Part shown: positions 1-64,000 of the stretch, in pieces
Numbering within the stretch: the first letter of the stretch is position 1
Layout of the letters: every line of letters starts with the position of its first letter
Virus record (IMG/VR): IMGVR_UViG_3300015360_000023
Coordinates: 1-64,000 of that record
Reading direction: 5' to 3' (one strand)
From: a virus
DNA: 64,000 bases
Position numbers and translations under genes: made by a program
Notes under the pieces: generated by a model
What the model saw: the letters and a program-made list of their open reading frames with translations, nothing else
Told to the model about the DNA's origin: nothing
Databases searched by the model: none

Positions 1-84
1 AAAATCCGTAAGATTATCGAAAATGACGACAAGATCAAAGACATCTTGACTAAAATGAGAGATTTAAGAGAAGAGCGTTGGTAA
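1..84 (+). CDS. C-terminal end of an upstream gene (partial)
   Basis: An open frame runs in from the window edge and ends at a TAA at 82-84, giving 27 residues rich in Lys, Asp, Glu and Arg that end in REERW. The charged, helix-favouring composition fits the end of a helical or coiled-coil protein. Too little is present to name a function. It lies in the same direction as the following genes and is separated by about 40 bases from the GIY-YIG gene, which may have inserted just behind it. Confidence 0.5.
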   Translation, partial: KIRKIIENDDKIKDILTKMRDLREERW

Positions 85-97
85 TTCGGAAATGACC

Positions 98-108
98 TGA
101 TATATAAT
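98..108 (+). promoter_or_regulatory. TGATATA-type promoter-like element
   Basis: TGATATATAAT lies 27 bases upstream of the endonuclease start at 125 and resembles an extended -10 box. The same element is at 27172-27182 before the paralogous endonuclease, and related copies precede other transcription units. No matching -35 box is obvious. Promoter function is inferred from recurrence and position. Confidence 0.45.
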
Positions 109-124
109 GTTTCGGAGGTTAGAA

Positions 125-799
125 ATGATTACCGAAACATCAAAAATTTATTCTCTGTATTGTATTGCAAATCTGATAAATGGTAAAGTTTATATTGGTC
201 AAGCAACCGATGTAAATAAAAGATGGTTTGACCATCGTAAGGCTGTTAGAATAAACAAGCCAACTCAACTTATTCATCATGCATTGATTAAGTATGGATT
301 AGAAAATTTTGAATTCGAAGTGGTAGCATCTTGTAAGACGCAGGATGATGCGAACACCACAGAGACAGAATTAGTGAAGCAGTATAATAGTTTTGTTGGA
401 AATGGCGAAGGATATAATGCTACGCTTGGTGGAATGAATGCGCCAAAAACTGAAGAGTGGAAACAAAAAGTATCTCAAACCCTAATGGGTCATGAGGTTT
501 CTGAAGAAACCAGGCAAAAGATTTCGGTGGCTGTTACTGGGAGTATTCGTTCCGAGGAATTCAAAAAGAACGTTGGTGATTTTTGGAGGGGGAAAGAACG
601 AACTGAAGGGCACCGACAAAACCTATCTGATTCTCTTAAAGGTAATCAGAATTGTTTAGGTAAACAAAATTCGTTAGGACATAAGCACACAGAAGAGTCA
701 AAGAAAAAGATTGGTGCCGCTTCCCGAGGTAAACCTAGTACCCATAAAGGTAAAACTTGGAAAATTATAGATGGCAAGAGAGTGTGGCTAAATGATTAA
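125..799 (+). CDS. GIY-YIG homing endonuclease with NUMOD3-like motifs
   Basis: This is a 224-residue protein. The N-terminus carries the GIY-YIG nuclease core: YSLYCI near residues 9-14, KVYIGQ at 21-26, then a conserved RW..H segment, as in group I intron and freestanding homing endonucleases. The C-terminal half has repeated NUMOD3-like DNA-binding motifs of the type GHKHTEESKKKIGAASRGK. The ATG at 125 is preferred over one at 107 because GGAGG lies at 114-118, six bases upstream. Such enzymes nick or cut a target allele so that their gene is copied in; they act on phage DNA and are not virion parts. It is clearly paralogous to the gene at 27198, including the upstream leader. Confidence 0.9.
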   Translation: MITETSKIYSLYCIANLINGKVYIGQATDVNKRWFDHRKAVRINKPTQLIHHALIKYGLENFEFEVVASCKTQDDANTTETELVKQYNSFVGNGEGYNATLGGMNAPKTEEWKQKVSQTLMGHEVSEETRQKISVAVTGSIRSEEFKKNVGDFWRGKERTEGHRQNLSDSLKGNQNCLGKQNSLGHKHTEESKKKIGAASRGKPSTHKGKTWKIIDGKRVWLND

Positions 800-908
800 A
801 TTAATTTGTTTTCTTTTAGGTCATGATTGGGTACAGAGTAATTTAGATCCTTGGGAAGAGCCAGATTATTGTCGGTTATGTGGTAAACAAGGAAAAAATA
901 AATGGTAA
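792..908 (+). CDS. Small Cys-containing protein, DUF1660-like
   Basis: This 38-residue ORF overlaps the end of the endonuclease gene by eight bases. It begins MIKLICFLLGHDW and ends with CRLCGKQGKNKW. The pattern of a short hydrophobic start, a GH-W segment and a late CxxC resembles small prophage proteins of the DUF1660 family, which have no known function and may bind zinc. A terminator follows at once, so it is the last gene of its transcript. Identification rests on recalled family pattern only. Confidence 0.5.
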   Translation: MIKLICFLLGHDWVQSNLDPWEEPDYCRLCGKQGKNKW

Positions 909-917
909 TAAACTATA

Positions 918-955
918 AGGGTATATCTCCTTCGGGAGGTATACCTTTTCTTTTT
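918..955 (+). terminator. Rho-independent terminator
   Basis: An 11-base-pair stem (920-930 with 935-945, one G-T wobble) closes on a TTCG tetraloop at 931-934. It is followed by the T-rich run TTTTCTTTTT at 946-955. It ends the endonuclease/DUF1660-like unit before the structural operon. Confidence 0.85.
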
Positions 956-1061
956 GGTAATAAAATGGACTATATAGGTACCACAGAGCCCAAATAAAGT
1001 CCTTATTCGTATCAATATTTCTTTATCTATGTAAGGCATATTCTGTTAAACGGGAGACGTA

Positions 1062-1520
1062 ATGTCAAAATTTCAGCTAGATTACTCAGGTTTAGAAAAC
1101 AAAGTCTACAAGAAGGCTTATAGACTTAATGACGTCAAAGACCAACTTGAGACAGTTGCTTTTGATATTGTTCGATTCAAAGATAACGATAAGGGCGCCG
1201 ATCTATGGCAGGTTCAAAGTTCTGATGATGGTGATTACATCGTCTCCTTGTACCAGCCAGATGAAGACGTAAAGGTTGCGGCCCTATGGGAAGTCTTAGT
1301 TAGTAAGACTGCCGGCGATTTACAAATTTCTTATAAGGGCGACCCTTTGGTCAGAGTGAGCGCCAGCCAGATGGGTATCCCTCGTACTGAGCTTAGTCAG
1401 GTTGAATCATATCTTCCTGCAAAATTAGCTTCTAATAAGAAGTTAGTTAAGGCTTTGCTAAATGAGTTACCAGAATCAGCTAAAAAAGAGGTATTAAGTA
1501 AATACCCGGAATTAGTCTAA
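1062..1520 (+). CDS. Hypothetical protein, first gene of structural operon
   Basis: The product is 152 residues. The ATG at 1062 has GGGAG at 1052-1056. No family is recognised. The N-terminal half has alternating hydrophobic and charged residues (YIVSLYQPDEDVKVAALWEVLVSK) that suggest a small beta-rich fold. The C-terminus (about 117-152) looks helical and ends in KKEVLSKYPELV. The 101-base gap upstream, after a terminator, suggests that a promoter lies there and that this gene leads the nine-gene forward operon that runs to 10740. A role in the virion or head assembly is inferred only from its neighbours. Confidence 0.6.
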   Translation: MSKFQLDYSGLENKVYKKAYRLNDVKDQLETVAFDIVRFKDNDKGADLWQVQSSDDGDYIVSLYQPDEDVKVAALWEVLVSKTAGDLQISYKGDPLVRVSASQMGIPRTELSQVESYLPAKLASNKKLVKALLNELPESAKKEVLSKYPELV

Positions 1521-1540
1521 CATTACGGAATAGGTGTTTA

Positions 1541-3154
1541 ATGAGCCTCGATAAAATACAAAAATCAGTAGCATCTCTGGTAAAGACAATCCAGAACAAT
1601 GAAAAAGTTGCTACTCCAATTCTAGCCGCAAAGTTAGCTAAAGCAGTTGACGCCTACCCAGGTGATCAAACAATTGGCGCTATGTCTAGAGTTATCAGTA
1701 AGATGGCAGCCAATAACACTACGTTTATTACTAAAGCAGACCTAAAGTCTCTTTATACTAAGCTTCATTCCCGTAATACAAAGTTCGCTGAACTTTTCTC
1801 GGATGAACTTGGCGTAGTTGATAGTTTACCATCTCCTCATCTTTATGAGAGAGATGAAGCAACTAAAGATGTCAATCCTTTCCAAGTTGGTGATGCTGTT
1901 CTAGCAAATGCTCTTAGTAGCGTTTTCGATAAGCACGCTCCTCTTAAAATGTACTCGCAAGAGTTAGCCAACAAAGCATTAGCCTCAGTGGCTACTTCTT
2001 TGGATGCATGGAATCTTAAGCCAACGGCCTTAGCCGTGGATGATGGCAACGATAAGTTCCTAGTTATCAAGGCTGACTATGAGACTCCAAAGGGCATTAC
2101 TAGCCTTTATATCCCAGTTGAAACCACAAACAAGAAGGTTATTGAAGCTTCTGTATTCATGGGTAACTCTGGTCCACAAGAGTTAAATCACTCTTCCATT
2201 AAGTCCTACCTAACTACTCAGGCGGGTACCAAGTTAAGAATGAATGCCGCTGGCATTCTTTCCGTTTTAACTAAGGCTGCCTCTGAGAATAGAGAAATCA
2301 GCGACGCTGAGATTGCATTAACTAAGCTTACTGCTACTCGTCAAGGTAAATCTGAATTTTTTGCTGGCGGTATCGTTGGACAAAAGGTTGCAGAAGCATC
2401 TAGAAATGATGTTGAGCTTCCAAAGTATGATGAATTTGTTTCTTTCGAGAAGCAATTTACTTCTGCTTATGGTCAAGCTTCATTCCAATTTGGTGCTGAC
2501 AAAGTTAAGGTTGCAAGAGAACATATCTCCAGAGAATTATCTGGCTATGGTCACAAGAACCCGCAAGTTACTGTTGCAAAGACTGATGAACAAACCATTT
2601 TCTATAATGTCGCACTTGATGCTGGTAGAGTTGGATTTACTGTTCCAGTTAAGATCTCCAATGGCAAAGTTGTTAAGCCAAGCTTAATGCTAGCTAATGG
2701 GGCTGTTTCTTCTTTCAGTCAACAAGGCGTTAACGAATTGTATGTTAATAACGCAAGCGACTTCAAGGCCGCCGCAGCAGCTTCTCCTCAATTTGGATTG
2801 AAGCCAAGCGATGTTCTAAATAACTTGAGAGCAGCTCTAGGCGAGGGTAACCACGCTAAGGCAGAGGACGCTTTGAACGTTCTTGCAAACTCAGGAGACA
2901 CGAAGGCTTACGCAACTGGTTTCCAGATGTATTTGGGTGGTCTAGCTCAAAAGAAGGAAGCACATGCGCACACTCCTCAATGCTCTCATATGATGAAGAC
3001 CTCTACTAGTGAACACCCAGTTTGCGCTCAAACCGGACTACCAGTTCACAGAATTTATCAAGATAAGGAAGGCAATTGCCGTCCTCTTTATAGAAGAGGT
3101 ATGGATGAGACTTATGAGGGAGCCGTTTTCAATAACTCTAAGATCTTCGGGTGA
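1541..3154 (+). CDS. Hypothetical large virion-associated protein
   Basis: The product is 537 residues with an AGGTG ribosome site just before the ATG. No known domain is recognised. The first 80 residues are helical; the middle (about 100-430) mixes beta-like stretches with repeated phrases such as AVDDGNDKFLVIKADYETPKG and TIFYNVALDAGRVGFTVPVKI, suggesting two related beta subdomains. The last 65 residues contain a His/Cys cluster (HAHTPQCSHMM...HPVCAQTGLPVHR), a plausible metal site. It is three bases upstream of the next gene and almost certainly co-transcribed with it. Structural role is inferred from position. Confidence 0.6.
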   Translation: MSLDKIQKSVASLVKTIQNNEKVATPILAAKLAKAVDAYPGDQTIGAMSRVISKMAANNTTFITKADLKSLYTKLHSRNTKFAELFSDELGVVDSLPSPHLYERDEATKDVNPFQVGDAVLANALSSVFDKHAPLKMYSQELANKALASVATSLDAWNLKPTALAVDDGNDKFLVIKADYETPKGITSLYIPVETTNKKVIEASVFMGNSGPQELNHSSIKSYLTTQAGTKLRMNAAGILSVLTKAASENREISDAEIALTKLTATRQGKSEFFAGGIVGQKVAEASRNDVELPKYDEFVSFEKQFTSAYGQASFQFGADKVKVAREHISRELSGYGHKNPQVTVAKTDEQTIFYNVALDAGRVGFTVPVKISNGKVVKPSLMLANGAVSSFSQQGVNELYVNNASDFKAAAAASPQFGLKPSDVLNNLRAALGEGNHAKAEDALNVLANSGDTKAYATGFQMYLGGLAQKKEAHAHTPQCSHMMKTSTSEHPVCAQTGLPVHRIYQDKEGNCRPLYRRGMDETYEGAVFNNSKIFG

Positions 3155-3157
3155 TCA

Positions 3158-4288
3158 ATGAGATTATTTAGATTGGCTGATTTACTAGCGACGAAGTACA
3201 AAACTGCCGCCGCTACAGATGCAGAGAAGAACGAAGCTGATATTCGTCGATCTGTTTTGGATCTTTGGAACTTATCTAACAATAAGACTTACGATATCTT
3301 GCGCGTAATTGGTGATGCCGTCCTCAAGGATGCTCCTGGTTCCGAAAGAGAGAGAAGCGCAAAAAGAGGTCACGCCTTTGTAATTAAAGTGCTTAGTGTA
3401 ATTGACCAACTTAAAATTGGTTTGAATACAATCCCATTAGATGAAATTGAATCTAGCCTAAAAGCAGTAATCAATCTTATTGAAGAAGAATCTCAAGATG
3501 GCGGAAGAAACACCGTTGACTTTCCAGATTTAACTGATTTTATTACTTTGATGAATAAGAACAATAGAAATCTTAATCAATCAGATAAAAGACATGTTGA
3601 TACTCAGTATGGTAAAATTAGAACTGTATTGACTAGAATTCATAGTCTTGCTGACGCCATCGTTACTAAGCTGCAAAAAGCTAGAGGCGAACCAATGGCC
3701 GAGAAAAATTACAGACATCACCAAAGAGGTAGATTAGTCCCAAGACGTTCTCCTCTATATAAAGGTGATATCGTTGATTTTTTGAGACAATATGGTCCTC
3801 AATATGGATTAAATAGCACTGATGCTTGGTTACAGGCATTTGAAAATGATCCTCCATTCAAGGAGCAAATTACTACGGTAGTTAATGCTTTGAATAGAGC
3901 GAAGACTCCACGTGATGAAGCTCTTGTTAAAATGCAGATTGCTGAAATCATGAGGGCTCATGAGCTAAGAAAAAGAACCAACGAGCCAGCTTTTGAAGCT
4001 AATGAAGATCAGTTCAAGCAAATGGGCAGGCCGCTTTACGTTTCTCCAGAATTAAAGCAAGAGAAAATGCAACAGCAACAAATGCAGCAAGATACCCAAC
4101 AAGAAGAGTGGGAGAAGCTACAAATGGCTGTTAGACAAAGAGATGAGGCACACGCCCGCCGTCAACTTGAAGAGCAATCCGAACAAGCAAAACGAGACGA
4201 AGAGCAAAGAAAAATCGACGAAGAAGAGAGCATGCATAGCAAGTATAGTAGTTCTCGCCTTGAGAAAATTTTAAAGAGGTACAAATGA
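3158..4288 (+). CDS. Hypothetical helical protein with Gln/Glu-rich coiled-coil tail
   Basis: The product is 376 residues, predominantly helical by composition. Residues from about 300 onward form a Gln/Glu/Arg-rich stretch (QQQQMQQDTQQEEWEKLQ, then EEQSEQAKRDEEQRK) typical of a long coiled coil. A basic patch near 187-200 (YRHHQRGRLVPRR) could contact nucleic acid. The stop overlaps the next start (ATGA). No homologue is recognised. Position ahead of terminase and portal suggests a head or inner-virion protein, but this is inference. Confidence 0.6.
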   Translation: MRLFRLADLLATKYKTAAATDAEKNEADIRRSVLDLWNLSNNKTYDILRVIGDAVLKDAPGSERERSAKRGHAFVIKVLSVIDQLKIGLNTIPLDEIESSLKAVINLIEEESQDGGRNTVDFPDLTDFITLMNKNNRNLNQSDKRHVDTQYGKIRTVLTRIHSLADAIVTKLQKARGEPMAEKNYRHHQRGRLVPRRSPLYKGDIVDFLRQYGPQYGLNSTDAWLQAFENDPPFKEQITTVVNALNRAKTPRDEALVKMQIAEIMRAHELRKRTNEPAFEANEDQFKQMGRPLYVSPELKQEKMQQQQMQQDTQQEEWEKLQMAVRQRDEAHARRQLEEQSEQAKRDEEQRKIDEEESMHSKYSSSRLEKILKRYK

Positions 4289-5001
4289 GAATTTCTGAAA
4301 TGTTAACTGCCATCGCTTCATGGCTAGAAAGTCCAAACAACGAAGCCATGCTATTAGCCGAGTACCACGAAGATAGTGCTAAGGTTGTTGCCGAGTCATG
4401 TGTTCTAGCTGCTGCCCTACTTAAGAATGCCGCTCTAGAAGTTTCTGATATGGAACCACCTGAGCCATCTAAAATTACTCCAGAAGCTATCGAAGAGATT
4501 GCTGCGTTAGCCGCCGCCTTTGATGCATCCGGTGACCCACAACTAAAGAAGCAGGCTTCTGTTCTTGACGAACTATTGATGTCTGTTGCCGCTCCACCAA
4601 ATGCTTATGCCGCTAGAAAAGATTTAGAGGATAAGAGAATTGAAGATTTAAAAAAGAAGTACGAAGACCCATCTAAGGAGCTTCGTGACGTCAACAAAAT
4701 TGCTGATTCCGAGAAGGCTATTGAGAAGAGTGAGATGACTAAGAATTATAAAATCATGGAAGCTCCTCTTAGCTCCAGATATTGTCCAGATCATCCGGGC
4801 GTCCAAATTGCTCGCGTTGGAGAACACCTGTGGCAATGTGAGCTTGACAAGAAGTCTTACAATTATGAAACTGGCTTTGAGTTAAACAATGGGGCAAAAG
4901 TTCCTGGTGGCGATGTCAGTCAACAAACCCAAGGAGTTGATGTTCCATCTCATGCCATTTTCGATACCCGTGAAGGCAGACTGGGTTCTAACAGGTCATG
5001 A
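4285..5001 (+). CDS. Hypothetical protein with C-terminal Cys/His motif
   Basis: The product is 238 residues and overlaps the previous stop by four bases, with AGAGG at 4275-4279. The N-terminal 110 residues are helical and Ala-rich. They include a hairpin of the kind also seen in other virion proteins of this window (FDASGDPQLKKQASVLDELL). After a charged linker, residues about 165-190 read YCPDHPGVQ...HLWQCELDKK. Its spacing of Cys, His and Cys suggests a small zinc-ribbon-like fold, although a fourth ligand is not obvious. No function is known. Confidence 0.6.
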   Translation: MRISEMLTAIASWLESPNNEAMLLAEYHEDSAKVVAESCVLAAALLKNAALEVSDMEPPEPSKITPEAIEEIAALAAAFDASGDPQLKKQASVLDELLMSVAAPPNAYAARKDLEDKRIEDLKKKYEDPSKELRDVNKIADSEKAIEKSEMTKNYKIMEAPLSSRYCPDHPGVQIARVGEHLWQCELDKKSYNYETGFELNNGAKVPGGDVSQQTQGVDVPSHAIFDTREGRLGSNRS

Positions 5002-5010
5002 AGGGTCTAA

Positions 5011-5796
5011 ATGAGCAAGCAACCAACTTACAAAAAAATTCTGGAGCATCCAGATAAAGACGAAATTATCTCTAAACTAGTAATTGGTGTATCTACTACA
5101 GATATACATGACTGGTTAAAAGCTAAGTATACTAATGTAAGTGAGGCTAAGTTTGTTTTATCTGAAAAGATTGTTAAATCATTTCAAGATACTTATTTAG
5201 ATTTCTACAATACTATGAGCCAAGATTTGGCTAATGTTAAGGCGGCCAATGCTCCAGGTGCGACCGATGATTTATCATTGGTTGTTAAGAGTAATCCAGC
5301 TTATCATGATGCTTTATTAAAAGTAGCCAATAAAGAGTTGGATATAGATACCATTATGGCCAAGATGGCTCTTAATGTTGAGACCCGTATGTCTCAAATT
5401 TATGATGAAATTCAAGCCGACCCTCGTAATATCAATACGAAAATCGAGCGTGTTTGGATTGAGTATATTGATTCTTTAGGTAATTTATTGGATAAATATC
5501 ATAAGTGGAAAGAAGCTCGTCAGCCAGATCAGATTATTCAGCACAACGTAACTTTGCAGGTCGTTGATCAGCATATTGCGGTATTTCATGACGTAATCAA
5601 AGAAGTTTTGTCTCAAATGGATTTAGAGAGTTCTCAATACTTTTTAGAGGTTTTTAATGATAAAATGTCTAAATTGAAACCCCCAACTCCAGAACTTGGC
5701 CCTTCTCAAGATGTTAAGATGGCAGAAGCTAAGTTTTTAAATGAAACGATTAACAAAAAAATCAATGATGATGACGATGATAAGGGTAAAAAATGA
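5011..5796 (+). CDS. Hypothetical helical protein, possible N-terminal DNA-binding domain
   Basis: The product is 261 residues with AAGGG five bases before the ATG. The first 50 residues (ISKLVIGVSTTDIHDWLKAKY) resemble a homeodomain-like helix-turn-helix with the G-S-x-x-D-I turn found in many phage small terminases and resolvases. The remainder is helical, ending in an acidic run (NDDDDDKGKK). It would be in a plausible place for a small terminase subunit, five genes before the large subunit, but the length and weak pattern leave this uncertain. The stop overlaps the next gene by four bases. Confidence 0.55.
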   Translation: MSKQPTYKKILEHPDKDEIISKLVIGVSTTDIHDWLKAKYTNVSEAKFVLSEKIVKSFQDTYLDFYNTMSQDLANVKAANAPGATDDLSLVVKSNPAYHDALLKVANKELDIDTIMAKMALNVETRMSQIYDEIQADPRNINTKIERVWIEYIDSLGNLLDKYHKWKEARQPDQIIQHNVTLQVVDQHIAVFHDVIKEVLSQMDLESSQYFLEVFNDKMSKLKPPTPELGPSQDVKMAEAKFLNETINKKINDDDDDKGKK

Positions 5797-7607
5797 CTAA
5801 GCACTCTCCAACAGTATCAGAAAGCATTCTTCCGTATTCGGATGAAGAGCTAGATCTTTCTGATGATATGAAGGATAAAGTTGAAAAACTGATGGAGTGG
5901 TTTGACGGTCATGGTATCAAATACGATAAGTTCAATCCAAAAGACATCCCAAAGTTGGATTTAGAAAATAGAAAAGCTTATCCTAACACGGACGTGTACA
6001 TGCACATTCCTGGTCAGCATAACACTCAGAAATGGTTACAAGCTATCAGTGATATTTACCGTAAAGAAAAAAACGGAGAGCCAAGACGCAATGCTATTCG
6101 CTCTATTGTCGGTGGTTGGAATGTAATGGAAACTTATGACTTTTTGAACTGGGTCAAATTTTATGAAGCAGGAGATCATATGAAGTACAAGTTCGCACAA
6201 CTATGGTATGAAAATGATTCTCTAGGTCCAGGATATTTCTTGCAGATCAAAAAGGATCAAGCCGCTCAAGAGCCACAAGTGCAAGGAAAAGATATTGATG
6301 TTGCAAAAGCTGACGCATCTGCGGATCATGATAGACGTCAAATTATTGAGAAACAACGCAATAAAATTATTGGTAGATTAGATTCTGCTGAAAAACTTTT
6401 GCGTACTCAAGAAGGTCACGTTTTCTCTGGAAAAGAATTTGAATCACTATTAAACTCTATCTATGAGCTTAAGAAGAAAATTCAGATGGTCAATAAAATC
6501 AGCTCTTCAACTAGACTATATGAAGATATGATTATTCGTCAAGCTAACATTCTTTCTAAGAATGGTTTTTTTAAGGCCGCTAATGTATTGATTTCTGTTG
6601 CTGACGATCCAAGTGCGGGTCCAGCACCAGCGGGCGGTATGCCAACTGCGACTCCACCAGGAGATCCATCAGGTGCAGGGGCTCCCGGTACACCATCCGG
6701 TGGCGCAGCCACTCAAGCCTCTCCTCCAGGCAATACAACGATGCCTCAGAGTCCCCCTGCCGAAACACAACCAAAGGGTATTAGTGGATTTTTATCTCGT
6801 ATGGATGACGGTAAATACGCCCCAGATGATAAGCAAGTTGCAGAAGACAATTTAGAGGTTGAAGATACTTTAGAAGTCGAAGATGCTGAACTAGTAGTTC
6901 ATGCCCAAGTTGCTCCAGAAGAAATTGGTGATGGCGCTAAGCCAGCTCCACTTAGGCCGGCTCCGGTTGCAGCTCCATCGCCGCCAGCTAAACCAATTAC
7001 GGATGAACCTATGGGTTCCCCTAAGTCTCCAGGCAAGCCAGCCGCCGATGAACCTCTTGAGGTTACAGAGGATGATATCAAGTCAACCCCAAAGACTGAG
7101 GGTCCAAGCACTAGTGATTTTGATGCTAAGGTTGATGCAGTATTTGCAAATATTACTGTTGCTGATGTTGTTGCTAAATTAGAAGACTTGGCAAAAATTT
7201 ATAAGACTCGTGAAGTTCCAAGGCAGCTTGGCATCGTTGACATGATGCTTGATAGCCTTGGCCTTGCTTCATACTTTCCATCATTATCCGAAGCTACAAA
7301 TAAAGCTCTAGAATCTAACAACTATATCTCTACTCGTCTAGAAGATATTCTTTCCAAGCTTCGTGGGGCTATGGGAAGCAGTGAAGTTGATTTGAAGGGC
7401 AAGGAAGTTGACAGACCAGAAGTAGCTGGTGTTAAGAGTAAGCTTCAAGAAGACTCTGAAAAAGAAAAAGCTAGAAAACAGATGAGAAAAGATCAAGAAT
7501 CTGAAGAATTAGCTAATAAGGGCAAGGAAACTCCAGAGGTAGAGATTGATGAAGATCTAGCTCCCGAGGCTCCAAAACCAACTCCGGCTCCACTTCCTCC
7601 CGCTTAA
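5793..7607 (+). CDS. Hypothetical acidic, proline-rich virion-associated protein
   Basis: The product is 604 residues. Residues 1-260 look folded and helical, ending in a hairpin, MIIRQANILSKNGFFKAANVLISVADD, that recurs in related form in other genes here. Residues about 270-430 are a low-complexity Pro/Gly/Ala and Glu/Asp linker. A second helical segment (about 445-530) is followed by a charged Lys/Glu tail. Overlaps the upstream stop by four bases. No family is recognised; long disordered linkers are common in inner-head or scaffold-associated phage proteins. The start lies behind an AAGGGT site inside the upstream gene. Confidence 0.6.
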   Translation: MTKHSPTVSESILPYSDEELDLSDDMKDKVEKLMEWFDGHGIKYDKFNPKDIPKLDLENRKAYPNTDVYMHIPGQHNTQKWLQAISDIYRKEKNGEPRRNAIRSIVGGWNVMETYDFLNWVKFYEAGDHMKYKFAQLWYENDSLGPGYFLQIKKDQAAQEPQVQGKDIDVAKADASADHDRRQIIEKQRNKIIGRLDSAEKLLRTQEGHVFSGKEFESLLNSIYELKKKIQMVNKISSSTRLYEDMIIRQANILSKNGFFKAANVLISVADDPSAGPAPAGGMPTATPPGDPSGAGAPGTPSGGAATQASPPGNTTMPQSPPAETQPKGISGFLSRMDDGKYAPDDKQVAEDNLEVEDTLEVEDAELVVHAQVAPEEIGDGAKPAPLRPAPVAAPSPPAKPITDEPMGSPKSPGKPAADEPLEVTEDDIKSTPKTEGPSTSDFDAKVDAVFANITVADVVAKLEDLAKIYKTREVPRQLGIVDMMLDSLGLASYFPSLSEATNKALESNNYISTRLEDILSKLRGAMGSSEVDLKGKEVDRPEVAGVKSKLQEDSEKEKARKQMRKDQESEELANKGKETPEVEIDEDLAPEAPKPTPAPLPPA

Positions 7608-7621
7608 CGCGAAGCAAATGA

Positions 7622-9079
7622 ATGAAATTACGAGAACTACTTCAACAAATGCAAGCTGTGCAAAAAGAAATGAAGACCTCTCCGGCCTTCATTTGCGGAG
7701 GCACGCCTAGAGATCGATATCTCCAGCAAATTGAAAAGATCTCGGACGTTGATATTACAACTGGTGATAAGAGTATTCAACTGCTTTCTCAAGAGCTAAG
7801 TGCCGCTCTTGCTAAACAGTATAATATCGTTACCAAAACTTTCGATGATGGTCACAGCGCCCTTCATATTGGTAAGTTCAAAATGGATTTTTCATCCAAT
7901 TTTAACGTTGAGAATGTAGACGCAATTCTTGCAAAGATGGGCTTCAAAAACATTACTGAGATGAAGAAAGAAATGTTTAGTAGAGACTTTACTTGTAATG
8001 CCTTATTACTTTCTTTAGACTTAAGAATCCTACTAGATCCAACTGATAGGGCCCTTAAAGACATTAAAGAAAAGAAGATTAGAACTTGTTTATCTCCGGA
8101 ACTTACTCTTACCTCAAATAGAAATAGAGTAATTAGATCCGTTTATTTGGCATCCAAATTAGGATTTGATATTGATGAATCTATTATTGAATTTGTTAAA
8201 AGAAATCCTGGTAGCGTTAAAATTTCTACACCAACTTCATTAACTGAAAAACTTAATCAAGCTTTTTCAATGGATGGAGATAGAGCTGCCCATAACATTA
8301 CTAAGATGGGGCTTTGGGAAGAGATTCCTATTACTAATGTGGTTCAACCTTATTATTTGAAGAAGGGCCAGTTGGCATCTAAAAAAGCTTACTTTCAAGG
8401 TGGTGGCGGAGTTAACGAGCCAACACCAAAGAAGAAAAAATATAAGTCCGACACCGCTATTGTGGTTCAACCAAGATTCGAGGAGCCTCTTTATCGTAAC
8501 TACGATTTATACGATACTCCAGGCAAGCATAGCCCAGGGGCCGGTTGGCACTCCATGCAAAAGTATAAAAGCGTTGAGGAATTTCTAAAGGCAAAAAGGA
8601 AGGAACTAAAGGACAAGTACAAGGCCGATGACTCTTGGATTGAGGATTCTGGTAAAATTACCAAGAACAATCCAATGAAGGCTCGTGCCGAGTTACTTTC
8701 AAAAATAATTAAAATTGGAATCGATTTTCCAATTGACGATCAAATTGAGTCTACTATTGACCATGATGGTGATTTATCTAATCATTCTTTAGAGATGGGT
8801 ATGGCTATGCCGTTACCTCTAAATGATTCTGAGGGAAAGCCTCCGTCAGAATTGGACTTTGGCCATTTAGAAAATGGCGAGCCAATGAAAGCTGATGAAG
8901 ATTTAATCGATTTAATAACCGAGAAGTATTTGGCTCATGAAGCTAAAACTGAACAAAATGGATTACCAGATGGCTTTAATCATTCCGAAGAGGAAGACAT
9001 TGAACCTACTCAAATGAATCCAGAATATGGTACTTTAGGTCCGGAAAGTACTATGTATGAAGATAAATGGAATATTTAA
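7622..9079 (+). CDS. Nucleotidyltransferase (tRNA-NT/polyA polymerase head domain) fused to an unknown C-terminal region
   Basis: The product is 485 residues. Residues 20-185 carry the class II nucleotidyltransferase head: CGGTPRD at 25-31, DVD at 42-44 (metal-binding carboxylates), a third candidate Asp at about 89, RDFTCNA at 121-127, and an RVIRSVYLASKLGFDID helix at 169-185. In CCA-adding enzymes and poly(A) polymerases this domain transfers NMPs to RNA 3' ends. The usual RNA-binding tail is replaced by an unrelated 240-residue region. That region includes AYFQGGGGVNEPTP at 256-269, also found twice in the capsid protease-scaffold. Located in a structural operon; it may be virion-associated or a decayed enzyme. 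Substrate unknown. The ribosome site is weak. Confidence 0.75.
   Translation: MKLRELLQQMQAVQKEMKTSPAFICGGTPRDRYLQQIEKISDVDITTGDKSIQLLSQELSAALAKQYNIVTKTFDDGHSALHIGKFKMDFSSNFNVENVDAILAKMGFKNITEMKKEMFSRDFTCNALLLSLDLRILLDPTDRALKDIKEKKIRTCLSPELTLTSNRNRVIRSVYLASKLGFDIDESIIEFVKRNPGSVKISTPTSLTEKLNQAFSMDGDRAAHNITKMGLWEEIPITNVVQPYYLKKGQLASKKAYFQGGGGVNEPTPKKKKYKSDTAIVVQPRFEEPLYRNYDLYDTPGKHSPGAGWHSMQKYKSVEEFLKAKRKELKDKYKADDSWIEDSGKITKNNPMKARAELLSKIIKIGIDFPIDDQIESTIDHDGDLSNHSLEMGMAMPLPLNDSEGKPPSELDFGHLENGEPMKADEDLIDLITEKYLAHEAKTEQNGLPDGFNHSEEEDIEPTQMNPEYGTLGPESTMYEDKWNI
8338..8472 (+). repeat. In-frame 12-base direct repeats flanking the GGGGVNEPTP segment
   Basis: TGTGGTTCAACC occurs at 8338-8349 and again at 8461-8472, exactly 123 bases (41 codons) apart. 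Both encode VVQP. The segment between them carries the KKAYFQGGGGVNEPTP motif. This is what an in-frame module insertion or segment duplication would leave. Confidence 0.6.
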
Positions 9080-9142
9080 AACAACGGATATTGCTACATA
9101 TAATTACATAGATATGTGAAAAATCACTCCAGAGGTCCTAAA

Positions 9143-10084
9143 ATGTCACTACAATCAACAGCACAAGAATTAATCGTGGTAGATCCTGCTCAGGATTTTC
9201 CAATGGGTGATGCAGGAATGCAATTGGTTCCATTGGAAGTCGAAGACCCACATCCCGAACACCCTGCAACTGTTGAGTCTTTTGAACCTCTTGAGGTTGG
9301 TGAGCACGATCATGGCCAGCCAGAAGAAATTGAAATTGTTATGGAGTTACCGGGCGCCCCACCAGGCACCAAGGACCCAGAGCCAATTTTAGAAGTTCAT
9401 GAAGATGAGCCTAAGGAAGATAAGGGCGAGGCCCAAGACGAAGACCCAGCCAAGGCTGCAAAGAATGAAAAATGGGATTGGTCAAAGCGTGGTCCAACCG
9501 GATTCATTGCTTGGGTCAAAGAGCGTTGTGATGATGTTCCAAAGCACTCCGGTTACGACACCGCAGGTCTTGAGAGAGCTGTTGCCTACCTAGAGAGATT
9601 AGATAATGAAGTTTCTAAGGCCATGAGAATGGACTTGGATGGTGAACTAGATGCCAACCAAATTGAGAAGACTAGAGCTATCATCGATAATGGTATTGAG
9701 CGTTTGCACGACCGTCTTGATAAAGTTAAGAGCACCAAGAAGAAGAGCCGCAAGAAGAAGGGCTACGAATTGAATGAAGGTTTCCAAAAGGAAGCTCAAA
9801 AAATTACTGGTGTTAGTGGTGTTCTTGTAACCGTTCCTCTATTGATTTCAAGAATCGCAAGAGTCTGTGTTAACGGAATGGTTTCCGCAGGACATGATAT
9901 CGAAGATTTGTATGAGAGACAAGTTAAGTTCTACAAGCTTAATGACCGTGAACAAGCTGAAGTTATGCAGCTACTAGCTGACATGGGTTACTCCGTTCGT
10001 CAAGATAGAGGCTTCATGCCAGATGAGCAATTAGAAGTTTCTGATACTAATGGTATGGATTGGGCCGCGAACTACAAAGGATAA
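9143..10084 (+). CDS. Hypothetical protein with acidic N-terminus
   Basis: The product is 313 residues from the ATG at 9143, chosen because AGAGGT lies at 9131-9136; an in-frame GTG at 9116 has no such site. Residues 1-110 are strongly acidic and Pro-rich. They are followed by a WDWSKRGPTGFIAWVKER segment, a helical region, a very basic patch (STKKKSRKKKGYEL near 200) and a C-terminal helical domain. No family is recognised. The acidic-then-basic layout would suit interaction with both a basic partner and DNA. The sequence ACATATAATTACATAGATATG just upstream could hold a promoter. Confidence 0.6.
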   Translation: MSLQSTAQELIVVDPAQDFPMGDAGMQLVPLEVEDPHPEHPATVESFEPLEVGEHDHGQPEEIEIVMELPGAPPGTKDPEPILEVHEDEPKEDKGEAQDEDPAKAAKNEKWDWSKRGPTGFIAWVKERCDDVPKHSGYDTAGLERAVAYLERLDNEVSKAMRMDLDGELDANQIEKTRAIIDNGIERLHDRLDKVKSTKKKSRKKKGYELNEGFQKEAQKITGVSGVLVTVPLLISRIARVCVNGMVSAGHDIEDLYERQVKFYKLNDREQAEVMQLLADMGYSVRQDRGFMPDEQLEVSDTNGMDWAANYKG

Positions 10085-10086
10085 TC

Positions 10087-10740
10087 ATGTCAAAGTACAA
10101 CAGACATTCATCGGTTGTGTCAAGACAATCCGATTCGCCAATTGATGAAGATAGCTGGCTTCACAGATTCGAAAAGAGTCTAATGAAGGATGCTGTCCAA
10201 ACCAAGAAACAAGACTCTTCATTGTTTGAACAGATTAATACCATCATGAATGGAAAATCAAAATTCCCTTCTGTTGACGCTGCTGTTCAGGATATGAAAG
10301 AAAGAAGCGGCCTAACCGCTTATATTGAAAAGATCAATAAATCTTCCGAGGGAAACCTTCCAACTTCTAAGAAAATTGCCTCTGATAATCAGCAAGCAAT
10401 TGACAAGAAAGTTGAAATGACACCAATTGTTTTAACTAAACAGCCTCAGATCAAAAAAACTATTGAAAATTACATAAGGGACACTAAAGGCAATTTGCCA
10501 GTGCCAGCCATCATTGATAAGATTCGTTCTATCCATTCAAAAGATGTAACCGATTCTAAAGATTGGGACGATGATAAGCTTATCATTTTGGTAAGTAGAC
10601 TTAATCTATCAGCTAAGAAAGATAATCCTGGAACATTTCAGGACTACGGTAATTTAGGTTCTCGTGATACTGGTTCTGAAGCTGATATTGATCCATCAAA
10701 CACTGATGCTTTCTTTGCTTTAACTCCCGTTAAGCAATAA
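10087..10740 (+). CDS. Hypothetical protein, last gene before the terminase break
   Basis: The product is 217 residues from the ATG at 10087, which has AAGGA at 10077-10081. It starts two bases after the preceding stop. It is Lys/Ser/Asp-rich and helical, with a mid-section PQIKKTIENYIRDTKGNLPVPAIIDKIRSIHSKD that looks like a compact helical bundle, and a C-terminus that is probably disordered. No function is recognised. Its 3' end overlaps the 3' end of the antisense HNH gene by 11 bases, and a forward terminator lies about 125 bases downstream. Confidence 0.6.
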   Translation: MSKYNRHSSVVSRQSDSPIDEDSWLHRFEKSLMKDAVQTKKQDSSLFEQINTIMNGKSKFPSVDAAVQDMKERSGLTAYIEKINKSSEGNLPTSKKIASDNQQAIDKKVEMTPIVLTKQPQIKKTIENYIRDTKGNLPVPAIIDKIRSIHSKDVTDSKDWDDDKLIILVSRLNLSAKKDNPGTFQDYGNLGSRDTGSEADIDPSNTDAFFALTPVKQ

Positions 10741-11410
10741 CTTCTGGATCTGATAGTTTACGGCAATTGCAATTGTAGCATAGAACCTGTAAACCTAAAT
10801 GCATTGGGAAATTTTGTTTGATTAACCAGCGATACATTCTTACTCCAGTAAAACATTTAAGTTGACGGCGCTGAACAGCGCCGTCATTGTTTTTATGATC
10901 AATAGTTAATCGCTCAATTCTATCTTCTTTGCATTTTGTGCATTGATTGCCATAAGCTTCCATTACTTTCTTTTTATCACGAAGAGCGTATTTGTCTTTG
11001 TACACGACTCCTTTACTACAATTACAGTTGTAACAGAGTATTTGATATCCATCATGTTGTACTGGATTATTGTATAGCCATTCATACATATGATTTGAAA
11101 TTTGTTTTCTATGAGCGTTTCCGCCTCCAAATTTATGATCAAGTGTTAATTTATAATAGTCATCTTCTCCACATTGAGCGCACATATCTCCATAAGAAGC
11201 AATAATGGCACTTTTTCTACCACGATATCTGGCCAGTTGTTTTTTACCATAATTAGGCGTACTTAAATAGTATTTTTTATCTATTAATTTTCGACAAGAT
11301 TTACATGTATATCGACTTACTTTTTTATCATAAGTATTCCAATTATCTTCTATTAATTCTATACCACATTTATTACATGTTTTTAGACTGAGTTTTTCTG
11401 TTGAAGTCAT
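10730..11410 (-). CDS. HNH-type homing endonuclease with two tandem HNH-like domains
   Basis: The product is 226 residues and antisense to all neighbours. An N-terminal zinc ribbon (CNKC at 12-15, CKSC at 36-39) is followed by two copies of one domain, at about 73-134 and 153-217. Each copy has CxxC, a (T)LDH or (T)IDH catalytic-type motif, Arg/His-rich spacing, a YxWL segment and LCYNCNC. These match HNH nucleases, with the second CxxC closing the zinc site. Freestanding HNH genes beside terminase genes are common in phages and usually act in homing. Tandem duplication inside one chain is unusual. Its start is 26 bases from the terminase start, in a shared divergent gap. Second-domain ligands look intact. 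Confidence 0.85.
   Translation of the reverse strand: MTSTEKLSLKTCNKCGIELIEDNWNTYDKKVSRYTCKSCRKLIDKKYYLSTPNYGKKQLARYRGRKSAIIASYGDMCAQCGEDDYYKLTLDHKFGGGNAHRKQISNHMYEWLYNNPVQHDGYQILCYNCNCSKGVVYKDKYALRDKKKVMEAYGNQCTKCKEDRIERLTIDHKNNDGAVQRRQLKCFTGVRMYRWLIKQNFPMHLGLQVLCYNCNCRKLSDPEVIA
10864..10895 (+). terminator. Forward-strand intrinsic terminator inside the antisense HNH gene
   Basis: Two perfect 10-base arms, GACGGCGCTG (10864-10873) and CAGCGCCGTC (10876-10885), are separated by AA; the real loop would open by a base pair or two. They are followed by ATTGTTTTT. GC content is far above the surroundings. Read on the plus strand it would end the 1062-10740 operon, while on the minus strand it encodes NDGAVQRRQ of the HNH protein. 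Confidence 0.7.
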
Positions 11411-11415
11411 ATTAA

Positions 11416-11426
11416 TACATATATCG
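11416..11426. promoter_or_regulatory. Divergent promoter-like ATATAT element between HNH and terminase genes
   Basis: The 26-base gap between the HNH start (11410, minus) and terminase start (11437, plus) holds TACATATATCG. On the minus strand this reads CGATATATGTA, 16 bases from the HNH ATG, and resembles the TGATATA elements elsewhere. On the plus strand ACATATATCGT is 20 bases from the terminase ATG. Neither gene has a convincing ribosome site, so short-leader or leaderless messages are possible. Confidence 0.35.
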
Positions 11427-11436
11427 TCATTTCAGT

Positions 11437-13335
11437 ATGAGTAATATTAATTTAGAATCAAAAGAATTATTTCACAAATTACGTAAACAGCTATTAATGC
11501 TTGATCCCGTGATGTTTGTGGAGACCTATCTTACATTAGATGGCAAACCATTCAGACTAAGGGGCAACGGGTATAAACCTTTTTCAGAGGTATATCGTTA
11601 TATCGGTGTCAAAGCTTTAGAACCGAATTCAAAGCCGCTAATCATCGTCAAGGGACGTCAGGTCGGCGCTACTACGATGGCCAGTGCTCTTGAGATGTAT
11701 TTCATGGGCTGCGGACTCTTTGGTACTGGCGAGAAGCCACCGATGAGAGTTATCCACGCTTTCCCTCAATTGGAATTAGCTGCCGCTTATTCTAAAACCA
11801 AACTTAACCAAATTATCTCTACGGCTATGCCGGTAGAAACTGGCGAAGTTAAAAAAGCAGGCGCCAAGCCAAAGTCTCACATGCAGGCTCTGCTAGATCA
11901 ATCTACTGCTACAAATGACTCATTGCATTTCAAACAGTTCAGTGGCGGAAACCATTTGTGGGTTGAGTCTGTTGGACTTGACGGCGACCGCATCATGGGT
12001 CGTACCGCTGATATCCTTTTCTTTGATGAGGTTCAGAAAACGACTAGCATGGCTATCGGAAACTCTCTTAAGGTTTTAACTACCTCCAAGTATGGTAGAC
12101 CATCTAAGGGTGTTCAAGTTTACTTTGGAACTCCAAGACGTAAAGGTTCTGACTTCCATAAAATGTGGCAGTCCTCATCTCAGCAATTTTACTATTTGGG
12201 ATGCGAGAATTGTGAGAAGCATTTCCCTCTTTACACTCCCGGCTCTGATGAGTGGAAGTCAATTTGGGTTTACGGAATGATTGTTAAGTGTCCACATTGT
12301 GCACATGAACAAAACAAACTAGACGCTGCTGAACGTGGCAAATGGATTTCCTCTAAAGACCCTAACGACGAAGATTGTTTAATGGTTGGATTTCATCTTA
12401 ACCAGCTTTACATGCCTATGTTTACGCGTGAAGATATCGATGCTGAAATGCCGGGCAAGCATCCAATTAACACTGAACGTGTTTACATGAATGAAGTTTT
12501 AGGAGAATTCTTCCAAGGAGACTCTAGCCCTATTACTCCGGAAGAAATTAAAGACCAATGTGCTGATATTGGTCGTAAGTTCTCTGCTCGTATTGCGCCA
12601 GTCATCAATAAGGCAAGCCCTCAGATTGTTGTATTAGGTATCGACTATGGAGCTAGAGCTGATTTAGAGCAATTAGCTAATCCAGAAAAGATAAGAGTTA
12701 CAGGCCAGTCTTATAGTACGGCAGTTGTATTATCGGCTAAAGGGCCTAATCTGTTAAGTATTGAATTTGCAACTAAGTTCAAACGTAATGATATGGAAAG
12801 TAAAAAGGGTATCATTGATCAGCTTATGAGACAGTATAGCGTTCAATTGGCCGTTGGAGACATTGGATATTCAAACGACTTTTCAGCTATGTTACATAAT
12901 ATTTATGGAGATAAGTATTTAGTTTCTCGTGCTCATAATAAATTGAATGGACATATTAAATTTTCAGATGATGCATTTCCAAAAGAAATAGTTTTTGAAA
13001 GAGATTTTTATATTGGCGAACTTTATGAGCAATTAAAAAAGGGTCAAATTAAATTTCCATTTGGAGATTATGAGAAGATTGCTTGGTTAATTGATCATTG
13101 TTGTAGTATGGAAATTAAACCCACCGTATCAAGAATGGGCGGGGATCCTACTATTCATTATGTTAAAGGAAGCACTCCTAACGACGGATTTATGGCTTTA
13201 TTGAATGCATACCTGGCATATAAGTTCATCATTACGAGAGGGTTTACTAGTCATAATCCCTTAATTCAGCAGGCAAATTTCAAAGATCGCCATAAACCAT
13301 TGGTAATTGCTGGGTTTATACCTCGTAAGTTTTAA
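11437..13335 (+). CDS. terL: Terminase large subunit, GpA-type
   Basis: The product is 632 residues. The ATPase domain has GRQVGATT at 73-80 (Walker A type) and ADILFFDE at 191-198 (Walker B with catalytic Glu). A zinc-binding pair follows, CENC at 256-259 and CPHC at 285-288, as in the lambda GpA branch. The nuclease domain begins at VLGIDYGAR (about 399-407), with D403 the likely metal ligand. The enzyme pumps DNA into the prohead through the portal and cuts the concatemer. No convincing ribosome site precedes the ATG. The portal follows after a promoter-like element. A small subunit is not recognised with confidence. Confidence 0.95.
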   Translation: MSNINLESKELFHKLRKQLLMLDPVMFVETYLTLDGKPFRLRGNGYKPFSEVYRYIGVKALEPNSKPLIIVKGRQVGATTMASALEMYFMGCGLFGTGEKPPMRVIHAFPQLELAAAYSKTKLNQIISTAMPVETGEVKKAGAKPKSHMQALLDQSTATNDSLHFKQFSGGNHLWVESVGLDGDRIMGRTADILFFDEVQKTTSMAIGNSLKVLTTSKYGRPSKGVQVYFGTPRRKGSDFHKMWQSSSQQFYYLGCENCEKHFPLYTPGSDEWKSIWVYGMIVKCPHCAHEQNKLDAAERGKWISSKDPNDEDCLMVGFHLNQLYMPMFTREDIDAEMPGKHPINTERVYMNEVLGEFFQGDSSPITPEEIKDQCADIGRKFSARIAPVINKASPQIVVLGIDYGARADLEQLANPEKIRVTGQSYSTAVVLSAKGPNLLSIEFATKFKRNDMESKKGIIDQLMRQYSVQLAVGDIGYSNDFSAMLHNIYGDKYLVSRAHNKLNGHIKFSDDAFPKEIVFERDFYIGELYEQLKKGQIKFPFGDYEKIAWLIDHCCSMEIKPTVSRMGGDPTIHYVKGSTPNDGFMALLNAYLAYKFIITRGFTSHNPLIQQANFKDRHKPLVIAGFIPRKF

Positions 13336-13350
13336 CCAATTCCCTTTAAC

Positions 13351-13361
13351 TGATATATTAT
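13351..13361 (+). promoter_or_regulatory. TGATATA-type promoter-like element before portal
   Basis: TGATATATTAT lies in the 68-base gap between terminase and portal, 53 bases before the portal ATG. It matches the recurring element and would give a leader containing the GAGG ribosome site. Confidence 0.4.
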
Positions 13362-13403
13362 TAGTTACGTATAGAAGAGGGATGTGGAAACGAACGAGGA
13401 TTC

Positions 13404-15263
13404 ATGACAGTTCATAAAGCTCAAAAACTATGGGTAGGACCCTCTAACTCAGAATCATACTTAGGATCTAAGTCTGCTCTTCCACAAGTTAGCTCTTTAA
13501 TGTCAAAAAGCGTTTCAGAGATTAGGCGTCAAAATATCTCTGGTGAAGTAGAGGCTGGCCTTTTTAGAGATGGTTCCGGACCTACTCTTAAAGAAGATGG
13601 TGCAACCGCCAATGGCCGCGTTGTGTCTTCTGTTGGTCAACATAAATATGCGCAAGTTGTAAGCAGTGGCGGGGGAGGCTATCGTGGTGGCAACGGAGAT
13701 ACCGTTAAACAAACCCCAGAAGTCTATTCTCCTCTTTGGTTAAATTCCAATCTAAATCTTCCACGTGATAGAGCTACCATCAATGCCTGGTGTCGTAGCT
13801 TTTATGCTTTGAACCCTTTCGTTCATAATGCAATTAATTTACATAGCACTTATCCAATTAGCAAACTAAATATCAAGTGCCCTAATAAAGACATTGAAAA
13901 ATTCTTCAACGATATGATTGAAGAAATTGATTTAATGAATATTTGCGTTCAAATTGCGCAGGAATATTGGCTACTTGGTGAGTCTTTCGTTTACGCTGAG
14001 CTTGATGAAAGCCGTGGTAAGTGGAGTCGTCTACTTATTCAAAATCCAGACTACATGATTGTTAAGCGTACTGTTGTTGCTAATGAACCAATCATCATGT
14101 TGCGTCCTGACGAGAACCTAAAGAAGATTATCTTCTCTAATCGTCCAACCGATATCGAGCAACGTAAACAACTTAATAATCACATCATTGACTCTGTCAA
14201 GCGCGGTGAAAATATTCCATTGGATAATTTCCATGTATCGCATTTGGCTCGTAGAATCAGCCCTTACGAAATCAGAGGAACTGGTCTTCCAGTCTGTATT
14301 TTCCGTCAATTAATGTTATTTGACAAGCTTCGTGAATCCAAGTATGCACAAGCTGATAATATGATTAATCCATTAACTTTAGTTAAGATTGGTACCGATG
14401 GTCCTGATGGATTGCATCCAACTTTTGCTGACTTAGATGCATGGAGAAATGTATTTGAAGAAGCTCAATATGATAAGGATTTCAAGATCTTTACTCACGC
14501 TGGTATCGCTGTTGAGCGCGTAGGATACGGTCAGGGTATCTATGATATTTCTGGTGACATTACTCAGATCATTAAAGAAATTTATGTTGGCTTACAAGTT
14601 CCACCTGTTCTTATGGACGGGGGTGCTGATACTACTTATGCGAACGGCGGTGTGGCTTTGGACGTTCTAAGGCAACGTTACATGCAATTCCGTAACATGA
14701 TGAGCACGTGGCTTAAAAGAAAGATTTTCGCACCAATCTCTAAGATTCAAGGGTTCTACGATTACTCGGGCGGCGAGAAACAATTGATTGTTCCAGAAGT
14801 AGATTGGAACCACATGAGCTTGTTTGACGCAGGCGATTATATCAACAGCTTAGTTACTCTTACTCAGGGCGACGGCCCAGCCAAGAGAGCCTCTTTACAT
14901 ACCCTATATCGTTCTATGGGTCTAGAATTTGAGGATGAAGTCCGTAAAATGCGTAAAGAAGCTATTCAACAAGCAATTGATGCTAAGGAAAAAATAGCTT
15001 TAGGCGCTATGGATTTGAATGCTTTGAGAGCCCTGGATGAGGAAGATGAAATTCCAGAGCCAGAGCAACCAGCAGGTGGAGCGCCTCCAGGCGGTCCAGG
15101 AGCACCATTACCAGGAGAAGTCTCAGGTGGAGCACCACCTCCAGGTGGCGGTCTTCCTGGCCTAGATATGGGTGCACCTCCGGGTGGAGCGCCTCCACCT
15201 CCCCCTCCTACCCCTCCATCAGGTGGAGATGCAGGTGGTGGAGCACCCCCTCCCCCAGCATAA
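13404..15263 (+). CDS. Portal protein
   Basis: The product is 619 residues with GAGG upstream of the ATG. Residues about 105-560 match a portal layout: FYALNPFVHNAINLHSTY near the start, a wing/stem region containing VSHLARRISPYEIRGTGLPVCIFRQLMLFDKLRESKYAQADNMI in separate helices, then GDITQIIKEIYVGLQVPPVLMDG and a long helix RQRYMQFRNMMSTWLKRKIF. The dodecameric ring forms the head vertex for DNA entry and docks terminase. The last 75 residues are a Gly/Pro-rich disordered tail (GGAPPGGPGAPLPGE and similar). The first 100 residues are also poorly ordered, with a Gly run. It lies directly after terL, as expected. Confidence 0.92.
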   Translation: MTVHKAQKLWVGPSNSESYLGSKSALPQVSSLMSKSVSEIRRQNISGEVEAGLFRDGSGPTLKEDGATANGRVVSSVGQHKYAQVVSSGGGGYRGGNGDTVKQTPEVYSPLWLNSNLNLPRDRATINAWCRSFYALNPFVHNAINLHSTYPISKLNIKCPNKDIEKFFNDMIEEIDLMNICVQIAQEYWLLGESFVYAELDESRGKWSRLLIQNPDYMIVKRTVVANEPIIMLRPDENLKKIIFSNRPTDIEQRKQLNNHIIDSVKRGENIPLDNFHVSHLARRISPYEIRGTGLPVCIFRQLMLFDKLRESKYAQADNMINPLTLVKIGTDGPDGLHPTFADLDAWRNVFEEAQYDKDFKIFTHAGIAVERVGYGQGIYDISGDITQIIKEIYVGLQVPPVLMDGGADTTYANGGVALDVLRQRYMQFRNMMSTWLKRKIFAPISKIQGFYDYSGGEKQLIVPEVDWNHMSLFDAGDYINSLVTLTQGDGPAKRASLHTLYRSMGLEFEDEVRKMRKEAIQQAIDAKEKIALGAMDLNALRALDEEDEIPEPEQPAGGAPPGGPGAPLPGEVSGGAPPPGGGLPGLDMGAPPGGAPPPPPPTPPSGGDAGGGAPPPPA

Positions 15264-15327
15264 TTGAACGTATAACTTATGTATAATTGTGTATTTAGTT
15301 ACCGATTTTACATACTGAAGGGTTATC

Positions 15328-16692
15328 ATGGATAAATTTGCTCAAAGAAGAGGATTACTCAATAAACTACATGAGTGGGGAAACGTCAGCGGACGTTCCG
15401 CTGAGAAGTTTTTTAATCCAGAATTTCTTAAGGTTATGACCGCCTTACGCCTTCGTGACGACAATATTAGATCTATTGTTGCCGGCGAGGCTATTGGTGA
15501 TGGCAATCCTGGTAGAGATAAAACTAGTGTAAAGCAACTTTTAAAGTCTGCTAAATCAAATCTTAATAGAAGAGAATATATGCAAGGTGTCTCTGATTTA
15601 GGAAGATTTCATTCAAAATTGCTTGAAGTTGCTAATGAAATCGGCGCCCTTGACTCTAATGTAAATGAAGTTCATGAAGGTTTCTTATTTAAGCATTTAT
15701 CTGATAAAGGTAAAGATAATGAAACTCCAGAAGAATTTGAAAAGAGAACTAAGCACCTTGAGCACTTAAAAGATTTGAAGCAAAGATTTTCATCTGCACA
15801 AAAAAATGTAATGATTAAAGAGGCTAATATTGCTGATTTACTTGTTAATATGGGGACTCAACGTGGTAGAGCCTTAGCCGCTTGGGAAAAAAGATATAAG
15901 GGTCAAACTGCTGCTTTAAAAGCTGAAAGTGGTAAGCAAGTTGAAATTGCTGAAAAGATTTTAGAACTAACATTATCTCAACTTAAAGTAATGGCAACTC
16001 ATCGTGCCGGAAGAAATGTAGATGAGTACATGAGGGCTGCTAAGAAAATATCTGATAAATATGAACTTTATGATATGGAATTCAAAAAGTATTATACTAC
16101 TCATATTAAGGGTTTTTTGGAAAAGATGTTTCCAAAGGAAGTACTAGCTCCAGAGACGACTTCAGCTACTCCAGCAATTCCAGGCTCTCCAAAGGTCCCT
16201 GATTTGTCCTTGCCAGGTAGCCCAAAGTCTGATTCTCCTAAGGCCCCTGACATGGCATCTCCCTCTGTCCTTGGGCCTGTCGGAACGCCACCTACTATGC
16301 CTTCTAGATCAGAGCCTACTGTTTACCGCTCTCCCCTAGCTCCACCAGTAGCTCCAACTGCATTGCATGATACTTTACCTCCAAGTGCAGCTCCAGCTAC
16401 TATTCCAGCTCCAGACACTATTCCATCTCCTGCTCCAGATATGACTGTTGCACCACCAGAATCTGGTGTTGTGCCAACATCTAGAATGACTCCTGATGAG
16501 ATGAGGAACATGGAGCAACAACATGGCGTAGTTGCTAATCACAAAAATTTCTATAGCACTTTACAATCTATGTCTAATGAAAACCCTATAATTTTAAAGT
16601 CTTTCATTTCAACATATGCAAAGAAAATTGCTTCATCTGATCCAACAACCTCCATTCAACTTCTAAATGTAGTTAAGTCTATAAAGGGTTAA
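15328..16692 (+). CDS. Hypothetical helical virion protein with Pro-rich linker
   Basis: The product is 454 residues with AAGGG five bases before the ATG. Residues 1-270 are charged and helical. Residues about 275-400 form a Pro/Ser/Thr/Ala-rich linker full of APxT and PSP repeats. A compact C-terminal segment (about 400-454, NHKNFYSTLQSMSNENPIIL) follows. No domain is recognised. The gap upstream holds ATGTATAATTGT (15280-15291), a plausible -10 box. It is three bases upstream of the transglycosylase-like gene, so the two are probably co-expressed. A head-inner or adaptor role is only a guess. Confidence 0.6.
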   Translation: MDKFAQRRGLLNKLHEWGNVSGRSAEKFFNPEFLKVMTALRLRDDNIRSIVAGEAIGDGNPGRDKTSVKQLLKSAKSNLNRREYMQGVSDLGRFHSKLLEVANEIGALDSNVNEVHEGFLFKHLSDKGKDNETPEEFEKRTKHLEHLKDLKQRFSSAQKNVMIKEANIADLLVNMGTQRGRALAAWEKRYKGQTAALKAESGKQVEIAEKILELTLSQLKVMATHRAGRNVDEYMRAAKKISDKYELYDMEFKKYYTTHIKGFLEKMFPKEVLAPETTSATPAIPGSPKVPDLSLPGSPKSDSPKAPDMASPSVLGPVGTPPTMPSRSEPTVYRSPLAPPVAPTALHDTLPPSAAPATIPAPDTIPSPAPDMTVAPPESGVVPTSRMTPDEMRNMEQQHGVVANHKNFYSTLQSMSNENPIILKSFISTYAKKIASSDPTTSIQLLNVVKSIKG

Positions 16693-16694
16693 TC

Positions 16695-17906
16695 ATGGCT
16701 AACTTGGGCGCAAACTTTTACCCAAAGCTAGTACAGGTTTCCTCTGAAGTGGGAATGAAGCCTGAGGATTTGATTGCCGTTATGGTTTCCGAATCTGGCA
16801 TGGATCCTGGTGCTGTTGAAAAAAAATTCAAGGGTTCGGGACTTGTTGGCTTTATGCCTGACACATTAAAAGGCCTTGGCTTCAAAGGAAGCTGGGAGGA
16901 CTTTAGTAAATTGTCTGGTGAAGAACAGCTAGACTGGCTTAAGAAACTTGTAAACGGTTATAAGAGTGGAAATGGTGGTAAATCATTTAACTCTGCTGCC
17001 CAGTATTATACTGCTAATTTGTGGCCCGTCGCCCTGCAATTACCTGGTGTTCGTCAACAGAATCCGGGAGCCGCATTTATTGAATCCAATCCTGAGACGG
17101 TTACTGATCCTAAGACTGGTAAAAAGTGGAGTAAAAAATACTTTGATATCGGAATTAAGATTAGTCCCGAAATGGAAAGCAACGCCTATAAATATAATCC
17201 TTTATTTGATAGAGATAAAAAAGGTGCCATTACTTATGGTGATATGATGAAGCAAGTTGAAATTAACAAACGCAGCCCAATCTACCAAAAGGCTTTGGTT
17301 GCTATGCAAAGTGCTACTAATTATACACCAGGTAAGGGAGGCCCAGCAATGGTTCAAGATAAAGAGAACGAAGGTTTAGAGAACAAGTATTTAGCTTTAA
17401 CTAAGCAACATACGGGTGGCCCAACAGCTAGTCCAACCTCTGCTCCTGCCCAACCAACTGGAGAGAGCGCTAGCTGGGACGCTAAGCTTACTAGTTTTCT
17501 ACAACAAATTGCAGCTTCCGAAAAATCTAATAAGAAACTATATAAAGAGTTCCTTCCTTCTAACAATATAACTATTTTAGTTAAAGCTAATTTCACAGAT
17601 GCCGTCGAGTTCTCTCGTGTATTATGTACTGCATTAGATGAAGAGTTATTGGCTAATGCTTATACTCATGTTGATGGAAATGATGTAGAAGTTCAATGTG
17701 TTATTCCGGGACCAGCTCAGGAATGTTTTGATGCGGTAGCTCAATTGACGTTTGCCCTTACTGGTGCTTTTAAGAAAGCTACGGCAAAGATAGGCGGAAT
17801 TGATGTTAAAGCTCAATTCCTTATGAATAAACAGTCATCTTATCAGAAAATCAGTCTTAGTACTGCAACTACTCAATACAGGAAATTCCTGCTAAAATTT
17901 ATTTAA
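16695..17906 (+). CDS. Lytic transglycosylase-like virion protein
   Basis: The product is 403 residues. Residues 10-130 fit a degenerate SLT/goose-lysozyme-like fold: LIAVMVSESGMDPGAV with likely catalytic Glu33, then GSGLVGFMPDTLKGLG (the usual A-x-G-L-x-Q-F-M-P motif), and AQYYTANLWP. Such enzymes cleave the MurNAc-GlcNAc bond to open the cell wall during DNA injection or release. A Thr/Pro-rich linker at about 240-260 leads to an independent C-terminal alpha/beta domain (260-403) that is not recognised. There is no signal peptide, and its place between portal and capsid genes suggests a virion-borne enzyme rather than an endolysin. AAAGGG precedes the ATG. Confidence 0.75.
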   Translation: MANLGANFYPKLVQVSSEVGMKPEDLIAVMVSESGMDPGAVEKKFKGSGLVGFMPDTLKGLGFKGSWEDFSKLSGEEQLDWLKKLVNGYKSGNGGKSFNSAAQYYTANLWPVALQLPGVRQQNPGAAFIESNPETVTDPKTGKKWSKKYFDIGIKISPEMESNAYKYNPLFDRDKKGAITYGDMMKQVEINKRSPIYQKALVAMQSATNYTPGKGGPAMVQDKENEGLENKYLALTKQHTGGPTASPTSAPAQPTGESASWDAKLTSFLQQIAASEKSNKKLYKEFLPSNNITILVKANFTDAVEFSRVLCTALDEELLANAYTHVDGNDVEVQCVIPGPAQECFDAVAQLTFALTGAFKKATAKIGGIDVKAQFLMNKQSSYQKISLSTATTQYRKFLLKFI

Positions 17907-17915
17907 GGAAATGAA

Positions 17916-18311
17916 ATGGTAACCGAACAATCAGTTTTAGATGCAGTTGAAGATTGTAATAAGGACAGAACAAGAACTTTTGCTGAGTTTATTGCAACTA
18001 TCTTTAAAGATAAGTTCGTTGAAATTTACCTTGGTGACTCTTATGAAGAAGTAAGTTTAGAGCAAACTTCTATGGCCTATCCGGCTGTGTTTTGCGGACA
18101 AGTTGTAAGTGCGTACAGAGAGTGCTTGGTTCTTAGGGGAATTTATGTTGATGCTAAGAATAAAGAAACCAGTCTTGGTAATTTAGTATTCATTAGTGAA
18201 AGAGCTATTAGAGGACTTAATGAAATTAATGGTGATGGTACCATGGAAGATATGTTTTTAAGAAGCAAAGAGTCTGTAACCGTTTTCAATAAACTAATTA
18301 GTAAGAAATAA
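17916..18311 (+). CDS. Hypothetical protein
   Basis: The product is 131 residues. The ATG at 17916 has AAGGA at 17905-17909. It is an acidic alpha/beta sequence with two Cys residues in the middle (VFCGQVVSAYRECLVL). No family is recognised. It sits nine bases after the transglycosylase-like gene and six before the next gene. This tight packing indicates one operon with the head genes, where small connector or head-completion proteins are often found; that role is not shown. Confidence 0.55.
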   Translation: MVTEQSVLDAVEDCNKDRTRTFAEFIATIFKDKFVEIYLGDSYEEVSLEQTSMAYPAVFCGQVVSAYRECLVLRGIYVDAKNKETSLGNLVFISERAIRGLNEINGDGTMEDMFLRSKESVTVFNKLISKK

Positions 18312-18317
18312 TTTATC

Positions 18318-18959
18318 ATGTACACTACCGATCAAATTTTACAACTAGCTACCAGTTATGAACATAGCTGTTTGGGCTTGGTTAAAATTGCTCGACCATC
18401 AAAGTCGAAGGACGATCGTGTATCTGAATATGAAGTCGAAGATAAAGATATTATCGACCTTACTAAGGCTGCTGATTTTTCTTATTCGGCTATTATGAGA
18501 GAGTTAAGACAACATGCTTCTAAAGAACAAGTAAGGGAGTTTCTTGTTCTTTTCAAAAAGGAATTTGATAAGGCAGTTAAGTTAAAACTACAGAAACCAG
18601 AGAAGGTTGCTTTACAAAACTCAGTTGTTAAATTCGGTAAAAAAAACAAGTTAAAAGTTAATAAGAAGATTATTAAGAATGCCGCTGTCAGTGAACTAGG
18701 AGATCCGATGTTGGTAGGAAAGTACCTAGCAGATATCGTTAGATTCACTTTGAATAGAATTCCGTCTGATAAAAGACAAAACGCTATTGATAAGTTGAGG
18801 CAAAAATTTTATACTTTTAATGCTAATGAATTAGCTAAGAAGAACTTGCCTCCGACTTCGGCTATTGGACAATCTATTACATTCGTTAAGCATGTTTTAT
18901 TTAATCAGGATGCTACTTATGTCCGCGAGGTTCTCAATAACATAGTGAGACATTTATAA
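18318..18959 (+). CDS. Hypothetical Lys-rich helical protein
   Basis: The product is 213 residues, basic in its centre (KLKLQKPEKVALQNSVVKFGKKNKLKVNKK, split by hydrophobics) and helical throughout. It may be nucleic-acid binding by charge, but no motif is recognised. It is separated by one base from the phosphatase-like gene downstream. The ribosome site is weak, so translation may be coupled to the upstream gene. Confidence 0.55.
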   Translation: MYTTDQILQLATSYEHSCLGLVKIARPSKSKDDRVSEYEVEDKDIIDLTKAADFSYSAIMRELRQHASKEQVREFLVLFKKEFDKAVKLKLQKPEKVALQNSVVKFGKKNKLKVNKKIIKNAAVSELGDPMLVGKYLADIVRFTLNRIPSDKRQNAIDKLRQKFYTFNANELAKKNLPPTSAIGQSITFVKHVLFNQDATYVREVLNNIVRHL

Positions 18960-18960
18960 A

Positions 18961-19725
18961 ATGATTTACAGGTTTCGTAAAGTAACCGATGAATTGTTTC
19001 GTGGTAGTGCTCCTTCCCCTAATGATGTCGCTAAATTAAAGAGCCATGTAGGGATTAAAAAAATCGTTAGTTTGGATGGTCCTGCCGCCGCACGCATTAC
19101 TAATATCTGCAAGGTTTTAGATATTGAGCACGTTGTTATTCCTATTGGATTTCCAGATGTACTTGAGCCAGTCTTAGACTTTTTGAAATATGATTTGAAA
19201 AAATTATTTCTAAAAGGTGGACCTACTTATGTTCACTGCGCAGCGGGCAAGGACAGAACTGGTTTAGCTGTAGCTCTAGTCCAATGCAAGTATTTAGGCA
19301 AATCTCCGGAAGATGCTGTCGAAGAGGCCAAGTCACTAGGGTTTGGTTTAGATGTAGATCCTAAAGCCATCTCTATTTTCGAGAAGGCAATCAGGTCATG
19401 CAAGCCATCGAAAGATAACAATGACGCTGATATAGTCTCCAATGAAAGAGAATATATTGGAGACAATAGGGACTCATTTTTGGATGAGGGGCATCAAGGA
19501 TCTTTCGCTCCATTTAATGCCACCCGTCAATTTCCGATGGATCCTGTTTATAATTTCATAATGGATCAGTCTCCGACCCGCGAAAATTATCATTCTAGTC
19601 GGTCAATAAAAGAGCATGATCCTAAAGAAGATGATGTAGTTCCAATGGTTGGCGTCTTTGATAACGATGCTGGTGGAAGAGGTTTCGGACCTACAGAAAA
19701 CGCAGGAGGATTCATTTATGATTAA
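18961..19725 (+). CDS. Dual-specificity/tyrosine phosphatase-like protein
   Basis: The product is 254 residues. Residues 1-150 match a cysteine-dependent phosphatase: the P-loop VHCAAGKDRTG at 91-101 has the CX5R signature with nucleophile C93 and R99. IVSLDG near 35-40 is a typical earlier strand, and PIGFPD near 61-66 may supply the general acid. This family removes phosphate from Tyr/Ser/Thr, lipids or RNA 5' ends. The C-terminal 100 residues are disordered and acidic with several Tyr. No signal peptide is present. Its placement inside the head-gene operon is unusual. The next gene starts inside its last codons behind AGGAGGA. Confidence 0.82.
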   Translation: MIYRFRKVTDELFRGSAPSPNDVAKLKSHVGIKKIVSLDGPAAARITNICKVLDIEHVVIPIGFPDVLEPVLDFLKYDLKKLFLKGGPTYVHCAAGKDRTGLAVALVQCKYLGKSPEDAVEEAKSLGFGLDVDPKAISIFEKAIRSCKPSKDNNDADIVSNEREYIGDNRDSFLDEGHQGSFAPFNATRQFPMDPVYNFIMDQSPTRENYHSSRSIKEHDPKEDDVVPMVGVFDNDAGGRGFGPTENAGGFIYD

Positions 19726-20371
19726 GAAGGCTTACGCAGTACAAATGACCTATGACGTGTCTGATGATGAAAAACAACAGGCTCAGAGGGCTCTTTTGTT
19801 TTTTGGTCACACTAATAAGCTGCTTGAAATGGCCTCAGATCATCTTGATATCATGAAAACTCCTTTCAAGGATAATCCTGAAATGGACCCTAAAGAGGTT
19901 GTTAAGGCTCGTGCTGCCATCAGAAGGTTTAGAGATAAGTCTGTTGAAAATTTTAATGTCTTCAAAAAAGAAGCTTTTAAATGTGTCAATGTAATGCAAC
20001 CTTTCTCTACTGATACTCAAACTCTTAAGTTAATGAAGTCTTTTATTACATCTATTGATGGGTTAGAAACTAAGGTTAATCAATTCTCAGAACTGTTTAA
20101 TGACTTGGAGTCTAAATCGTTCTCACAAGATATTGTAAAAAACATTGAAGGAATTCAGGAAGAGTGTAAAGATCTATCTGAAATCATTGATGAAAGAATT
20201 AAGAGCCATATTCAGAGTAATATCCTAGCTACTAGCTGGGTAGATAATGTCAGTAATGACCTTCAAATGCAAATTGAAGAGAAGACCCCGCTTATTATGG
20301 ATCTTTTCAATAAACGACAAGACAATCTAAATGAAGCAATTAAGGAGAGAACATCACAAGAAGGTAACTAA
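19718..20371 (+). CDS. Hypothetical helical protein
   Basis: The product is 217 residues. The start at 19718 is chosen over a longer in-frame one because AGGAGGA lies at 19704-19710; it overlaps the phosphatase stop by eight bases, so translation is probably coupled. The sequence is almost wholly helical with heptad-like hydrophobics (LKLMKSFITSIDGLETKVNQF). No family is recognised. Coupling to the phosphatase suggests related expression, but nothing shows a shared function. Confidence 0.6.
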   Translation: MIKKAYAVQMTYDVSDDEKQQAQRALLFFGHTNKLLEMASDHLDIMKTPFKDNPEMDPKEVVKARAAIRRFRDKSVENFNVFKKEAFKCVNVMQPFSTDTQTLKLMKSFITSIDGLETKVNQFSELFNDLESKSFSQDIVKNIEGIQEECKDLSEIIDERIKSHIQSNILATSWVDNVSNDLQMQIEEKTPLIMDLFNKRQDNLNEAIKERTSQEGN

Positions 20372-20489
20372 AAGCTTCATAATAATGGGAATATTAACAT
20401 ATATGTTTGAAGTTACTGCCCGAAATGAAATTTTGTGGCAATAATCCATTATAATTGAAGTGTATTGTGGTGTCTCCAATGGAGAGCGA

Positions 20490-20645
20490 ATGTTTATCAA
20501 ACACGGTGACGGAAAAATATTATCAGTTGTTGAGGACGAAGAGATGACTGAGCAGCAAAAAAAGTCTGCCAGAGATCTATCCAAAAAGGTCGTCAAACAA
20601 TCTGAAGAGACTGATACTTCAGAAGTGAAGAAATCAGGGAGCTAA
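20490..20645 (+). CDS. Small acidic/basic protein before the protease-scaffold
   Basis: The product is 51 residues. The ATG at 20490 has GGAG at 20481-20484, which is better placed than the longer in-frame start at 20460. It has a beta-like start (MFIKHGDGKILSVVEDEE) and a Lys/Ser/Glu-rich tail (KKSARDLSKKVVKQSEE). It lies three bases before the protease-scaffold gene. The 118-base gap upstream contains TATAAT at 20450-20455. Function unknown; small proteins in this position may help core assembly. Confidence 0.6.
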   Translation: MFIKHGDGKILSVVEDEEMTEQQKKSARDLSKKVVKQSEETDTSEVKKSGS

Positions 20646-20648
20646 TAC

Positions 20649-23600
20649 ATGACTTTCATTAAACTAGGCGAAGCACAAGAGATTAAATTGGAGGACATTG
20701 AGTCCTGCCTTCCTGCTGTTAGTGCTGAAATTCTAGAAAACTTTAGGAAGACGGCTGCTGGCCTTAAAAAGGTCGCACCAAAAGCTGAAGACTTTCTTTA
20801 CTTCTCCGCTGTTATGATGCATGCCGCAGAAGCATCTGCACTTAATGATGATGGAACACAAAAGCTAACTGTCAGAGGCGAACCTGTTAAGGTTGGTTGG
20901 GATAAGAGCGGTGGAACATTACGTTGGATGAGTAATGACCCTAGCATTAAACCTTATAAGAATTCTAATGGAGATATATTTCCAGAGGAAGAACTTGTTA
21001 AGGCACATAAAAAGTGGGTTCATAAGCCTCTTTGCATAGATCATAAATCCAGTTCGGTTGATCATGTTAGAGGCTTTATTGTTGATACCTATTACGATCG
21101 CAATCTAAAAAGAGTAATTGCTCTTTGTGCGCTTGATAAAGCAGGCTACCCTCAATTAGCTAGACAAATTTCTACTGGAGTTTCTAACTGCGTATCCATG
21201 GGTACGGCTGTTGGAAAGGCAATCTGTTCTGATTGTGCCAGAGTGGCTCGTGCAGAAGCTGATTTCTGCGACCACATGAGACGCAAGAGTTGCTACGGTG
21301 AAATCAACGTAGACCTTAACCCTCTTGAATTATCTATTGTAGTTAATGGAGCAGATCCAAAGGCTAATATTAAACACATTATTGCTGCTGCAAATACTCT
21401 TAATACTTATGTTGAAAATAAGCAAAAAGAAATTAAGAAGTTAGCAGAAAGCTTTACAGCTAATATTGATTTTACAACTGGTGATAGTCAAGCCGATAAT
21501 AAGGTTACTCACGTTTCAGTTACATCTAAAGATATTGACACTTTTAAGAAAGATGTCGAAAAGGCTATTGTAGACTTCCAGAGTCTGCAATCTTCATTAA
21601 ATGAAGAAAATATGCAAGAACATGGGAATGATCTTGCATCTAATCAACTGTCGGGTGTTGAAAACGCTTCGGCCGATGATTCTGGATTGGCTCCCCCACA
21701 CGCAAGATATGCATCCTATGAAGTAGGGGCGAATGCTATCGACGAACTTCGAGCGGTTATGAAAGCCATCGAGACCAAGTTGGGCCAAACGCAAGTAAGC
21801 TTGGATAAGTTAGCAAACACTTCTACAACGATACAAGAGGAAAATATGTCAGGTACAAATAACATTAACAAGCAGGGTTATTACCAAGGTGCGGGTGGCG
21901 TAAATGAGCCAACCCCAGGTCAAGCTAAGTATCCGAAGGACCCTCTTAATGAGCAACTTCGTGAAAAAGAGGATAGACAAATGGTAGGTCAATCTCCATT
22001 TCCAGAAGTAGGATCAGTTGAGGGTATGCACCCATCTCCAGATTCCGCTGAGACCTCTGATGAACTACAACGCAAGAAGATGCTTGCCCGTGCTGAATCT
22101 GAAGAGAGAGCAGCTCGTCGTACCGCAATCGTTAACCTTGCAAAGGCCGCTCTTGAAAACAAGACTGCTTACTTCCAGGGTGGTGGTGGCGTAAATGAGC
22201 CAACTCCAGGTAAAGTAAAGTATCCTGCTGATAAGGGTCACATGGCTTATGAAGATGATAAGCACATGCATGGCAAGAAGCCATTCCCAGGTGTTGGGCC
22301 AGTTGATGGCGCATACCCAGAAGATTTAAAGAAGAAGGAACTTCTAAGCAGAGCTGCTCTAAGAGCTAAGTTCGTTAGAGTTGCCAACGAAGAAGGAACC
22401 GCAAACCTAGGTAAGAGTGCTTGGGAAGTTTACAGCGGTGACAAGCTTCTATTAACTGCCTCCGTAGATGAACTATCCGGTGGACGTTCTGAAGTTCTAT
22501 ACGACAGCATTGCAACCAAAGACTTCGGCGCCAAGTTACTTGAAAAGGTAAAGGCTCACGGTGTTGATAAGATTCGCTCTCTTGTAAAGAGTGCACAAGG
22601 CGCTCCTCCAGCAGAAGCAGCCCCACCAGCCGACGCAGGCGCACCACCAGCCGATGTAGCTCCTCCAGCAGAAGATACTGGCAAGTCTGGTGATCCAAAG
22701 GAAACCCTTCTTGATACTGCCGAAAAGGCAAGAGACCTTGTCTCTGATGTTGTTGAAGGTGTTAGAGCCCTTACTGGCGAACAAGCCGAAATGGGCGCTC
22801 CAGATGATGCAGCTCCAGAGATGGGCGCGGCAGCTTCTTTCAGCACTGCTACTCTTAATAACTTAAGAAGAGAACTTAACGGAACACTTACCACTGCTAT
22901 GAAAGAGTGCGCTGCTAACCTAAACGACCACGTTCAAGAACTTGAAATGGTTGCCGGTCTTTATGACAAGGGCGCAGTCACTAATTCTAATGAAGCATTT
23001 GTTGGTGCAATCGTTGAGGACGCGCTTACTGAAGCCAGAGCATCTATTGCCGATGGTTTCAAGCTTATGACCGCATTCGTTAAGTATGCTCGCGGTACCA
23101 AAGCAATTGTAAAACGTGCCGAAATTGAGGCCGAACTTGAGGCATTAGCTGAAGGAGAAAACATGACAGGCGAACTAGACGCCAACAATGGCGACGACTT
23201 AATGGCCATGATCTCTGACACCAACTCCGATTTGGATGCTGTCAAGAGTCTTATGGCAGACGATGAAGGACTATTAGACAATGGTGATGAGACTGAAGGA
23301 CTTCTTGCTGATGACGACAACGACATCAAAGCAGGTGACCTTAAGCCAGAAACTGAACTACCAGAGTTTATGAACCAAGCTTCTTACGATAGCCGTTCCG
23401 GACGTGCCGCACTTCGTGCCAAGCTAGCCGCTGACGCTCTTGGTAAGCAAGATGACGGTGAGTCTCAAGATATGTCTCACGCTAAGTTTAGCGATATGCT
23501 AGGCGAAGCTGACAAGCTTGCTGACGGACAAACTGACTTAGATGTCAAGCCATCTGATAACCTAGGCAAGGTTGAAACCCTACCAGAAGTTAACAAGGCT

Positions 23601-24152
23601 ATGATGGATCTTGCAAAAGCTCCACCTAAGGTCCGTAAGGAAGCAGAAGCTATCTACAGACTTGTTTCTGAAGGTAAGCTTGATCCAGCAGACCTAGATG
23701 CTCTTGTATCAGAAGGTTTGGATAAGGATGCAGTTTCTTACTACAAGAAGTACTTTGCTCAAACCGAAGGTGGCTCTGAATTCGCTAGCGAATTAGTCAA
23801 GGAACACGTTAAGGCTCAACTTGAAGCAGAGCTTAACAAGTACAGAGTCAAGCTAGCTCGTTCTTACGAACTTGCTTATGACATGGTTGACCGTGGTTTG
23901 TGCGGCGGAGACAGAGGCGCAGTATCTAACCAAGTTGATGAGATTATGCAATTCAACGATGAGTCATTCGATTCTCTAAAGAGAGTTGTCGCAAGACACC
24001 CAGTAACTAACCTTCGTAAGGAGGGCGGACGTATGCCACAAGTTGGTGTAATCGGTTCTGGTGACCTTAACACTCCATCTTCACAGTCCGAAGGTGATAT
24101 GCTTGCACAATTAACAGCAGCATTTTCTAAGACTTCCAAGAGAAGCTTCTAA
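20649..24152 (+). CDS. Capsid maturation protease fused to scaffold protein
   Basis: The product is 1167 residues with GGGAG before the ATG. Residues about 45-245 look like a phage prohead protease of the herpes-assemblin-type fold: CIDHKSSSVDHVRGF (H132), GVSNCVSMGT (candidate Ser183 or Ser179), and a Cys/His insert C193-x2-C196-x10-C207-x-H209, followed by NPLELSIVVNGAD. Residues 400-600 hold two tandem copies of a roughly 100-residue unit beginning Y(Y/F)QG(A/G)GGVNEPTPG. The rest is helical, acidic and Ala/Pro-rich, as expected of a scaffold that the protease removes during maturation. Two in-frame internal starts could make scaffold-only products. Codon choice suggests high expression. 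Confidence 0.75.
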   Translation: MTFIKLGEAQEIKLEDIESCLPAVSAEILENFRKTAAGLKKVAPKAEDFLYFSAVMMHAAEASALNDDGTQKLTVRGEPVKVGWDKSGGTLRWMSNDPSIKPYKNSNGDIFPEEELVKAHKKWVHKPLCIDHKSSSVDHVRGFIVDTYYDRNLKRVIALCALDKAGYPQLARQISTGVSNCVSMGTAVGKAICSDCARVARAEADFCDHMRRKSCYGEINVDLNPLELSIVVNGADPKANIKHIIAAANTLNTYVENKQKEIKKLAESFTANIDFTTGDSQADNKVTHVSVTSKDIDTFKKDVEKAIVDFQSLQSSLNEENMQEHGNDLASNQLSGVENASADDSGLAPPHARYASYEVGANAIDELRAVMKAIETKLGQTQVSLDKLANTSTTIQEENMSGTNNINKQGYYQGAGGVNEPTPGQAKYPKDPLNEQLREKEDRQMVGQSPFPEVGSVEGMHPSPDSAETSDELQRKKMLARAESEERAARRTAIVNLAKAALENKTAYFQGGGGVNEPTPGKVKYPADKGHMAYEDDKHMHGKKPFPGVGPVDGAYPEDLKKKELLSRAALRAKFVRVANEEGTANLGKSAWEVYSGDKLLLTASVDELSGGRSEVLYDSIATKDFGAKLLEKVKAHGVDKIRSLVKSAQGAPPAEAAPPADAGAPPADVAPPAEDTGKSGDPKETLLDTAEKARDLVSDVVEGVRALTGEQAEMGAPDDAAPEMGAAASFSTATLNNLRRELNGTLTTAMKECAANLNDHVQELEMVAGLYDKGAVTNSNEAFVGAIVEDALTEARASIADGFKLMTAFVKYARGTKAIVKRAEIEAELEALAEGENMTGELDANNGDDLMAMISDTNSDLDAVKSLMADDEGLLDNGDETEGLLADDDNDIKAGDLKPETELPEFMNQASYDSRSGRAALRAKLAADALGKQDDGESQDMSHAKFSDMLGEADKLADGQTDLDVKPSDNLGKVETLPEVNKAMMDLAKAPPKVRKEAEAIYRLVSEGKLDPADLDALVSEGLDKDAVSYYKKYFAQTEGGSEFASELVKEHVKAQLEAELNKYRVKLARSYELAYDMVDRGLCGGDRGAVSNQVDEIMQFNDESFDSLKRVVARHPVTNLRKEGGRMPQVGVIGSGDLNTPSSQSEGDMLAQLTAAFSKTSKRSF
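21837..21848 (+). promoter_or_regulatory. Internal in-frame ribosome site and start (scaffold product 1)
   Basis: GAGG at 21837-21840 lies five bases before an in-frame ATG at 21846 (Met400). The product would begin MSGTNNINKQGYYQGAGG and consist of the scaffold part without the protease. The site coincides with the boundary between the coiled linker and the first 100-residue repeat. Confidence 0.5.
21879..22380 (+). repeat. Tandem protein repeat in scaffold (two units of roughly 100 codons)
   Basis: Unit 1 starts at 21879 (YYQGAGGVNEPTPG) and unit 2 at 22170 (YFQGGGGVNEPTPG). After the opening motif both share KYP-D, PFP-VG-V-G--P, and a Leu/Lys/Arg-Ala-rich helix. Sequence divergence shows that the duplication is old. 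Confidence 0.75.
23152..23165 (+). promoter_or_regulatory. Internal in-frame ribosome site and start (scaffold product 2)
   Basis: AAGGAG at 23152-23157 stands five bases before an in-frame ATG at 23163 (Met839), a stronger match than at many true gene starts here. The product would begin MTGELDANNGDDL and be a 329-residue acidic helical scaffold fragment. Confidence 0.5.
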
Positions 24153-24180
24153 GAAATTAACAATCAAAATAGAGGATAAT

Positions 24181-25035
24181 ATGTCTTACAAAAGCGTATC
24201 AGATTTTGTTGCTGCCGCAATGGACGCAACCCTAAAGAGTGAAGCCCACAAGTCTTTATTCGGAACTCAATATAAATTTGCATCAGAAGATGAAGATGAT
24301 GCAAAGGACAAGTGCAAGTGTGGTCATTCAAAGGATGATTGCAAATGTGACTCATCTATGGCAGATGGCCCAGCAACTGGTACCGGACAGGGAGCAGATC
24401 CTTATGTCTTCAAGCCAGATACTATCAAGCCAACTCCAAAGCCACCAGCAAAGCCAGGAGAAGTTTCTAAAGCTGATGACTCCTTTGCATGGGACGATAA
24501 TGATGCTCGCAAGAAGAAGAAGGATGAAGAAGAAGATTCATCCAGCGACTCTGCAAGCGCATGGGACGACAATGATGCTCGTAAAAAGAAGGATTCAGAT
24601 GATGATTCCTCCGATAGCTCCAGCGCCGATGATGAAGATCTAAGCTCCGAGGCTGCATTTGATGTAGCAATTGATAGCTTACTTTCTGCTTCCGCTGCAC
24701 TTGATGCAGTTGGAATGGAGAAGTCCGCAACCCTAAGCTTGAGACTAGCCTCTTTGGTTGTCGAAGCTAAGAAGAAGGACAAGGATTCTAAGGATTCCAA
24801 GAAGAGCAAGTCCGATTCTAACGATGCCAAGGACAAGGCTAAGGCCAAGGAAAAGGCTGCTAAGGACAAGGAAAAAGCCGCTAAGGAAAAAGCCAAGGAG
24901 AAGGCCGCTAAGGATACTCAAATGGCAAAAGACAAGGCTGCTAAGGACAAGGCCAAGGAAAAGGCTGATAAAGAGAAGGCTGCTGAAAAAGCCGCTAAGG
25001 AAAAAGAAAAGGCTAAGGCCTCTTCAAAGAAGTAA
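24181..25035 (+). CDS. Low-complexity protein with histone H1-like Lys/Ala tail
   Basis: The product is 284 residues with AGAGG five bases before the ATG. A Cys/His cluster CKCGHSKDDCKC lies at about 44-55. Two copies of AWDDNDARKKK are embedded in Asp/Ser-rich sequence (about 102-135). A short helical domain with an ALDAVGMEKSATLSLRLASLV hairpin lies at about 160-195. A long KAKEKAAKDKEKAAKEK-type tail runs from about 197 to the end. The tail resembles histone H1 and AlgP-like proteins, which bind DNA through Lys/Ala helices. Position between scaffold and capsid genes suggests an internal head protein that contacts packaged DNA; this is inference. Confidence 0.6.
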   Translation: MSYKSVSDFVAAAMDATLKSEAHKSLFGTQYKFASEDEDDAKDKCKCGHSKDDCKCDSSMADGPATGTGQGADPYVFKPDTIKPTPKPPAKPGEVSKADDSFAWDDNDARKKKKDEEEDSSSDSASAWDDNDARKKKDSDDDSSDSSSADDEDLSSEAAFDVAIDSLLSASAALDAVGMEKSATLSLRLASLVVEAKKKDKDSKDSKKSKSDSNDAKDKAKAKEKAAKDKEKAAKEKAKEKAAKDTQMAKDKAAKDKAKEKADKEKAAEKAAKEKEKAKASSKK

Positions 25036-25059
25036 GTTTCTCTTAATAAACAGATATAA

Positions 25060-25091
25060 TAAGGGGTTAGGATGAAAACCTTAACCCCTTA
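25060..25091 (+). terminator. Stable hairpin, possible terminator or processing site
   Basis: TAAGGGGTTAGG at 25060-25071 pairs with CCTTAACCCCTTA at 25079-25091, with one bulged base and a loop of about seven. The downstream sequence is only moderately T-rich (TCTATTATA), so termination may be partial, or the hairpin may be an RNA-processing or stability element before the next ribosome site. Confidence 0.5.
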
Positions 25092-25109
25092 TCTATTATA
25101 AAGGACCCC

Positions 25110-25562
25110 ATGTTTAAAAAAGCTGATTTTGAAGACGAAATTTATCGTTCAATGGAAAAACAACTTGTTTCAAATCAAGTTGAAGATAAGCATGGATTTA
25201 AAAGAATTGCAAAGGCTGCCGAGTATTTAGAGGCGGCTGCTGAGATTTTTGATCAAGCCGGCATGACCCGTGAAGCCGAAGAAACTATTAGTGTTCTTCA
25301 TAGCTTAGCTATGGAGAATTTTTCTATTACTGATTTAGCCGGATTAGAAGATAAAGATCTTCATAATATTTTAGAGATGTCTACACCTAGTCAATTGATG
25401 CAACTATATAATAAAGTTTCAAATGTAGTTAAAGGCGAAGCCTCTCTTTCTGACACACTTAAAGAATCACTAAAAGAAAAAGATCTAAGTGATCCGGAAG
25501 TAAGAAGTGGGCTTATTAGTAAACTTAAAAGTGCACTTAAACTAGCTAAATTTTTTGCCTAA
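25110..25562 (+). CDS. Hypothetical helical protein, paralogue of the next gene
   Basis: The product is 150 residues with AAAGGA before the ATG. The first 70 residues align closely with the next gene: K--FEDE(I/L)---M(E/Q)(K/R)-L at the N-terminus, then (V/A)KAA(E/D)YL-AA-EIF--AGMT--A(D/E). This marks tandem gene duplication. The C-terminal 80 residues are unrelated and helical. The hairpin after EIFDQAGMT belongs to a type seen in several virion proteins here. Function unknown; a packaged head protein is plausible. Confidence 0.6.
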   Translation: MFKKADFEDEIYRSMEKQLVSNQVEDKHGFKRIAKAAEYLEAAAEIFDQAGMTREAEETISVLHSLAMENFSITDLAGLEDKDLHNILEMSTPSQLMQLYNKVSNVVKGEASLSDTLKESLKEKDLSDPEVRSGLISKLKSALKLAKFFA

Positions 25563-25569
25563 GGATACC

Positions 25570-26394
25570 ATGATTAAGAAAAGCCTTTTTGAAGATGAAC
25601 TAATTAATGGAATGCAACGCGAGTTACATTCACATGAGAAAAAGCAAGGAATGAACAACCTTGTTAAGGCAGCGGATTATCTTAATGCTGCTGTTGAAAT
25701 CTTTGAAGAAGCCGGCATGACCGCCAAGGCTGATCAAGTTCTAAGACTTCTGGGAAAGATTGCCATCGCTGCTGCTCATGACAGCAAAGTAAGACAAATG
25801 CCCTCCTTACAAAAACTAATGGAAGCTGGCGTTACTCACAAGGATTTAAGAAATACTAATGACCCAGTTTCTAGGGCTCGCGTTAACACAGCGATGAGAG
25901 TCCTTGGATATACTGACAGAGAGATTCAAGGATTTCTTGGTGAAAAGTTCATGAGTGAAGAAGACGCTGCGGATATGTTAAATCCTGAAAAGCCATATGG
26001 TAAAATTATGGAGTGGATTGATAAACCAACTACACCAGTGGATCCAAACAATCTGCAACCAGGCGAAGAGATTAGTTTTGAAAGTATGCCAGATTCGCGC
26101 CCAAAGATGGCTCCTCAAGGTCCCGGCCTTGGTGAAATTAGCATGAAGAGCATTCTAGCCAGTGACGAACAACAGGCCAAGGTAAAATCAAAGAGTCCGG
26201 CTAAAGTTAATGATTCTCACACTAATGGATTAACATCTGAAAAGATGGTTGCTAATCTAGAGAATCACGGAACAGTCTTTAATATGACTGATGATAGTGC
26301 GGCAGATGATCTATTAGATTTAGACTTTAATGAGGCTGCTAACGAACTTTTAGAAGGAAATGCAGAGGATAAAACCTTTGAGGACAGCGATTAA
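25570..26394 (+). CDS. Hypothetical helical protein, paralogue of the preceding gene
   Basis: The product is 274 residues from the ATG at 25570 with AAGGA at 25561-25565. It shares its first 70 residues with the gene at 25110. The middle (about 85-135) is a helical domain with HKDLRNTNDPVSRARVNTAMRVLGYTDREI, followed by a Pro-rich linker and an acidic C-terminus (LLDLDFNEAANELLEGNAEDK). It lies seven bases after its paralogue. No family is recognised. Confidence 0.6.
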   Translation: MIKKSLFEDELINGMQRELHSHEKKQGMNNLVKAADYLNAAVEIFEEAGMTAKADQVLRLLGKIAIAAAHDSKVRQMPSLQKLMEAGVTHKDLRNTNDPVSRARVNTAMRVLGYTDREIQGFLGEKFMSEEDAADMLNPEKPYGKIMEWIDKPTTPVDPNNLQPGEEISFESMPDSRPKMAPQGPGLGEISMKSILASDEQQAKVKSKSPAKVNDSHTNGLTSEKMVANLENHGTVFNMTDDSAADDLLDLDFNEAANELLEGNAEDKTFEDSD

Positions 26395-26398
26395 TACG

Positions 26399-26409
26399 TT
26401 ATATAGTAT
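26399..26409 (+). promoter_or_regulatory. Promoter-like TATATAGTAT element
   Basis: TTATATAGTAT lies in the 44-base gap before the gene at 26439 and differs by one base from TGATATAGTAT at 41233. Promoter role is inferred from similarity and position. Confidence 0.3.
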
Positions 26410-26438
26410 GAGAGCGGTATAGATAGAAAAGGAATCTC

Positions 26439-27128
26439 ATGCTACGTTTAGTTCAAGTCGGAAATACACTTCCAGCAACCTTCATTGTCGATCCGTCTGC
26501 TGAATTTCAGCCAGGACAAATTGCTGAATTAACTGTTATTGGTAACCAAGTAATGGCTACCGTAAGTAACGGAACTGCTCCTATTGGTGTTATTGATGAT
26601 ATCAAAACCAAAGCATTTACCAATGTTTCTTGGAATGAAGTTGTCATTGTGCCGGCCATAGGTGTACCTGGTCCCAACAGTACTATAGTAACGCCTATTG
26701 ATATCAAAGCTGAACTTAAAAAGCCAAATATTATATCTTCTAGTTTCAATTCAACTGTTAAGGTAACAGTTAATCCAATTAATGGAGTTATTACATTTTT
26801 GGCAGGCACTCAATTGAATTTCGATTTAACTGGTAGCGGTACGCCTAATGCTATTAGAACTATTGTAAATTATACTTATCAAGTAGCTAATATTCCTGGT
26901 GATGATAGTACTGCGGGCTCTGGAAGAATTACTGTTTGGTTTAATAGAATGTTTTTCCAGACTGACCAGTATGAAACGAACCAGCAATACCCGGTCCGTG
27001 CCAATTTATACGTTTCTGAAGCGGGCTTCTTGACCACCAGAAGGCCTAGCAGCATTCACCCCGCTGTAGCTATGGTTACGGCCCCACCTACGCCAATGAA
27101 TCCCATGATCGAGGTTTTGTGGTTTTGA
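26439..27128 (+). CDS. Head decoration-like protein (paralogue of the 34418 gene)
   Basis: The product is 229 residues, beta-rich, with AAGGA before the ATG. It shares layout and motifs with the 227-residue protein at 34418: GSG(R/K)(I/V)T-W in the middle, P--LY-(S/T)-AG-LT later, and an Ala/Pro-rich end. Both look like capsid decoration or stabilising proteins. Codon use is less optimised than for 34418, so this may be a minor variant. Its last nine codons (NPMIEVLWF) are repeated in recoded form just downstream, next to a homing endonuclease gene. Confidence 0.6.
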   Translation: MLRLVQVGNTLPATFIVDPSAEFQPGQIAELTVIGNQVMATVSNGTAPIGVIDDIKTKAFTNVSWNEVVIVPAIGVPGPNSTIVTPIDIKAELKKPNIISSSFNSTVKVTVNPINGVITFLAGTQLNFDLTGSGTPNAIRTIVNYTYQVANIPGDDSTAGSGRITVWFNRMFFQTDQYETNQQYPVRANLYVSEAGFLTTRRPSSIHPAVAMVTAPPTPMNPMIEVLWF

Positions 27129-27154
27129 ACCCGGTGATTGAAGTGCTCTGGTTA
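27099..27154 (+). repeat. Recoded duplicate of the 3' end of the decoration-like gene
   Basis: The gene ends with NPMIEVLWF and TGA (27099-27128). Directly after it, in another frame (27128-27154), the bases encode NPVIEVLWL. Almost every codon pair differs at a silent position. The second copy is not attached to an open start. This looks like a remnant of an original gene end, left when a variant end arrived together with the neighbouring GIY-YIG gene. Confidence 0.65.
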
Positions 27155-27171
27155 ATCAAACGGAAAACGAC

Positions 27172-27182
27172 TGATATATAAT
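27172..27182 (+). promoter_or_regulatory. TGATATA-type promoter-like element
   Basis: TGATATATAAT is identical to the copy at 98-108 and lies 26 bases before the second GIY-YIG gene. The bases around it (CGGAAAA upstream, TGTTTC and GAGGTT downstream) are also shared with the first endonuclease leader. Confidence 0.45.
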
Positions 27183-27197
27183 GTTTCAGAGGTTCAA

Positions 27198-27971
27198 ATG
27201 ACCGACGAAACACAAGACAATCGAATTCACTATCTTTACTGCATTACTAATAAAATCAACGGAAAAATCTATATCGGTCAAACAGTCCAGCCTGATAAAA
27301 GGTGGTATCAGCACAAAAATATGGCCGCTCAAGATCAGCCCATGATGATAATTTCCTACGCTATCAAAAAATATGGTAATCAAGCGTTTGAATTTGAAGT
27401 GATAGCTGGATGTAAAACTTGGGATGATGCAAATGATATAGAAACTTTGTTAGTTTCACAATATGGTAGCCTAGTACCCAATGGATACAATGTTTCACTT
27501 GGCGGCATGAATGCGCCTAAATCTGAAGCTTGGATCCAGGCCATGAAAGCCTGGCATGCTTCATTATCTTCCGAAGAACGAGCGGAAATTAGTAAAAAAC
27601 AAGCCGAAGCAACCGCAAATCAAATTGCTACCAAGGGTCATCCCGCCGCTGGCCGTATCGTTACACAAGAAGAAAGAGAATTGCATCGTAAGACACGTTT
27701 GGAAAACCCTATTAATTACACCGAAGAACTACGACAAAAAATGTCTGAGGCCCATATTGGAATCAAAGATTCCGAAGAGACTAAAGCTAGTAAATCTGCA
27801 AGCGCTACAGAAGCCTGGGAGAAACGAATTGATTATTCTCGTAAATGCGAAGCTCCTGGCTGTGAGATTTCCGGTAAGGTCAAATACAAGATAATTAACG
27901 GAATTCGTTATTGTAACAAGCATGGCCTACGAATGTTACGCTATAATAGATTAGATACTTTAGATAGCTAA
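27198..27971 (+). CDS. GIY-YIG homing endonuclease with C-terminal Cys/His motif
   Basis: The product is 257 residues with AGAGG at 27188-27192. The GIY-YIG core (HYLYCI at 11-16, KIYIGQ at 23-28, KRWYQH at 34-39) closely matches the gene at 125, as do AGCKTWDDANDIET and the LGGMNAPK segment. The C-terminal part has one NUMOD-like motif (YTEELRQKMSEAHIG). It then ends in CEAPGC...YCNKHG, a likely zinc finger absent from the first copy, so the DNA-recognition regions have diverged. It follows the recoded gene-end repeat, which fits a homing event at this site. Confidence 0.9.
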   Translation: MTDETQDNRIHYLYCITNKINGKIYIGQTVQPDKRWYQHKNMAAQDQPMMIISYAIKKYGNQAFEFEVIAGCKTWDDANDIETLLVSQYGSLVPNGYNVSLGGMNAPKSEAWIQAMKAWHASLSSEERAEISKKQAEATANQIATKGHPAAGRIVTQEERELHRKTRLENPINYTEELRQKMSEAHIGIKDSEETKASKSASATEAWEKRIDYSRKCEAPGCEISGKVKYKIINGIRYCNKHGLRMLRYNRLDTLDS

Positions 27972-28015
27972 TATCTCTGCATATTATTAGTAAATTCCTT
28001 TATCCGAGGCCATCC

Positions 28016-29212
28016 ATGACTTTTAAGCACGTAAAATTTGAAGATTCCGCAATAATGCGTTCCCTTGAGAAAGTAGCAAGAGAAAAGGGTCTTATTAAAG
28101 AAGAAGATCTTATTAAGAAAGCTTCCAAGAGCATTGACTTATCACCAACCCCCGTATTGCTTGTTAACCTACTCAAGCTAGCTAATGGTTTGCGTGATAA
28201 AGGTTATGATGATGCTGCTGCCGAATTAGAGAACAAGGCTATTGCTTACAAGCAAGCCCAGTCTCTTTATGAGACTTCCAAAGAAAAGGGTGAAGATCTT
28301 ATTGATGCCGCTCATCCAAAGGGAAGTCACAAACTTGAAGGCGTTGAAGGCGATGCACTTTTCGAGACCATTCTTGATCAACATTTGGCAGACTTAGAGG
28401 TTGTTGAAAAGAAACCAACCGGCAAGCTAGCCTCTTCTAGAGACATTCTAAAAGCTGTTAGAATTGTTCTAGCAGGTACAGATGAAGAAAATGAAAATGT
28501 TGCACGCGGACAATTTCTTTCCATCGTTTCTGATTTAACTAATTTAGTTGCTAGAGTTATGAGAAATGAGGATTTGTCTGATTGGACTTATCACTCTCCA
28601 ATGAATTTTGGTAACCTTAGAGAAGATGAAGAGGCAGGCACGGGCGTAGCTACCGGGACCACTAAGGGTCACATGGAAGTTCTTACTGGTAATTTGAATG
28701 AACTATCTAAGAAAGGTCCTTCTCAAGAAACCATTAGAGAGATTCAAAAAAATATTAATACGCTAACTTCTCTTATTAGAGATGCTGATCATATTAATCC
28801 TGTTGCCAGAGGAAAATATACATCTGACGCTAGAACTATTTACTCTAGAACCCCAAAGGTATTAGAGGCCCTTCGTGGTGAGGGTGCTGCGGTAGCTCCA
28901 GTTGCTCCAGTTACTATTCCAACAGTAAATGTTACTAGTGGGCCATTAGGAAAAATGTTTGGTCAAATTACTGCGTTAAAAAGCAAACTTAATCTTTGGA
29001 AGTCTTTCAGATCTATTTCTAAAAACCGTGAAGCTATGAATTGGATTAACGAAGAAATTAAATCACTTGATGATATTGATCAGAGATACGATAAAGTGCC
29101 AGAAGATCAAGAAGCCGCTGCGGCCCCCCAAATGCAACGAGAATTAAATGAAGAAGTCGAAGGCATTAATGAATTTGAAGGTACTTGGATTAAACCTGCT
29201 GGCAACGCTTAA
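28016..29212 (+). CDS. Hypothetical helical virion protein with FED and AAHP motifs
   Basis: The product is 398 residues with GAGG before the ATG. The N-terminus MTFKHVKFEDSAIMRSLEKVA resembles those of the 25110 and 25570 genes, and KVAREKGLI matches KIAQEKGMI of the 33023 gene. A helical hairpin NLLKLANGLRDKGYDDAAAELENKA (about 51-75) and the motif DLIDAAHPKG (94-103) follow. The rest is helical with a short Val/Pro linker near 285-300. No family is recognised. Shared N-terminal motifs suggest common targeting, possibly into the prohead, or common ancestry. Confidence 0.6.
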   Translation: MTFKHVKFEDSAIMRSLEKVAREKGLIKEEDLIKKASKSIDLSPTPVLLVNLLKLANGLRDKGYDDAAAELENKAIAYKQAQSLYETSKEKGEDLIDAAHPKGSHKLEGVEGDALFETILDQHLADLEVVEKKPTGKLASSRDILKAVRIVLAGTDEENENVARGQFLSIVSDLTNLVARVMRNEDLSDWTYHSPMNFGNLREDEEAGTGVATGTTKGHMEVLTGNLNELSKKGPSQETIREIQKNINTLTSLIRDADHINPVARGKYTSDARTIYSRTPKVLEALRGEGAAVAPVAPVTIPTVNVTSGPLGKMFGQITALKSKLNLWKSFRSISKNREAMNWINEEIKSLDDIDQRYDKVPEDQEAAAAPQMQRELNEEVEGINEFEGTWIKPAGNA

Positions 29213-29222
29213 TGAGGGATAA

Positions 29223-30437
29223 ATGTCAAAGAAAAACCTAAGAGAGCTAGTAGAAGAAATTCAAAAGTACGCAAAGAAGCCACCTCCACCCCCAGCAGGT
29301 TACAAGGTAGAAGCTCCTGCGCCTACTGCCGCTCCAGTTGCAGGTAATGCACCAGCCGCTCGTTCGGGCGCACGCCCTGTTCCAAAACCAGGTCAACCAG
29401 CAGCAGCGACACATTCAAATGTGTCTACTGAAATACAGAAGATGCAATTCGCTATGCAGAGAGTGGCAAAAACAGTTTCTTCAACTATTAATTACGATGC
29501 TTTAACAAAAGCATTACAAGGTAATCCTGGAGTCGATAAAAGACAAGTTGAAAAGTCTATTGGTAGAGACGCATTCAGTACTATTTTAATTAACAGAATG
29601 CGTGGCGCAAAAACTAAAGGTGTAGAGTTTGATCCAAATCAAAGTAAAACAAAAATGCAAGATAAAAACCCTTCTGATCTGAAGAGTTTGTTTGTAGTAT
29701 TGGATTCTCTTAGAAGAATTGGCGCAGGTAAAGACGAAGGTAATCCTGATGGAGCTTGGGGACCTAGAACTAATAATGGCCTTAAAAATATTGCTTCAGT
29801 TGCTGAGGCGCTTAATAAATTAGGCACAGAATTAGCTATGCAGTCACAAGCATTTGATCCATCGCATATGGAACAATTAAATTCTCTTATTCCAGAATCA
29901 GATAAAGAAATTGATCAGAATGAAAAAGTTAAAAGAGCACCAGTAATTGCCAAACTTTTGGCTGGAGTTCAAGCCTTAGTATTAGATTTTAAAGATCAAA
30001 TATTGGCTAATCCAAACTACGCTGTTTTCATTGATGATCAAAAATCATTATTTGATGTTGGTGCCGATAAAGAAAAGGTGTTTCAGCCTGAAAACGAAGG
30101 CGAGAAACTAATTTATGATTCACTTAGAAATGAAAAAAGTAAAAGTAGATTTATTAGAGATACAAATGGGACAATAGTTCCGGTTGCATCTGTTAAGATT
30201 CCAGCAGAATATACTGGTGGTAAAGAGTTACCACCATTTAATATTACTGGTGCCGACTTAGTTGATAAAGAATCATTCGATCATTGGGCAAATAGTAATT
30301 CTGTTTTAATGAATCTTATGAAGAGCAATCCAACAACCTGGAATAATGTTGTTTCATTTATTCTATCTGATACGCAGAAGCAAATACAACAAAAACTACA
30401 AGGCCCAGCGACTACCCCGCTTCAAGAGACAAGGTAA
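29223..30437 (+). CDS. Hypothetical protein with Pro/Ala-rich N-terminus and a PG-binding-like DGAWGPRT motif
   Basis: The product is 404 residues with GAGGG before the ATG. Residues 18-65 are a Pro/Ala-rich linker. At about 174-190 the sequence GNPDGAWGPRTNNGLKNI recalls the DGxxGPxTxxAL core of peptidoglycan-binding-1 domains, though the surrounding helices are not clearly conserved. The remainder is mixed alpha/beta and unrecognised. The following gene carries a weaker DGQTGP phrase in a similar setting, and the two may be distantly related. A virion role in cell-wall contact is possible but unproven. Confidence 0.55.
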   Translation: MSKKNLRELVEEIQKYAKKPPPPPAGYKVEAPAPTAAPVAGNAPAARSGARPVPKPGQPAAATHSNVSTEIQKMQFAMQRVAKTVSSTINYDALTKALQGNPGVDKRQVEKSIGRDAFSTILINRMRGAKTKGVEFDPNQSKTKMQDKNPSDLKSLFVVLDSLRRIGAGKDEGNPDGAWGPRTNNGLKNIASVAEALNKLGTELAMQSQAFDPSHMEQLNSLIPESDKEIDQNEKVKRAPVIAKLLAGVQALVLDFKDQILANPNYAVFIDDQKSLFDVGADKEKVFQPENEGEKLIYDSLRNEKSKSRFIRDTNGTIVPVASVKIPAEYTGGKELPPFNITGADLVDKESFDHWANSNSVLMNLMKSNPTTWNNVVSFILSDTQKQIQQKLQGPATTPLQETR

Positions 30438-30441
30438 TACA

Positions 30442-31893
30442 ATGAGTTTCATTTACGATGATGACAAATTAGTTCTTGATTTACTTAAGAGCGCCGTTGA
30501 ATTTGAATTAAAATTCAACAAGCGGGGCCAAGTTGCGCCTAATGCAAAAATCAATGCTGAATATCAAAACTATCTTAATCTATCAACTAAGTTAGTAGAA
30601 CAACTTAAAACTCAATATTTCCCACAGGAAAAAGATCCTAATGCCATTAAATCTGATGGCCAGACGGGACCTGTTGTTGCGGATATGAATACCCTTGGAA
30701 ATTTCTTTGACTATATTCTTAAAAATAATATCACTGTTGGTAATCAAAAAATTGTTTACGCAGAGGGAGAGAATCCCCCAAATAGAAACTGGTTACCAGT
30801 AGATGCTGAACAATCAAAATTACTTGTAGAAACTGTCGATCAAGAAGGCAATAGAAAAGCTTTGGTCGGAGCCTATCACGTAAACAAAGATTTGTTATCT
30901 AAGTATTTAGTTAAACTATCAGCTCAACTTAATCAAGAAAAAGACGAAGAGACTAAGAGATTTATGAGATCTATGTTAGCAGGTATTATGGAAAAAGTTA
31001 ATGCTGTTTTCCGTACTAAATTAACTCCAGATCATAAAGAAGTAGAAGAAGAGTTAAAAGATAATGTTGTCCTAGATAATGTCCCTAACCCGATCGTTTC
31101 TGGCGGAGCCGATCCTGCTAACCCTCTTCTTGTTAAAGATGTTAAATCTGTTCAGACATTAAATGCATGGATAGAAGACCATAAAATGACCCTTAAAGAT
31201 GCTAAGGGCCAAGTAATTAGTTATACTCAAAACTACGATAGATGCGCTTTCATCAATGCTCTTTATACTAGGGCTAGTACTATGTCTGACTCTGCTCGTC
31301 CAGAAACTCAGAAGGCAAAAGCATATTATGTAAAAATGATGACCCAAATTGCATCTCAAGCAAATTGTGCGCTTAAGGGCGGCGGAGCCAATCCAAATCA
31401 GACTGCTCAGCCTCAGAAGATTAGTGCTCAAGTTATGGCTCGTATTTTCTCAACGCTACCATTTATGGATGGCGCCATCGACTTTACCAGAATCACTACT
31501 TTCTTAAGTCTTGTTGAACCATTAATTCCTGCTACTTCAGGATCTTCTACTGAGGTTAAGGGCGGAATTACAGAGTTTAAAACCTTCCTAAAGCAACCTA
31601 ATGTAAATCAAGTTTCAATCAAAGTTAACACTGGACAGTTTGCACGTTTGTTAATAGAGCCAAATTCTGGTGGAAAAGTATTTGGAGCAATTGAAGCTTT
31701 AAATCAAGTAATTGATAATACTCGTTCTGTTCTTGATCAATTCAGCTCTGCCTATAAATCAAATTTCGGAGAAAATGAATTAAGACTTTTGGGAGATCAG
31801 ATTGGTGAATCACAAACTGATGACTCAATTTATAGAGAAAATGCAAACAACCTAGCTAATATAAAGGGCGCTGCCGTATCGAGGCCAATCTAA
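30442..31893 (+). CDS. Hypothetical large helical virion protein
   Basis: The product is 483 residues from the ATG at 30442, which has AAGG seven bases upstream and lies four bases after the previous stop; a longer in-frame start inside the upstream gene has no such site. It is mainly helical with charged surfaces, and the phrase IKSDGQTGPVVADMNTLGNFF lies at about 70-90. No family is recognised. Its stop overlaps the next start by one base (TAATG), indicating coupled translation with the membrane-active candidate downstream. Confidence 0.58.
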   Translation: MSFIYDDDKLVLDLLKSAVEFELKFNKRGQVAPNAKINAEYQNYLNLSTKLVEQLKTQYFPQEKDPNAIKSDGQTGPVVADMNTLGNFFDYILKNNITVGNQKIVYAEGENPPNRNWLPVDAEQSKLLVETVDQEGNRKALVGAYHVNKDLLSKYLVKLSAQLNQEKDEETKRFMRSMLAGIMEKVNAVFRTKLTPDHKEVEEELKDNVVLDNVPNPIVSGGADPANPLLVKDVKSVQTLNAWIEDHKMTLKDAKGQVISYTQNYDRCAFINALYTRASTMSDSARPETQKAKAYYVKMMTQIASQANCALKGGGANPNQTAQPQKISAQVMARIFSTLPFMDGAIDFTRITTFLSLVEPLIPATSGSSTEVKGGITEFKTFLKQPNVNQVSIKVNTGQFARLLIEPNSGGKVFGAIEALNQVIDNTRSVLDQFSSAYKSNFGENELRLLGDQIGESQTDDSIYRENANNLANIKGAAVSRPI

Positions 31894-32978
31894 TGAGATC
31901 TACCAGTAGAGAAATCAGTTTTTATGTTGATACCATGATAGTTGAAACACTATTAACGGATTCTCATTTGGTAAAATCTGCTCAAGCAGGCGGCTTCATT
32001 TCAGGATTAATTGGTAAAGTTAAAGACTATTTCGGTGCACATTTTAACTCTGAAAATAAGGCTGGAAGTGTTATTAACATGTTGGCACCTGGAGTTATCT
32101 CAATTGGTTTGGGTGCTATGGGATTACCTTGGCTTGGTGCTATGTTGGCTTTTGCTGCAAGTATTTTTAATATCAATGTCAGCGAGATAATAGAAAGCAT
32201 TTGGAATGGAATCAAAGGTATTGTTAGTTCTGGTAAGCAAACAAGTTCAGAACACATAGATAGTTTAGTTGATTCTTCAATTTCTTCTAACATTAAACCA
32301 GCTACTCAAGATGAAGCTGATAAAGCAAAAACCTCTTTAGAAAGTAGAAACTCTGCTCAACTATTAAGAGATGCCAAATTGCTTAAAATGGCAATGATTG
32401 CTTATGAAGAGTCTCCTGAAAATTTTGTTAAACAGGCAGGTCTTCTTGATTGGTTTTCTGGTAAGAAAGCCGGTGTAGGAAGTTTACTTGGCATAGTTCT
32501 AAAATGGGTCTTTAAGATTGTCTTAGCTTCTGCTGGTTTCATGGTTGCCGGAGATATTGTTAACAAAGTTTTAGATCGACCAAATGCATTAGATGGAACT
32601 TTGAAAGACGGCAAGCCAACAACCGAAACTTCTGTTGCCATGCCTGTTAATATTTCTAAGCAAACTAGATTTAAAGTCAACCCTGGCGCTCAAGATATTT
32701 CTCATAAGGGAAGCAGTTGGATTGAAAATGTCCAGAACTCTGAAGGCGGCATTTCCAATATGCTTATGAGCTGGGCCAAAGAAATTTATCAAGGATTAAA
32801 TGGTTTAGACTCCATTATCCAAAATACGGCAGGTTTTCAAGCCGCTGTTGAAGCCATCTCTTGGCAGAACCATTCCTCTGCTGGCGGACCTATAGTTTAT
32901 ATTCCGCCTATGTTCACTTCTAAGAAGATGGTCGTCGACCATTTCATCGATGAAGTGGCCGAAAAAGCTCCTAAGTAA
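31893..32978 (+). CDS. Hypothetical protein with two hydrophobic segments (possible pore or injected protein)
   Basis: The product is 361 residues. Two long apolar stretches stand out: about 63-93 (Gly/Ala/Leu-rich, around GLGAMGLPWLGAMLAFAA) and about 196-222 (around GIVLKWVFKIVLASAGFMVAG). Both are long enough to cross a membrane. Between and around them the sequence is polar and helical. No signal peptide is present. In a structural operon such a protein could be ejected with DNA and form a channel in the host membrane. This is inference; no family is recognised. It is coupled to the upstream gene by a one-base overlap. Confidence 0.58.
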   Translation: MRSTSREISFYVDTMIVETLLTDSHLVKSAQAGGFISGLIGKVKDYFGAHFNSENKAGSVINMLAPGVISIGLGAMGLPWLGAMLAFAASIFNINVSEIIESIWNGIKGIVSSGKQTSSEHIDSLVDSSISSNIKPATQDEADKAKTSLESRNSAQLLRDAKLLKMAMIAYEESPENFVKQAGLLDWFSGKKAGVGSLLGIVLKWVFKIVLASAGFMVAGDIVNKVLDRPNALDGTLKDGKPTTETSVAMPVNISKQTRFKVNPGAQDISHKGSSWIENVQNSEGGISNMLMSWAKEIYQGLNGLDSIIQNTAGFQAAVEAISWQNHSSAGGPIVYIPPMFTSKKMVVDHFIDEVAEKAPK

Positions 32979-33022
32979 GGCATAGGAATGCATAATATTA
33001 CCAACTTTAATAGCGAGAAAAT

Positions 33023-34270
33023 ATGAAAAGATCTGAAATATTCGATTCTTTTGTCAAAATAGCCCAAGAAAAGGGAATGATCTCTAATGACTCTAGCGAG
33101 GCAAAGAAGAAGATCGAGCAAACTGGTAGAGCCGGTTCTGATGATATTTCTACTATTGAAGCTTTGTATGGTGTTAAACCTGATTCTGCCAAAGGCATGG
33201 ATTATAAGAATAACATTATGGAAGCAGCTCACCCTAATTCTGTTGTCGTCTCCCCATCTTACGATAAGTTAAATGGTTTAGTTGAGAACAACATTGAGCG
33301 TCAAAACATTTTATTGAACATCGTTAACAAACCAGTTAACGGATTATCTACTCAACACAAGTATGCTGAGACTCAGCTTCTATTAACTCTTGTCAGAATT
33401 GGCGATGAGCTTGATAAAAGAGATGAAAACGAATTACGTGCCCTTTCTGATGTATGCCTTGAGCAAACCAGTAAGAAATCTTTTACCAAGACTGCCCAGG
33501 ATCCAGTTACTTTAACGATCGCGGGTATTGCGGCTATTTTAGGTGGCGTTTATTTAAAGAATCACATGAGATTCATTAGTGATGGACTAGAATTAGATCA
33601 CGCTAAATTGACTGGTGAAATTGATGATATGCTTAATTCCAATTCAGATTGGGGCGTTGGATATCAATATAAGCAAGAATTCACCCAAACTATGCAACAA
33701 TTTAGAATGAAGCTAGATACTTTCTATAAAGTATATCAATCAGTTGTTCCAGTTATCAATGACATTGAAAAGCCAAGAGATAAGGCAGAACTTATTGCTA
33801 AATCTAAAGAACCAGATACTCAAACAGTTCAAAGGGCTATTGCCGCTTTTAGAACTGCGGCCGATAATTTAATTCCTGAAATCCAATCAATCATTAAGAA
33901 TTTTTCTAATGAAGGATTTAAGCAAAGACAAATTCAAGAAAAAGGTTTCTTATCAAACTTAGTTGACAGCACTCAAATTTTACATGGTGGCAAAGGATTA
34001 GTTGGTGATGACTTTGATGACGTCCGCCACGCTTTAGAAACATATCTATTAGATATGGGTAATCTAAAGAAGACCTTAGGTGATGTTGGCAGTGTTCAAC
34101 AAAAGATTACTAGTGATTTACAGGCTGCATCAGCTAAGAGTTCAGAACTATTTGGTGGTCCAGAAGCTGTTCTAAATCAAAAGAAGCCAGAAGAAGATCA
34201 AAGAACTGCTCTTCAAAAGGCAGAAGAAGAAGCCGTTAAACTAACTAAAAGTTTAGGATTTGGAAGTTAA
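33023..34270 (+). CDS. Hypothetical helical virion protein with AAHP motif
   Basis: The product is 415 residues. The N-terminus (FVKIAQEKGMIS) and NIMEAAHPNS at about 64-73 match KVAREKGLI and DLIDAAHPKG in the 28016 gene, so the two are probably paralogues through their first 100 residues. A hydrophobic stretch at about 161-178 (PVTLTIAGIAAILGGVYL) may insert in a membrane. The rest is helical, with a charged tail. It is the last gene before the long leader of the decoration/capsid unit. Function unknown. Confidence 0.6.
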   Translation: MKRSEIFDSFVKIAQEKGMISNDSSEAKKKIEQTGRAGSDDISTIEALYGVKPDSAKGMDYKNNIMEAAHPNSVVVSPSYDKLNGLVENNIERQNILLNIVNKPVNGLSTQHKYAETQLLLTLVRIGDELDKRDENELRALSDVCLEQTSKKSFTKTAQDPVTLTIAGIAAILGGVYLKNHMRFISDGLELDHAKLTGEIDDMLNSNSDWGVGYQYKQEFTQTMQQFRMKLDTFYKVYQSVVPVINDIEKPRDKAELIAKSKEPDTQTVQRAIAAFRTAADNLIPEIQSIIKNFSNEGFKQRQIQEKGFLSNLVDSTQILHGGKGLVGDDFDDVRHALETYLLDMGNLKKTLGDVGSVQQKITSDLQAASAKSSELFGGPEAVLNQKKPEEDQRTALQKAEEEAVKLTKSLGFGS

Positions 34271-34417
34271 TCTGGGCATAATGTTTTATTTAAGTAATAT
34301 AAGCGTCTTTTCTATCTGAAAACAGGTAATAAAAGAATATGCTCTATAAGATTTTGTAAGTTAAAGGTGTAAGTAACCATTGTCGCGGGTTTGATAGCGA
34401 TACATTAGGAATATAAA
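34271..34417 (+). promoter_or_regulatory. Long leader upstream of decoration and capsid genes
   Basis: This 147-base AT-rich gap is one of the longest in the window and precedes what look like the most highly expressed genes. It contains several AT-rich candidates (GTAATATAAGCG near 34305, CTCTATAAGATT near 34341) and an AGGA ribosome site about ten bases before the ATG. A strong promoter here is expected, but I cannot choose among the candidates. Confidence 0.35.
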
Positions 34418-35101
34418 ATGTCTCTAAAACTACTACAACCAGGTACCCAACCATTGGGTCAATATGACGGTCTTGACTCTGAAGTTCTTACTCTAAAGGG
34501 TGGAGAAGTTGTTACTTTAGTTAACAGTGCTCTATCTGCAAATGATAAGGCTGCTAAGGATTCTTTCGACGGTTACTCTAACCCAAGCGGTCTTCCAGGT
34601 CGTCCAGTTGTCACTAAGACTCTTAGCGCAACTTCTCGTCCATTGTTCTTGGCTGATGAAGGTATCACTGGATACGGCACTCTATTCGGCTCTGTAGTCG
34701 GTGGAACTGTTGGTCAAGTTGTTACTGGCGGTGCGGTCCTTGGACCTCACACTGCAACCGGCTCTGGCAAGGTAACTTGCTGGGATAAACCAGGTCTTTA
34801 CGCAGTCTCCCTTGATGCATGCGATACAAACGCAAGCACGGGTCTTCAACCAACTCATGCAACTCTAACCACGGGTATGCCACTTTACTTCACCTCTGCT
34901 GGTCTATTGACTCCAACCATTGCTTCCTCTCCAGGTGGCGCAGGTCCAGTCGTAGCTCGCTTCGTCGACTTCGAGACCTCCGGTTCTCTAGTTACTACTC
35001 AATCCAGCATGGTCGCTGCCCTAAACAGCCCATCCGGTCAAGCAGCAACTACTAGAAGCTTTGCATTCGCAACCTTCTATTTCGCACCACCAGTTGCCTA
35101 A
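34418..35101 (+). CDS. Candidate head decoration protein
   Basis: The product is 227 residues, Gly/Thr/Ala-rich and beta-structured, with few charged residues. It sits directly before the major capsid gene, the usual place for a decoration or stabilising protein. It shares GSGKVTCW, LYFTSAGLLT and overall length with the 26439 protein. Codons are strongly biased toward C-ending forms (TTC, AAC, GAC, ACC), as in the capsid gene, indicating abundant product. AGGA precedes the ATG. A hairpin follows the stop. Identity rests on context and composition, not a recognised family. Confidence 0.65.
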   Translation: MSLKLLQPGTQPLGQYDGLDSEVLTLKGGEVVTLVNSALSANDKAAKDSFDGYSNPSGLPGRPVVTKTLSATSRPLFLADEGITGYGTLFGSVVGGTVGQVVTGGAVLGPHTATGSGKVTCWDKPGLYAVSLDACDTNASTGLQPTHATLTTGMPLYFTSAGLLTPTIASSPGGAGPVVARFVDFETSGSLVTTQSSMVAALNSPSGQAATTRSFAFATFYFAPPVA

Positions 35102-35117
35102 GTAACTGAATAATTCA

Positions 35118-35149
35118 AGCGTTTCTTGGATTGAGTTTCAAGAAACGCT
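35118..35149 (+). terminator. Perfect hairpin between decoration and capsid genes
   Basis: AGCGTTTCTTG (35118-35128) pairs perfectly with CAAGAAACGCT (35139-35149) across a ten-base loop. No T-run follows, so it may be a partial terminator, a transcript-stability element or an RNA-processing site that sets the ratio of the two products. Confidence 0.5.
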
Positions 35150-35208
35150 CTATCACACGCGAGTGTGTCGCTGGTAAGACTGGCAAAAATTCCACTAGGA
35201 GATTATTT

Positions 35209-36222
35209 ATGAATATGTTTTCCAACAAAGGCGAAATGAACGCCTCATCCCTTAAGGATGCTCTACAAACCTTAGTTAAGTATGCAGCCGTTCTTGAAGA
35301 GAACACTCCATCTAACATGGGTCTTGCAGGTCAAGCTTCTTTGAGTGACGACAAGCGCGATGAGCTTATCTCCCGCGCAATTATGACTCAAGACGGCAAG
35401 ATTGCTCTAGCTCAGGCTATGGCAAACCCAATCCGTAGAAACTTGGACTACCATGGTATTGCTCGTAGAGCACTTGTAGTCGATCCATTGCCACAGGGTG
35501 CAATGCCAACTTACGATAGAGATATCGACGTTGCCGCAGTTGTTATCTCCAGCAACGGTACTGGCCCAGAGTCCAGAGTATTCGGCGACAGAGTTGTCGT
35601 TCCAGAATTCGAAATCTACGCAAACCCAACTGTTAGAATCGCAGAAGTCAAGCGTCGTAGATTCAACGTTATTGACAGAGCAGTTCAAAAGGCTCGTCAA
35701 GAAATCATGGCACAAGAAGATGCAAACATCTTCGCAGCTTTGGATGCAGCATCCTCAGTTGAAAACACCCTAACCGACATTGCTGATGCAGGCCTTCTAA
35801 AGAGAGACCTTGTCGAAATCAAGCAACAGATCGACCGTTGGGACCTTGTTACTACCAAGTACTTCATGAACATCAATGAGTTCACCGATATCCTTAAGTG
35901 GGGATCTGGTGGCGGTCAAGGTGTTGGTGGTGGTGACTTCGATCCAGTAACTATGAGAGAAGTTCTACAAACTGGTCTTTACGCTCACATCTGGGGTACT
36001 GACATTATGGTATCTAAGATCGTTCCACCAGGAACCATCTACGGTGCAGCAGACCCAGAGTTCGTTGGTGTTATGCCAATTAGACAAGACATTGAAGTTC
36101 TACCAGCAGACGAGCCAAAGCAATTGAAGCTTGGATGGGTAGTTTCTGAAATCATCGGTATCGCTATCGTTAACCCACGTGGTTGCGCAGCCGGCCGTAA
36201 GTCAGTTGTCGTCGGAGCCTAA
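35209..36222 (+). CDS. Major capsid protein, HK97-fold
   Basis: The product is 337 residues from the ATG at 35209, chosen because AGGAG lies at 35197-35201 and the longer in-frame start at 35131 lacks one and would include the hairpin region. The C-terminal half has the typical pattern of phage capsid proteins: WGTDIMVSKIVPPGTIYGAADPEFVGVMPIR, then LPADEPKQLKLGWVVSEIIGIAIVNPRG. An N-terminal helical arm of about 60 residues may be the piece removed by the maturation protease. Codon use is the most optimised in the window. It builds the icosahedral shell. A strong hairpin terminator follows the stop. Confidence 0.88.
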   Translation: MNMFSNKGEMNASSLKDALQTLVKYAAVLEENTPSNMGLAGQASLSDDKRDELISRAIMTQDGKIALAQAMANPIRRNLDYHGIARRALVVDPLPQGAMPTYDRDIDVAAVVISSNGTGPESRVFGDRVVVPEFEIYANPTVRIAEVKRRRFNVIDRAVQKARQEIMAQEDANIFAALDAASSVENTLTDIADAGLLKRDLVEIKQQIDRWDLVTTKYFMNINEFTDILKWGSGGGQGVGGGDFDPVTMREVLQTGLYAHIWGTDIMVSKIVPPGTIYGAADPEFVGVMPIRQDIEVLPADEPKQLKLGWVVSEIIGIAIVNPRGCAAGRKSVVVGA

Positions 36223-36244
36223 TAAGCCTGATTGAATAAGTTCA

Positions 36245-36285
36245 AAACGCCTTCAAGCGAAAGCTTGAGGGCGTTTCTATTTGTG
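36245..36285 (+). terminator. Intrinsic terminator after major capsid gene
   Basis: A 14-base-pair stem (36245-36258 with 36263-36276, one wobble) has a GAAA tetraloop and is followed by a TTTCTATTTGTG tail. The 17 bases GGGCGTTTCTATTTGTG at 36269-36285 are identical to those at 47816-47832. Confidence 0.85.
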
Positions 36286-36308
36286 GTCAATAACTAAGCA
36301 TAATCATT

Positions 36309-36845
36309 ATGAGCATTACTTTTGATTCTGATATCGAACGCGACATGGAAACAAAGACCGAGCCCTGTATGTGCGCTCAAATGGCCGAGCATTGGTCCGA
36401 TTTTTATGAAGGTCGAGATACTCCTGCCATCCGCGATAACCTCAAACAAGAAGCTAACCCAGGCTGCTTTCATTGTAAAGGGTCTGGTATTGAAAAAGTT
36501 GAACATGAAATTAATGCTCCAACACTTAATCTATCTAATATGAATGCTGCTGTTCTTTTTGATATTCTAGGTATCAATGGTGAGAAACATGAATTAACTA
36601 TTCCAGAAGCTCGCCGTGCTATTATTAGATCACAAGCTCGCGGTTCTTTAGAACAATTTGTTCGTCCAGAAAGAACAGAATACGGAAAACCAAGAGAAAT
36701 TTCTCCTGGAGTTGTAGATTTAAAACCGTTACGCCTCTTCGAGAGGGGCTTAACCAAAGAACAAATTCAGGCTTACATAGTAAGGTTTGCTGATTTTGTT
36801 AGTCAAGTAACTCGAAGAGGCGCTACGAGGATTTTCTGGGGCTAA
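36309..36845 (+). CDS. Hypothetical protein with Cys cluster
   Basis: The product is 178 residues. CMC at about 20-22 and CFHCKGSG at about 53-60 could form a four-Cys zinc site of the DnaJ-like CxxCxGxG kind, though only one such unit is present. The second half is mixed alpha/beta, with LTIPEARRAIIRSQARG. There is no clear ribosome site, and CATAAT lies just upstream, so the message may be short-leader. The stop overlaps the stop of the convergent CCA gene by four bases. Function unknown. Confidence 0.6.
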   Translation: MSITFDSDIERDMETKTEPCMCAQMAEHWSDFYEGRDTPAIRDNLKQEANPGCFHCKGSGIEKVEHEINAPTLNLSNMNAAVLFDILGINGEKHELTIPEARRAIIRSQARGSLEQFVRPERTEYGKPREISPGVVDLKPLRLFERGLTKEQIQAYIVRFADFVSQVTRRGATRIFWG

Positions 36846-38083
36846 ATTGAAGTCGCGTAATCCAGTAGGAAACTGGAAGTATTGTTCTCTGGATGTCGCA
36901 AAACTTCCAAATAACATTCCTCCAAAATTCTCTTGATCTCGGGACCTGGCTTGACGCCAATTAGCATCAAATCATTCCCATTTAGCCGCAATTCTCTACG
37001 GGCCAAGACCGTAACTGATTGGTACTTCGTAAAGAGCGCCCTAGATTGGTATCCCTCAGCCTCAGTCAATTGTAGAAATTGTTCCAAGGTGGATTCCCAA
37101 GCTTCGGGGCTATGGTTCTTGACGACCGCCATAAAGCTCTTATACGCAGATTCCGTATCCTTCTCTCGAAAAGCATGATACCGCTCATGCAATTGCAAAA
37201 GAAATACTACTTTCTTAATTTCTCTATTGGAGAACTTGAGGTTGGTTAGTTCCAATTCTGCAATTGAGGAAGGATAGTTGCTGTACATGAAGGCTAGACG
37301 AGTTTCCAGTTCACCTGTAGCTCTATCTTGCCCTGCACGGAATAGCCCATCACTTGAAAGTAGAGGGCAAGTAATGTAAATTGCTCCGCATTCCTTCAAT
37401 AGGTCAAGACCTACCTTGGCATAGGGCGCCATCAGCGTCTTGCAGAGTTCGTCTGCAACTCGTTCCTTTGATACCTTTTCCAAGGTATTAATAGATTCAC
37501 ACATTCCTTCAAACGTTGCTTGTTCTACATCATAGCCAAATCTAGCCGCAAAACGGCAAACTCGCATGATGCGCAATCCGTCTTCTTGGAAGCGTGCTTG
37601 AGCAGATCCAACGGCCCTTAAAACTCCTGCTTCTAGGTCTCGCATACCTCCATAAGGGTCGGCAATTCTATCAGCAATTGGGTCATAAGCAATAGCATTG
37701 ATCGTCAAGTCTCGGCGGGCCAAGTCTTGCTCTACATTCAGAACAAAGAAGACTTCATCGGGCCTTCGGCCGTCAGCATAAGCCCCCTCAATTCGGAAGG
37801 TAGTAACTTCAAAATGGTTTTCAACACCTTCACCTAGAACCACCGTTACCGTACCATGTTGTAGGCCGGTTGGAAGGGTCTTGGGAAACAGCGCCATCAC
37901 CTTTTGAGGAGTGGCATCTGTCGTAATATCCCAGTCCTTTGGAGTCTGCCCGAGAAGCATATCTCGAACGCATCCACCTACGATGTAGGCTTGGTAGCCC
38001 TCAGCGCTAAGAACGCGGCAAACTTCCAGAGCCCCTGGGTTTACGTGCTGTTGTGAAATATTCGTGTTTTCCATAGCGCGCAT
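36842..38083 (-). CDS. cca: CCA tRNA nucleotidyltransferase
   Basis: The product is 413 residues, close to the usual bacterial length. Head domain: VGGCVRDMLLG at 35-45, DWD at 50-52 (catalytic carboxylates), LARRDLTINAIAYDP at 121-135. Neck: EDGLRIMRVCRFAARFG at 167-183. The C-terminal body is helical. The enzyme adds or repairs the 3' CCA of tRNAs with CTP and ATP. It stands alone on the minus strand between capsid and tail genes. Its higher GC and different codon choice compared with neighbours suggest acquisition from a bacterium. AGGA lies six bases before the ATG. A phage may need it to keep its own or host tRNAs intact during defence-induced cleavage. Confidence 0.93.
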   Translation of the reverse strand: MRAMENTNISQQHVNPGALEVCRVLSAEGYQAYIVGGCVRDMLLGQTPKDWDITTDATPQKVMALFPKTLPTGLQHGTVTVVLGEGVENHFEVTTFRIEGAYADGRRPDEVFFVLNVEQDLARRDLTINAIAYDPIADRIADPYGGMRDLEAGVLRAVGSAQARFQEDGLRIMRVCRFAARFGYDVEQATFEGMCESINTLEKVSKERVADELCKTLMAPYAKVGLDLLKECGAIYITCPLLSSDGLFRAGQDRATGELETRLAFMYSNYPSSIAELELTNLKFSNREIKKVVFLLQLHERYHAFREKDTESAYKSFMAVVKNHSPEAWESTLEQFLQLTEAEGYQSRALFTKYQSVTVLARRELRLNGNDLMLIGVKPGPEIKRILEECYLEVLRHPENNTSSFLLDYATSI

Positions 38084-38182
38084 GATAAATCCTAAAAAAA
38101 TGATGTCAACGGGGTCGTGATAATTATCCCGGCAGGTTGCAATAATCAGGTATATTATTGATCCTATACTGGAAAGAGATGC
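38084..38182. promoter_or_regulatory. Divergent promoter region between cca and the 38183 gene
   Basis: This 99-base gap serves two diverging genes. On the plus strand GGTATATTATT at 38149-38159 and TATACT at 38165-38170 are AT-rich -10 candidates, followed by an AAAGAG ribosome site. The minus side carries AGGA near the cca start. No clear -35 pair was found. Confidence 0.35.
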
Positions 38183-38887
38183 ATGAAACTAGATAACTTT
38201 ACAGAATTGTACGAGCTTGTTAGTAGTGGAATAGAACATATTCCAGCTAGAAAACAAGCTATGCGTCTAAGAAAAGCAGGCCTAGAGTCTTTTGCTTCTG
38301 AGACAGGTTTCAAGAAATTAGCTTTCGATACTAGAAGAATTGATCAAGAAACTGAATATAATCCTCGTAGAGGTCTTCAGAACTATAGCCGTAGTGAAGC
38401 TTTTATTACTGAAGCTGTTAGTCAGAAGCTAGCAAATCTTTCTAAACTGCGCAATGTCTTAGAGGGACTACGCCACGATTTTGGTAAACAACATCAATGG
38501 CAGGACAGTAATGCGCGTGTTCTACTATCAACTCTTGATAAAGGTTTAAGAACTGGTATTGATGATGGTGATTATGCTACATCTCAACCGGCTCAAGGTA
38601 GCCTTAACTACATTGAAGAACTTCTTCATGTTAGATATAGGTTGGGGTTTGATGATCTTGTTAGATTGGGTGAAAATGATTTAAGAAGAGTTATTTTATC
38701 TAAGGACGAAGAGTTAACTGAGAGGGATGCGCATAAGACAACTATTACTAAAAGTGATGTTGCTTCTCAGACTTATGATACACTAATGGAAAAATTATTT
38801 GGTGGTGTTCGTGCAACCGCTGATAATCCAGAGGTTGAAAGAACAGTTACTATTACTATCAAAGACAAATTTGTTGCGGAGAAATAA
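38183..38887 (+). CDS. Hypothetical helical protein
   Basis: The product is 234 residues with AAAGAG before the ATG. It is charged and helical in its first 190 residues (LRHDFGKQHQWQDSNARVLL) with a short beta-like end (VERTVTITIKDKFV). It begins the post-capsid operon and abuts the next gene directly (stop 38885-38887, start 38888). Head-completion or neck proteins are expected here, but no family is recognised. Confidence 0.58.
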   Translation: MKLDNFTELYELVSSGIEHIPARKQAMRLRKAGLESFASETGFKKLAFDTRRIDQETEYNPRRGLQNYSRSEAFITEAVSQKLANLSKLRNVLEGLRHDFGKQHQWQDSNARVLLSTLDKGLRTGIDDGDYATSQPAQGSLNYIEELLHVRYRLGFDDLVRLGENDLRRVILSKDEELTERDAHKTTITKSDVASQTYDTLMEKLFGGVRATADNPEVERTVTITIKDKFVAEK

Positions 38888-39640
38888 ATGAGCAGCGAAA
38901 GTGAATTTGGATATTCATTAAAATATAACACACATTTTATTGTAAGGAATATTACGGGGACACCTGCATCTATGCTTCATCTACAGGGAGATAATCCCGC
39001 TATTCCGGAACCATATAGATCTGCTATTCATTATTTATCTCCTAAAAAAGCAGTAAGTATTTTTAATTATCCTATTAACCCAGGGCAGACTAGGGATTTA
39101 TTACAGATTCCTGGAATTCAAGAATCTGATATTAGAGCGTCTCTTCTTAAAGGCGTAATAAGACACAAACTTTTATGTGGAGACATTGAGTTAGTATCTA
39201 GTAATATTGATCTTCTTCAAGCTAGCCCAGAACAGCGCGACTGGCTTCATAGTTTTGGATTTGATGACGGTGTAATGGTCAAGTGCGATCAATTACATGA
39301 AGATGTATTTACGTGTATCGATGGCTACATCACAGCAAATCATCCAGGTGGTGGCGGGACTCTTTATTATTTATGGAGACAAGAAATTCCATTAATTGGA
39401 TTAAGAAATGGCATTAATAGAACATTCTTTACACCAGATAAGTTTCTTAATGGCTTAACACTAGCTGGAGATCGTTTTCATATTCAAATAAAGCATAATG
39501 GTAAAGATTTATATGAGGGAATTGATTATACTATCAGTGAGTCTTCTGGTCCTGGAACTGGGTATGACACAATCAATATGATCTCTCTAACGCCAGTCGG
39601 CCATAGTTTATTGTTTGCTACATATGCCATAACTGCATAA
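38888..39640 (+). CDS. Hypothetical structural protein, neck/tail candidate
   Basis: The product is 250 residues with GGAG before the ATG. The first 70 residues (FIVRNITGTPASMLHLQG) look like a small beta domain. The middle has a YINPGQTRDLLQIPGI-like loop, and the C-terminal part (RTFFTPDKFLNGLTLAGDRFHIQIKHNGKDLYEGIDYTI) is beta-rich, like domains often found in phage tail or fibre-attachment proteins. It contains one DGY tripeptide of the type repeated through the tail genes. Exact role unknown. Confidence 0.58.
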   Translation: MSSESEFGYSLKYNTHFIVRNITGTPASMLHLQGDNPAIPEPYRSAIHYLSPKKAVSIFNYPINPGQTRDLLQIPGIQESDIRASLLKGVIRHKLLCGDIELVSSNIDLLQASPEQRDWLHSFGFDDGVMVKCDQLHEDVFTCIDGYITANHPGGGGTLYYLWRQEIPLIGLRNGINRTFFTPDKFLNGLTLAGDRFHIQIKHNGKDLYEGIDYTISESSGPGTGYDTINMISLTPVGHSLLFATYAITA

Positions 39641-39738
39641 TTAGGCAATCAATTTGTAAGAATAATATAATAATTAGGTATAGTAGTACATAATTAAGAA
39701 GATTTGATGTAAGTCAACCTCGTAAATAGGATACAACA
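39641..39738 (+). promoter_or_regulatory. AT-rich leader before the abundant 498-residue protein
   Basis: This 98-base gap contains overlapping TATAAT-like strings (ATAATATAATAATTAGGTATAG around 39660-39685 in two parts) and ends with AGGA before the ATG. The following gene has highly biased codons, so a strong promoter is likely here. Confidence 0.4.
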
Positions 39739-41235
39739 ATGGTTTCAACTCGTTTAAATGCATTGGACCAAGCGCTAGATATCGCTGGTTCACTTACTCA
39801 AAGCGCTACCGCTACGTTAGCTAACGAACCTCTTGGTTTGGGAGCTGCTCTTTCCGGTCAAACTGGCGCAACTGCCTCCATCACCACCTTCTCCGGTGGT
39901 TTGGTTACTTTCACTGGTCTAACTGGTATGACCGCTGCTTCCAGAGGTAATTTCCTTACCGTTACTGGTGCGGCTTCTGCTGGCAACAATGGTACTTTCT
40001 TAATCGCTGAATTCGTTTCAGCAACCTCTGTCCGTGTTGCTAACGCATCCGGTGTTGCTTCCGATGCAAACAGCGGCGCCATCTCTTGGACCGAAAGACA
40101 ACCATACGCTCTAGAAGACGACCTAAACTTTGTTCGTACTGACCGTGCAGCAATCAAGGGTGTCGCATTCTCCGCAGCTATTCCAACTTATCAGCGTCCA
40201 ACCGCAGTTGGTACTAACGTTCCAGCTAACTTATCCAACATCGCAAGCAAGACTTTAGATGCGCACGCATGGGTTATCAATAGAAAGTTCCCTGCTGCAA
40301 CTGTTGCTTCTACTGATACTTTTGATACTATCACTAGCGGCGGCAACTTAAAGCATGCTGATGCAACTAATAGAACTGGTGTTCCTATCCAGGACGGTGC
40401 AGACGCAGGCGCTCACGAAGCTACTTACGTAGAAATCATCAATCCAGCAACTGAAGCAGCCCTTCAAATTGTTGGTGGTGCTAATGACGGTTACAGAATC
40501 TTCGGTCGTACCAGAGCAGGAGCATCTACCTCTCCAAACAGCGTAGAAATTGAATTTAGAGCAGTTCCACCAGGTTCTCCTCTATCTGCCTCTATTGCTT
40601 ATACTTGGGAAGCTTATCAACCAACTACAGTTGACTATTACTACGGTTTCCGTGAGAGAGCAGACCAACTAACTGAAACTTCATTTAGAACTGTATTGAG
40701 CAACGGTATCGTTGGTGATGCGGACATGCAACAAGATATTAACGACATTCGTACCACCGTTGGTATTGGTGATAACGTTACTAGCTTGGCTGGCCTTCTA
40801 ACTAACACGGGTAACTTCTTCCCATTCGTCAACTTACCAGACGGCACTCCATCAGTTGTTGAAGCTTTCAACACTCTTAATGCTCAGATTGGTAACCGTG
40901 ACTACACTGGTGCTATTCTTGTAGACGGTCAGACCATCACTGCATCCTTGCAAGCATTATCTAACGCTATCGCTGGTGCAACGGTTGTTCGTACAGTTGA
41001 ACGTCTTGTAGCAGATATTAACGCAGGCACTCCTCATACCATTCCAGGAGCACAGACCTATACTGTTGACGGTTCCTTTAACGGTCAAAACATGTGGGTT
41101 TTCGTTCGCGGAACCTTACAAGATCCTGGCCCAGTTGTTGATTATAATAACTATGAAGAGACCAGTACTACAAGCGTTACTTTCTATGCTAAAGTAAAAG
41201 CTTTCGATCATATTAACTATATGATCTACGCCTGA
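39739..41235 (+). CDS. Abundant structural protein of unknown type
   Basis: The product is 498 residues, Thr/Ala/Gly/Asn-rich and beta-structured, with codon bias as strong as that of the capsid gene. Residues about 45-120 resemble an Ig-like or beta-sandwich domain (TTFSGGLVTFTGLTGM...GTFLIAEFVSATSVRVAN), and a similar pattern appears in the 41907 protein. The C-terminal part includes RTTVGIGDNVTSL and an LVADINAG segment common in phage fibre-like proteins. It is not a recognisable tail sheath or tube. It may be a head fibre, collar or major tail appendage. It stands alone behind its own leader. Confidence 0.6.
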   Translation: MVSTRLNALDQALDIAGSLTQSATATLANEPLGLGAALSGQTGATASITTFSGGLVTFTGLTGMTAASRGNFLTVTGAASAGNNGTFLIAEFVSATSVRVANASGVASDANSGAISWTERQPYALEDDLNFVRTDRAAIKGVAFSAAIPTYQRPTAVGTNVPANLSNIASKTLDAHAWVINRKFPAATVASTDTFDTITSGGNLKHADATNRTGVPIQDGADAGAHEATYVEIINPATEAALQIVGGANDGYRIFGRTRAGASTSPNSVEIEFRAVPPGSPLSASIAYTWEAYQPTTVDYYYGFRERADQLTETSFRTVLSNGIVGDADMQQDINDIRTTVGIGDNVTSLAGLLTNTGNFFPFVNLPDGTPSVVEAFNTLNAQIGNRDYTGAILVDGQTITASLQALSNAIAGATVVRTVERLVADINAGTPHTIPGAQTYTVDGSFNGQNMWVFVRGTLQDPGPVVDYNNYEETSTTSVTFYAKVKAFDHINYMIYA

Positions 41236-41243
41236 TATAGTAT
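41233..41243 (+). promoter_or_regulatory. TGATATA-type promoter-like element
   Basis: TGATATAGTAT overlaps the stop of the preceding gene and lies exactly 17 bases before the ATG at 41250, the same spacing as the copy at 49117. If it acts as a -10 box, the message would be nearly leaderless. Confidence 0.4.
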
Positions 41244-41249
41244 GTGAGT

Positions 41250-41483
41250 ATGGATAAGCCAGATCTCACAATTACACAAGTTGAAGATCCCCTAAACAGG
41301 TGGTGTTCTTCCGGTCATGTCGCTCCCGAAACTTTTAAGTTAGAGGGGCCAGATGGCAAGGAAGGACCCACCCGTTTTTTTAAGATTGGTGGACATGGGA
41401 TAAATGGTATTTATTGTGAGCCTTGCTTATGTGTAGCAAGTCATTTAGGTAAAATTAAAAGGGAAGCTAATAAAGGTAAGTAA
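41250..41483 (+). CDS. Small Cys-containing hypothetical protein
   Basis: The product is 77 residues from the ATG at 41250; an in-frame GTG at 41244 is an alternative. It has Cys20 and a CEPCLC cluster near 58-63, with His nearby (GHVAPE, GGHGING), so a small zinc-binding fold is plausible. No ribosome site is evident, and the promoter-like element is only 17 bases upstream. It is followed after two bases by the coiled-coil gene. Function unknown. Confidence 0.55.
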   Translation: MDKPDLTITQVEDPLNRWCSSGHVAPETFKLEGPDGKEGPTRFFKIGGHGINGIYCEPCLCVASHLGKIKREANKGK

Positions 41484-41485
41484 TC

Positions 41486-41881
41486 ATGACATATTCTGAA
41501 GATATTATTAAGTTACGTAAGAGAGTATTAGATGCTGTTGCAGTTGGTGTAGTTGATTCTAATTTAAAAGATTTTTATGAAGCTACATTGTTGCAAATTA
41601 TGAATGAGTCCGAGAGGCAAAGACAAAACGCTGTAGCTCAAGCTGAGACGCTTAGAAAGCAAGCAGCAGTTTGTGATGGTCAAGCTTCTGGTTATTCAGC
41701 TATGAGCAGTATGGTTTACAATGTATTAAATGCTTACATTGTGCAAGCCGAGCGCACTCAAGCTCAAGAAGCTGAGCAGGCTGCAAAAAGAGCAGAAGAG
41801 CAGGCATTTCAAGCTCCAGAAGTGGAAGTTGAAACTGATCTAGAAACAGAAGAATCTAAAAAGAAAACTAAGAAGAAGTAA
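41486..41881 (+). CDS. Hypothetical coiled-coil protein
   Basis: The product is 131 residues with AAGG before the ATG. Residues 35-105 form a likely coiled coil rich in Gln, Ala and Glu (AEQAAKRAEEQAFQ), and the tail is acidic then Lys-rich (EESKKKTKKK). No membrane segment is present. It could be a small chaperone or structural linker for the neighbouring fibre proteins; this is not shown by the sequence. Confidence 0.55.
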   Translation: MTYSEDIIKLRKRVLDAVAVGVVDSNLKDFYEATLLQIMNESERQRQNAVAQAETLRKQAAVCDGQASGYSAMSSMVYNVLNAYIVQAERTQAQEAEQAAKRAEEQAFQAPEVEVETDLETEESKKKTKKK

Positions 41882-41906
41882 ATCAATAGTTTTGCATCTA
41901 TAGAGG

Positions 41907-42659
41907 ATGACACTCTCAAAATCAGACTTTAGAGATGCAGATTTAGTTGATTCTCATGAATTAGCTTCTGACGGCTATACGTCTTATAAAACAACTGCCG
42001 TAACTTCGACAACCTCCGGAACAAAAACCGTTGAGGTTTCACCTAGTAGCGATATTTTTGGCTTAATTTTTGATGCAGATGCGCCTGTCTCTGTCGGTGA
42101 TCGTGTACGTTTAGTTGGCACCACAGGTGGTGCCGATGGATATTATACAATTGCATCTGTGGTAGATAATGATACCTTTACAGTATTAGAGAATATCAAT
42201 ACTTCTACTGGTGGTAGTGCCGTGTTTATTTATCGTCCGGGTGCGTCTTTAGTTGGATTTGATCCAACTGGATTAGCTGTAACTACAGCTAAAAATATAC
42301 AAGATGCTCTTAAAGATGTTGCAAATAATGCATCTGGTATTAGTGCTAATGTACATAGAGCATTAAGACAATTAATTCATTTTATTGATGAGGGTCCAGC
42401 CGAAGGATTTGCAACTGGAGCTTATAGAACAATGTTACCTGCATTAAGTCCATTTCCAACATCATTCATTTGGTGGGAGTCAATCGCTCAGACAGAAAAA
42501 ATTGTTGAGAAAACCTATACCTATAACCCAAATAAAACTGTTAGCCAGGTAGTGTGGCAAATGTATGATACAGATGGAGTTACTATATTAGTTACAGTTA
42601 CAGATGTAATTACATATTCAGGTATATTTGAGACGAGTAGAACTAGGAGCATAGTGTAA
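41907..42659 (+). CDS. Tail/fibre-associated structural protein
   Basis: The product is 250 residues. AGAGG touches the ATG directly, so initiation may be unusual or the message short-leader. Residues 25-115 form a beta domain with VGDRVRLVGTTGGADGYYTIASVVDNDTFTVLE, resembling part of the 39739 protein. It has two DGY tripeptides. A helical connector (NIQDALKDVANNASGISANVHRALRQLIHFIDEGPAEG) links to a C-terminal beta region ending in TYSGIFETSRTRSIV. This layout is typical of fibre-attachment or hinge proteins. The stop overlaps the next start by one base. Confidence 0.6.
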   Translation: MTLSKSDFRDADLVDSHELASDGYTSYKTTAVTSTTSGTKTVEVSPSSDIFGLIFDADAPVSVGDRVRLVGTTGGADGYYTIASVVDNDTFTVLENINTSTGGSAVFIYRPGASLVGFDPTGLAVTTAKNIQDALKDVANNASGISANVHRALRQLIHFIDEGPAEGFATGAYRTMLPALSPFPTSFIWWESIAQTEKIVEKTYTYNPNKTVSQVVWQMYDTDGVTILVTVTDVITYSGIFETSRTRSIV

Positions 42660-44989
42660 TGGCTAATGAATCACCAGCCTCAATTTTATTTGACCGTGAT
42701 GGCTATGATTTAGCTATTGCGCATGGCGATTCTATTACTGCTGATCAGCCTGGTTTTTTAGCTATTGGTAAGGATGGTTCTACCGCTCGTATTATCACTC
42801 TTGATTCATCCGGACGTTCTGTAGTTGTAGGAGCTGGTTCAGCGGGCTCTCCTGCGGGCGGCTTGATTACCATTCAGGGAGATGCTGCTGGCACACCCCT
42901 TCCTACCTCTATTGCCTCACTACCTTTGCCATCAGGCGCAGCTACTGAAGCAACCCTGGCTACTAGGTTAGCTGAATCTACATTCACTGCTCGCATTAAT
43001 ACTTTGGGTCAGAAGACTATGGCCAATTCAACGCCAGTAGTTTTATCATCTGATCAATCTACCCTTCCAATTAGCGCAGCTTCTTTACCACTTCCTTCTG
43101 GTGCTGCCACCGAAACAACTTTACTTACACTATTAACTGCATCTACTTTTACTACCAGAATTAACACTCTGGGTCAGAAGACGATGGCTAATAGTACTCC
43201 CGTTGTTATTTCTTCCGATCAATCTACAATAACAATTACTGGCGCCGTCACTGTTACCGGAACAGTCACTTCCAATCAAGGAACGCCCGCCGCTTTAGCT
43301 AATGCTTGGCCTATTAAAATAAGCGATGGCTCTAATTATGCTCCTTTAACTAATGCAGCTCCCGTTGGAAACGAACAAGGTTTAGTAGTAAGAAATATTC
43401 CATCTGGAACGCAGGTTATCTCTGGAACTGTTACAGCAACCGTATCTGGAACGGTTACCGCCAATCAAGGTACACCTGCTTCACTAAGCAATCCATGGCC
43501 AGTTCAATTATCGAATGGCACTAATACTCCGATAATTACTAATACTACACCAGGTGGTTCTGATCAAGCTTTGGTTGTAAGAAATATACCGTCTGGTACA
43601 CAAGCTATTTCTGCGGCTTCTCTGCCATTACCAACGGGGGCGGCCACCGAGGCAACATTAGCTACTAGGTTAGCGGAATCTACATTCACTACTCGTATTA
43701 ATACTTTAGGACAAAAGACTATGGCTAATTCTATGCCTGTAGTTATTGCCTCCGATCAAACTACATTGGCTATTACTGGTTCAGTTTCGGCCACTCAAAG
43801 CGGAACTTGGACTGTTCAGCCTGGAAATACAGCGAATACTACTCCGTGGTTAACTACTATTAGTCAAGGAGGTAATGCAGCCACTGTAACTGGCGCTAAT
43901 GCACTTAAGGTAGATGGTAGCTCTGTTACTCAGCCCGTTAGCGGAACTGTTACGGCTAATATTGGCACTTCCGGCTCATTAGCTCTTGATGCATCTATTA
44001 TAGCACAATCACTTATAGATAATAATGCGTTTACTGATGGTGTTACTAGAGTTCAACCAGTTGGATATATTTTTGATGAAGTAGCTGGTACAACTCTTAC
44101 TGAAAATGATGCCGCGGCAGCTAGAATCGATTCTAAACGCGCTCAAATTCAAGTAATTGAAGATGGAACTACTAGAGGCACAAGAGCTACGGTTAAAGCA
44201 GCTAGCACTGCCCCAGTATCTGGTGATACTTCATTAGTTGTCGTATTAAGTCCAAATCAACCACCTATTCTAGTCACAACATCTCCAAGTAGTTCAACTC
44301 CGCTTCTTGCTTTTGGTGATATTGCTTTAGCAGCTATTACAACCGTAGCATTACGTCGTACTACTTATACCGAGCAAAGCGTTAATTTTACTGGATCAAT
44401 TGTTTCATCATCGGCAAATGATTCATCCGCAGGTACAGGCGCACGTACAGTTCGTATTTATTGGATGAATCAGGCAGGCGCCACAACTGGATTTGAAGAT
44501 GTTACTCTTAATGGAGTTACTCCAGTTAATCTAGTTACTTCAACTAAATGTTTTATTGAGGCTATAGAGGTCTTAACAGTTGGTAGTACTAGATCTAATG
44601 CTGGAATTATTACTTTGAAAACGGGCGCGGCAGGAGCTGGCACAACTGTTGGAACTATTGGAGCAACAGATAACATTACATTTTGGGCCCATCATTATGT
44701 GAAATCAGGACTTACCTGTAATGTAACGGGTATCCTTATAGGGTCTAACGTTACAAACAGTTCCGGTTCGTGTATTGGGTCTCTTCGTTCACAAGTATTG
44801 CCTGTTGCAGATCAAGTAGATAAGCAGGTTTCTGACGGAATTACAGTAGCTGGATTAGATAGTTCGGTATATCGTTCTTATGGTTCTCAGATTCAAGTAG
44901 CTGGCCCGGCACGTATTACTTTAATTGTTACCACTGCAACGGGTTCTGCATTTAATTATCGTGGCTCATTTGATGCCTATGAAAGCTAA
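42659..44989 (+). CDS. Tail fibre-like protein with internal repeats and duplicated C-terminal domain
   Basis: The product is 776 residues, overlapping the previous stop (TAATG). The shaft contains three copies of a unit built from LPLPSGAATE--L-T-L--STF--RINTLGQKTMANS-PVV--SDQ (DNA near 42925, 43085 and 43615), plus GT(V/A)T-NQGTPA repeats. The last 220 residues form a domain shared with the next two genes: SS---DSSAGTGARTVRIYW, NGVTPVN, TLKTG, TFWAHHYV. Triple-stranded fibres with a C-terminal receptor-binding tip often look like this. Lack of charge and richness in Thr/Ser/Gly fit an extracellular fibre. Confidence 0.7.
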   Translation: MANESPASILFDRDGYDLAIAHGDSITADQPGFLAIGKDGSTARIITLDSSGRSVVVGAGSAGSPAGGLITIQGDAAGTPLPTSIASLPLPSGAATEATLATRLAESTFTARINTLGQKTMANSTPVVLSSDQSTLPISAASLPLPSGAATETTLLTLLTASTFTTRINTLGQKTMANSTPVVISSDQSTITITGAVTVTGTVTSNQGTPAALANAWPIKISDGSNYAPLTNAAPVGNEQGLVVRNIPSGTQVISGTVTATVSGTVTANQGTPASLSNPWPVQLSNGTNTPIITNTTPGGSDQALVVRNIPSGTQAISAASLPLPTGAATEATLATRLAESTFTTRINTLGQKTMANSMPVVIASDQTTLAITGSVSATQSGTWTVQPGNTANTTPWLTTISQGGNAATVTGANALKVDGSSVTQPVSGTVTANIGTSGSLALDASIIAQSLIDNNAFTDGVTRVQPVGYIFDEVAGTTLTENDAAAARIDSKRAQIQVIEDGTTRGTRATVKAASTAPVSGDTSLVVVLSPNQPPILVTTSPSSSTPLLAFGDIALAAITTVALRRTTYTEQSVNFTGSIVSSSANDSSAGTGARTVRIYWMNQAGATTGFEDVTLNGVTPVNLVTSTKCFIEAIEVLTVGSTRSNAGIITLKTGAAGAGTTVGTIGATDNITFWAHHYVKSGLTCNVTGILIGSNVTNSSGSCIGSLRSQVLPVADQVDKQVSDGITVAGLDSSVYRSYGSQIQVAGPARITLIVTTATGSAFNYRGSFDAYES

Positions 44990-44997
44990 GGAATAAT

Positions 44998-45966
44998 ATG
45001 TCACTTACACTAGCACCACAATTTACACAAATAAATTATACTTGGACTAACTGGAAAACTATTCAAGTTTTAAAAACTGGCAATCATCAATATGATGATG
45101 ATAATTCAGTTTATACAATTTATTTTTACGATGGCCCCGAGGTTCATATTTGTACCATATGGAAAGGTACAATTCCAGAAACTATTATTACTAATGGTAC
45201 TTATACTCAAGTTCAAAATAATATTGACAAATCAGATTTTGAAACTAATTTCAAACCTTATGGTAATAAATCGCTTGAACCATCTGCTAATGTTGTTTTA
45301 GGATATGCGACTTCAGTTAATGATGCTCTGACCATTATGCGTGCAACAGCATATGCGCAGCCAAGCACTAACGCTCAACGTTCTTTATTATCGAGTAATG
45401 CTGATGATACTTCGGCTGGCACTGGCGCAAGAACTATTAAGATTACGTATTATGATCAAACATTAGCTGGACCATTTTATGAGATAGCCTCTTTAAATGG
45501 AGTTACTCCAGTAAACACTGTAGCCTCTAATATTTGTTTCATAGAAAAAATAGAAGTTAATACAGTTGGTAATCAGTTAAGTAACGTAGGAACCATAACA
45601 TTAAAAGCGGCCGTCGCAGGCGGCGGAATCACTATTGGTACCATTGCAGCAGGAGACGGAGTTACTTACTGGTGTCATCATTATGTTGGGACTAATAAAA
45701 TCTGTAGAGTGATATCAGTTATTGGGTCCATCGATGGAATAAACAGCGGAGCGTTAGAGGTTCATAAATTGGTACCCACAAGTGTAACAACTCCAGAAAC
45801 AACAATTTCACCTAAACTTAGAATAACACCAAATAATACTGGACAAATAACTTTTGATGTTCCTATTACCGTAGTAGGGCCCGCCTTTATTGCTGTATAT
45901 GGCCGTTCAGATGCAACGTCTGGTAATTTAGATTGGTTTTCTAAAATTGGATTTTATGAGGTATAA
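44998..45966 (+). CDS. Fibre tip-like protein, second member of tandem family
   Basis: The product is 322 residues with AAGGA before the ATG. The N-terminal 90 residues (NYTWTNWKTIQVLKTGNHQY) are unique. From about residue 130 it carries the shared domain: SSNADDTSAGTGARTIKITYYD, NGVTPVNTV, FIEKIEVNTVG, TITLKA, TIGTIAAGDGVTYWCHHYV. The domain is fused here to a different attachment region from the one in the upstream fibre, consistent with separate tail proteins sharing a binding module. It abuts the next gene directly. Likely host-surface binding; the receptor is unknown. Confidence 0.65.
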   Translation: MSLTLAPQFTQINYTWTNWKTIQVLKTGNHQYDDDNSVYTIYFYDGPEVHICTIWKGTIPETIITNGTYTQVQNNIDKSDFETNFKPYGNKSLEPSANVVLGYATSVNDALTIMRATAYAQPSTNAQRSLLSSNADDTSAGTGARTIKITYYDQTLAGPFYEIASLNGVTPVNTVASNICFIEKIEVNTVGNQLSNVGTITLKAAVAGGGITIGTIAAGDGVTYWCHHYVGTNKICRVISVIGSIDGINSGALEVHKLVPTSVTTPETTISPKLRITPNNTGQITFDVPITVVGPAFIAVYGRSDATSGNLDWFSKIGFYEV

Positions 45967-46785
45967 ATGCCGATAACAGACAGACCAGTAAATAATTCTA
46001 TTCTATATGATGAAAGTGGGAAAGCTATCTTAGTAGACTCTGGTAATGGAGCGCTTATTGTGGGAGGGTTAGAGCATGCTATTGGCGACGGCCTCATTTC
46101 TACTGCTGGCGTATCTAGCGATCATGCTAAAGGTTATGTTGCAACAGCAAGCACATCCATTACAGTTGCAAGAGCCTCTACCTATGTAGAGCCAGCTTCT
46201 GCCTCACAAATGGAAATACTTTCATCCAGCGCAAGCGATTCATCCGCTGGAACCGGAACAAGAACGGTAAGAATTACGTATTATGATGGCTCTTTGAATG
46301 GGCCATTTACAGAAGATAAAACTATGAATGGTGTTGCTGCTGTTACGACAACTGCAACTAATATGAGATTCATAGATAAAATTGAAACACTAAGCGTAGG
46401 ATCTAACGGAACTAATGTTGGAACAATTACTTTAAGGGCAGTAAGTGCAGGGGCTACTGTAGGAACTATTGCTGTTAGCGATGGTATTACTTTTTGGGCA
46501 CACAAATATGTTCCTGTAAATACTAAGTGTTTTATTAAAAGGTGGTTTGTTGGTGTTCTTGGAAATAGCGGCGTAACATTTTTACGCACTAATCAACCAC
46601 TAACAGGAGTTTCTTTTGAGAAACAAATGACTCCATCTGTAAGAGTAACTACTGCGCAGCCATCACAAATTTATGACATGGAACATTTTATCGTACCTGG
46701 TCCAGCTAAGATTAGTGCGTGGGTCAGAGCAGATAGTAACACTGCTGCAACTTGGCATGTTGGATTTTCGTTTTATTGTCTTTGA
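45967..46785 (+). CDS. Fibre tip-like protein, third member of tandem family
   Basis: The product is 272 residues with GAGG before the ATG. A short N-terminal segment (ITDRPVNNSILYDESGKAILVDSGNGALIVGG) resembles the N-terminus of the 776-residue fibre. The remainder is the shared domain: SSSASDSSAGTGTRTVRITYYDGSLNGPF, NGVAAV, FIDKIETLSVG, TITLRA, TVGTIAVSDGITFWAHKYV. It is the most compact member and the last gene before the intergenic region that precedes an abundant protein. Confidence 0.65.
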   Translation: MPITDRPVNNSILYDESGKAILVDSGNGALIVGGLEHAIGDGLISTAGVSSDHAKGYVATASTSITVARASTYVEPASASQMEILSSSASDSSAGTGTRTVRITYYDGSLNGPFTEDKTMNGVAAVTTTATNMRFIDKIETLSVGSNGTNVGTITLRAVSAGATVGTIAVSDGITFWAHKYVPVNTKCFIKRWFVGVLGNSGVTFLRTNQPLTGVSFEKQMTPSVRVTTAQPSQIYDMEHFIVPGPAKISAWVRADSNTAATWHVGFSFYCL

Positions 46786-46853
46786 GTTCTATTAAAATTT
46801 TGACATGAATGGTGTAAGAACTTAATACTAAACCAATGACAAAAGGAAACACA

Positions 46854-47771
46854 ATGGCAGTTACTCCGTTAACTAATCGTCCAGTTCCACAAAATTCAAA
46901 TGAAAGCCGCGCAATGTTCGTATGGGTAGGCGCAACCGCTGCTCTAGACCCACTAGACACTGATGCAGATCAACAAGCTCTACTTAACTTCTGTGGCACC
47001 AATGGTGTCAACGTACTTTTTCTAGACATTTGGCGCTACCTAGGTGGTGCTAACTGGACTAACGCAAAGCGCGACAGACTTAAGCTTTTCAACGATGCAG
47101 CTCACCGTTCCGGTATCAAGGTCCACGCTCTATGCGGTGATCTTGGTTGGGGAACTCTTCAACAATGGGTTATGAAGAATATCATGAATCCAATCATGGC
47201 ATACAATGCTATGTGCACTAAGACATCTGAACAATTTGATGGTATTTGTTTAGACGTAGAGTATTGGCAAGACGAGGTTGCTTACCCAGCAGCTACTCAC
47301 CTTCCAGGGCTATGCGACCTAATCAAGGCTATGCGTCAACAAGCTGACGGGTCTCTTTCCGTTGGATGTTTCGCAGGGTTCTTCCTTAAGGATAACTCTG
47401 GGGCCCGCGCTCTACTTACTTACAATGGTAAGCTTGCTCAAGACGGCGAACATTTGATGGATGTTTGTGATTTCGTTATTCCAGGAACTTATCGTGATCA
47501 TGCTGCTGATAACGGAACTGATGGTGTTGGACAAATTACTTTGTTCCAGCCATGGTACGATTACGCCTCTACTGAAGGAAAGAATTTTGGACTATACTGT
47601 GGTTCTGAAACCATCAATATTACCCCAACCTACATCACGTACTTCGGTGGAACTAAGGCTGCTATGGAAGCTGAGCACACTTTAGTCTCTAACGCATTTA
47701 AAGTTGAAACTAACTCCGTATTTCTTGGTCAAGCTATCCATAGCTACGATGGTTGGAAAGCAATGTCCTAA
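46854..47771 (+). CDS. Abundant virion protein with glycoside-hydrolase-like motif
   Basis: The product is 305 residues from the ATG at 46854, with AAGGA at 46843-46847; the ATG at 46836 has no site. The sequence suggests a TIM barrel: VNVLFLDIWRYL, GIKVHALCGDLGW, then FDGICLDVEYW at 128-138, a strand-4 motif like the GH18 DGxDxDxE signature but with Cys132 in place of the first inner Asp. Later segments (LSVGCFAGFF, DFVIPGTYRDH, NFGLYCGSE) continue the strand pattern. It could cleave a host surface glycan or be a catalytically altered lectin. Codon bias is high and a strong terminator follows. Confidence 0.6.
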   Translation: MAVTPLTNRPVPQNSNESRAMFVWVGATAALDPLDTDADQQALLNFCGTNGVNVLFLDIWRYLGGANWTNAKRDRLKLFNDAAHRSGIKVHALCGDLGWGTLQQWVMKNIMNPIMAYNAMCTKTSEQFDGICLDVEYWQDEVAYPAATHLPGLCDLIKAMRQQADGSLSVGCFAGFFLKDNSGARALLTYNGKLAQDGEHLMDVCDFVIPGTYRDHAADNGTDGVGQITLFQPWYDYASTEGKNFGLYCGSETINITPTYITYFGGTKAAMEAEHTLVSNAFKVETNSVFLGQAIHSYDGWKAMS

Positions 47772-47795
47772 TCAAATTAAGTTTCTAGAATGATG

Positions 47796-47832
47796 AGACG
47801 CCCGGTAGAAATACCGGGCGTTTCTATTTGTG
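47796..47832 (+). terminator. Intrinsic terminator after glycosidase-like gene
   Basis: The core stem of ten perfect base pairs (ACGCCCGGTA with TACCGGGCGT), extendable to twelve, has a GAAA loop at 47808-47811. It is followed by TTCTATTTGTG. The 17-base 3' part equals that of the capsid-gene terminator. Confidence 0.88.
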
Positions 47833-47841
47833 TGACTAATT

Positions 47842-47852
47842 TGATATATCAT
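47842..47852 (+). promoter_or_regulatory. TGATATA-type promoter-like element before phospholipase
   Basis: TGATATATCAT lies 30 bases before the phospholipase ATG, right after a terminator, and a GGGG ribosome site follows. The arrangement of terminator, element, ribosome site and gene supports a promoter. Confidence 0.5.
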
Positions 47853-47871
47853 TAATAGCCAGTGGGGTTTA

Positions 47872-48732
47872 ATGAGAGTATTAGTCTTGAGCGGTGGCGG
47901 GAGTAAAGGTGCTTATCAGGTCGGCGCCCTCAAACACATCATTGGTGAGTTAGGTGTTGTTTATGATGCCTTTTGTGGCGTCTCTGTTGGGGCAATTAAT
48001 TGCGCCTCTTTAGCTATGTTCTCTTCTGGACAAGAGGAGCAATCTATCTCTGTTCTTGCTGATATGTGGGCTAAAATAAATACCTCTCAAATATATAAGA
48101 GGTGGTTTCCATTTGGACGTTGGCATGCACTTTGGAACAAGAGTTTTTTTGATAGTTCTCCTATGCGCAATCTAATTAGAAACAGTTTAGATATTAAAAA
48201 GATTCGAGCTAGCGGTAAACCAATTAACGTTGGTACCGTATCTCTTAGCTCTGGAAAATATACTATTTTTGATCAAACCTCAGATCATTTTATAGATGCC
48301 GTTACCGCCTCAGCCTCCTTTCCTGGCATGTTAACTCCGGTGAAATTCCTGGGCCAATTGTGGACGGATGGAGGGGTAAAAGAAATATCTCCAATCAAGA
48401 AGGCCGTAGAGATGGGGGCGGATGTTATTGATGTCATAATTACGTCTCCACATACACGTGTCAATAGATTTTTGGAAAATCCAACTACGGTTGATATTCT
48501 AAAACGCTCTATTGATCTATCTACAGATAAAATTATGGCAAATGATATTGAGAAAGTTCAAATGCATAATGTGCTAGCTTTAGCAGGTCTGGAAGATAAA
48601 AGGTATGTCAAAATTAATATATTAAGACCAGATTTCAATCTAATTGAAGATCTACTTGATTTCAGACCTGAAAAAATCCAAGAAATGATGGAAAAAGGGT
48701 ATATGGACGCTAAAAACAAATACACAATGTAA
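47872..48732 (+). CDS. Patatin-like phospholipase
   Basis: The product is 286 residues. All three patatin signatures are present: the oxyanion-hole loop SGGGSKGAYQVG at 7-18, the nucleophile elbow GVSVG at 36-40 with Ser38, and the catalytic dyad Asp in DGG at 166-168. Patatin enzymes hydrolyse acyl chains from phospholipids. There is no signal peptide or membrane anchor, so it would act in the host cytoplasm, at the inner membrane face, or from the virion. It has its own promoter-like element and follows the fibre genes. It may assist lysis, membrane remodelling or abortive-defence interference; which one cannot be told from sequence. Confidence 0.92.
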   Translation: MRVLVLSGGGSKGAYQVGALKHIIGELGVVYDAFCGVSVGAINCASLAMFSSGQEEQSISVLADMWAKINTSQIYKRWFPFGRWHALWNKSFFDSSPMRNLIRNSLDIKKIRASGKPINVGTVSLSSGKYTIFDQTSDHFIDAVTASASFPGMLTPVKFLGQLWTDGGVKEISPIKKAVEMGADVIDVIITSPHTRVNRFLENPTTVDILKRSIDLSTDKIMANDIEKVQMHNVLALAGLEDKRYVKINILRPDFNLIEDLLDFRPEKIQEMMEKGYMDAKNKYTM

Positions 48733-48760
48733 TAATTCTACATATCTAGTGGAGATATAA

Positions 48761-49114
48761 ATGGCTTTTAAGAACATCAAGAAAACCCAAGGTAGGGATT
48801 TTAACTTCTGGAATTCAACCGCTGTAAGCTGGGCGCAGTTTGGGGCACCAGATGGCTATACCCTTCTTGATGGCTATGGGCCTGATTTGGTTATTACTTT
48901 TCCAACTCAAGGCATCATGTTCACTAATGAAACTTCAGCAAGCGTTGTAGAGTATTCGTTTAATGGATCTACGATTCATGGAGTTTTGGATGGAACTGCC
49001 GGCAGCACTACTCGCGTAGTTATGTTTGATAATCGTGTAGCTTCTTTGATTTGGTTTAGATTAAAATCAGGCGGCACAGCAACTATAACGACCACCGCGT
49101 GGGGAATACGATAA
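48761..49114 (+). CDS. Small beta-rich structural protein
   Basis: The product is 117 residues with GGAG before the ATG. It is beta-rich, with two DGY tripeptides (APDGYTLLDGYGPD), an ITFPTQGIMFTNETSASVVEYSFNG strand set and a C-terminus TTTAWGIR. Small proteins of this look are common tail or capsid accessory proteins. No catalytic motif is visible. An HNH gene has its promoter-like element two bases after the stop. Confidence 0.58.
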   Translation: MAFKNIKKTQGRDFNFWNSTAVSWAQFGAPDGYTLLDGYGPDLVITFPTQGIMFTNETSASVVEYSFNGSTIHGVLDGTAGSTTRVVMFDNRVASLIWFRLKSGGTATITTTAWGIR

Positions 49115-49116
49115 CT

Positions 49117-49127
49117 TGATATAGTAA
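49117..49127 (+). promoter_or_regulatory. TGATATA-type promoter-like element before HNH gene
   Basis: TGATATAGTAA lies 17 bases before the ATG at 49134, the same spacing as at 41233. Only a weak AAGG lies between. Confidence 0.42.
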
Positions 49128-49133
49128 GGTATT

Positions 49134-49466
49134 ATGGGAAAGAGTAAGCTAATCAAGAACAAGTGTGAGATCGAGACGTGCTCGATTACGGACCCTAACC
49201 TACTTCAATTGCATCATATTATAGAAAGAACGGAAGTCAATACTAATAATAACAATTTTAACCTCGCAATCTTGTGTGCCAATTGCCACGGTTTGACGCA
49301 TAGTAGTAGGCTAAAGATTATTGGAGTTTACCCATCTACACAATTACCTAATGGTAGAACTTTGGTGTATGAGTTAGATGGTAAAAGAAATATTGAAGGT
49401 ATTGATAAGCCTTACGTTAAGTTCGAAAATAAATCGTTCAAGTTACATGGAGTGAAGGATGAGTAA
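49134..49466 (+). CDS. Small HNH endonuclease
   Basis: The product is 110 residues. CEIETC at about 12-17 supplies the first zinc pair. LQLHHIIERTEVNTNNNNFNLAILCANCHGLTH at about 28-60 (given here as separate motifs LHHI, N-NL-ILC, CHGLTH) is the HNH core with the catalytic His pair and the second zinc pair. The C-terminal 50 residues are a small beta region. Probably a homing endonuclease inserted between structural genes, with its own promoter-like element. It overlaps the next gene by eight bases. Confidence 0.85.
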   Translation: MGKSKLIKNKCEIETCSITDPNLLQLHHIIERTEVNTNNNNFNLAILCANCHGLTHSSRLKIIGVYPSTQLPNGRTLVYELDGKRNIEGIDKPYVKFENKSFKLHGVKDE

Positions 49467-49779
49467 AATAGATAAGACATTCTTGAGAGATGTCGGTGGT
49501 ACGGTAGAAAAGACAAATCTTGATGATGCGGCTAATCTAAGTAACAAAGTGCTTCAAGAACAAGAGACTCGTCGTAGGCTCTTAGCCCATGCCAGAATTA
49601 TTGGCTGTGAAAGAGATATGCTTTTGCTCTTTGCAAAATACGATAAATTGATGCGTAACTGCACCAACGATAAAGAAAGAGCAGATATTGCCAAACTTGG
49701 AGCTGTAGATACGTACAGACTATTGGGTGGCGGTGGGGAGTTGTACGTTGACGGACAACTTGTTTGTAAAGATAGTTAA
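49459..49779 (+). CDS. Hypothetical protein
   Basis: The product is 106 residues. It starts inside the last codons of the HNH gene behind AAGG. Helical, with an RRRLLAHARIIGCERDMLLLFAKYDKLMRN core and a Gly-rich turn before the C-terminus (LLGGGGELYVDGQLV). No family is recognised. It lies ten bases before the cold-shock gene, so it is likely an early or middle accessory protein, not a virion part. Overlap with the mobile HNH gene suggests the insertion was precise. Confidence 0.55.
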   Translation: MSKIDKTFLRDVGGTVEKTNLDDAANLSNKVLQEQETRRRLLAHARIIGCERDMLLLFAKYDKLMRNCTNDKERADIAKLGAVDTYRLLGGGGELYVDGQLVCKDS

Positions 49780-49789
49780 GGAATAAACG

Positions 49790-50023
49790 ATGAGTAATGA
49801 AAAATTTGTAGGTGAAGTTGTCTGGTTCGACCCTAAAAGGGGTTTCGGATTTATTACATGGGAAAAAGATGGCGAAAAACAGAAAGATCTGTTTGTTCAC
49901 TTCTCTGATGTAGCTTGTGAAGGTTTTAAAACCTTATACAAGGGACAGAAAGTATCTTTTGGTCTAGGTACTAATGTACGTGGCGATCCAAAGGCAACTG
50001 AAGTAACCATTCTCAAGAACTAA
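49790..50023 (+). CDS. Cold-shock-domain RNA/ssDNA-binding protein
   Basis: The product is 77 residues, the usual CspA-family length. RNP1 is KRGFGFIT at 16-23 and RNP2 is DLFVHF at 33-38. [26 protein letters not shown] and KATEV complete the five-strand OB fold. Such proteins melt RNA structure or bind single-stranded DNA and can act as antiterminators. AAGGA precedes the ATG. It stops directly against the stop of a convergent reverse gene. Phage copies may influence host or phage mRNA stability; this is inference. Confidence 0.93.
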
Positions 50024-50317
50024 TTACTTCTTGATTACGAATATTTGTATAATTTGGATTACTAGAGATAGTAATCCGGTGATGAATAGTATTTGAATTT
50101 TGAATAGGTCGCGGTTTGTTTCTTCGGCCTGTTTAACAATTTTATCAAGTTTTTCGTCTTGATCTTCTTGGATTTTCTTAATGTCTCTTAAAGAGTCAAT
50201 GATTTCTTCATTTTGCTCAGCGACTTCTGACTGAATTTCAATAGTCTTTTTGTTGACTTCTAGAATTAACTCCAGGTCCTTTTTCTTTACAGTTTCATTG
50301 TTTAGTTTCTCAACCAT
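50024..50317 (-). CDS. Coiled-coil protein with C-terminal membrane anchor (XhlA-like layout)
   Basis: The product is 97 residues. Residues 1-70 form a charged coiled coil (EVAEQNEEIIDSLRDIKKI). Residues about 73-94 are one hydrophobic helix (IQILFITGLLSLVIQIIQIFV) that ends in KK. This order, coil then C-terminal transmembrane segment, is that of haemolysin XhlA-type proteins that partner holins in some phage lysis cassettes. No separate holin is seen beside it, so a lysis role is only possible. GAGGG lies four bases before the ATG. Last gene of a three-gene reverse unit. Confidence 0.6.
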   Translation of the reverse strand: MVEKLNNETVKKKDLELILEVNKKTIEIQSEVAEQNEEIIDSLRDIKKIQEDQDEKLDKIVKQAEETNRDLFKIQILFITGLLSLVIQIIQIFVIKK

Positions 50318-50340
50318 CGGACCCTCAGCATATTTTAAAG

Positions 50341-50520
50341 TTATTTCTTTTTCCCTTTCCTACCCTTAATTTTTGATATGACATCATCAAGTTTGTCATT
50401 CAGCTTTTTATAATCTTCTATAGTCTCATTTTCCAAATCATCAATTGGTAATGGTTCTGTAACAGAAATTGTTTCACTTATACTTGCGGCGGCAGCAGCT
50501 ATATTGCGTCTACGTGACAT
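50341..50520 (-). CDS. Small hypothetical protein (59 residues)
   Basis: A 59-residue ORF on the minus strand starts MSRRRNIAAAAASISETISV and ends in KIKGRKGKKK. It starts two bases after the stop of the 137-residue gene and has AAGG eight bases before its ATG. Its basic ends flank an acidic centre (PIDDLENETIEDYKKL). No family is recognised. Tight spacing within the reverse operon, with a ribosome site, supports it as a real gene. Confidence 0.6.
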   Translation of the reverse strand: MSRRRNIAAAAASISETISVTEPLPIDDLENETIEDYKKLNDKLDDVISKIKGRKGKKK

Positions 50521-50522
50521 GA

Positions 50523-50936
50523 TTACACCTTTTGGATCATAAGTTTCGTATCTGCATCAGCGGTCTCTGCATTTTCATTTGCAAAGATTTCATCAGATTT
50601 CTTTTGGTCATCTTCTGAGACATTAAGTTCTTCATAATTTTCTTCTTTAATGCTGAGCATAGATCTTTCTCTAGTTGGGATAAATGTTTCGCGGGTAAGT
50701 GGAATATTTGCTATTAAAACCTCTGGAGCGACCTTACGTACGATTATCTTATCTCTTTTCTTGAAGATAGAACCTGATTCAACGGATTTTTTAAGCTGAT
50801 CAACCTTGTATTGATAATGCTTTGTGTCCATTAAGTTAACTGAACTATACGCCTTTATTGTGAGATTCAAGTCAGCTAAACTAACATTCATCTTAGAGAT
50901 GTTGGTTACCCAAAATGTAACTGCTTCTTTTTTCAT
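50523..50936 (-). CDS. Hypothetical phage protein, first gene of reverse operon
   Basis: The product is 137 residues. The N-terminal 60 residues (TFWVTNISKMNVSLADLNLTIKAYSSVNLMD) look like a small beta domain with the N-I-S-x-x-x-V-x-L-x-D-L pattern that I recall from phage proteins of unknown function. The middle is basic and the C-terminus is acidic and probably disordered. It leads the 50936-50024 unit, opposite to the fibre genes, and shares a divergent gap with the 51016 gene. Confidence 0.58.
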   Translation of the reverse strand: MKKEAVTFWVTNISKMNVSLADLNLTIKAYSSVNLMDTKHYQYKVDQLKKSVESGSIFKKRDKIIVRKVAPEVLIANIPLTRETFIPTRERSMLSIKEENYEELNVSEDDQKKSDEIFANENAETADADTKLMIQKV

Positions 50937-51015
50937 ATTATAATGTTGATTTATTCCTAAAAATTGGCGCTACTACTATTTAAGTATTGTATTGCTAGCG
51001 TATTTTAGGAGAATT
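50937..51015. promoter_or_regulatory. Divergent promoter region
   Basis: This 79-base gap separates the reverse operon from the fibre genes. It is AT-rich, with ATTATAATG (50938-50946) close to the reverse start and GTATTGTATTGC near 50985 on the forward side, then AGGAG before the forward ATG. Promoters in both directions are expected, but no precise assignment is possible. Confidence 0.35.
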
Positions 51016-51483
51016 ATGAGCAAAAGCAACACTTGGGAAACCGATCTATTAAAACTTGTATTTCAGAACATTGATGCCGCTCTAATTGGTGATGCAGTCG
51101 GACTTCGTGGCTCATCAACTGCCGGAGTTCTTTATTTAAGCCTACATACAGCCGATCCTACCGAAGGGGGCGCTCAAAATAGTTCAGAGGCAAACTATAC
51201 AAATTACACAAGAATTTCACTTGTAAGAAGTGCTGGAGCTTGGACTGTTACCGCTGTAGATGTTGGTCCCTCAACAGTATCTAATGCCGCTCAAGTTACC
51301 TTCCCTCAGGCAGGCCTGGCCTCTCCAACTAATGTTATTTCACACGTAGGAGTTGGTACGGCTCTTACTGGTGGCGCTGGTAAACTTCTATACTCTGGTG
51401 TTTTAGCAACAGGAACTTTAACAGTTAATCAAAATATTACCCCAAGTTTCGGGGCAGGTCAATTAGTAATTACCGAAGATTAA
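51016..51483 (+). CDS. Small tail-associated structural protein
   Basis: The product is 155 residues from the ATG at 51016, with AGGAG at 51007-51011. The layout is that of a widespread group of phage structural proteins: a helical start (ETDLLKLVFQNI), LYLSLHTADPTEGG, SSEANYTNYTRISL, a strand VTFPQAG, then ISHVGVGTA and GKLLYSGVL near the end. These are beta-sandwich proteins encoded near fibre and baseplate genes, with no assigned enzyme activity. It precedes the large glycine-rich fibre by 17 bases. Confidence 0.65.
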   Translation: MSKSNTWETDLLKLVFQNIDAALIGDAVGLRGSSTAGVLYLSLHTADPTEGGAQNSSEANYTNYTRISLVRSAGAWTVTAVDVGPSTVSNAAQVTFPQAGLASPTNVISHVGVGTALTGGAGKLLYSGVLATGTLTVNQNITPSFGAGQLVITED

Positions 51484-51500
51484 TTTAATGTGGAGATGAT

Positions 51501-54500
51501 ATGGAACAGTTTGCGAATAATGCAGACTCCACATTAAATGGAGCAATCAATAATTCTACAACTTCTATTGTTGTAGCTAATGGTTCTTCGTTTCCTTCAG
51601 TTGGAGATTTTAGATTAATTATTGGCTCTGATCCAGATACTGCCGAATATGTTTTAGCCACCGCTCGCTCTGGAAATACAATTACTGTTGTAAGAGGTCA
51701 AGAAGGATCCTCCCCTCAATCATGGGTTGATGGAACTACAGTTACTCATATCCTTACTAAGGGTGCCGTTGAAGCACTTCGAGATACTCTTAAAGGTAAA
51801 ACACTTCACTCTTCATTAGAAACAATTAGCAATCCTCAAGATGGTTACGCTCTTACTTGGATTAATATCGATGGCTATTGGGCAGCTCGTCCAGGTAGTC
51901 CTTTTACTGTTGTAGGTAATGAGTTATCTACTACTGGCAACATAACTGCTGCAAAATATTCATCAGGAACTATTCCTCTTACAACTGTTGGATATAGTTA
52001 TGTATCAGATGCCAATCAATCATTTACGGTACCTGCTGGTGTAACCAGTCTTAAAGTTAAAATGTGGGGGCCTGGCGGTGGCACCGGAAACTATTCCGCT
52101 TCAGGTGGTGGTGGTGCTGGTGGTTATAGCACAGGCTTCATTTCTGTTACTCCGGGTGAACAGCTAATTCTTGTAATTGGTAGTGGTGGTAAAAAACCAG
52201 TATCTACTAATGGTAATGGTGGTTTAGGTGGTTGGCCAGGAGGTGGATATGGTACTAGAGGAGATGCTTCTGGTGGTGGCGGTGGTGGTTACTCAGGTAT
52301 TTTTACTGGCTCTATAAGTCAAGCTAATGCAATTGTTATTGCTGGTGGTGGTGGTGGTGCTAGCGGATTTGGTAACTATGGAGCCGGTGGCGGCGGTGGT
52401 TTAACTGGGGGATCTGGAGTAGGGCAAGCAGGTAAAGGTGGCTCTCAGGTAGCGGGAGGCTTGAATGGAAATAGTACTTCATCTCCAGCGTATACTGTTG
52501 GAGGTATGTTTACTGGTGGTGTCGCTTTCACGGACAACACAACTTCTGTAGGAGTTGATTGTGGTGGTGGTGGTTCTGGATATTGGGGTGGTGGTGCAGG
52601 TCAAGGAGATGGGGCAGCCGGTGGCGGAGGTTCTGGGTTCCTTCATGCCACTAGAATAACGAGTGGAGCAACAACAGCGGGCGCTAATGCTCCTTCAGGC
52701 GCAACTGCTGCTCAGCCAGCTAATATTACAGACATAAATTATGTTGCTGGAGTTGGCCTTGGTGGCGCTGCAAGCGGCTCTGGAAACAATGGTGGTGATG
52801 GCTACATTGTATTTCAATGGGGCGGACTTACCAGCTTTGACAATGATTCGATAGATTTAGCTAACGGCTCAAGTATTACCATTTTGGAAAATAATCTTAC
52901 TATTTCTCCAGGATCTAATGGAACACTTACTTTAAGTAGTTTTGCGTCTGGTACTGGCGGAATAACCCTAGCATCAGGAGGTGATGTAATTGTATCTTCT
53001 GGAGGTGCTTCAAAATATAAAATCTACTCTTCTGGAGCCGTGGTAATTGGTGATGCCGTTAACAACGATACGTCAGCAGAAGCTCAGGCCGGTCTGGCTG
53101 GAGCATTAATAAATATAAGTGCTGCTACCGGCACGGCCACATCTATTTCTAATCAAGCATTAGTCTATAACATTGCTGGCGTATTAGTTACACAAGGCCA
53201 TTCTGGAGTCACTGCTAGAGTTGGTACTACTGACATTGTCACTATAACGTCCACTGGCGCAACTATTACTGGAGAGACTTGGTCAACACAGCGCCTTCGA
53301 TTGGGCGCGTTAGGAAATACCTCCGCTACAATAACTGGGTCATCAATCACTGGTGCTAACGATACTATATTTGCACATTCAAATGTAGATGTAGTATCAC
53401 GTTTAATAACTTCTCTTAATAGTGGTACTAGCGTTAATAGTACACTAAATACGGGTGCTGGCGGTAGCGCCACAATAGGATTATCAATCGTTGCTGCTGG
53501 AACAACTTACACAGGCATTCCTGCATGGACAGGAAATGCAACGATTGAGCAGGTTGGGGCCACCACATCTTCATTGCTATTTAGTAAAGTATTAGGCAAT
53601 GGAACTTCTCGTGCTGTTACTGGTCGTATCTGGCAATCTGGTGCCTGGACAATTGGTGATGCAGCTAATAATGATACTTCAGCTGAAGCACAAGCCGGTC
53701 TTACTGGTCCACTTATCAATCTTTCTCCAGCCACAGGAACATTTACTAGTACAGCCAACCAAGCTCTTAATTTCAATATTGCGGGAGCACATCATATTCA
53801 AGGTAATACTGAAGTTAGATTTGACATAGCAGCAAATTTGGCTGGCTATTTTGATTCTAATAGAACATTTAGAATAGGTCCAAGCGCCTCCTCCAGTGCA
53901 ACCACATTTGGTGGTTATGTTATGCCTACCTCAGGCGAGAGCATGTATGGTTATAATGCGTCTGGCGATTTTGCCATGAGGTATGTTTCAGGTTCAACAT
54001 CAAATCATGCCTTCATTGATTTGCTTAATACTGCTGGTGGCGCATCAACAATGGTAATGATGCGTATTGCTGCCGGTGGTACTGCCAGTGGTGTGGCTGC
54101 TTGGGCAGGAAATGGTTTTATTGAACAGGGTGGGTCCTCTACATCTTGTATAGCATATACAGCTACTAATAATACTGGTGGCGGTAGAATTGCAACTGGA
54201 AGAATGTATCAGTCAGGCGCATGGTGTATTGGTGATGCCACTATCAATGATACTTCAGCAGAAGCCCAAGCCGGGTTAACTGGCCCGCTTCTAAACATTA
54301 CTCAAATCACTGGCGGTTCATTAACTTCAATTGCTAACCAATCCCTACATTATAATAGTGCTGGTGTAAATACTTTACAGGGTCATGTTGGTCATGCGTT
54401 AATTGCAAATACTACTACAGTAGCCTCTACATCTACTACTAAATTTATTACTAACGTTGGTAGGAGAGTTAATACTGTAGTAACTACCACAAGCTTAGGC

Positions 54501-54746
54501 GTTTCTGCTGGAACAGAAGTTATTATCGTTGGCGCCATTGCCTCTAGCGTTACAATTACCTTGCCATCAGGTCCAACAGCTGGAGATATTTACACTGTCA
54601 AAGATCAGCTTGGAAACGCTGCAACCAAAAACATAATTATTAGCGGGAATGGCAATAATATAGATGACAATTCATCATATACGATGAATGCTAATTATCA
54701 AAGTATTACTGTCATATTTGCTAATGGTTCTTGGAGTGTAATCTAA
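51501..54746 (+). CDS. Large tail fibre/adhesin with glycine-rich domain and three internal repeats
   Basis: The product is 1081 residues. N-terminus (1-95): a small attachment domain (TLNGAINNSTTSIVVANGSSFPSVGDFRLII...VVRGQEGSS). Residues about 170-450: FTVPAGVTSLKVKMWGPGGGTG followed by many Gly runs, the glycine-rich adhesin type whose polyglycine helices display receptor-binding loops. From about 500 on there are three copies of (S/Q)SGA--IGDA-(N/I)NDTSAEAQAGL-G-L-N(I/L). The C-terminal 90 residues (VTITLPSG...NIIISGNGNNIDD) form a domain shared with the next gene. It is likely the main host-recognition fibre. GGAG precedes the ATG. Confidence 0.75.
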   Translation: MEQFANNADSTLNGAINNSTTSIVVANGSSFPSVGDFRLIIGSDPDTAEYVLATARSGNTITVVRGQEGSSPQSWVDGTTVTHILTKGAVEALRDTLKGKTLHSSLETISNPQDGYALTWINIDGYWAARPGSPFTVVGNELSTTGNITAAKYSSGTIPLTTVGYSYVSDANQSFTVPAGVTSLKVKMWGPGGGTGNYSASGGGGAGGYSTGFISVTPGEQLILVIGSGGKKPVSTNGNGGLGGWPGGGYGTRGDASGGGGGGYSGIFTGSISQANAIVIAGGGGGASGFGNYGAGGGGGLTGGSGVGQAGKGGSQVAGGLNGNSTSSPAYTVGGMFTGGVAFTDNTTSVGVDCGGGGSGYWGGGAGQGDGAAGGGGSGFLHATRITSGATTAGANAPSGATAAQPANITDINYVAGVGLGGAASGSGNNGGDGYIVFQWGGLTSFDNDSIDLANGSSITILENNLTISPGSNGTLTLSSFASGTGGITLASGGDVIVSSGGASKYKIYSSGAVVIGDAVNNDTSAEAQAGLAGALINISAATGTATSISNQALVYNIAGVLVTQGHSGVTARVGTTDIVTITSTGATITGETWSTQRLRLGALGNTSATITGSSITGANDTIFAHSNVDVVSRLITSLNSGTSVNSTLNTGAGGSATIGLSIVAAGTTYTGIPAWTGNATIEQVGATTSSLLFSKVLGNGTSRAVTGRIWQSGAWTIGDAANNDTSAEAQAGLTGPLINLSPATGTFTSTANQALNFNIAGAHHIQGNTEVRFDIAANLAGYFDSNRTFRIGPSASSSATTFGGYVMPTSGESMYGYNASGDFAMRYVSGSTSNHAFIDLLNTAGGASTMVMMRIAAGGTASGVAAWAGNGFIEQGGSSTSCIAYTATNNTGGGRIATGRMYQSGAWCIGDATINDTSAEAQAGLTGPLLNITQITGGSLTSIANQSLHYNSAGVNTLQGHVGHALIANTTTVASTSTTKFITNVGRRVNTVVTTTSLGVSAGTEVIIVGAIASSVTITLPSGPTAGDIYTVKDQLGNAATKNIIISGNGNNIDDNSSYTMNANYQSITVIFANGSWSVI
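53029..54400 (+). repeat. Three dispersed repeats in the large fibre gene
   Basis: Units of about 190 bases start near 53029, 53635 and 54211, that is about 580-610 bases apart. All encode SGA--IGDA---NDTSAEAQAGL-G-L-NI followed by NQ(A/S)L-(Y/F)N-AG. Sequence between them differs, suggesting duplication of a larger shaft segment followed by divergence. Confidence 0.75.
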
Positions 54747-56266
54747 TGTCTTATCAATCTTTTCCTAAAGCTACAAGTTCAATAAATGACGGATACGTAT
54801 TAACATACGTAGCTTCTGATGGATATTGGTCACCTAGACCAATTGGACAAACTTGGCAAACAGTTTATGATGTTAATTTTGCTACTCTTCCTACTCAGTC
54901 ATTTAGCGGTAACGGTAATGTAACTGTTGATGGCAAACAGTGGACTGTGGAAAATTTTGGAGCAGCAACCTCGTTTGGTATAGTGAATGGAACAGGTTTG
55001 CAGTTTGTATGTAACACCTCCAATACTGATTATAATAACTCAACAAGAAATGGTTTAATACTTAGTACAAAAGTTAGTAATCTATATCCTCAATTTGGAT
55101 TAACAAACCATAAAGTAAGAATTACTAGTTATGTTACCAATAATGCTGATCAGAATTATGAATTTCTTGTTTTTGGATTTGAAGATAGTGATTCTCCAAC
55201 ATCTCTAAATTATACTTTACTTAAAGGATATCAAAATGGAGCTATGTTGGCCCAAAAGGGAACTTTAAGTGGTAGCTCTAATCCTAATTTAGATACAACT
55301 AATACTAACGATGATGTATTACAAGTTACTGCAAATTTACCAACTCATTTTGAAATGAATACTGGTTTATATTCTGGAAACTTTCCAACACAAGATAATC
55401 TAAGACAACGTAGAGTATATATGCGTTCAGGTGAATTTACACCAAGCATTTCCAATTCTCAGGATTTGAATGTTGTATTTTCTGCTATTACTAATAATGC
55501 TAATGGTAATTTTGTGGCCAATGTTATTAGATTTAAAGTAGAAGTATTAGCTCCTGGAGGCTCCGCCCCAGTATCTACTGTAAATAATGCAGTGGACTCT
55601 AATGCACAATTTACATCTGTCTTAGATAATGTTGTAGCAAATGGATCATATCCTAGCACAGTAGCTACTAACTGGAGTGGATCATATACTGCTGATGGTT
55701 ATAGTAAAGTAATCATTATAGGCACCGCCGCTGGTGGTATGGGCACAAGCGGTGCGCAAATGCATTTAAATCTTAAAATTGATGGAGCTACAGTTAAAAC
55801 TGTAAGTAGATATTCTAATAACAATGGTATTCACGCAGTATTTCCTACTTTATTTCATAGTACGATATTATCTTCTGGAAATCATACTATCGCTTTAACA
55901 CAGACAGGAACTTCTGGATTTAATGATTTTAATGATTTTGCTAGTATATGGGTTTATAAAGTTGCCAATGTAACAAATTTGGGATGGGAATCAACCCAAA
56001 CCGCTAATTTTACTGCAAGCACCTTTAATACATATATTCCGGTTGATACTGCAAGCAATGCAGTTACCATTACGTTACCACTGTCTCCAGATAATGGCGA
56101 GCGCCACATTATTGCTGATGTTGGTGGGTTAGCAGCTACCAATAATATTACAGTAAATGGTAATGGTCGTAATATAATTGGTTCTTCCACTTATGTTATT
56201 ACTGGCTCTTATAATACATTAGAAGTTGCATATCATGCTGAAAAGAATATTTGGGTGATTATATGA
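54746..56266 (+). CDS. Tail fibre-like protein
   Basis: The product is 506 residues, starting on the last base of the previous stop (TAATG); the slightly longer start at 54731 is inside the upstream gene. The N-terminal segment INDGYVLTYVASDGYWSPRP repeats a phrase of the upstream fibre (QDGYALTWINIDGYWAARP). The centre is a lectin-like beta region (LPTHFEMNTGLYSGNFP), then a second beta domain (about 290-400). The last 90 residues match the upstream fibre's C-terminal domain (VTITLPLSPDNG, NITVNGNGRNI). Probably a paralogous fibre in the same complex. Confidence 0.7.
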   Translation: MSYQSFPKATSSINDGYVLTYVASDGYWSPRPIGQTWQTVYDVNFATLPTQSFSGNGNVTVDGKQWTVENFGAATSFGIVNGTGLQFVCNTSNTDYNNSTRNGLILSTKVSNLYPQFGLTNHKVRITSYVTNNADQNYEFLVFGFEDSDSPTSLNYTLLKGYQNGAMLAQKGTLSGSSNPNLDTTNTNDDVLQVTANLPTHFEMNTGLYSGNFPTQDNLRQRRVYMRSGEFTPSISNSQDLNVVFSAITNNANGNFVANVIRFKVEVLAPGGSAPVSTVNNAVDSNAQFTSVLDNVVANGSYPSTVATNWSGSYTADGYSKVIIIGTAAGGMGTSGAQMHLNLKIDGATVKTVSRYSNNNGIHAVFPTLFHSTILSSGNHTIALTQTGTSGFNDFNDFASIWVYKVANVTNLGWESTQTANFTASTFNTYIPVDTASNAVTITLPLSPDNGERHIIADVGGLAATNNITVNGNGRNIIGSSTYVITGSYNTLEVAYHAEKNIWVII

Positions 56267-57021
56267 GTTATCTTACAGACACAATACGAAGAGGTACTTT
56301 CGCTAATCGTCCCTCTTCTGCTCCTGATGGTACACTATATGTGTGTACGGATGGACCAGTACAATTCGTGAGAAAAGGTGGAGCTTGGCATCCTTATCAT
56401 GGCTCTATGGCGCTAGTTCAACCAGTTGCCGCTTCTAATTTTACAATTAATCAAACTAGTAATAATGGTACACTAACAGATGATGCAGGCGGCCTATTTT
56501 TTACAGCTTTAAGTAGAAATATTGGTGAAGATGTTATCTTTGCAACCCAAACTAATCCCGGTGGAACTGGAGCAGCCTATACATTAACAGTTGGTTTTAT
56601 TCCAAATCCTGGAAGTAGAAATGGAACTGCTGGGTGGTTTAATTATCATTTTACTGGAATAGGTCTATTTAATTCAAGCACTAATCAAATTAAAGCTCTA
56701 ACAGTTTATACTACAGGCACCGGAGAGTTTCGTTTACAACTTATCAGTAAAACTGGACTTTTGGGCAGTGGTTCGGCCTCTATTGACTATGGGGCATATT
56801 CTTTTGCATCTGCATCTATGGTATGGTTTAGAGTTCAAGATGATGGAGTTACTAATAGAACTTGGTCAGTTTCAAATGATGGTAAACATTTTAAAGCACT
56901 TGCAATTGAAGCAAGAACTACGGGATTTTCTAGTCAGCCTGATAGAATTGGAATGTATATGAATGCCTGGAATGCAGACGCAACAATGACTATTCTAAGC
57001 CATCAATTAATTAGTCCATGA
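56263..57021 (+). CDS. Fibre-associated beta-rich protein
   Basis: The product is 252 residues, overlapping the previous stop (ATGA). The opening (DTIRRGTFANRPSSAPDGTLYVCTDGPVQFVRKGGAWHPYHG) is a phrase seen in many phage fibre proteins next to a lectin-like domain. The remainder is a jelly-roll-like beta domain (GLFFTALSRNIGEDVIFATQ...MVWFRVQDDG...RTWSVSNDGKHF) like those that bind carbohydrates. It is part of the same operon as the fibres and is probably a receptor-binding accessory. Confidence 0.68.
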   Translation: MSYLTDTIRRGTFANRPSSAPDGTLYVCTDGPVQFVRKGGAWHPYHGSMALVQPVAASNFTINQTSNNGTLTDDAGGLFFTALSRNIGEDVIFATQTNPGGTGAAYTLTVGFIPNPGSRNGTAGWFNYHFTGIGLFNSSTNQIKALTVYTTGTGEFRLQLISKTGLLGSGSASIDYGAYSFASASMVWFRVQDDGVTNRTWSVSNDGKHFKALAIEARTTGFSSQPDRIGMYMNAWNADATMTILSHQLISP

Positions 57022-57031
57022 GGTAATGTAA

Positions 57032-58108
57032 ATGTCATTTGTTGGGCAATTAGGATTACGAGAAAGTCAACCAGGCAATCTCCAGCTTGGAATTATTTCA
57101 TCTGTGTCTTTGATTAGCGCACAGATTGATGGGACTTCGACTATCGCTGCCTCTTTGGCTGCATCTGGTGCCTTAACTGCTCAAGTGGATAATATTGCAG
57201 CTATTGATGCATCGCTCACAGGAAGTGCTGCTGGGAGCGCTACCATCGATAATGCGGCTGCTATCTCAGCTACTATTACCGGAATTTATCTAGTAGAGTC
57301 AACTATAAATGGATTTTCTAATACTTCGTTTTCTCTTTTAGCTGCTGGAGATATGATAGTAACTGAAAATAATACTGCAAATGTTTCTGCAAATCTTGTA
57401 GCAAATGGAAGTTTATCATCCACTATTCTTAATGTCGCAACTGTTTCCGCTAATCTCACAGCAGATGGTATTATTGCAAGCTCTATTCTAAATACATCGA
57501 CAGTTAGCGCGGTTGTTCATGCCTTTGGTAATATTTCTAGTCAATCTAATAATCAAGGAACTATAACCGGATCTATTATTGGAACATATCCAATGTCTGC
57601 CGTAATTACTGGCACTTCTAATGTAGATGTTAGTCTTTCTGGTATAGTTAGTGCATTAGCCATTATAAATGGTACTTCTGCCGTTACTGGTAGCTTGGCT
57701 GGAATTGCTCCAATCAGTGCCACTGTCGATGGAACATCTGAATTTTTAATAGGCTATTCTTTTATAAAAGCAGAAATAGCGGGAACTTCCACTATATTTG
57801 CTAGATTATTTAATTATCTTCAAGATAAAGCTATTATAGATCCGATTGATCTAGAAGATACCAATATCTTTGTTCATTCTCCGCCAATATCTCAATACAT
57901 TAAAAAAATTATTATTGTAGATCCTACTGTTCCTCCAGTTGTGCCAGTAAATAATTCTATAATGGCTTCTGGCAATAAACTAAATGGTCCATTCTCTTCC
58001 GTCCTTCTGAAACATATTGTTCCTCCACCACCTCCGGAACCACCAGAGCCACCACCATTACCTCCTGAAGATATTCCAATAGTTAGTTCGGGTATAAAAG
58101 TGCATTAA
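57032..58108 (+). CDS. Repeat protein with eleven 20-residue units and Pro-rich tail
   Basis: The product is 358 residues. From residue 29 to about 248 the sequence divides exactly into eleven 20-residue units with hydrophobics at fixed places (S-A-x-I-x-G-T-S-x-I-x-A-S-L-x-A), a strong sign of a beta-solenoid or stacked beta-strands. A helical piece and a 30-residue Pro-rich linker (PPPPPEPPEPPPLPP) follow, ending in VSSGIKVH. GAGG precedes the ATG. It is likely a rigid spacer in the tail fibre or baseplate. No family is recognised. Confidence 0.65.
   Translation: MSFVGQLGLRESQPGNLQLGIISSVSLISAQIDGTSTIAASLAASGALTAQVDNIAAIDASLTGSAAGSATIDNAAAISATITGIYLVESTINGFSNTSFSLLAAGDMIVTENNTANVSANLVANGSLSSTILNVATVSANLTADGIIASSILNTSTVSAVVHAFGNISSQSNNQGTITGSIIGTYPMSAVITGTSNVDVSLSGIVSALAIINGTSAVTGSLAGIAPISATVDGTSEFLIGYSFIKAEIAGTSTIFARLFNYLQDKAIIDPIDLEDTNIFVHSPPISQYIKKIIIVDPTVPPVVPVNNSIMASGNKLNGPFSSVLLKHIVPPPPPEPPEPPPLPPEDIPIVSSGIKVH
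57116..57775 (+). repeat. 60-base (20-codon) coding repeat array
   Basis: Eleven consecutive 20-codon units run from 57116 to 57775. Similarity is at the protein level (SAxIxGTSxIxASL); DNA copies are diverged, so this is not a recent satellite and not CRISPR-like. The last unit is less regular. Confidence 0.75.
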
Positions 58109-58129
58109 ACAGCATAGTAAAAGGATAAC

Positions 58130-58483
58130 ATGAGCGCTACAGAACTTTATTATTTCCCAGGACAAAAAGCCACAGTTTTTTTGGAAACTTTGAATGCTAG
58201 CGGTGTGCGTGCAGACGGTTACACCGCTCCTGATGGTTATCCAAGCATCACTAGAGTAATTTTCCCTGATCTTTCTTTAGCTTCCGCTTTTCCACAGAAT
58301 ATGGTTAAGCTAGATGTTGGTCTTTATTTCTTTCAATTTACTTTGCCAACTGGAGCTGCATCTGTCGGCAGTTACTTGGTAGATGGATATTATAATCTGC
58401 CAGGTACTGGTAATTATAGCAGGAAGTTATGGCAGATCATAGTAACAGCGCCGTTTGGTAACTTCGGCACAACCTCAGGATAA
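58130..58483 (+). CDS. Small beta-sandwich tail protein
   Basis: The product is 117 residues with AAAGGA before the ATG. It has an Ig-like pattern (ATVFLETLNASGVRADGYTAPDGYPSITRVIFPD...GLYFFQFTLPTG...GSYLVDGYYN) with three DGY tripeptides. It closely parallels the N-terminal 100 residues of the next protein, so the two are paralogous domains. Likely a baseplate or fibre-adapter component. Confidence 0.62.
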   Translation: MSATELYYFPGQKATVFLETLNASGVRADGYTAPDGYPSITRVIFPDLSLASAFPQNMVKLDVGLYFFQFTLPTGAASVGSYLVDGYYNLPGTGNYSRKLWQIIVTAPFGNFGTTSG

Positions 58484-58485
58484 CA

Positions 58486-59385
58486 ATGGTAATCAAAGCT
58501 CGCGGAGAATTGATTGACGTCACAGATCAAGTCAATTTAACTGTACAATTTAGAAACACTGCTGGGACGCCCGTTGATACGGACTCTTTCCCAACAATTT
58601 CTATTGTTCAACCAAGTGGCTTGGTAGCTATGTCTCCTACCTCTGCGGGAGTGGCTCGCATTGGCGTTGGCAAATATTCTTTTATCTACACTGTTCCTAT
58701 CAATGGCCCCTATGGCGTCTTCAATGACATCTGGGTTGGATTCGTTAATGGATTCAGAGTCCAAACTCAGTTTGATTTCGTAGTTCTTCATACTCAAGTC
58801 CCAGCCATCAACATCGATGGTTACGCTCATCTTGGAGATGATCCGGGCTTTCAATATTCACAAGCTGCTATCAAGAACATCAACAAACTTCTTAAGTCTC
58901 TTAAAGCTAGATTAAATAGTTCAGGTAAAGCTAAAGCTACTGATAAATACGGTAACGTAGTTTATGTTGACTGTGATATCTTCTCGATAGACATGTTAGT
59001 TACCTTCTTGGCTACTGCTCTTTGGGATTTCAATCAAGTTCCATTCTTTACCTTCTTCCAATTTGACGATGATAACTTCGTTGAACAATTTGGAGAGATC
59101 CTAGTAGAAGGGGCTACTCTTTATTCTTTGGCTTCAAAGTCTTTGATTGAAAGAGGTCGCGAGTTTCAAGTAACTGATAACGGATTGAATTTCAATCCTC
59201 CTACGGTCAGCGACTTGATGAATACGCAATACAGCGCCTTGCTTTCTCATTACTGGGAAAAGCTAAAGATGATTAAGGCAAGTCTTAGACCCGCCCCCAG
59301 AGGACTAGGCGTATTCTCAATGAACTCTGGTATCAATCCAGCCGTTGCTAGATTACGTCATTTACGTGCTCGCAGAGTTATTTAA
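58486..59385 (+). CDS. Baseplate/tail structural protein
   Basis: The product is 299 residues with AGGA before the ATG. Residues 10-105 form an Ig-like domain (DQVNLTVQFRNTAGTPVDTDSFPTISIVQPSG) related to the preceding gene. After a DGYAHLGDDPG linker, residues 125-290 form a helical domain (LKSLKARLN, FFTFFQFDDDNFVEQFGEILVEGATLYSLASKSLIERGREF) ending in LKMIKASLRPAPRGLGVFS and an Arg-rich tail. This fold order is familiar from phage structural genes near the baseplate, but no specific name can be given. Its stop overlaps the convergent gene by four bases. Confidence 0.62.
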   Translation: MVIKARGELIDVTDQVNLTVQFRNTAGTPVDTDSFPTISIVQPSGLVAMSPTSAGVARIGVGKYSFIYTVPINGPYGVFNDIWVGFVNGFRVQTQFDFVVLHTQVPAINIDGYAHLGDDPGFQYSQAAIKNINKLLKSLKARLNSSGKAKATDKYGNVVYVDCDIFSIDMLVTFLATALWDFNQVPFFTFFQFDDDNFVEQFGEILVEGATLYSLASKSLIERGREFQVTDNGLNFNPPTVSDLMNTQYSALLSHYWEKLKMIKASLRPAPRGLGVFSMNSGINPAVARLRHLRARRVI

Positions 59386-59765
59386 CTGACATTGAATTGC
59401 TGAATAAAATCACGCAATGGCGTTTTGTCGATAATTTTTTCAGGCTCAACTACTACACCTTCAGAGTCGATAGGCTTATCTATAAGCTTACCTAAAAATT
59501 TGATCATTTCAAAATTATCAATATTCTTTCTCATATGAACCCAAGAATAAGTGTCAAAAATCTTATCTGGTTCTTCAAAAGCAAAAATGCCTTGGACTTT
59601 TTCATAAGCTAAACCCGATGTATGCCCAAATAAATCTTTGCCTTTAGGTTGAGCGCGGTAGAAAATCTGAGAATTTTCCTTTGGGACTTCAGGAATTGTT
59701 TCTTGTGCTAGTTTTTCAAACAGTATTGCCTGTTTAAGAATACTATCAGATCTTATTTGTTTCAT
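59382..59765 (-). CDS. Hypothetical protein
   Basis: The product is 127 residues from the ATG at 59765; a TTG two codons earlier is an alternative. The N-terminus (SILKQAILFEKLAQETIPEVP) is helical. The rest is alpha/beta, with IFYRAQPKGKDLFGHTSGLAYEKVQGIFAF and GKLIDKPIDSEGVVVEPEKI. A YRA...G---TSG pattern vaguely recalls ADP-ribosyltransferase-like folds, but the evidence is too weak to claim. It lies downstream of the 2H phosphoesterase gene, separated by a 20-base inverted repeat. Confidence 0.55.
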   Translation of the reverse strand: MKQIRSDSILKQAILFEKLAQETIPEVPKENSQIFYRAQPKGKDLFGHTSGLAYEKVQGIFAFEEPDKIFDTYSWVHMRKNIDNFEMIKFLGKLIDKPIDSEGVVVEPEKIIDKTPLRDFIQQFNVS

Positions 59766-59770
59766 ACACA

Positions 59771-59790
59771 AATGTGAATTTATTCACATT
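59771..59790. repeat. 20-base inverted repeat between two reverse genes
   Basis: AATGTGAAT and ATTCACATT (9-base perfect arms, TT spacer) overlap the stop of the 2H phosphoesterase gene and lie six bases before the downstream ATG. It could be an operator or an RNA hairpin that controls translation of the downstream gene, which lacks a clear ribosome site. Confidence 0.6.
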
Positions 59791-60403
59791 AGCGCTCAGT
59801 TTTTCGTCTCTCGTAAGATGGCGTTAAATGTAGGATATCAGGTTTCTTGGCAAGCTTGTAGAATAGATCTACCCTTTGCATAAGCATAGAGTGCTTGTGT
59901 TTCTCTGGTCCTTTTAGAGGGAACGTGATAAAGATACGGTCATCTCCATGGTCCCCGCCCCATAGGACGACCTCTTGAACAGAGAATTCAACCTCATCGA
60001 TGTCAGATTCTTCAATCTCTTCATCATGATAGGCTAGAGTTACATGTGGTTTGTAATCTTTGAAGTTCTTAGCAAAATCAATATGTTCTTTATCAAAGTG
60101 CTTTGCCAATTCATCACGTAATTCATGAAGTTCGGCGGATTTGACTGGAGCAATAAGGGCGCACTTATCTCCATGTTTAGGAAAGCAGGTTACTTTATCA
60201 ATAGATACACGAAATGGTTTTATTTTTGAAACAACATCATAAGTGCTTTCTAAAGCCTTAGAGATTTCAGAAATAGGCCAATTATCTTCAAAGCATAGAA
60301 GAGTAATGTGATATTCGGATGGCCCCTCTTTTTCACCGGGTACGTCAACTCCTGCTAATAAGCGCCCTGTTTCATGAGGGACTCGAATTCCTAAAAATGC
60401 CAT
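59789..60403 (-). CDS. 2H phosphoesterase (2'-5' RNA ligase superfamily)
   Basis: The product is 204 residues. The two catalytic HxT motifs are HIT at 32-34 (YHITLLCFED) and HVT at 120-122 (YKPHVTLAYH), the hallmark of LigT/ThpR-type 2H enzymes. These act on 2',3'-cyclic phosphates, 2'-5' linkages or cyclic nucleotides. Phage members include Acb1, which degrades CBASS signal nucleotides, and RNA-end-processing enzymes; sequence alone does not choose between them. The C-terminal 40 residues are basic and not part of the fold. AGATATAGGAT, similar to the recurring promoter element, is 20 bases before its ATG. Confidence 0.85.
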   Translation of the reverse strand: MAFLGIRVPHETGRLLAGVDVPGEKEGPSEYHITLLCFEDNWPISEISKALESTYDVVSKIKPFRVSIDKVTCFPKHGDKCALIAPVKSAELHELRDELAKHFDKEHIDFAKNFKDYKPHVTLAYHDEEIEESDIDEVEFSVQEVVLWGGDHGDDRIFITFPLKGPEKHKHSMLMQRVDLFYKLAKKPDILHLTPSYERRKTER

Positions 60404-60444
60404 GGCTCTTGTATCCTATATCTGAACGTACGTCCTGTCAAGGA

Positions 60445-60999
60445 ATGGGAAAATATGACTATTTCGCCATGTACGGTATGGCATCTAAGGATAAAAAACT
60501 TCCATTATCAGCCGTCAAAAAGCTACCCTATAAATCTTTGAATCGAATGATTAAGAAGATGAGGGAGTATCTTAAAAATGACGGTGTTGTTCAAGAAATG
60601 TTCAAAGAGTACGAAGTAGATATTGAAGAGATCGATCTAATTCCAATGCGCTTTGGTACTCTCGATGTGTCTGCAAAAACTGATCATGGTGTAATTATCT
60701 TTAATTACAAACTTTTGACTGATGGGGACTTCTTTAAAGACTTCTCTTATGGAGTTCACGAGATGACCCACTGGCTTCAGCAAACAACCGGAACAAAACC
60801 AACTAAAAGTTCTGACGAAGGAAGCTATTTGGACAATCCATTTGAGCAAGAAGGATTTCAAAACCAAGTTGAATATATTGCTAAGCAATTTGGTGAAGAT
60901 GAAGCCGAAAACTACGTAGATGATTTGTTAGATCATCATGACGTTGAAGATGATAAAGAATATGAAGAAAAGAAAGAAACCTTGATGTCCAAAGTCTGA
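60445..60999 (+). CDS. Zincin-like metallopeptidase
   Basis: The product is 184 residues from the ATG at 60445; the longer frame runs back into the divergent 2H gene. HEMTH at 105-109 is an HEXXH zinc/catalytic motif inside a hydrophobic helix (YGVHEMTHWLQQTTG). DNPFEQEGFQNQVEYIA at about 130-146 likely supplies the third, acidic ligand. The N-terminal 70 residues are a helical, basic region. No signal peptide is present, so it would act in the host cell or on virion proteins. It is divergent from the 2H phosphoesterase and just before a baseplate-like gene. Substrate unknown. Confidence 0.72.
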   Translation: MGKYDYFAMYGMASKDKKLPLSAVKKLPYKSLNRMIKKMREYLKNDGVVQEMFKEYEVDIEEIDLIPMRFGTLDVSAKTDHGVIIFNYKLLTDGDFFKDFSYGVHEMTHWLQQTTGTKPTKSSDEGSYLDNPFEQEGFQNQVEYIAKQFGEDEAENYVDDLLDHHDVEDDKEYEEKKETLMSKV

Positions 61000-61027
61000 G
61001 GAGAGGCTAATAAATTAGAATAATAGT

Positions 61028-62992
61028 ATGCCTTTCTATCCTACACCAGTTCGTTCTGGTACATACAACGTTGCTTCGCTTGGAGATGGGTACACCATAA
61101 GTGTATCTTGGCGTCAAGCTTTTCCAACGGGTTCGGCAAACAACATTGCGTATAATATCTATTATTCAACGATTAAAGAGAACGTATTTGCTGAAGGTGC
61201 AAAATATGTTTCCATTGATGATGCTTTAGTCGCCAACATTATTGATTTGATTCCAGGTCAAGTATATTACTTCTGTGTACGCCCTATTGAGTATAATTCA
61301 AGTACTAATGATCTAAATGATTTACCTATTGCTTATGATAACCTTAGAGTTTATCCACAGAGTTTTTTAAGAGCAGATATTTCTAGTTCTGATTTGATAA
61401 TTCCATTGCTCGACGTATCTGACTTCCCTCTTTCGGGAGCTATACGAGTCGGCGCAGAAGCTATTCAATATTCTTCTATAGATGTACCAAATAACAATCT
61501 AATAGTTCCACCAGGGTCTGCGGGCTCACCTGTACAGTTAGTTGATCAAGGTGGTTCAAATTATTTCACTCCGTTTACTGGAAATACAGGCTCAGGCACC
61601 ATTGCCAGTTTAACTACCGTTCCAGCTTCTGGCGCCCCCACAGAAGATTGGAATATCATCTGTAATTTTGTGCAAAGAAACAATCTTAATGCACCAATTG
61701 TTGGTACTGCTAAGTTTATTGCAATTGGAACCCTCTCTGGACAAAAATTAGATGGATATGCGAATCCAATTGTATGGACGGCTAATGGCGGCGTTGTTTC
61801 CAATGGAGTAATTAGTTTTGCTATCAATGATGCTTCCCCAGTGTTTGTTGAAGGAGATGGCTTCCTTGTCAAAGTACAAGGCGCAGGCATTGGAGTTCCC
61901 AATGGAAGAGGATACGCCAATACTAGCGCTCGCTCTCATACGGTAGCAGGATTTGATGGATATTCTCTATATAATCCAAGTGTCTTTTTATATATTCCAG
62001 GTGATGATAGTAGTTGGGATCAAATCTTTGCATGTCAAAATCGCTTTGAATATCCAAATTATCAATACACTAATGCTGATGGATATCATCAAGTCACTAA
62101 AGACTTATTGCATGCTGCCTGGCAAGAAATGGATGCTGCCAATGTTGATTTTCCGATGTATGATTTTTCGGGTTATCATAGGACAGATCCAGTTCAACTG
62201 TTAAATGGAACTTGCGTAGGTAGTTACATTGGCGGCGAAATGGGATGCATAGATAAATACGGTAATGTGCAAATCCTAAGAGGGTTCTCATTACAAGATC
62301 AGAATACTCAACGTCAAGAAGTATTATTATCTATAACTGGACGTGATGCTATTTTAATTAAGATGGTTCATACTGGCATTACTTGCGCTTGTTATTTACC
62401 GTCTAGCGAATATCAAGATGATAGATGCCCTAAATGCTATGGAACTAAATTTGTTTATGGATATGAGCAATATTTTAATCCACGTAGTTCTAATGGTAGA
62501 ATAAAAGTTCGTCCAGGGCCAACCGCCGAAAACATCAAGCAAACTGAGGCCGGTTTAGAATCAGAGTTCCCAGTTGATTTGTGGACTTTGGCTGTTCCAA
62601 CCATTCATACTAGAGATATTATTATTCTTTTTGATCAAGATGGAATTAATGAAGAGTTTAGATATGAAATATCAGATGTAACTAGAAACAATACTATTGT
62701 TGGATTACAGGGCGGTCAACATATGAAGGCCTTGAGAATCAGAAAATATGATCCTGCGTATCAAATCAGAGTATTTAGAGATAGCTCTGAATTCCCAAGC
62801 AAGTTAAACACTAGCATTGGATTTGTGCCAGGTATTCCGCCTCACACCCATGAAATCGTAATTAGTGAGAAAATAACTTCTGTCAATCAGATTAATCAAA
62901 CTACAGCCGTTTCGCAGGGACATAACCACCCAATCGTCAATGGAGTAGTTATGGAGGCGCTTGGACACACGCACACGATTATACTTCCATGA
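61028..62992 (+). CDS. Baseplate/fibre protein with FnIII-like start, four-Cys site and HxH tip
   Basis: The product is 654 residues. Residues 10-100 resemble a fibronectin-III-like domain (TYNVASLGDGYTISVSWRQAF...GQVYYFCVRPIEYN). The middle is beta-rich. At about 456-475 CACYLPSSEYQDDRCPKCYG provides four Cys for a probable zinc site. The C-terminus has three His-x-His motifs (PHTHE, GHNHP, GHTHT) within about 40 residues, like the iron-binding H-x-H tips of phage fibres and spikes. Four DGY tripeptides occur. The gene is followed by another fibre gene after a promoter-like TATAAT. Weak ribosome site. Confidence 0.68.
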   Translation: MPFYPTPVRSGTYNVASLGDGYTISVSWRQAFPTGSANNIAYNIYYSTIKENVFAEGAKYVSIDDALVANIIDLIPGQVYYFCVRPIEYNSSTNDLNDLPIAYDNLRVYPQSFLRADISSSDLIIPLLDVSDFPLSGAIRVGAEAIQYSSIDVPNNNLIVPPGSAGSPVQLVDQGGSNYFTPFTGNTGSGTIASLTTVPASGAPTEDWNIICNFVQRNNLNAPIVGTAKFIAIGTLSGQKLDGYANPIVWTANGGVVSNGVISFAINDASPVFVEGDGFLVKVQGAGIGVPNGRGYANTSARSHTVAGFDGYSLYNPSVFLYIPGDDSSWDQIFACQNRFEYPNYQYTNADGYHQVTKDLLHAAWQEMDAANVDFPMYDFSGYHRTDPVQLLNGTCVGSYIGGEMGCIDKYGNVQILRGFSLQDQNTQRQEVLLSITGRDAILIKMVHTGITCACYLPSSEYQDDRCPKCYGTKFVYGYEQYFNPRSSNGRIKVRPGPTAENIKQTEAGLESEFPVDLWTLAVPTIHTRDIIILFDQDGINEEFRYEISDVTRNNTIVGLQGGQHMKALRIRKYDPAYQIRVFRDSSEFPSKLNTSIGFVPGIPPHTHEIVISEKITSVNQINQTTAVSQGHNHPIVNGVVMEALGHTHTIILP

Positions 62993-63006
62993 TAGCAATA
63001 ACCCCG

Positions 63007-63012
63007 TATAAT
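63007..63012 (+). promoter_or_regulatory. TATAAT -10-like box before the last fibre gene
   Basis: CCGTATAATACC in the 42-base gap holds a perfect TATAAT, 28 bases before the ATG at 63035. No -35 box was identified. Confidence 0.35.
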
Positions 63013-63034
63013 ACCAGCAAATTGAGAGTAATAA

Positions 63035-64000
63035 ATGAGTGATCCAATATCCCCCAACTTTAAGCCAGGCGTAGGTAGATTAGTTACGGACAGATTCGAT
63101 TTTCAGAATCATGTTGATGGATATAGCTTTAGGCATAAGGCTAATAATATGGATCTTTTTCCAACTGTAGTTATTAGTGCCGTCACTCATTCTAACGTTC
63201 AAAGCGCTATTGAAGCTTTAGTTGCTGTAGTTTCTCCTCCTGATATCATTGTTACCGATGCAACTTTGTTTGCAAAGGGCATCGTTCAATTAGCTGGAGA
63301 TATTGGTGGAACCGCAACTAATGTTAGAGTCACTAAGATTCAAAATTTTGCAGTTGCAAACACTGCCCCATCTTCTGGACAGGTATTGGCTTGGAACGGT
63401 GTCCAGTGGACCCCAACGACTTCCGTATCAACTTTCACGGCAGCTAATGACCTTTTTGGTAGCAACGTAACTCAAACTGTTGTCGGTATTCAAAGCAGAC
63501 CTGTCGCTAATATCCTTCCAACTAACAATCAAGTATTAACTTGGGTCGGCGCCAACTCTAGATGGGAGCCTGTTCTAAGTACTCCTACTGGAACTGGATT
63601 TGCAACATTAACTTCTGGTGCTTTTGATGGCACTGCTACCGCTAATATTCGTTATACAGGCGGCAAGTTACAAACCGACACTAATCTTCAATTTAAGAAT
63701 AGTTCTATTACTGGAGATTTAGCTTGGGCACCAACTTCTGTTAACAAAACTATTACATTGCCAAATGCTACGGATACTCTTGTTGGTTTGGCTACTACTG
63801 ATGTCCTAACTAATAAAACAGTAAACGCATCTAACAATACAATTACTGATACGAGCATTGCTACAGGAGACATTTTAATTTCTAATGGAACTAAATTTGT
63901 TCGTCAGGTAAAGGGATCTAATGGAAGTTTCTTAGGCGTATCAGGCGGCGTTGTTGGATATTATACACCAGCCAACAGCACTCCAACTGGAACTGGATTT
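63035..64000 (+). CDS. Tail fibre-like protein (3' end outside window)
   Basis: The frame opens with ATG at 63035 behind GAGAG and stays open for 322 codons to the window edge. It begins MSDPISPNFKPGVGRLVTDRF and contains a DGY (NHVDGYSFRHK), VTDATLFAKGIVQLAGDIGGTATNVRV, and LVWNG-type phrases (GQVLAWNGVQWTP, NQVLTWVGANSRWEP), all common in phage tail fibres. TPTGTGF occurs twice. KTITLPNATDTLVGLATTDVLTNKT is a typical fibre-shaft phrase. It is probably a long fibre protein. Confidence 0.78.
   Translation, partial: MSDPISPNFKPGVGRLVTDRFDFQNHVDGYSFRHKANNMDLFPTVVISAVTHSNVQSAIEALVAVVSPPDIIVTDATLFAKGIVQLAGDIGGTATNVRVTKIQNFAVANTAPSSGQVLAWNGVQWTPTTSVSTFTAANDLFGSNVTQTVVGIQSRPVANILPTNNQVLTWVGANSRWEPVLSTPTGTGFATLTSGAFDGTATANIRYTGGKLQTDTNLQFKNSSITGDLAWAPTSVNKTITLPNATDTLVGLATTDVLTNKTVNASNNTITDTSIATGDILISNGTKFVRQVKGSNGSFLGVSGGVVGYYTPANSTPTGTGF

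Follow-up and report, generated by a model that had tools for sequence, protein, structure and literature searches.

In phage lambda (C/Nu3) and in the herpesviruses (UL26/UL26.5), protease and scaffold are encoded by one open reading frame (ORF), and an internal in-frame start yields the scaffold alone. In phage T4, the capsid-targeting sequence (CTS) is a short N-terminal peptide of the internal proteins and of Alt (PMC3012670, PMC9958956, PMC5694885). In the giant phages SPN3US and phiKZ, N-terminal propeptides are a proposed means of directing proteins into the prohead (PMC5694885); unlike the short motif described here, these mostly exceed 100 residues and are removed. The head module of Bacillus phage G comprises gp14 (portal), gp19 (protease), gp21 and gp27 (capsid).

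Here we analyzed a window of 64,000 nucleotides, positions 1–64,000 of the 202,609-base (202.6 kb) IMG/VR record IMGVR_UViG_3300015360_000023, in which two genes share a peptide motif with the consensus (A/G)Y(F/Y/W)xG(G/A)GGVNEPTPxxxKY. The features concerned are as follows.

7622–9079, + strand: fused ORF of 485 aa, a PolyA_pol-type nucleotidyltransferase domain (approximately aa 1–243; Pfam PF01743, E = 1.7e-11) followed by the motif protein ("TAIL")
8372–8374, + strand: possible remnant internal start TTG (M-A-S-K-K-A-Y-F-Q...), with an SD-like GAAGGG at 8362–8367; compare the MSVNKKAYFQ starts of relatives
8387–8428, + strand: motif in the fused protein, AYFQGGGGVNEPTP; the common block runs on to KY, at about 8443
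20649–24152, + strand: head maturation protease and scaffold in one ORF of 1167 aa; phrog_18299, homology to phage G gp19
21837–21841, + strand: internal Shine-Dalgarno (SD) sequence GAGGA, 4 nt ahead of the nested ATG
21846–24152, + strand: putative nested in-frame scaffold of 768 aa, starting MSGTNNINKQGYYQGAGGVNEPTP; start and SD conserved, with phage G gp21 as the separate-gene counterpart
21876–21917, + strand: motif copy 1 of the protease-scaffold, GYYQGAGGVNEPTP; residues 11–24 of the nested scaffold
22167–22208, + strand: motif copy 2 of the protease-scaffold, AYFQGGGGVNEPTP (peptide of this copy, KTAYFQGGGGVNEPTPGKVKYP); 97 aa after copy 1, opening the second repeat unit

The three occurrences, found by six-frame translation, are the only ones in the whole record (3 forward matches, 0 reverse and 0 for a reversed-pattern control), and a motif HMM run over the remaining pieces of the record found no additional copy. 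The preliminary description had the three places right, and its position in the fused protein was exact; its first scaffold copy (21879–21920) was shifted by one codon, and its end at 22211 for the second took in the following Gly. The block common to all copies, K-x-(A/G)-Y-(F/Y/W)-x-G-(G/A)-G-G-V-N-E-P-T-P-x-x-x-K-Y-x-x-(D/E), spans 24 residues rather than the 14 first recognized, and each scaffold copy opens one unit of a repeat. At the level of sequence, the 14-residue identity between the two proteins is far beyond chance.

The identity of the protease was established by a profile match to the phrog_18299 head maturation protease (E = 3.2e-12, aa 105–212). Within this gene, GAGGA precedes an in-frame ATG at 21846, and motif copy 1 begins 10 residues downstream. 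Both elements are conserved: the nested-start Met is ATG in 43 of 44 rows of the alignment of relatives, and the Glu codon that forms the SD sequence (codon 397) is GAG in 37 of 40 relatives (92.5%), compared with a median GAG use of 23% at 43 conserved Glu columns of the same alignment, the next best of which reached 62%. At the next Glu codon, GAA is used almost throughout (synonymous identity 0.998). We also assembled an independent set selected by the protease domain and not by the motif, comprising 80 fetched loci, with the ORF recovered in 65 and missed by the script in 15. In 63 of these 65, the motif was preceded by an internal Met and its SD-like core, a count that arises partly by construction since the script took any of four SD cores. 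The informative part is that the core was GAGGA every time, in 50 of the 50 distinct loci having an internal Met and an SD-like core, with a spacer of 4 nt in 48. In the two loci that were missed (L296 and L308), EENMSG is visible by eye and an altered aromatic pair falls outside the pattern.

The gene thus contains what defines a nested gene, an internal in-frame start with a conserved ribosome binding site, and we infer that a 768-aa scaffold is made from it. The start at 21846 places copy 1 close to the N-terminus of this putative protein, whose scaffold function is suggested by gene position and by distant similarity to phage G gp21. The arrangement resembles lambda C/Nu3 and herpesvirus UL26/UL26.5 in combining protease and scaffold in one ORF with an internal in-frame start, which is deduced here from codon conservation only; UL26.5, unlike the present case, uses a nested transcript. 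Phage G gp19 is a homologous protease (34% identity over approximately 203 aa), gp21 matches the C-terminal region of the nested product (E = 1.8e-6, the sole match of 281 ORFs), and the capsid protein is, by eye, visibly similar to that of the window. Unlike in the window, however, gp19 and the scaffold-like gp21 are separate genes, and no motif occurs within the 24.6 kb region of phage G examined.

The window also holds genes of other kinds. A protein tyrosine phosphatase-like gene (18961–19725; PF13350, E = 8e-8) lies between portal and protease, and a patatin-like phospholipase gene (47872–48732; PF01734, E = 2.5e-29) lies downstream of the capsid gene. Three probably mobile genes stand amid the structural genes (107–799, 27198–27971 and 49134–49466): a pair of GIY-YIG genes, of which one has NUMOD3, and an HNH gene. 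On the − strand, 59789–60403 encodes a member of the 2'-5' RNA ligase superfamily that weakly matches the anti-CBASS protein Acb1 (E = 7e-6, just below the Pfam cut-off).

The second motif-bearing gene sits upstream of the large terminase. Its nucleotidyltransferase head carries the motifs GGTPRD and DVD, in which the GG, the R and the two Asp residues do not vary across A2 and A3, and is not a full-length CCA-adding enzyme, as PF01743 alone was matched with no further Pfam domain. A second, full-length tRNA nucleotidyltransferase (PF01743, PF12627, PF13735) is encoded on the − strand at 36842–38083, soon after the capsid gene. The fusion is lineage-specific; besides the window, a minority of relatives have it. 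In most relatives, nucleotidyltransferase and motif protein are separate, overlapping genes, the ATG of the motif protein typically lying within the last codons of the nucleotidyltransferase; in relatives collected independently of the motif, the motif typically follows the start codon of its protein by a few residues (for example, MSVNKKAYFQGGGGVNEPTP). Given that copy 1 lies near the nested start and that the nucleotidyltransferase is usually separate, the two head-module proteins typically carry the motif as an N-terminal element.

Among 80 loci sampled by way of the nucleotidyltransferase, with forms called by pattern, we counted 49 long, 9 short, 1 NTPTP, 20 without a motif and a single locus lacking an ORF; of the 20, several are inserted or mis-picked neighboring ORFs, and others are motif proteins that truly lack the motif. 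The latter occur in L211, L238, L244, L158 and L159, among others, and in these the motif is dispensable. In L178, L180 and L203, the usual starting place of the motif protein is taken by another ORF (MPLNKFILWHTNNIGKK..., which includes the stretch CKCSCGK), perhaps an insertion. An insert (NNCFFYAAI...HFWVE...DPTASQY) in the motif protein of L040 (2584–4644) looks, by eye, similar to a cysteine-peptidase-like fold, with no Pfam family assigned.

The T4 CTS fits as the nearest functional analogue of the motif, although we do not claim membership in the CTS family. As in T4, a short peptide stands at or near the N-terminus of several otherwise different head-region proteins, here the motif protein and the putative nested scaffold, and what follows the peptide differs in length and makeup from protein to protein, in the present phages with J-domain or nucleotidyltransferase fusions among them. 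Unlike in T4, the scaffold itself bears the peptide. The likeness is one of layout, protease removal and targeting being features of T4.

A degenerate DNA scan of IMG/VR placed the motif in at least 118 stretches of contigs from uncultivated viruses, the longest 481 kb, and almost without exception in the same two genes; four of these stretches contain one unrelated short ORF without YxQG and were rejected as chance matches. Across 17 large records (44–481 kb) searched with up to two mismatches, each had 1–4 matches with 0 control matches, frequently with one copy approximately 13.5–14 kb upstream of the two in the protease-scaffold. In these records and that of the window, only the scaffold and the motif protein carry the motif. 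We found no match to the exact pattern in 84,980 GTDB species genomes, none in PLSDB plasmids and none among the cultured phages of INPHARED, where the best matches (E = 7–8) fell in tail assembly chaperone genes; a literature search for VNEPTP returned no paper. Judged by sequence, the motif holders are a large, widespread group of uncultivated giant phages.

The motif is also selected as protein, not as DNA, as judged from codon variation. Eleven peptides in the motif protein derive from 24 distinct DNA versions of the motif, and in the scaffold the third positions of the motif codons downstream of the nested start vary freely. Since synonymous positions vary, there is little sign of gene conversion or of a DNA-level element; the two genes had a third-position identity of 0.41 within genomes versus 0.37 between them, a value reached by 87 of 2000 permutations, so that a weak within-genome effect or common codon habits may contribute. 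Both proteins occur with the same three variant forms, GGGGVNEPTP (long), GTEEPTP and NGxxxNPGTPTP (NTPTP), the last lacking the Glu while keeping the rest of the motif. With forms called by pattern in 30 genomes having both genes (motif protein/scaffold), 17 were long/long, 1 long/short, 1 short/long and 11 not-long/short, such that long accompanies long in 17 of 18 genomes and the short scaffold form is found in 11 of the 12 others. We do not claim co-evolution of the forms, as the pairs that are independent (2 supported, 5 in all) do not reach significance.

Together, the protein-level conservation in many phages, the confinement to two genes and the absence from bacterial, plasmid and cultured-phage sets give good support to the earlier suggestion of a functional tag in two head-module proteins. 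They leave next to no room for a generic flexible linker common to both proteins by happenstance. The motif is Gly-rich, contains Pro and is predicted to be disordered, as a linker would be, but it has the fixed non-linker residues Y, N, E, K and Y, and the preliminary description would have abandoned its proposal had the motif been common in host proteins, among which the GTDB search found none. Chance or a linker was thus ruled out by the distribution across the record, its relatives and the databases. In AlphaFold models the motif lies in segments predicted to be disordered (pLDDT approximately 30–45 in both proteins), within models of low confidence overall (mean pLDDT 45 and 56), that of the nucleotidyltransferase-motif protein fusion (NT-TAIL) being too poor to interpret. 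The scaffold model contains a small predicted alpha/beta domain at residues 571–605, after the motif copies; Foldseek with the full-length model gave no match at E ≤ 0.001, and no binding partner or pocket for the motif peptide is visible in the predicted models.

Of the three readings originally offered for the tag, docking or prohead targeting best accounts for the data, while that of a site recognized or cut by the prohead protease (for example at VNE/P) and lost at maturation has been weakened and now appears improbable. Such a site would suit a motif that adjoins the protease in the same polyprotein, and in T4 the gp21 protease trims targeting peptides from the N-termini of head proteins (PMC5694885, PMC7411985). 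The motif is nevertheless missing from the major capsid protein of the window, the NTPTP form dispenses with the Glu and is otherwise intact, and conservation runs beyond the putative cut to KY and D/E. A Pro directly after the cleavage residue disfavors serine proteases, which makes the Glu-Pro of the motif unfavorable as a target. A special case of docking, in which the motif is a scaffold-scaffold contact that inserts into a pocket of the scaffold itself and is borrowed by the motif protein to enter the core, is unlikely but deserves consideration, given the two copies per scaffold, each opening a repeat unit, and the predicted domain at residues 571–605. Set against it, no pocket was found, and the model places the peptide on no domain with confidence.

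The earlier proposal that the tag serves to carry the nucleotidyltransferase into the head, to be delivered together with the DNA, is for the most part unsupported, and we consider it very doubtful. It draws on the single ORF of the window and several relatives, including the fused L049, L101 and L040, which have no ATG immediately ahead of the motif, and on one lineage (L025, 8688–11063; L206, 3001–5349) with a DnaJ-like segment between the two parts (PF00226, E = 2e-6 to 4e-6, just under the Pfam cut-off in the full ORF). In most relatives, however, the nucleotidyltransferase has its own gene, whose end overlaps the motif protein's start codon; on a 32-row tree, parsimony has the fusion state change approximately four times; and even in the window the TTG at 8372 could, speculatively, serve as a remnant start of the motif protein. 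Delivery of the nucleotidyltransferase is therefore possible only in lineages with the fusion and is unsupported as a general case.

On balance, we lean toward the motif being a short linear docking peptide common to two late head-module proteins, which would bind the same partner and so place the second protein in or on the prohead core. The scaffold, translated from the internal start of the protease-scaffold gene, would display the motif near its N-terminus along with a second copy, and the motif protein, next to or fused with the nucleotidyltransferase, would display it once. Both would bind one partner through the peptide during prohead assembly; candidates are the portal, the major capsid protein, the protease or a scaffold domain. 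By extension, and much more tentatively, one portable peptide might act as an address code for the prohead that a single partner reads, with cargo such as the nucleotidyltransferase or J-domain joined to the motif protein in different lineages, amounting to a natural cargo-loading system. The group of phages concerned is widespread, with no cultured member found, and the peptide is defined, so that binding is directly testable with purified proteins. Protein sorting into the heads of giant phages is poorly understood, and the present analysis puts forward one particular candidate scaffold for which the start is defined.
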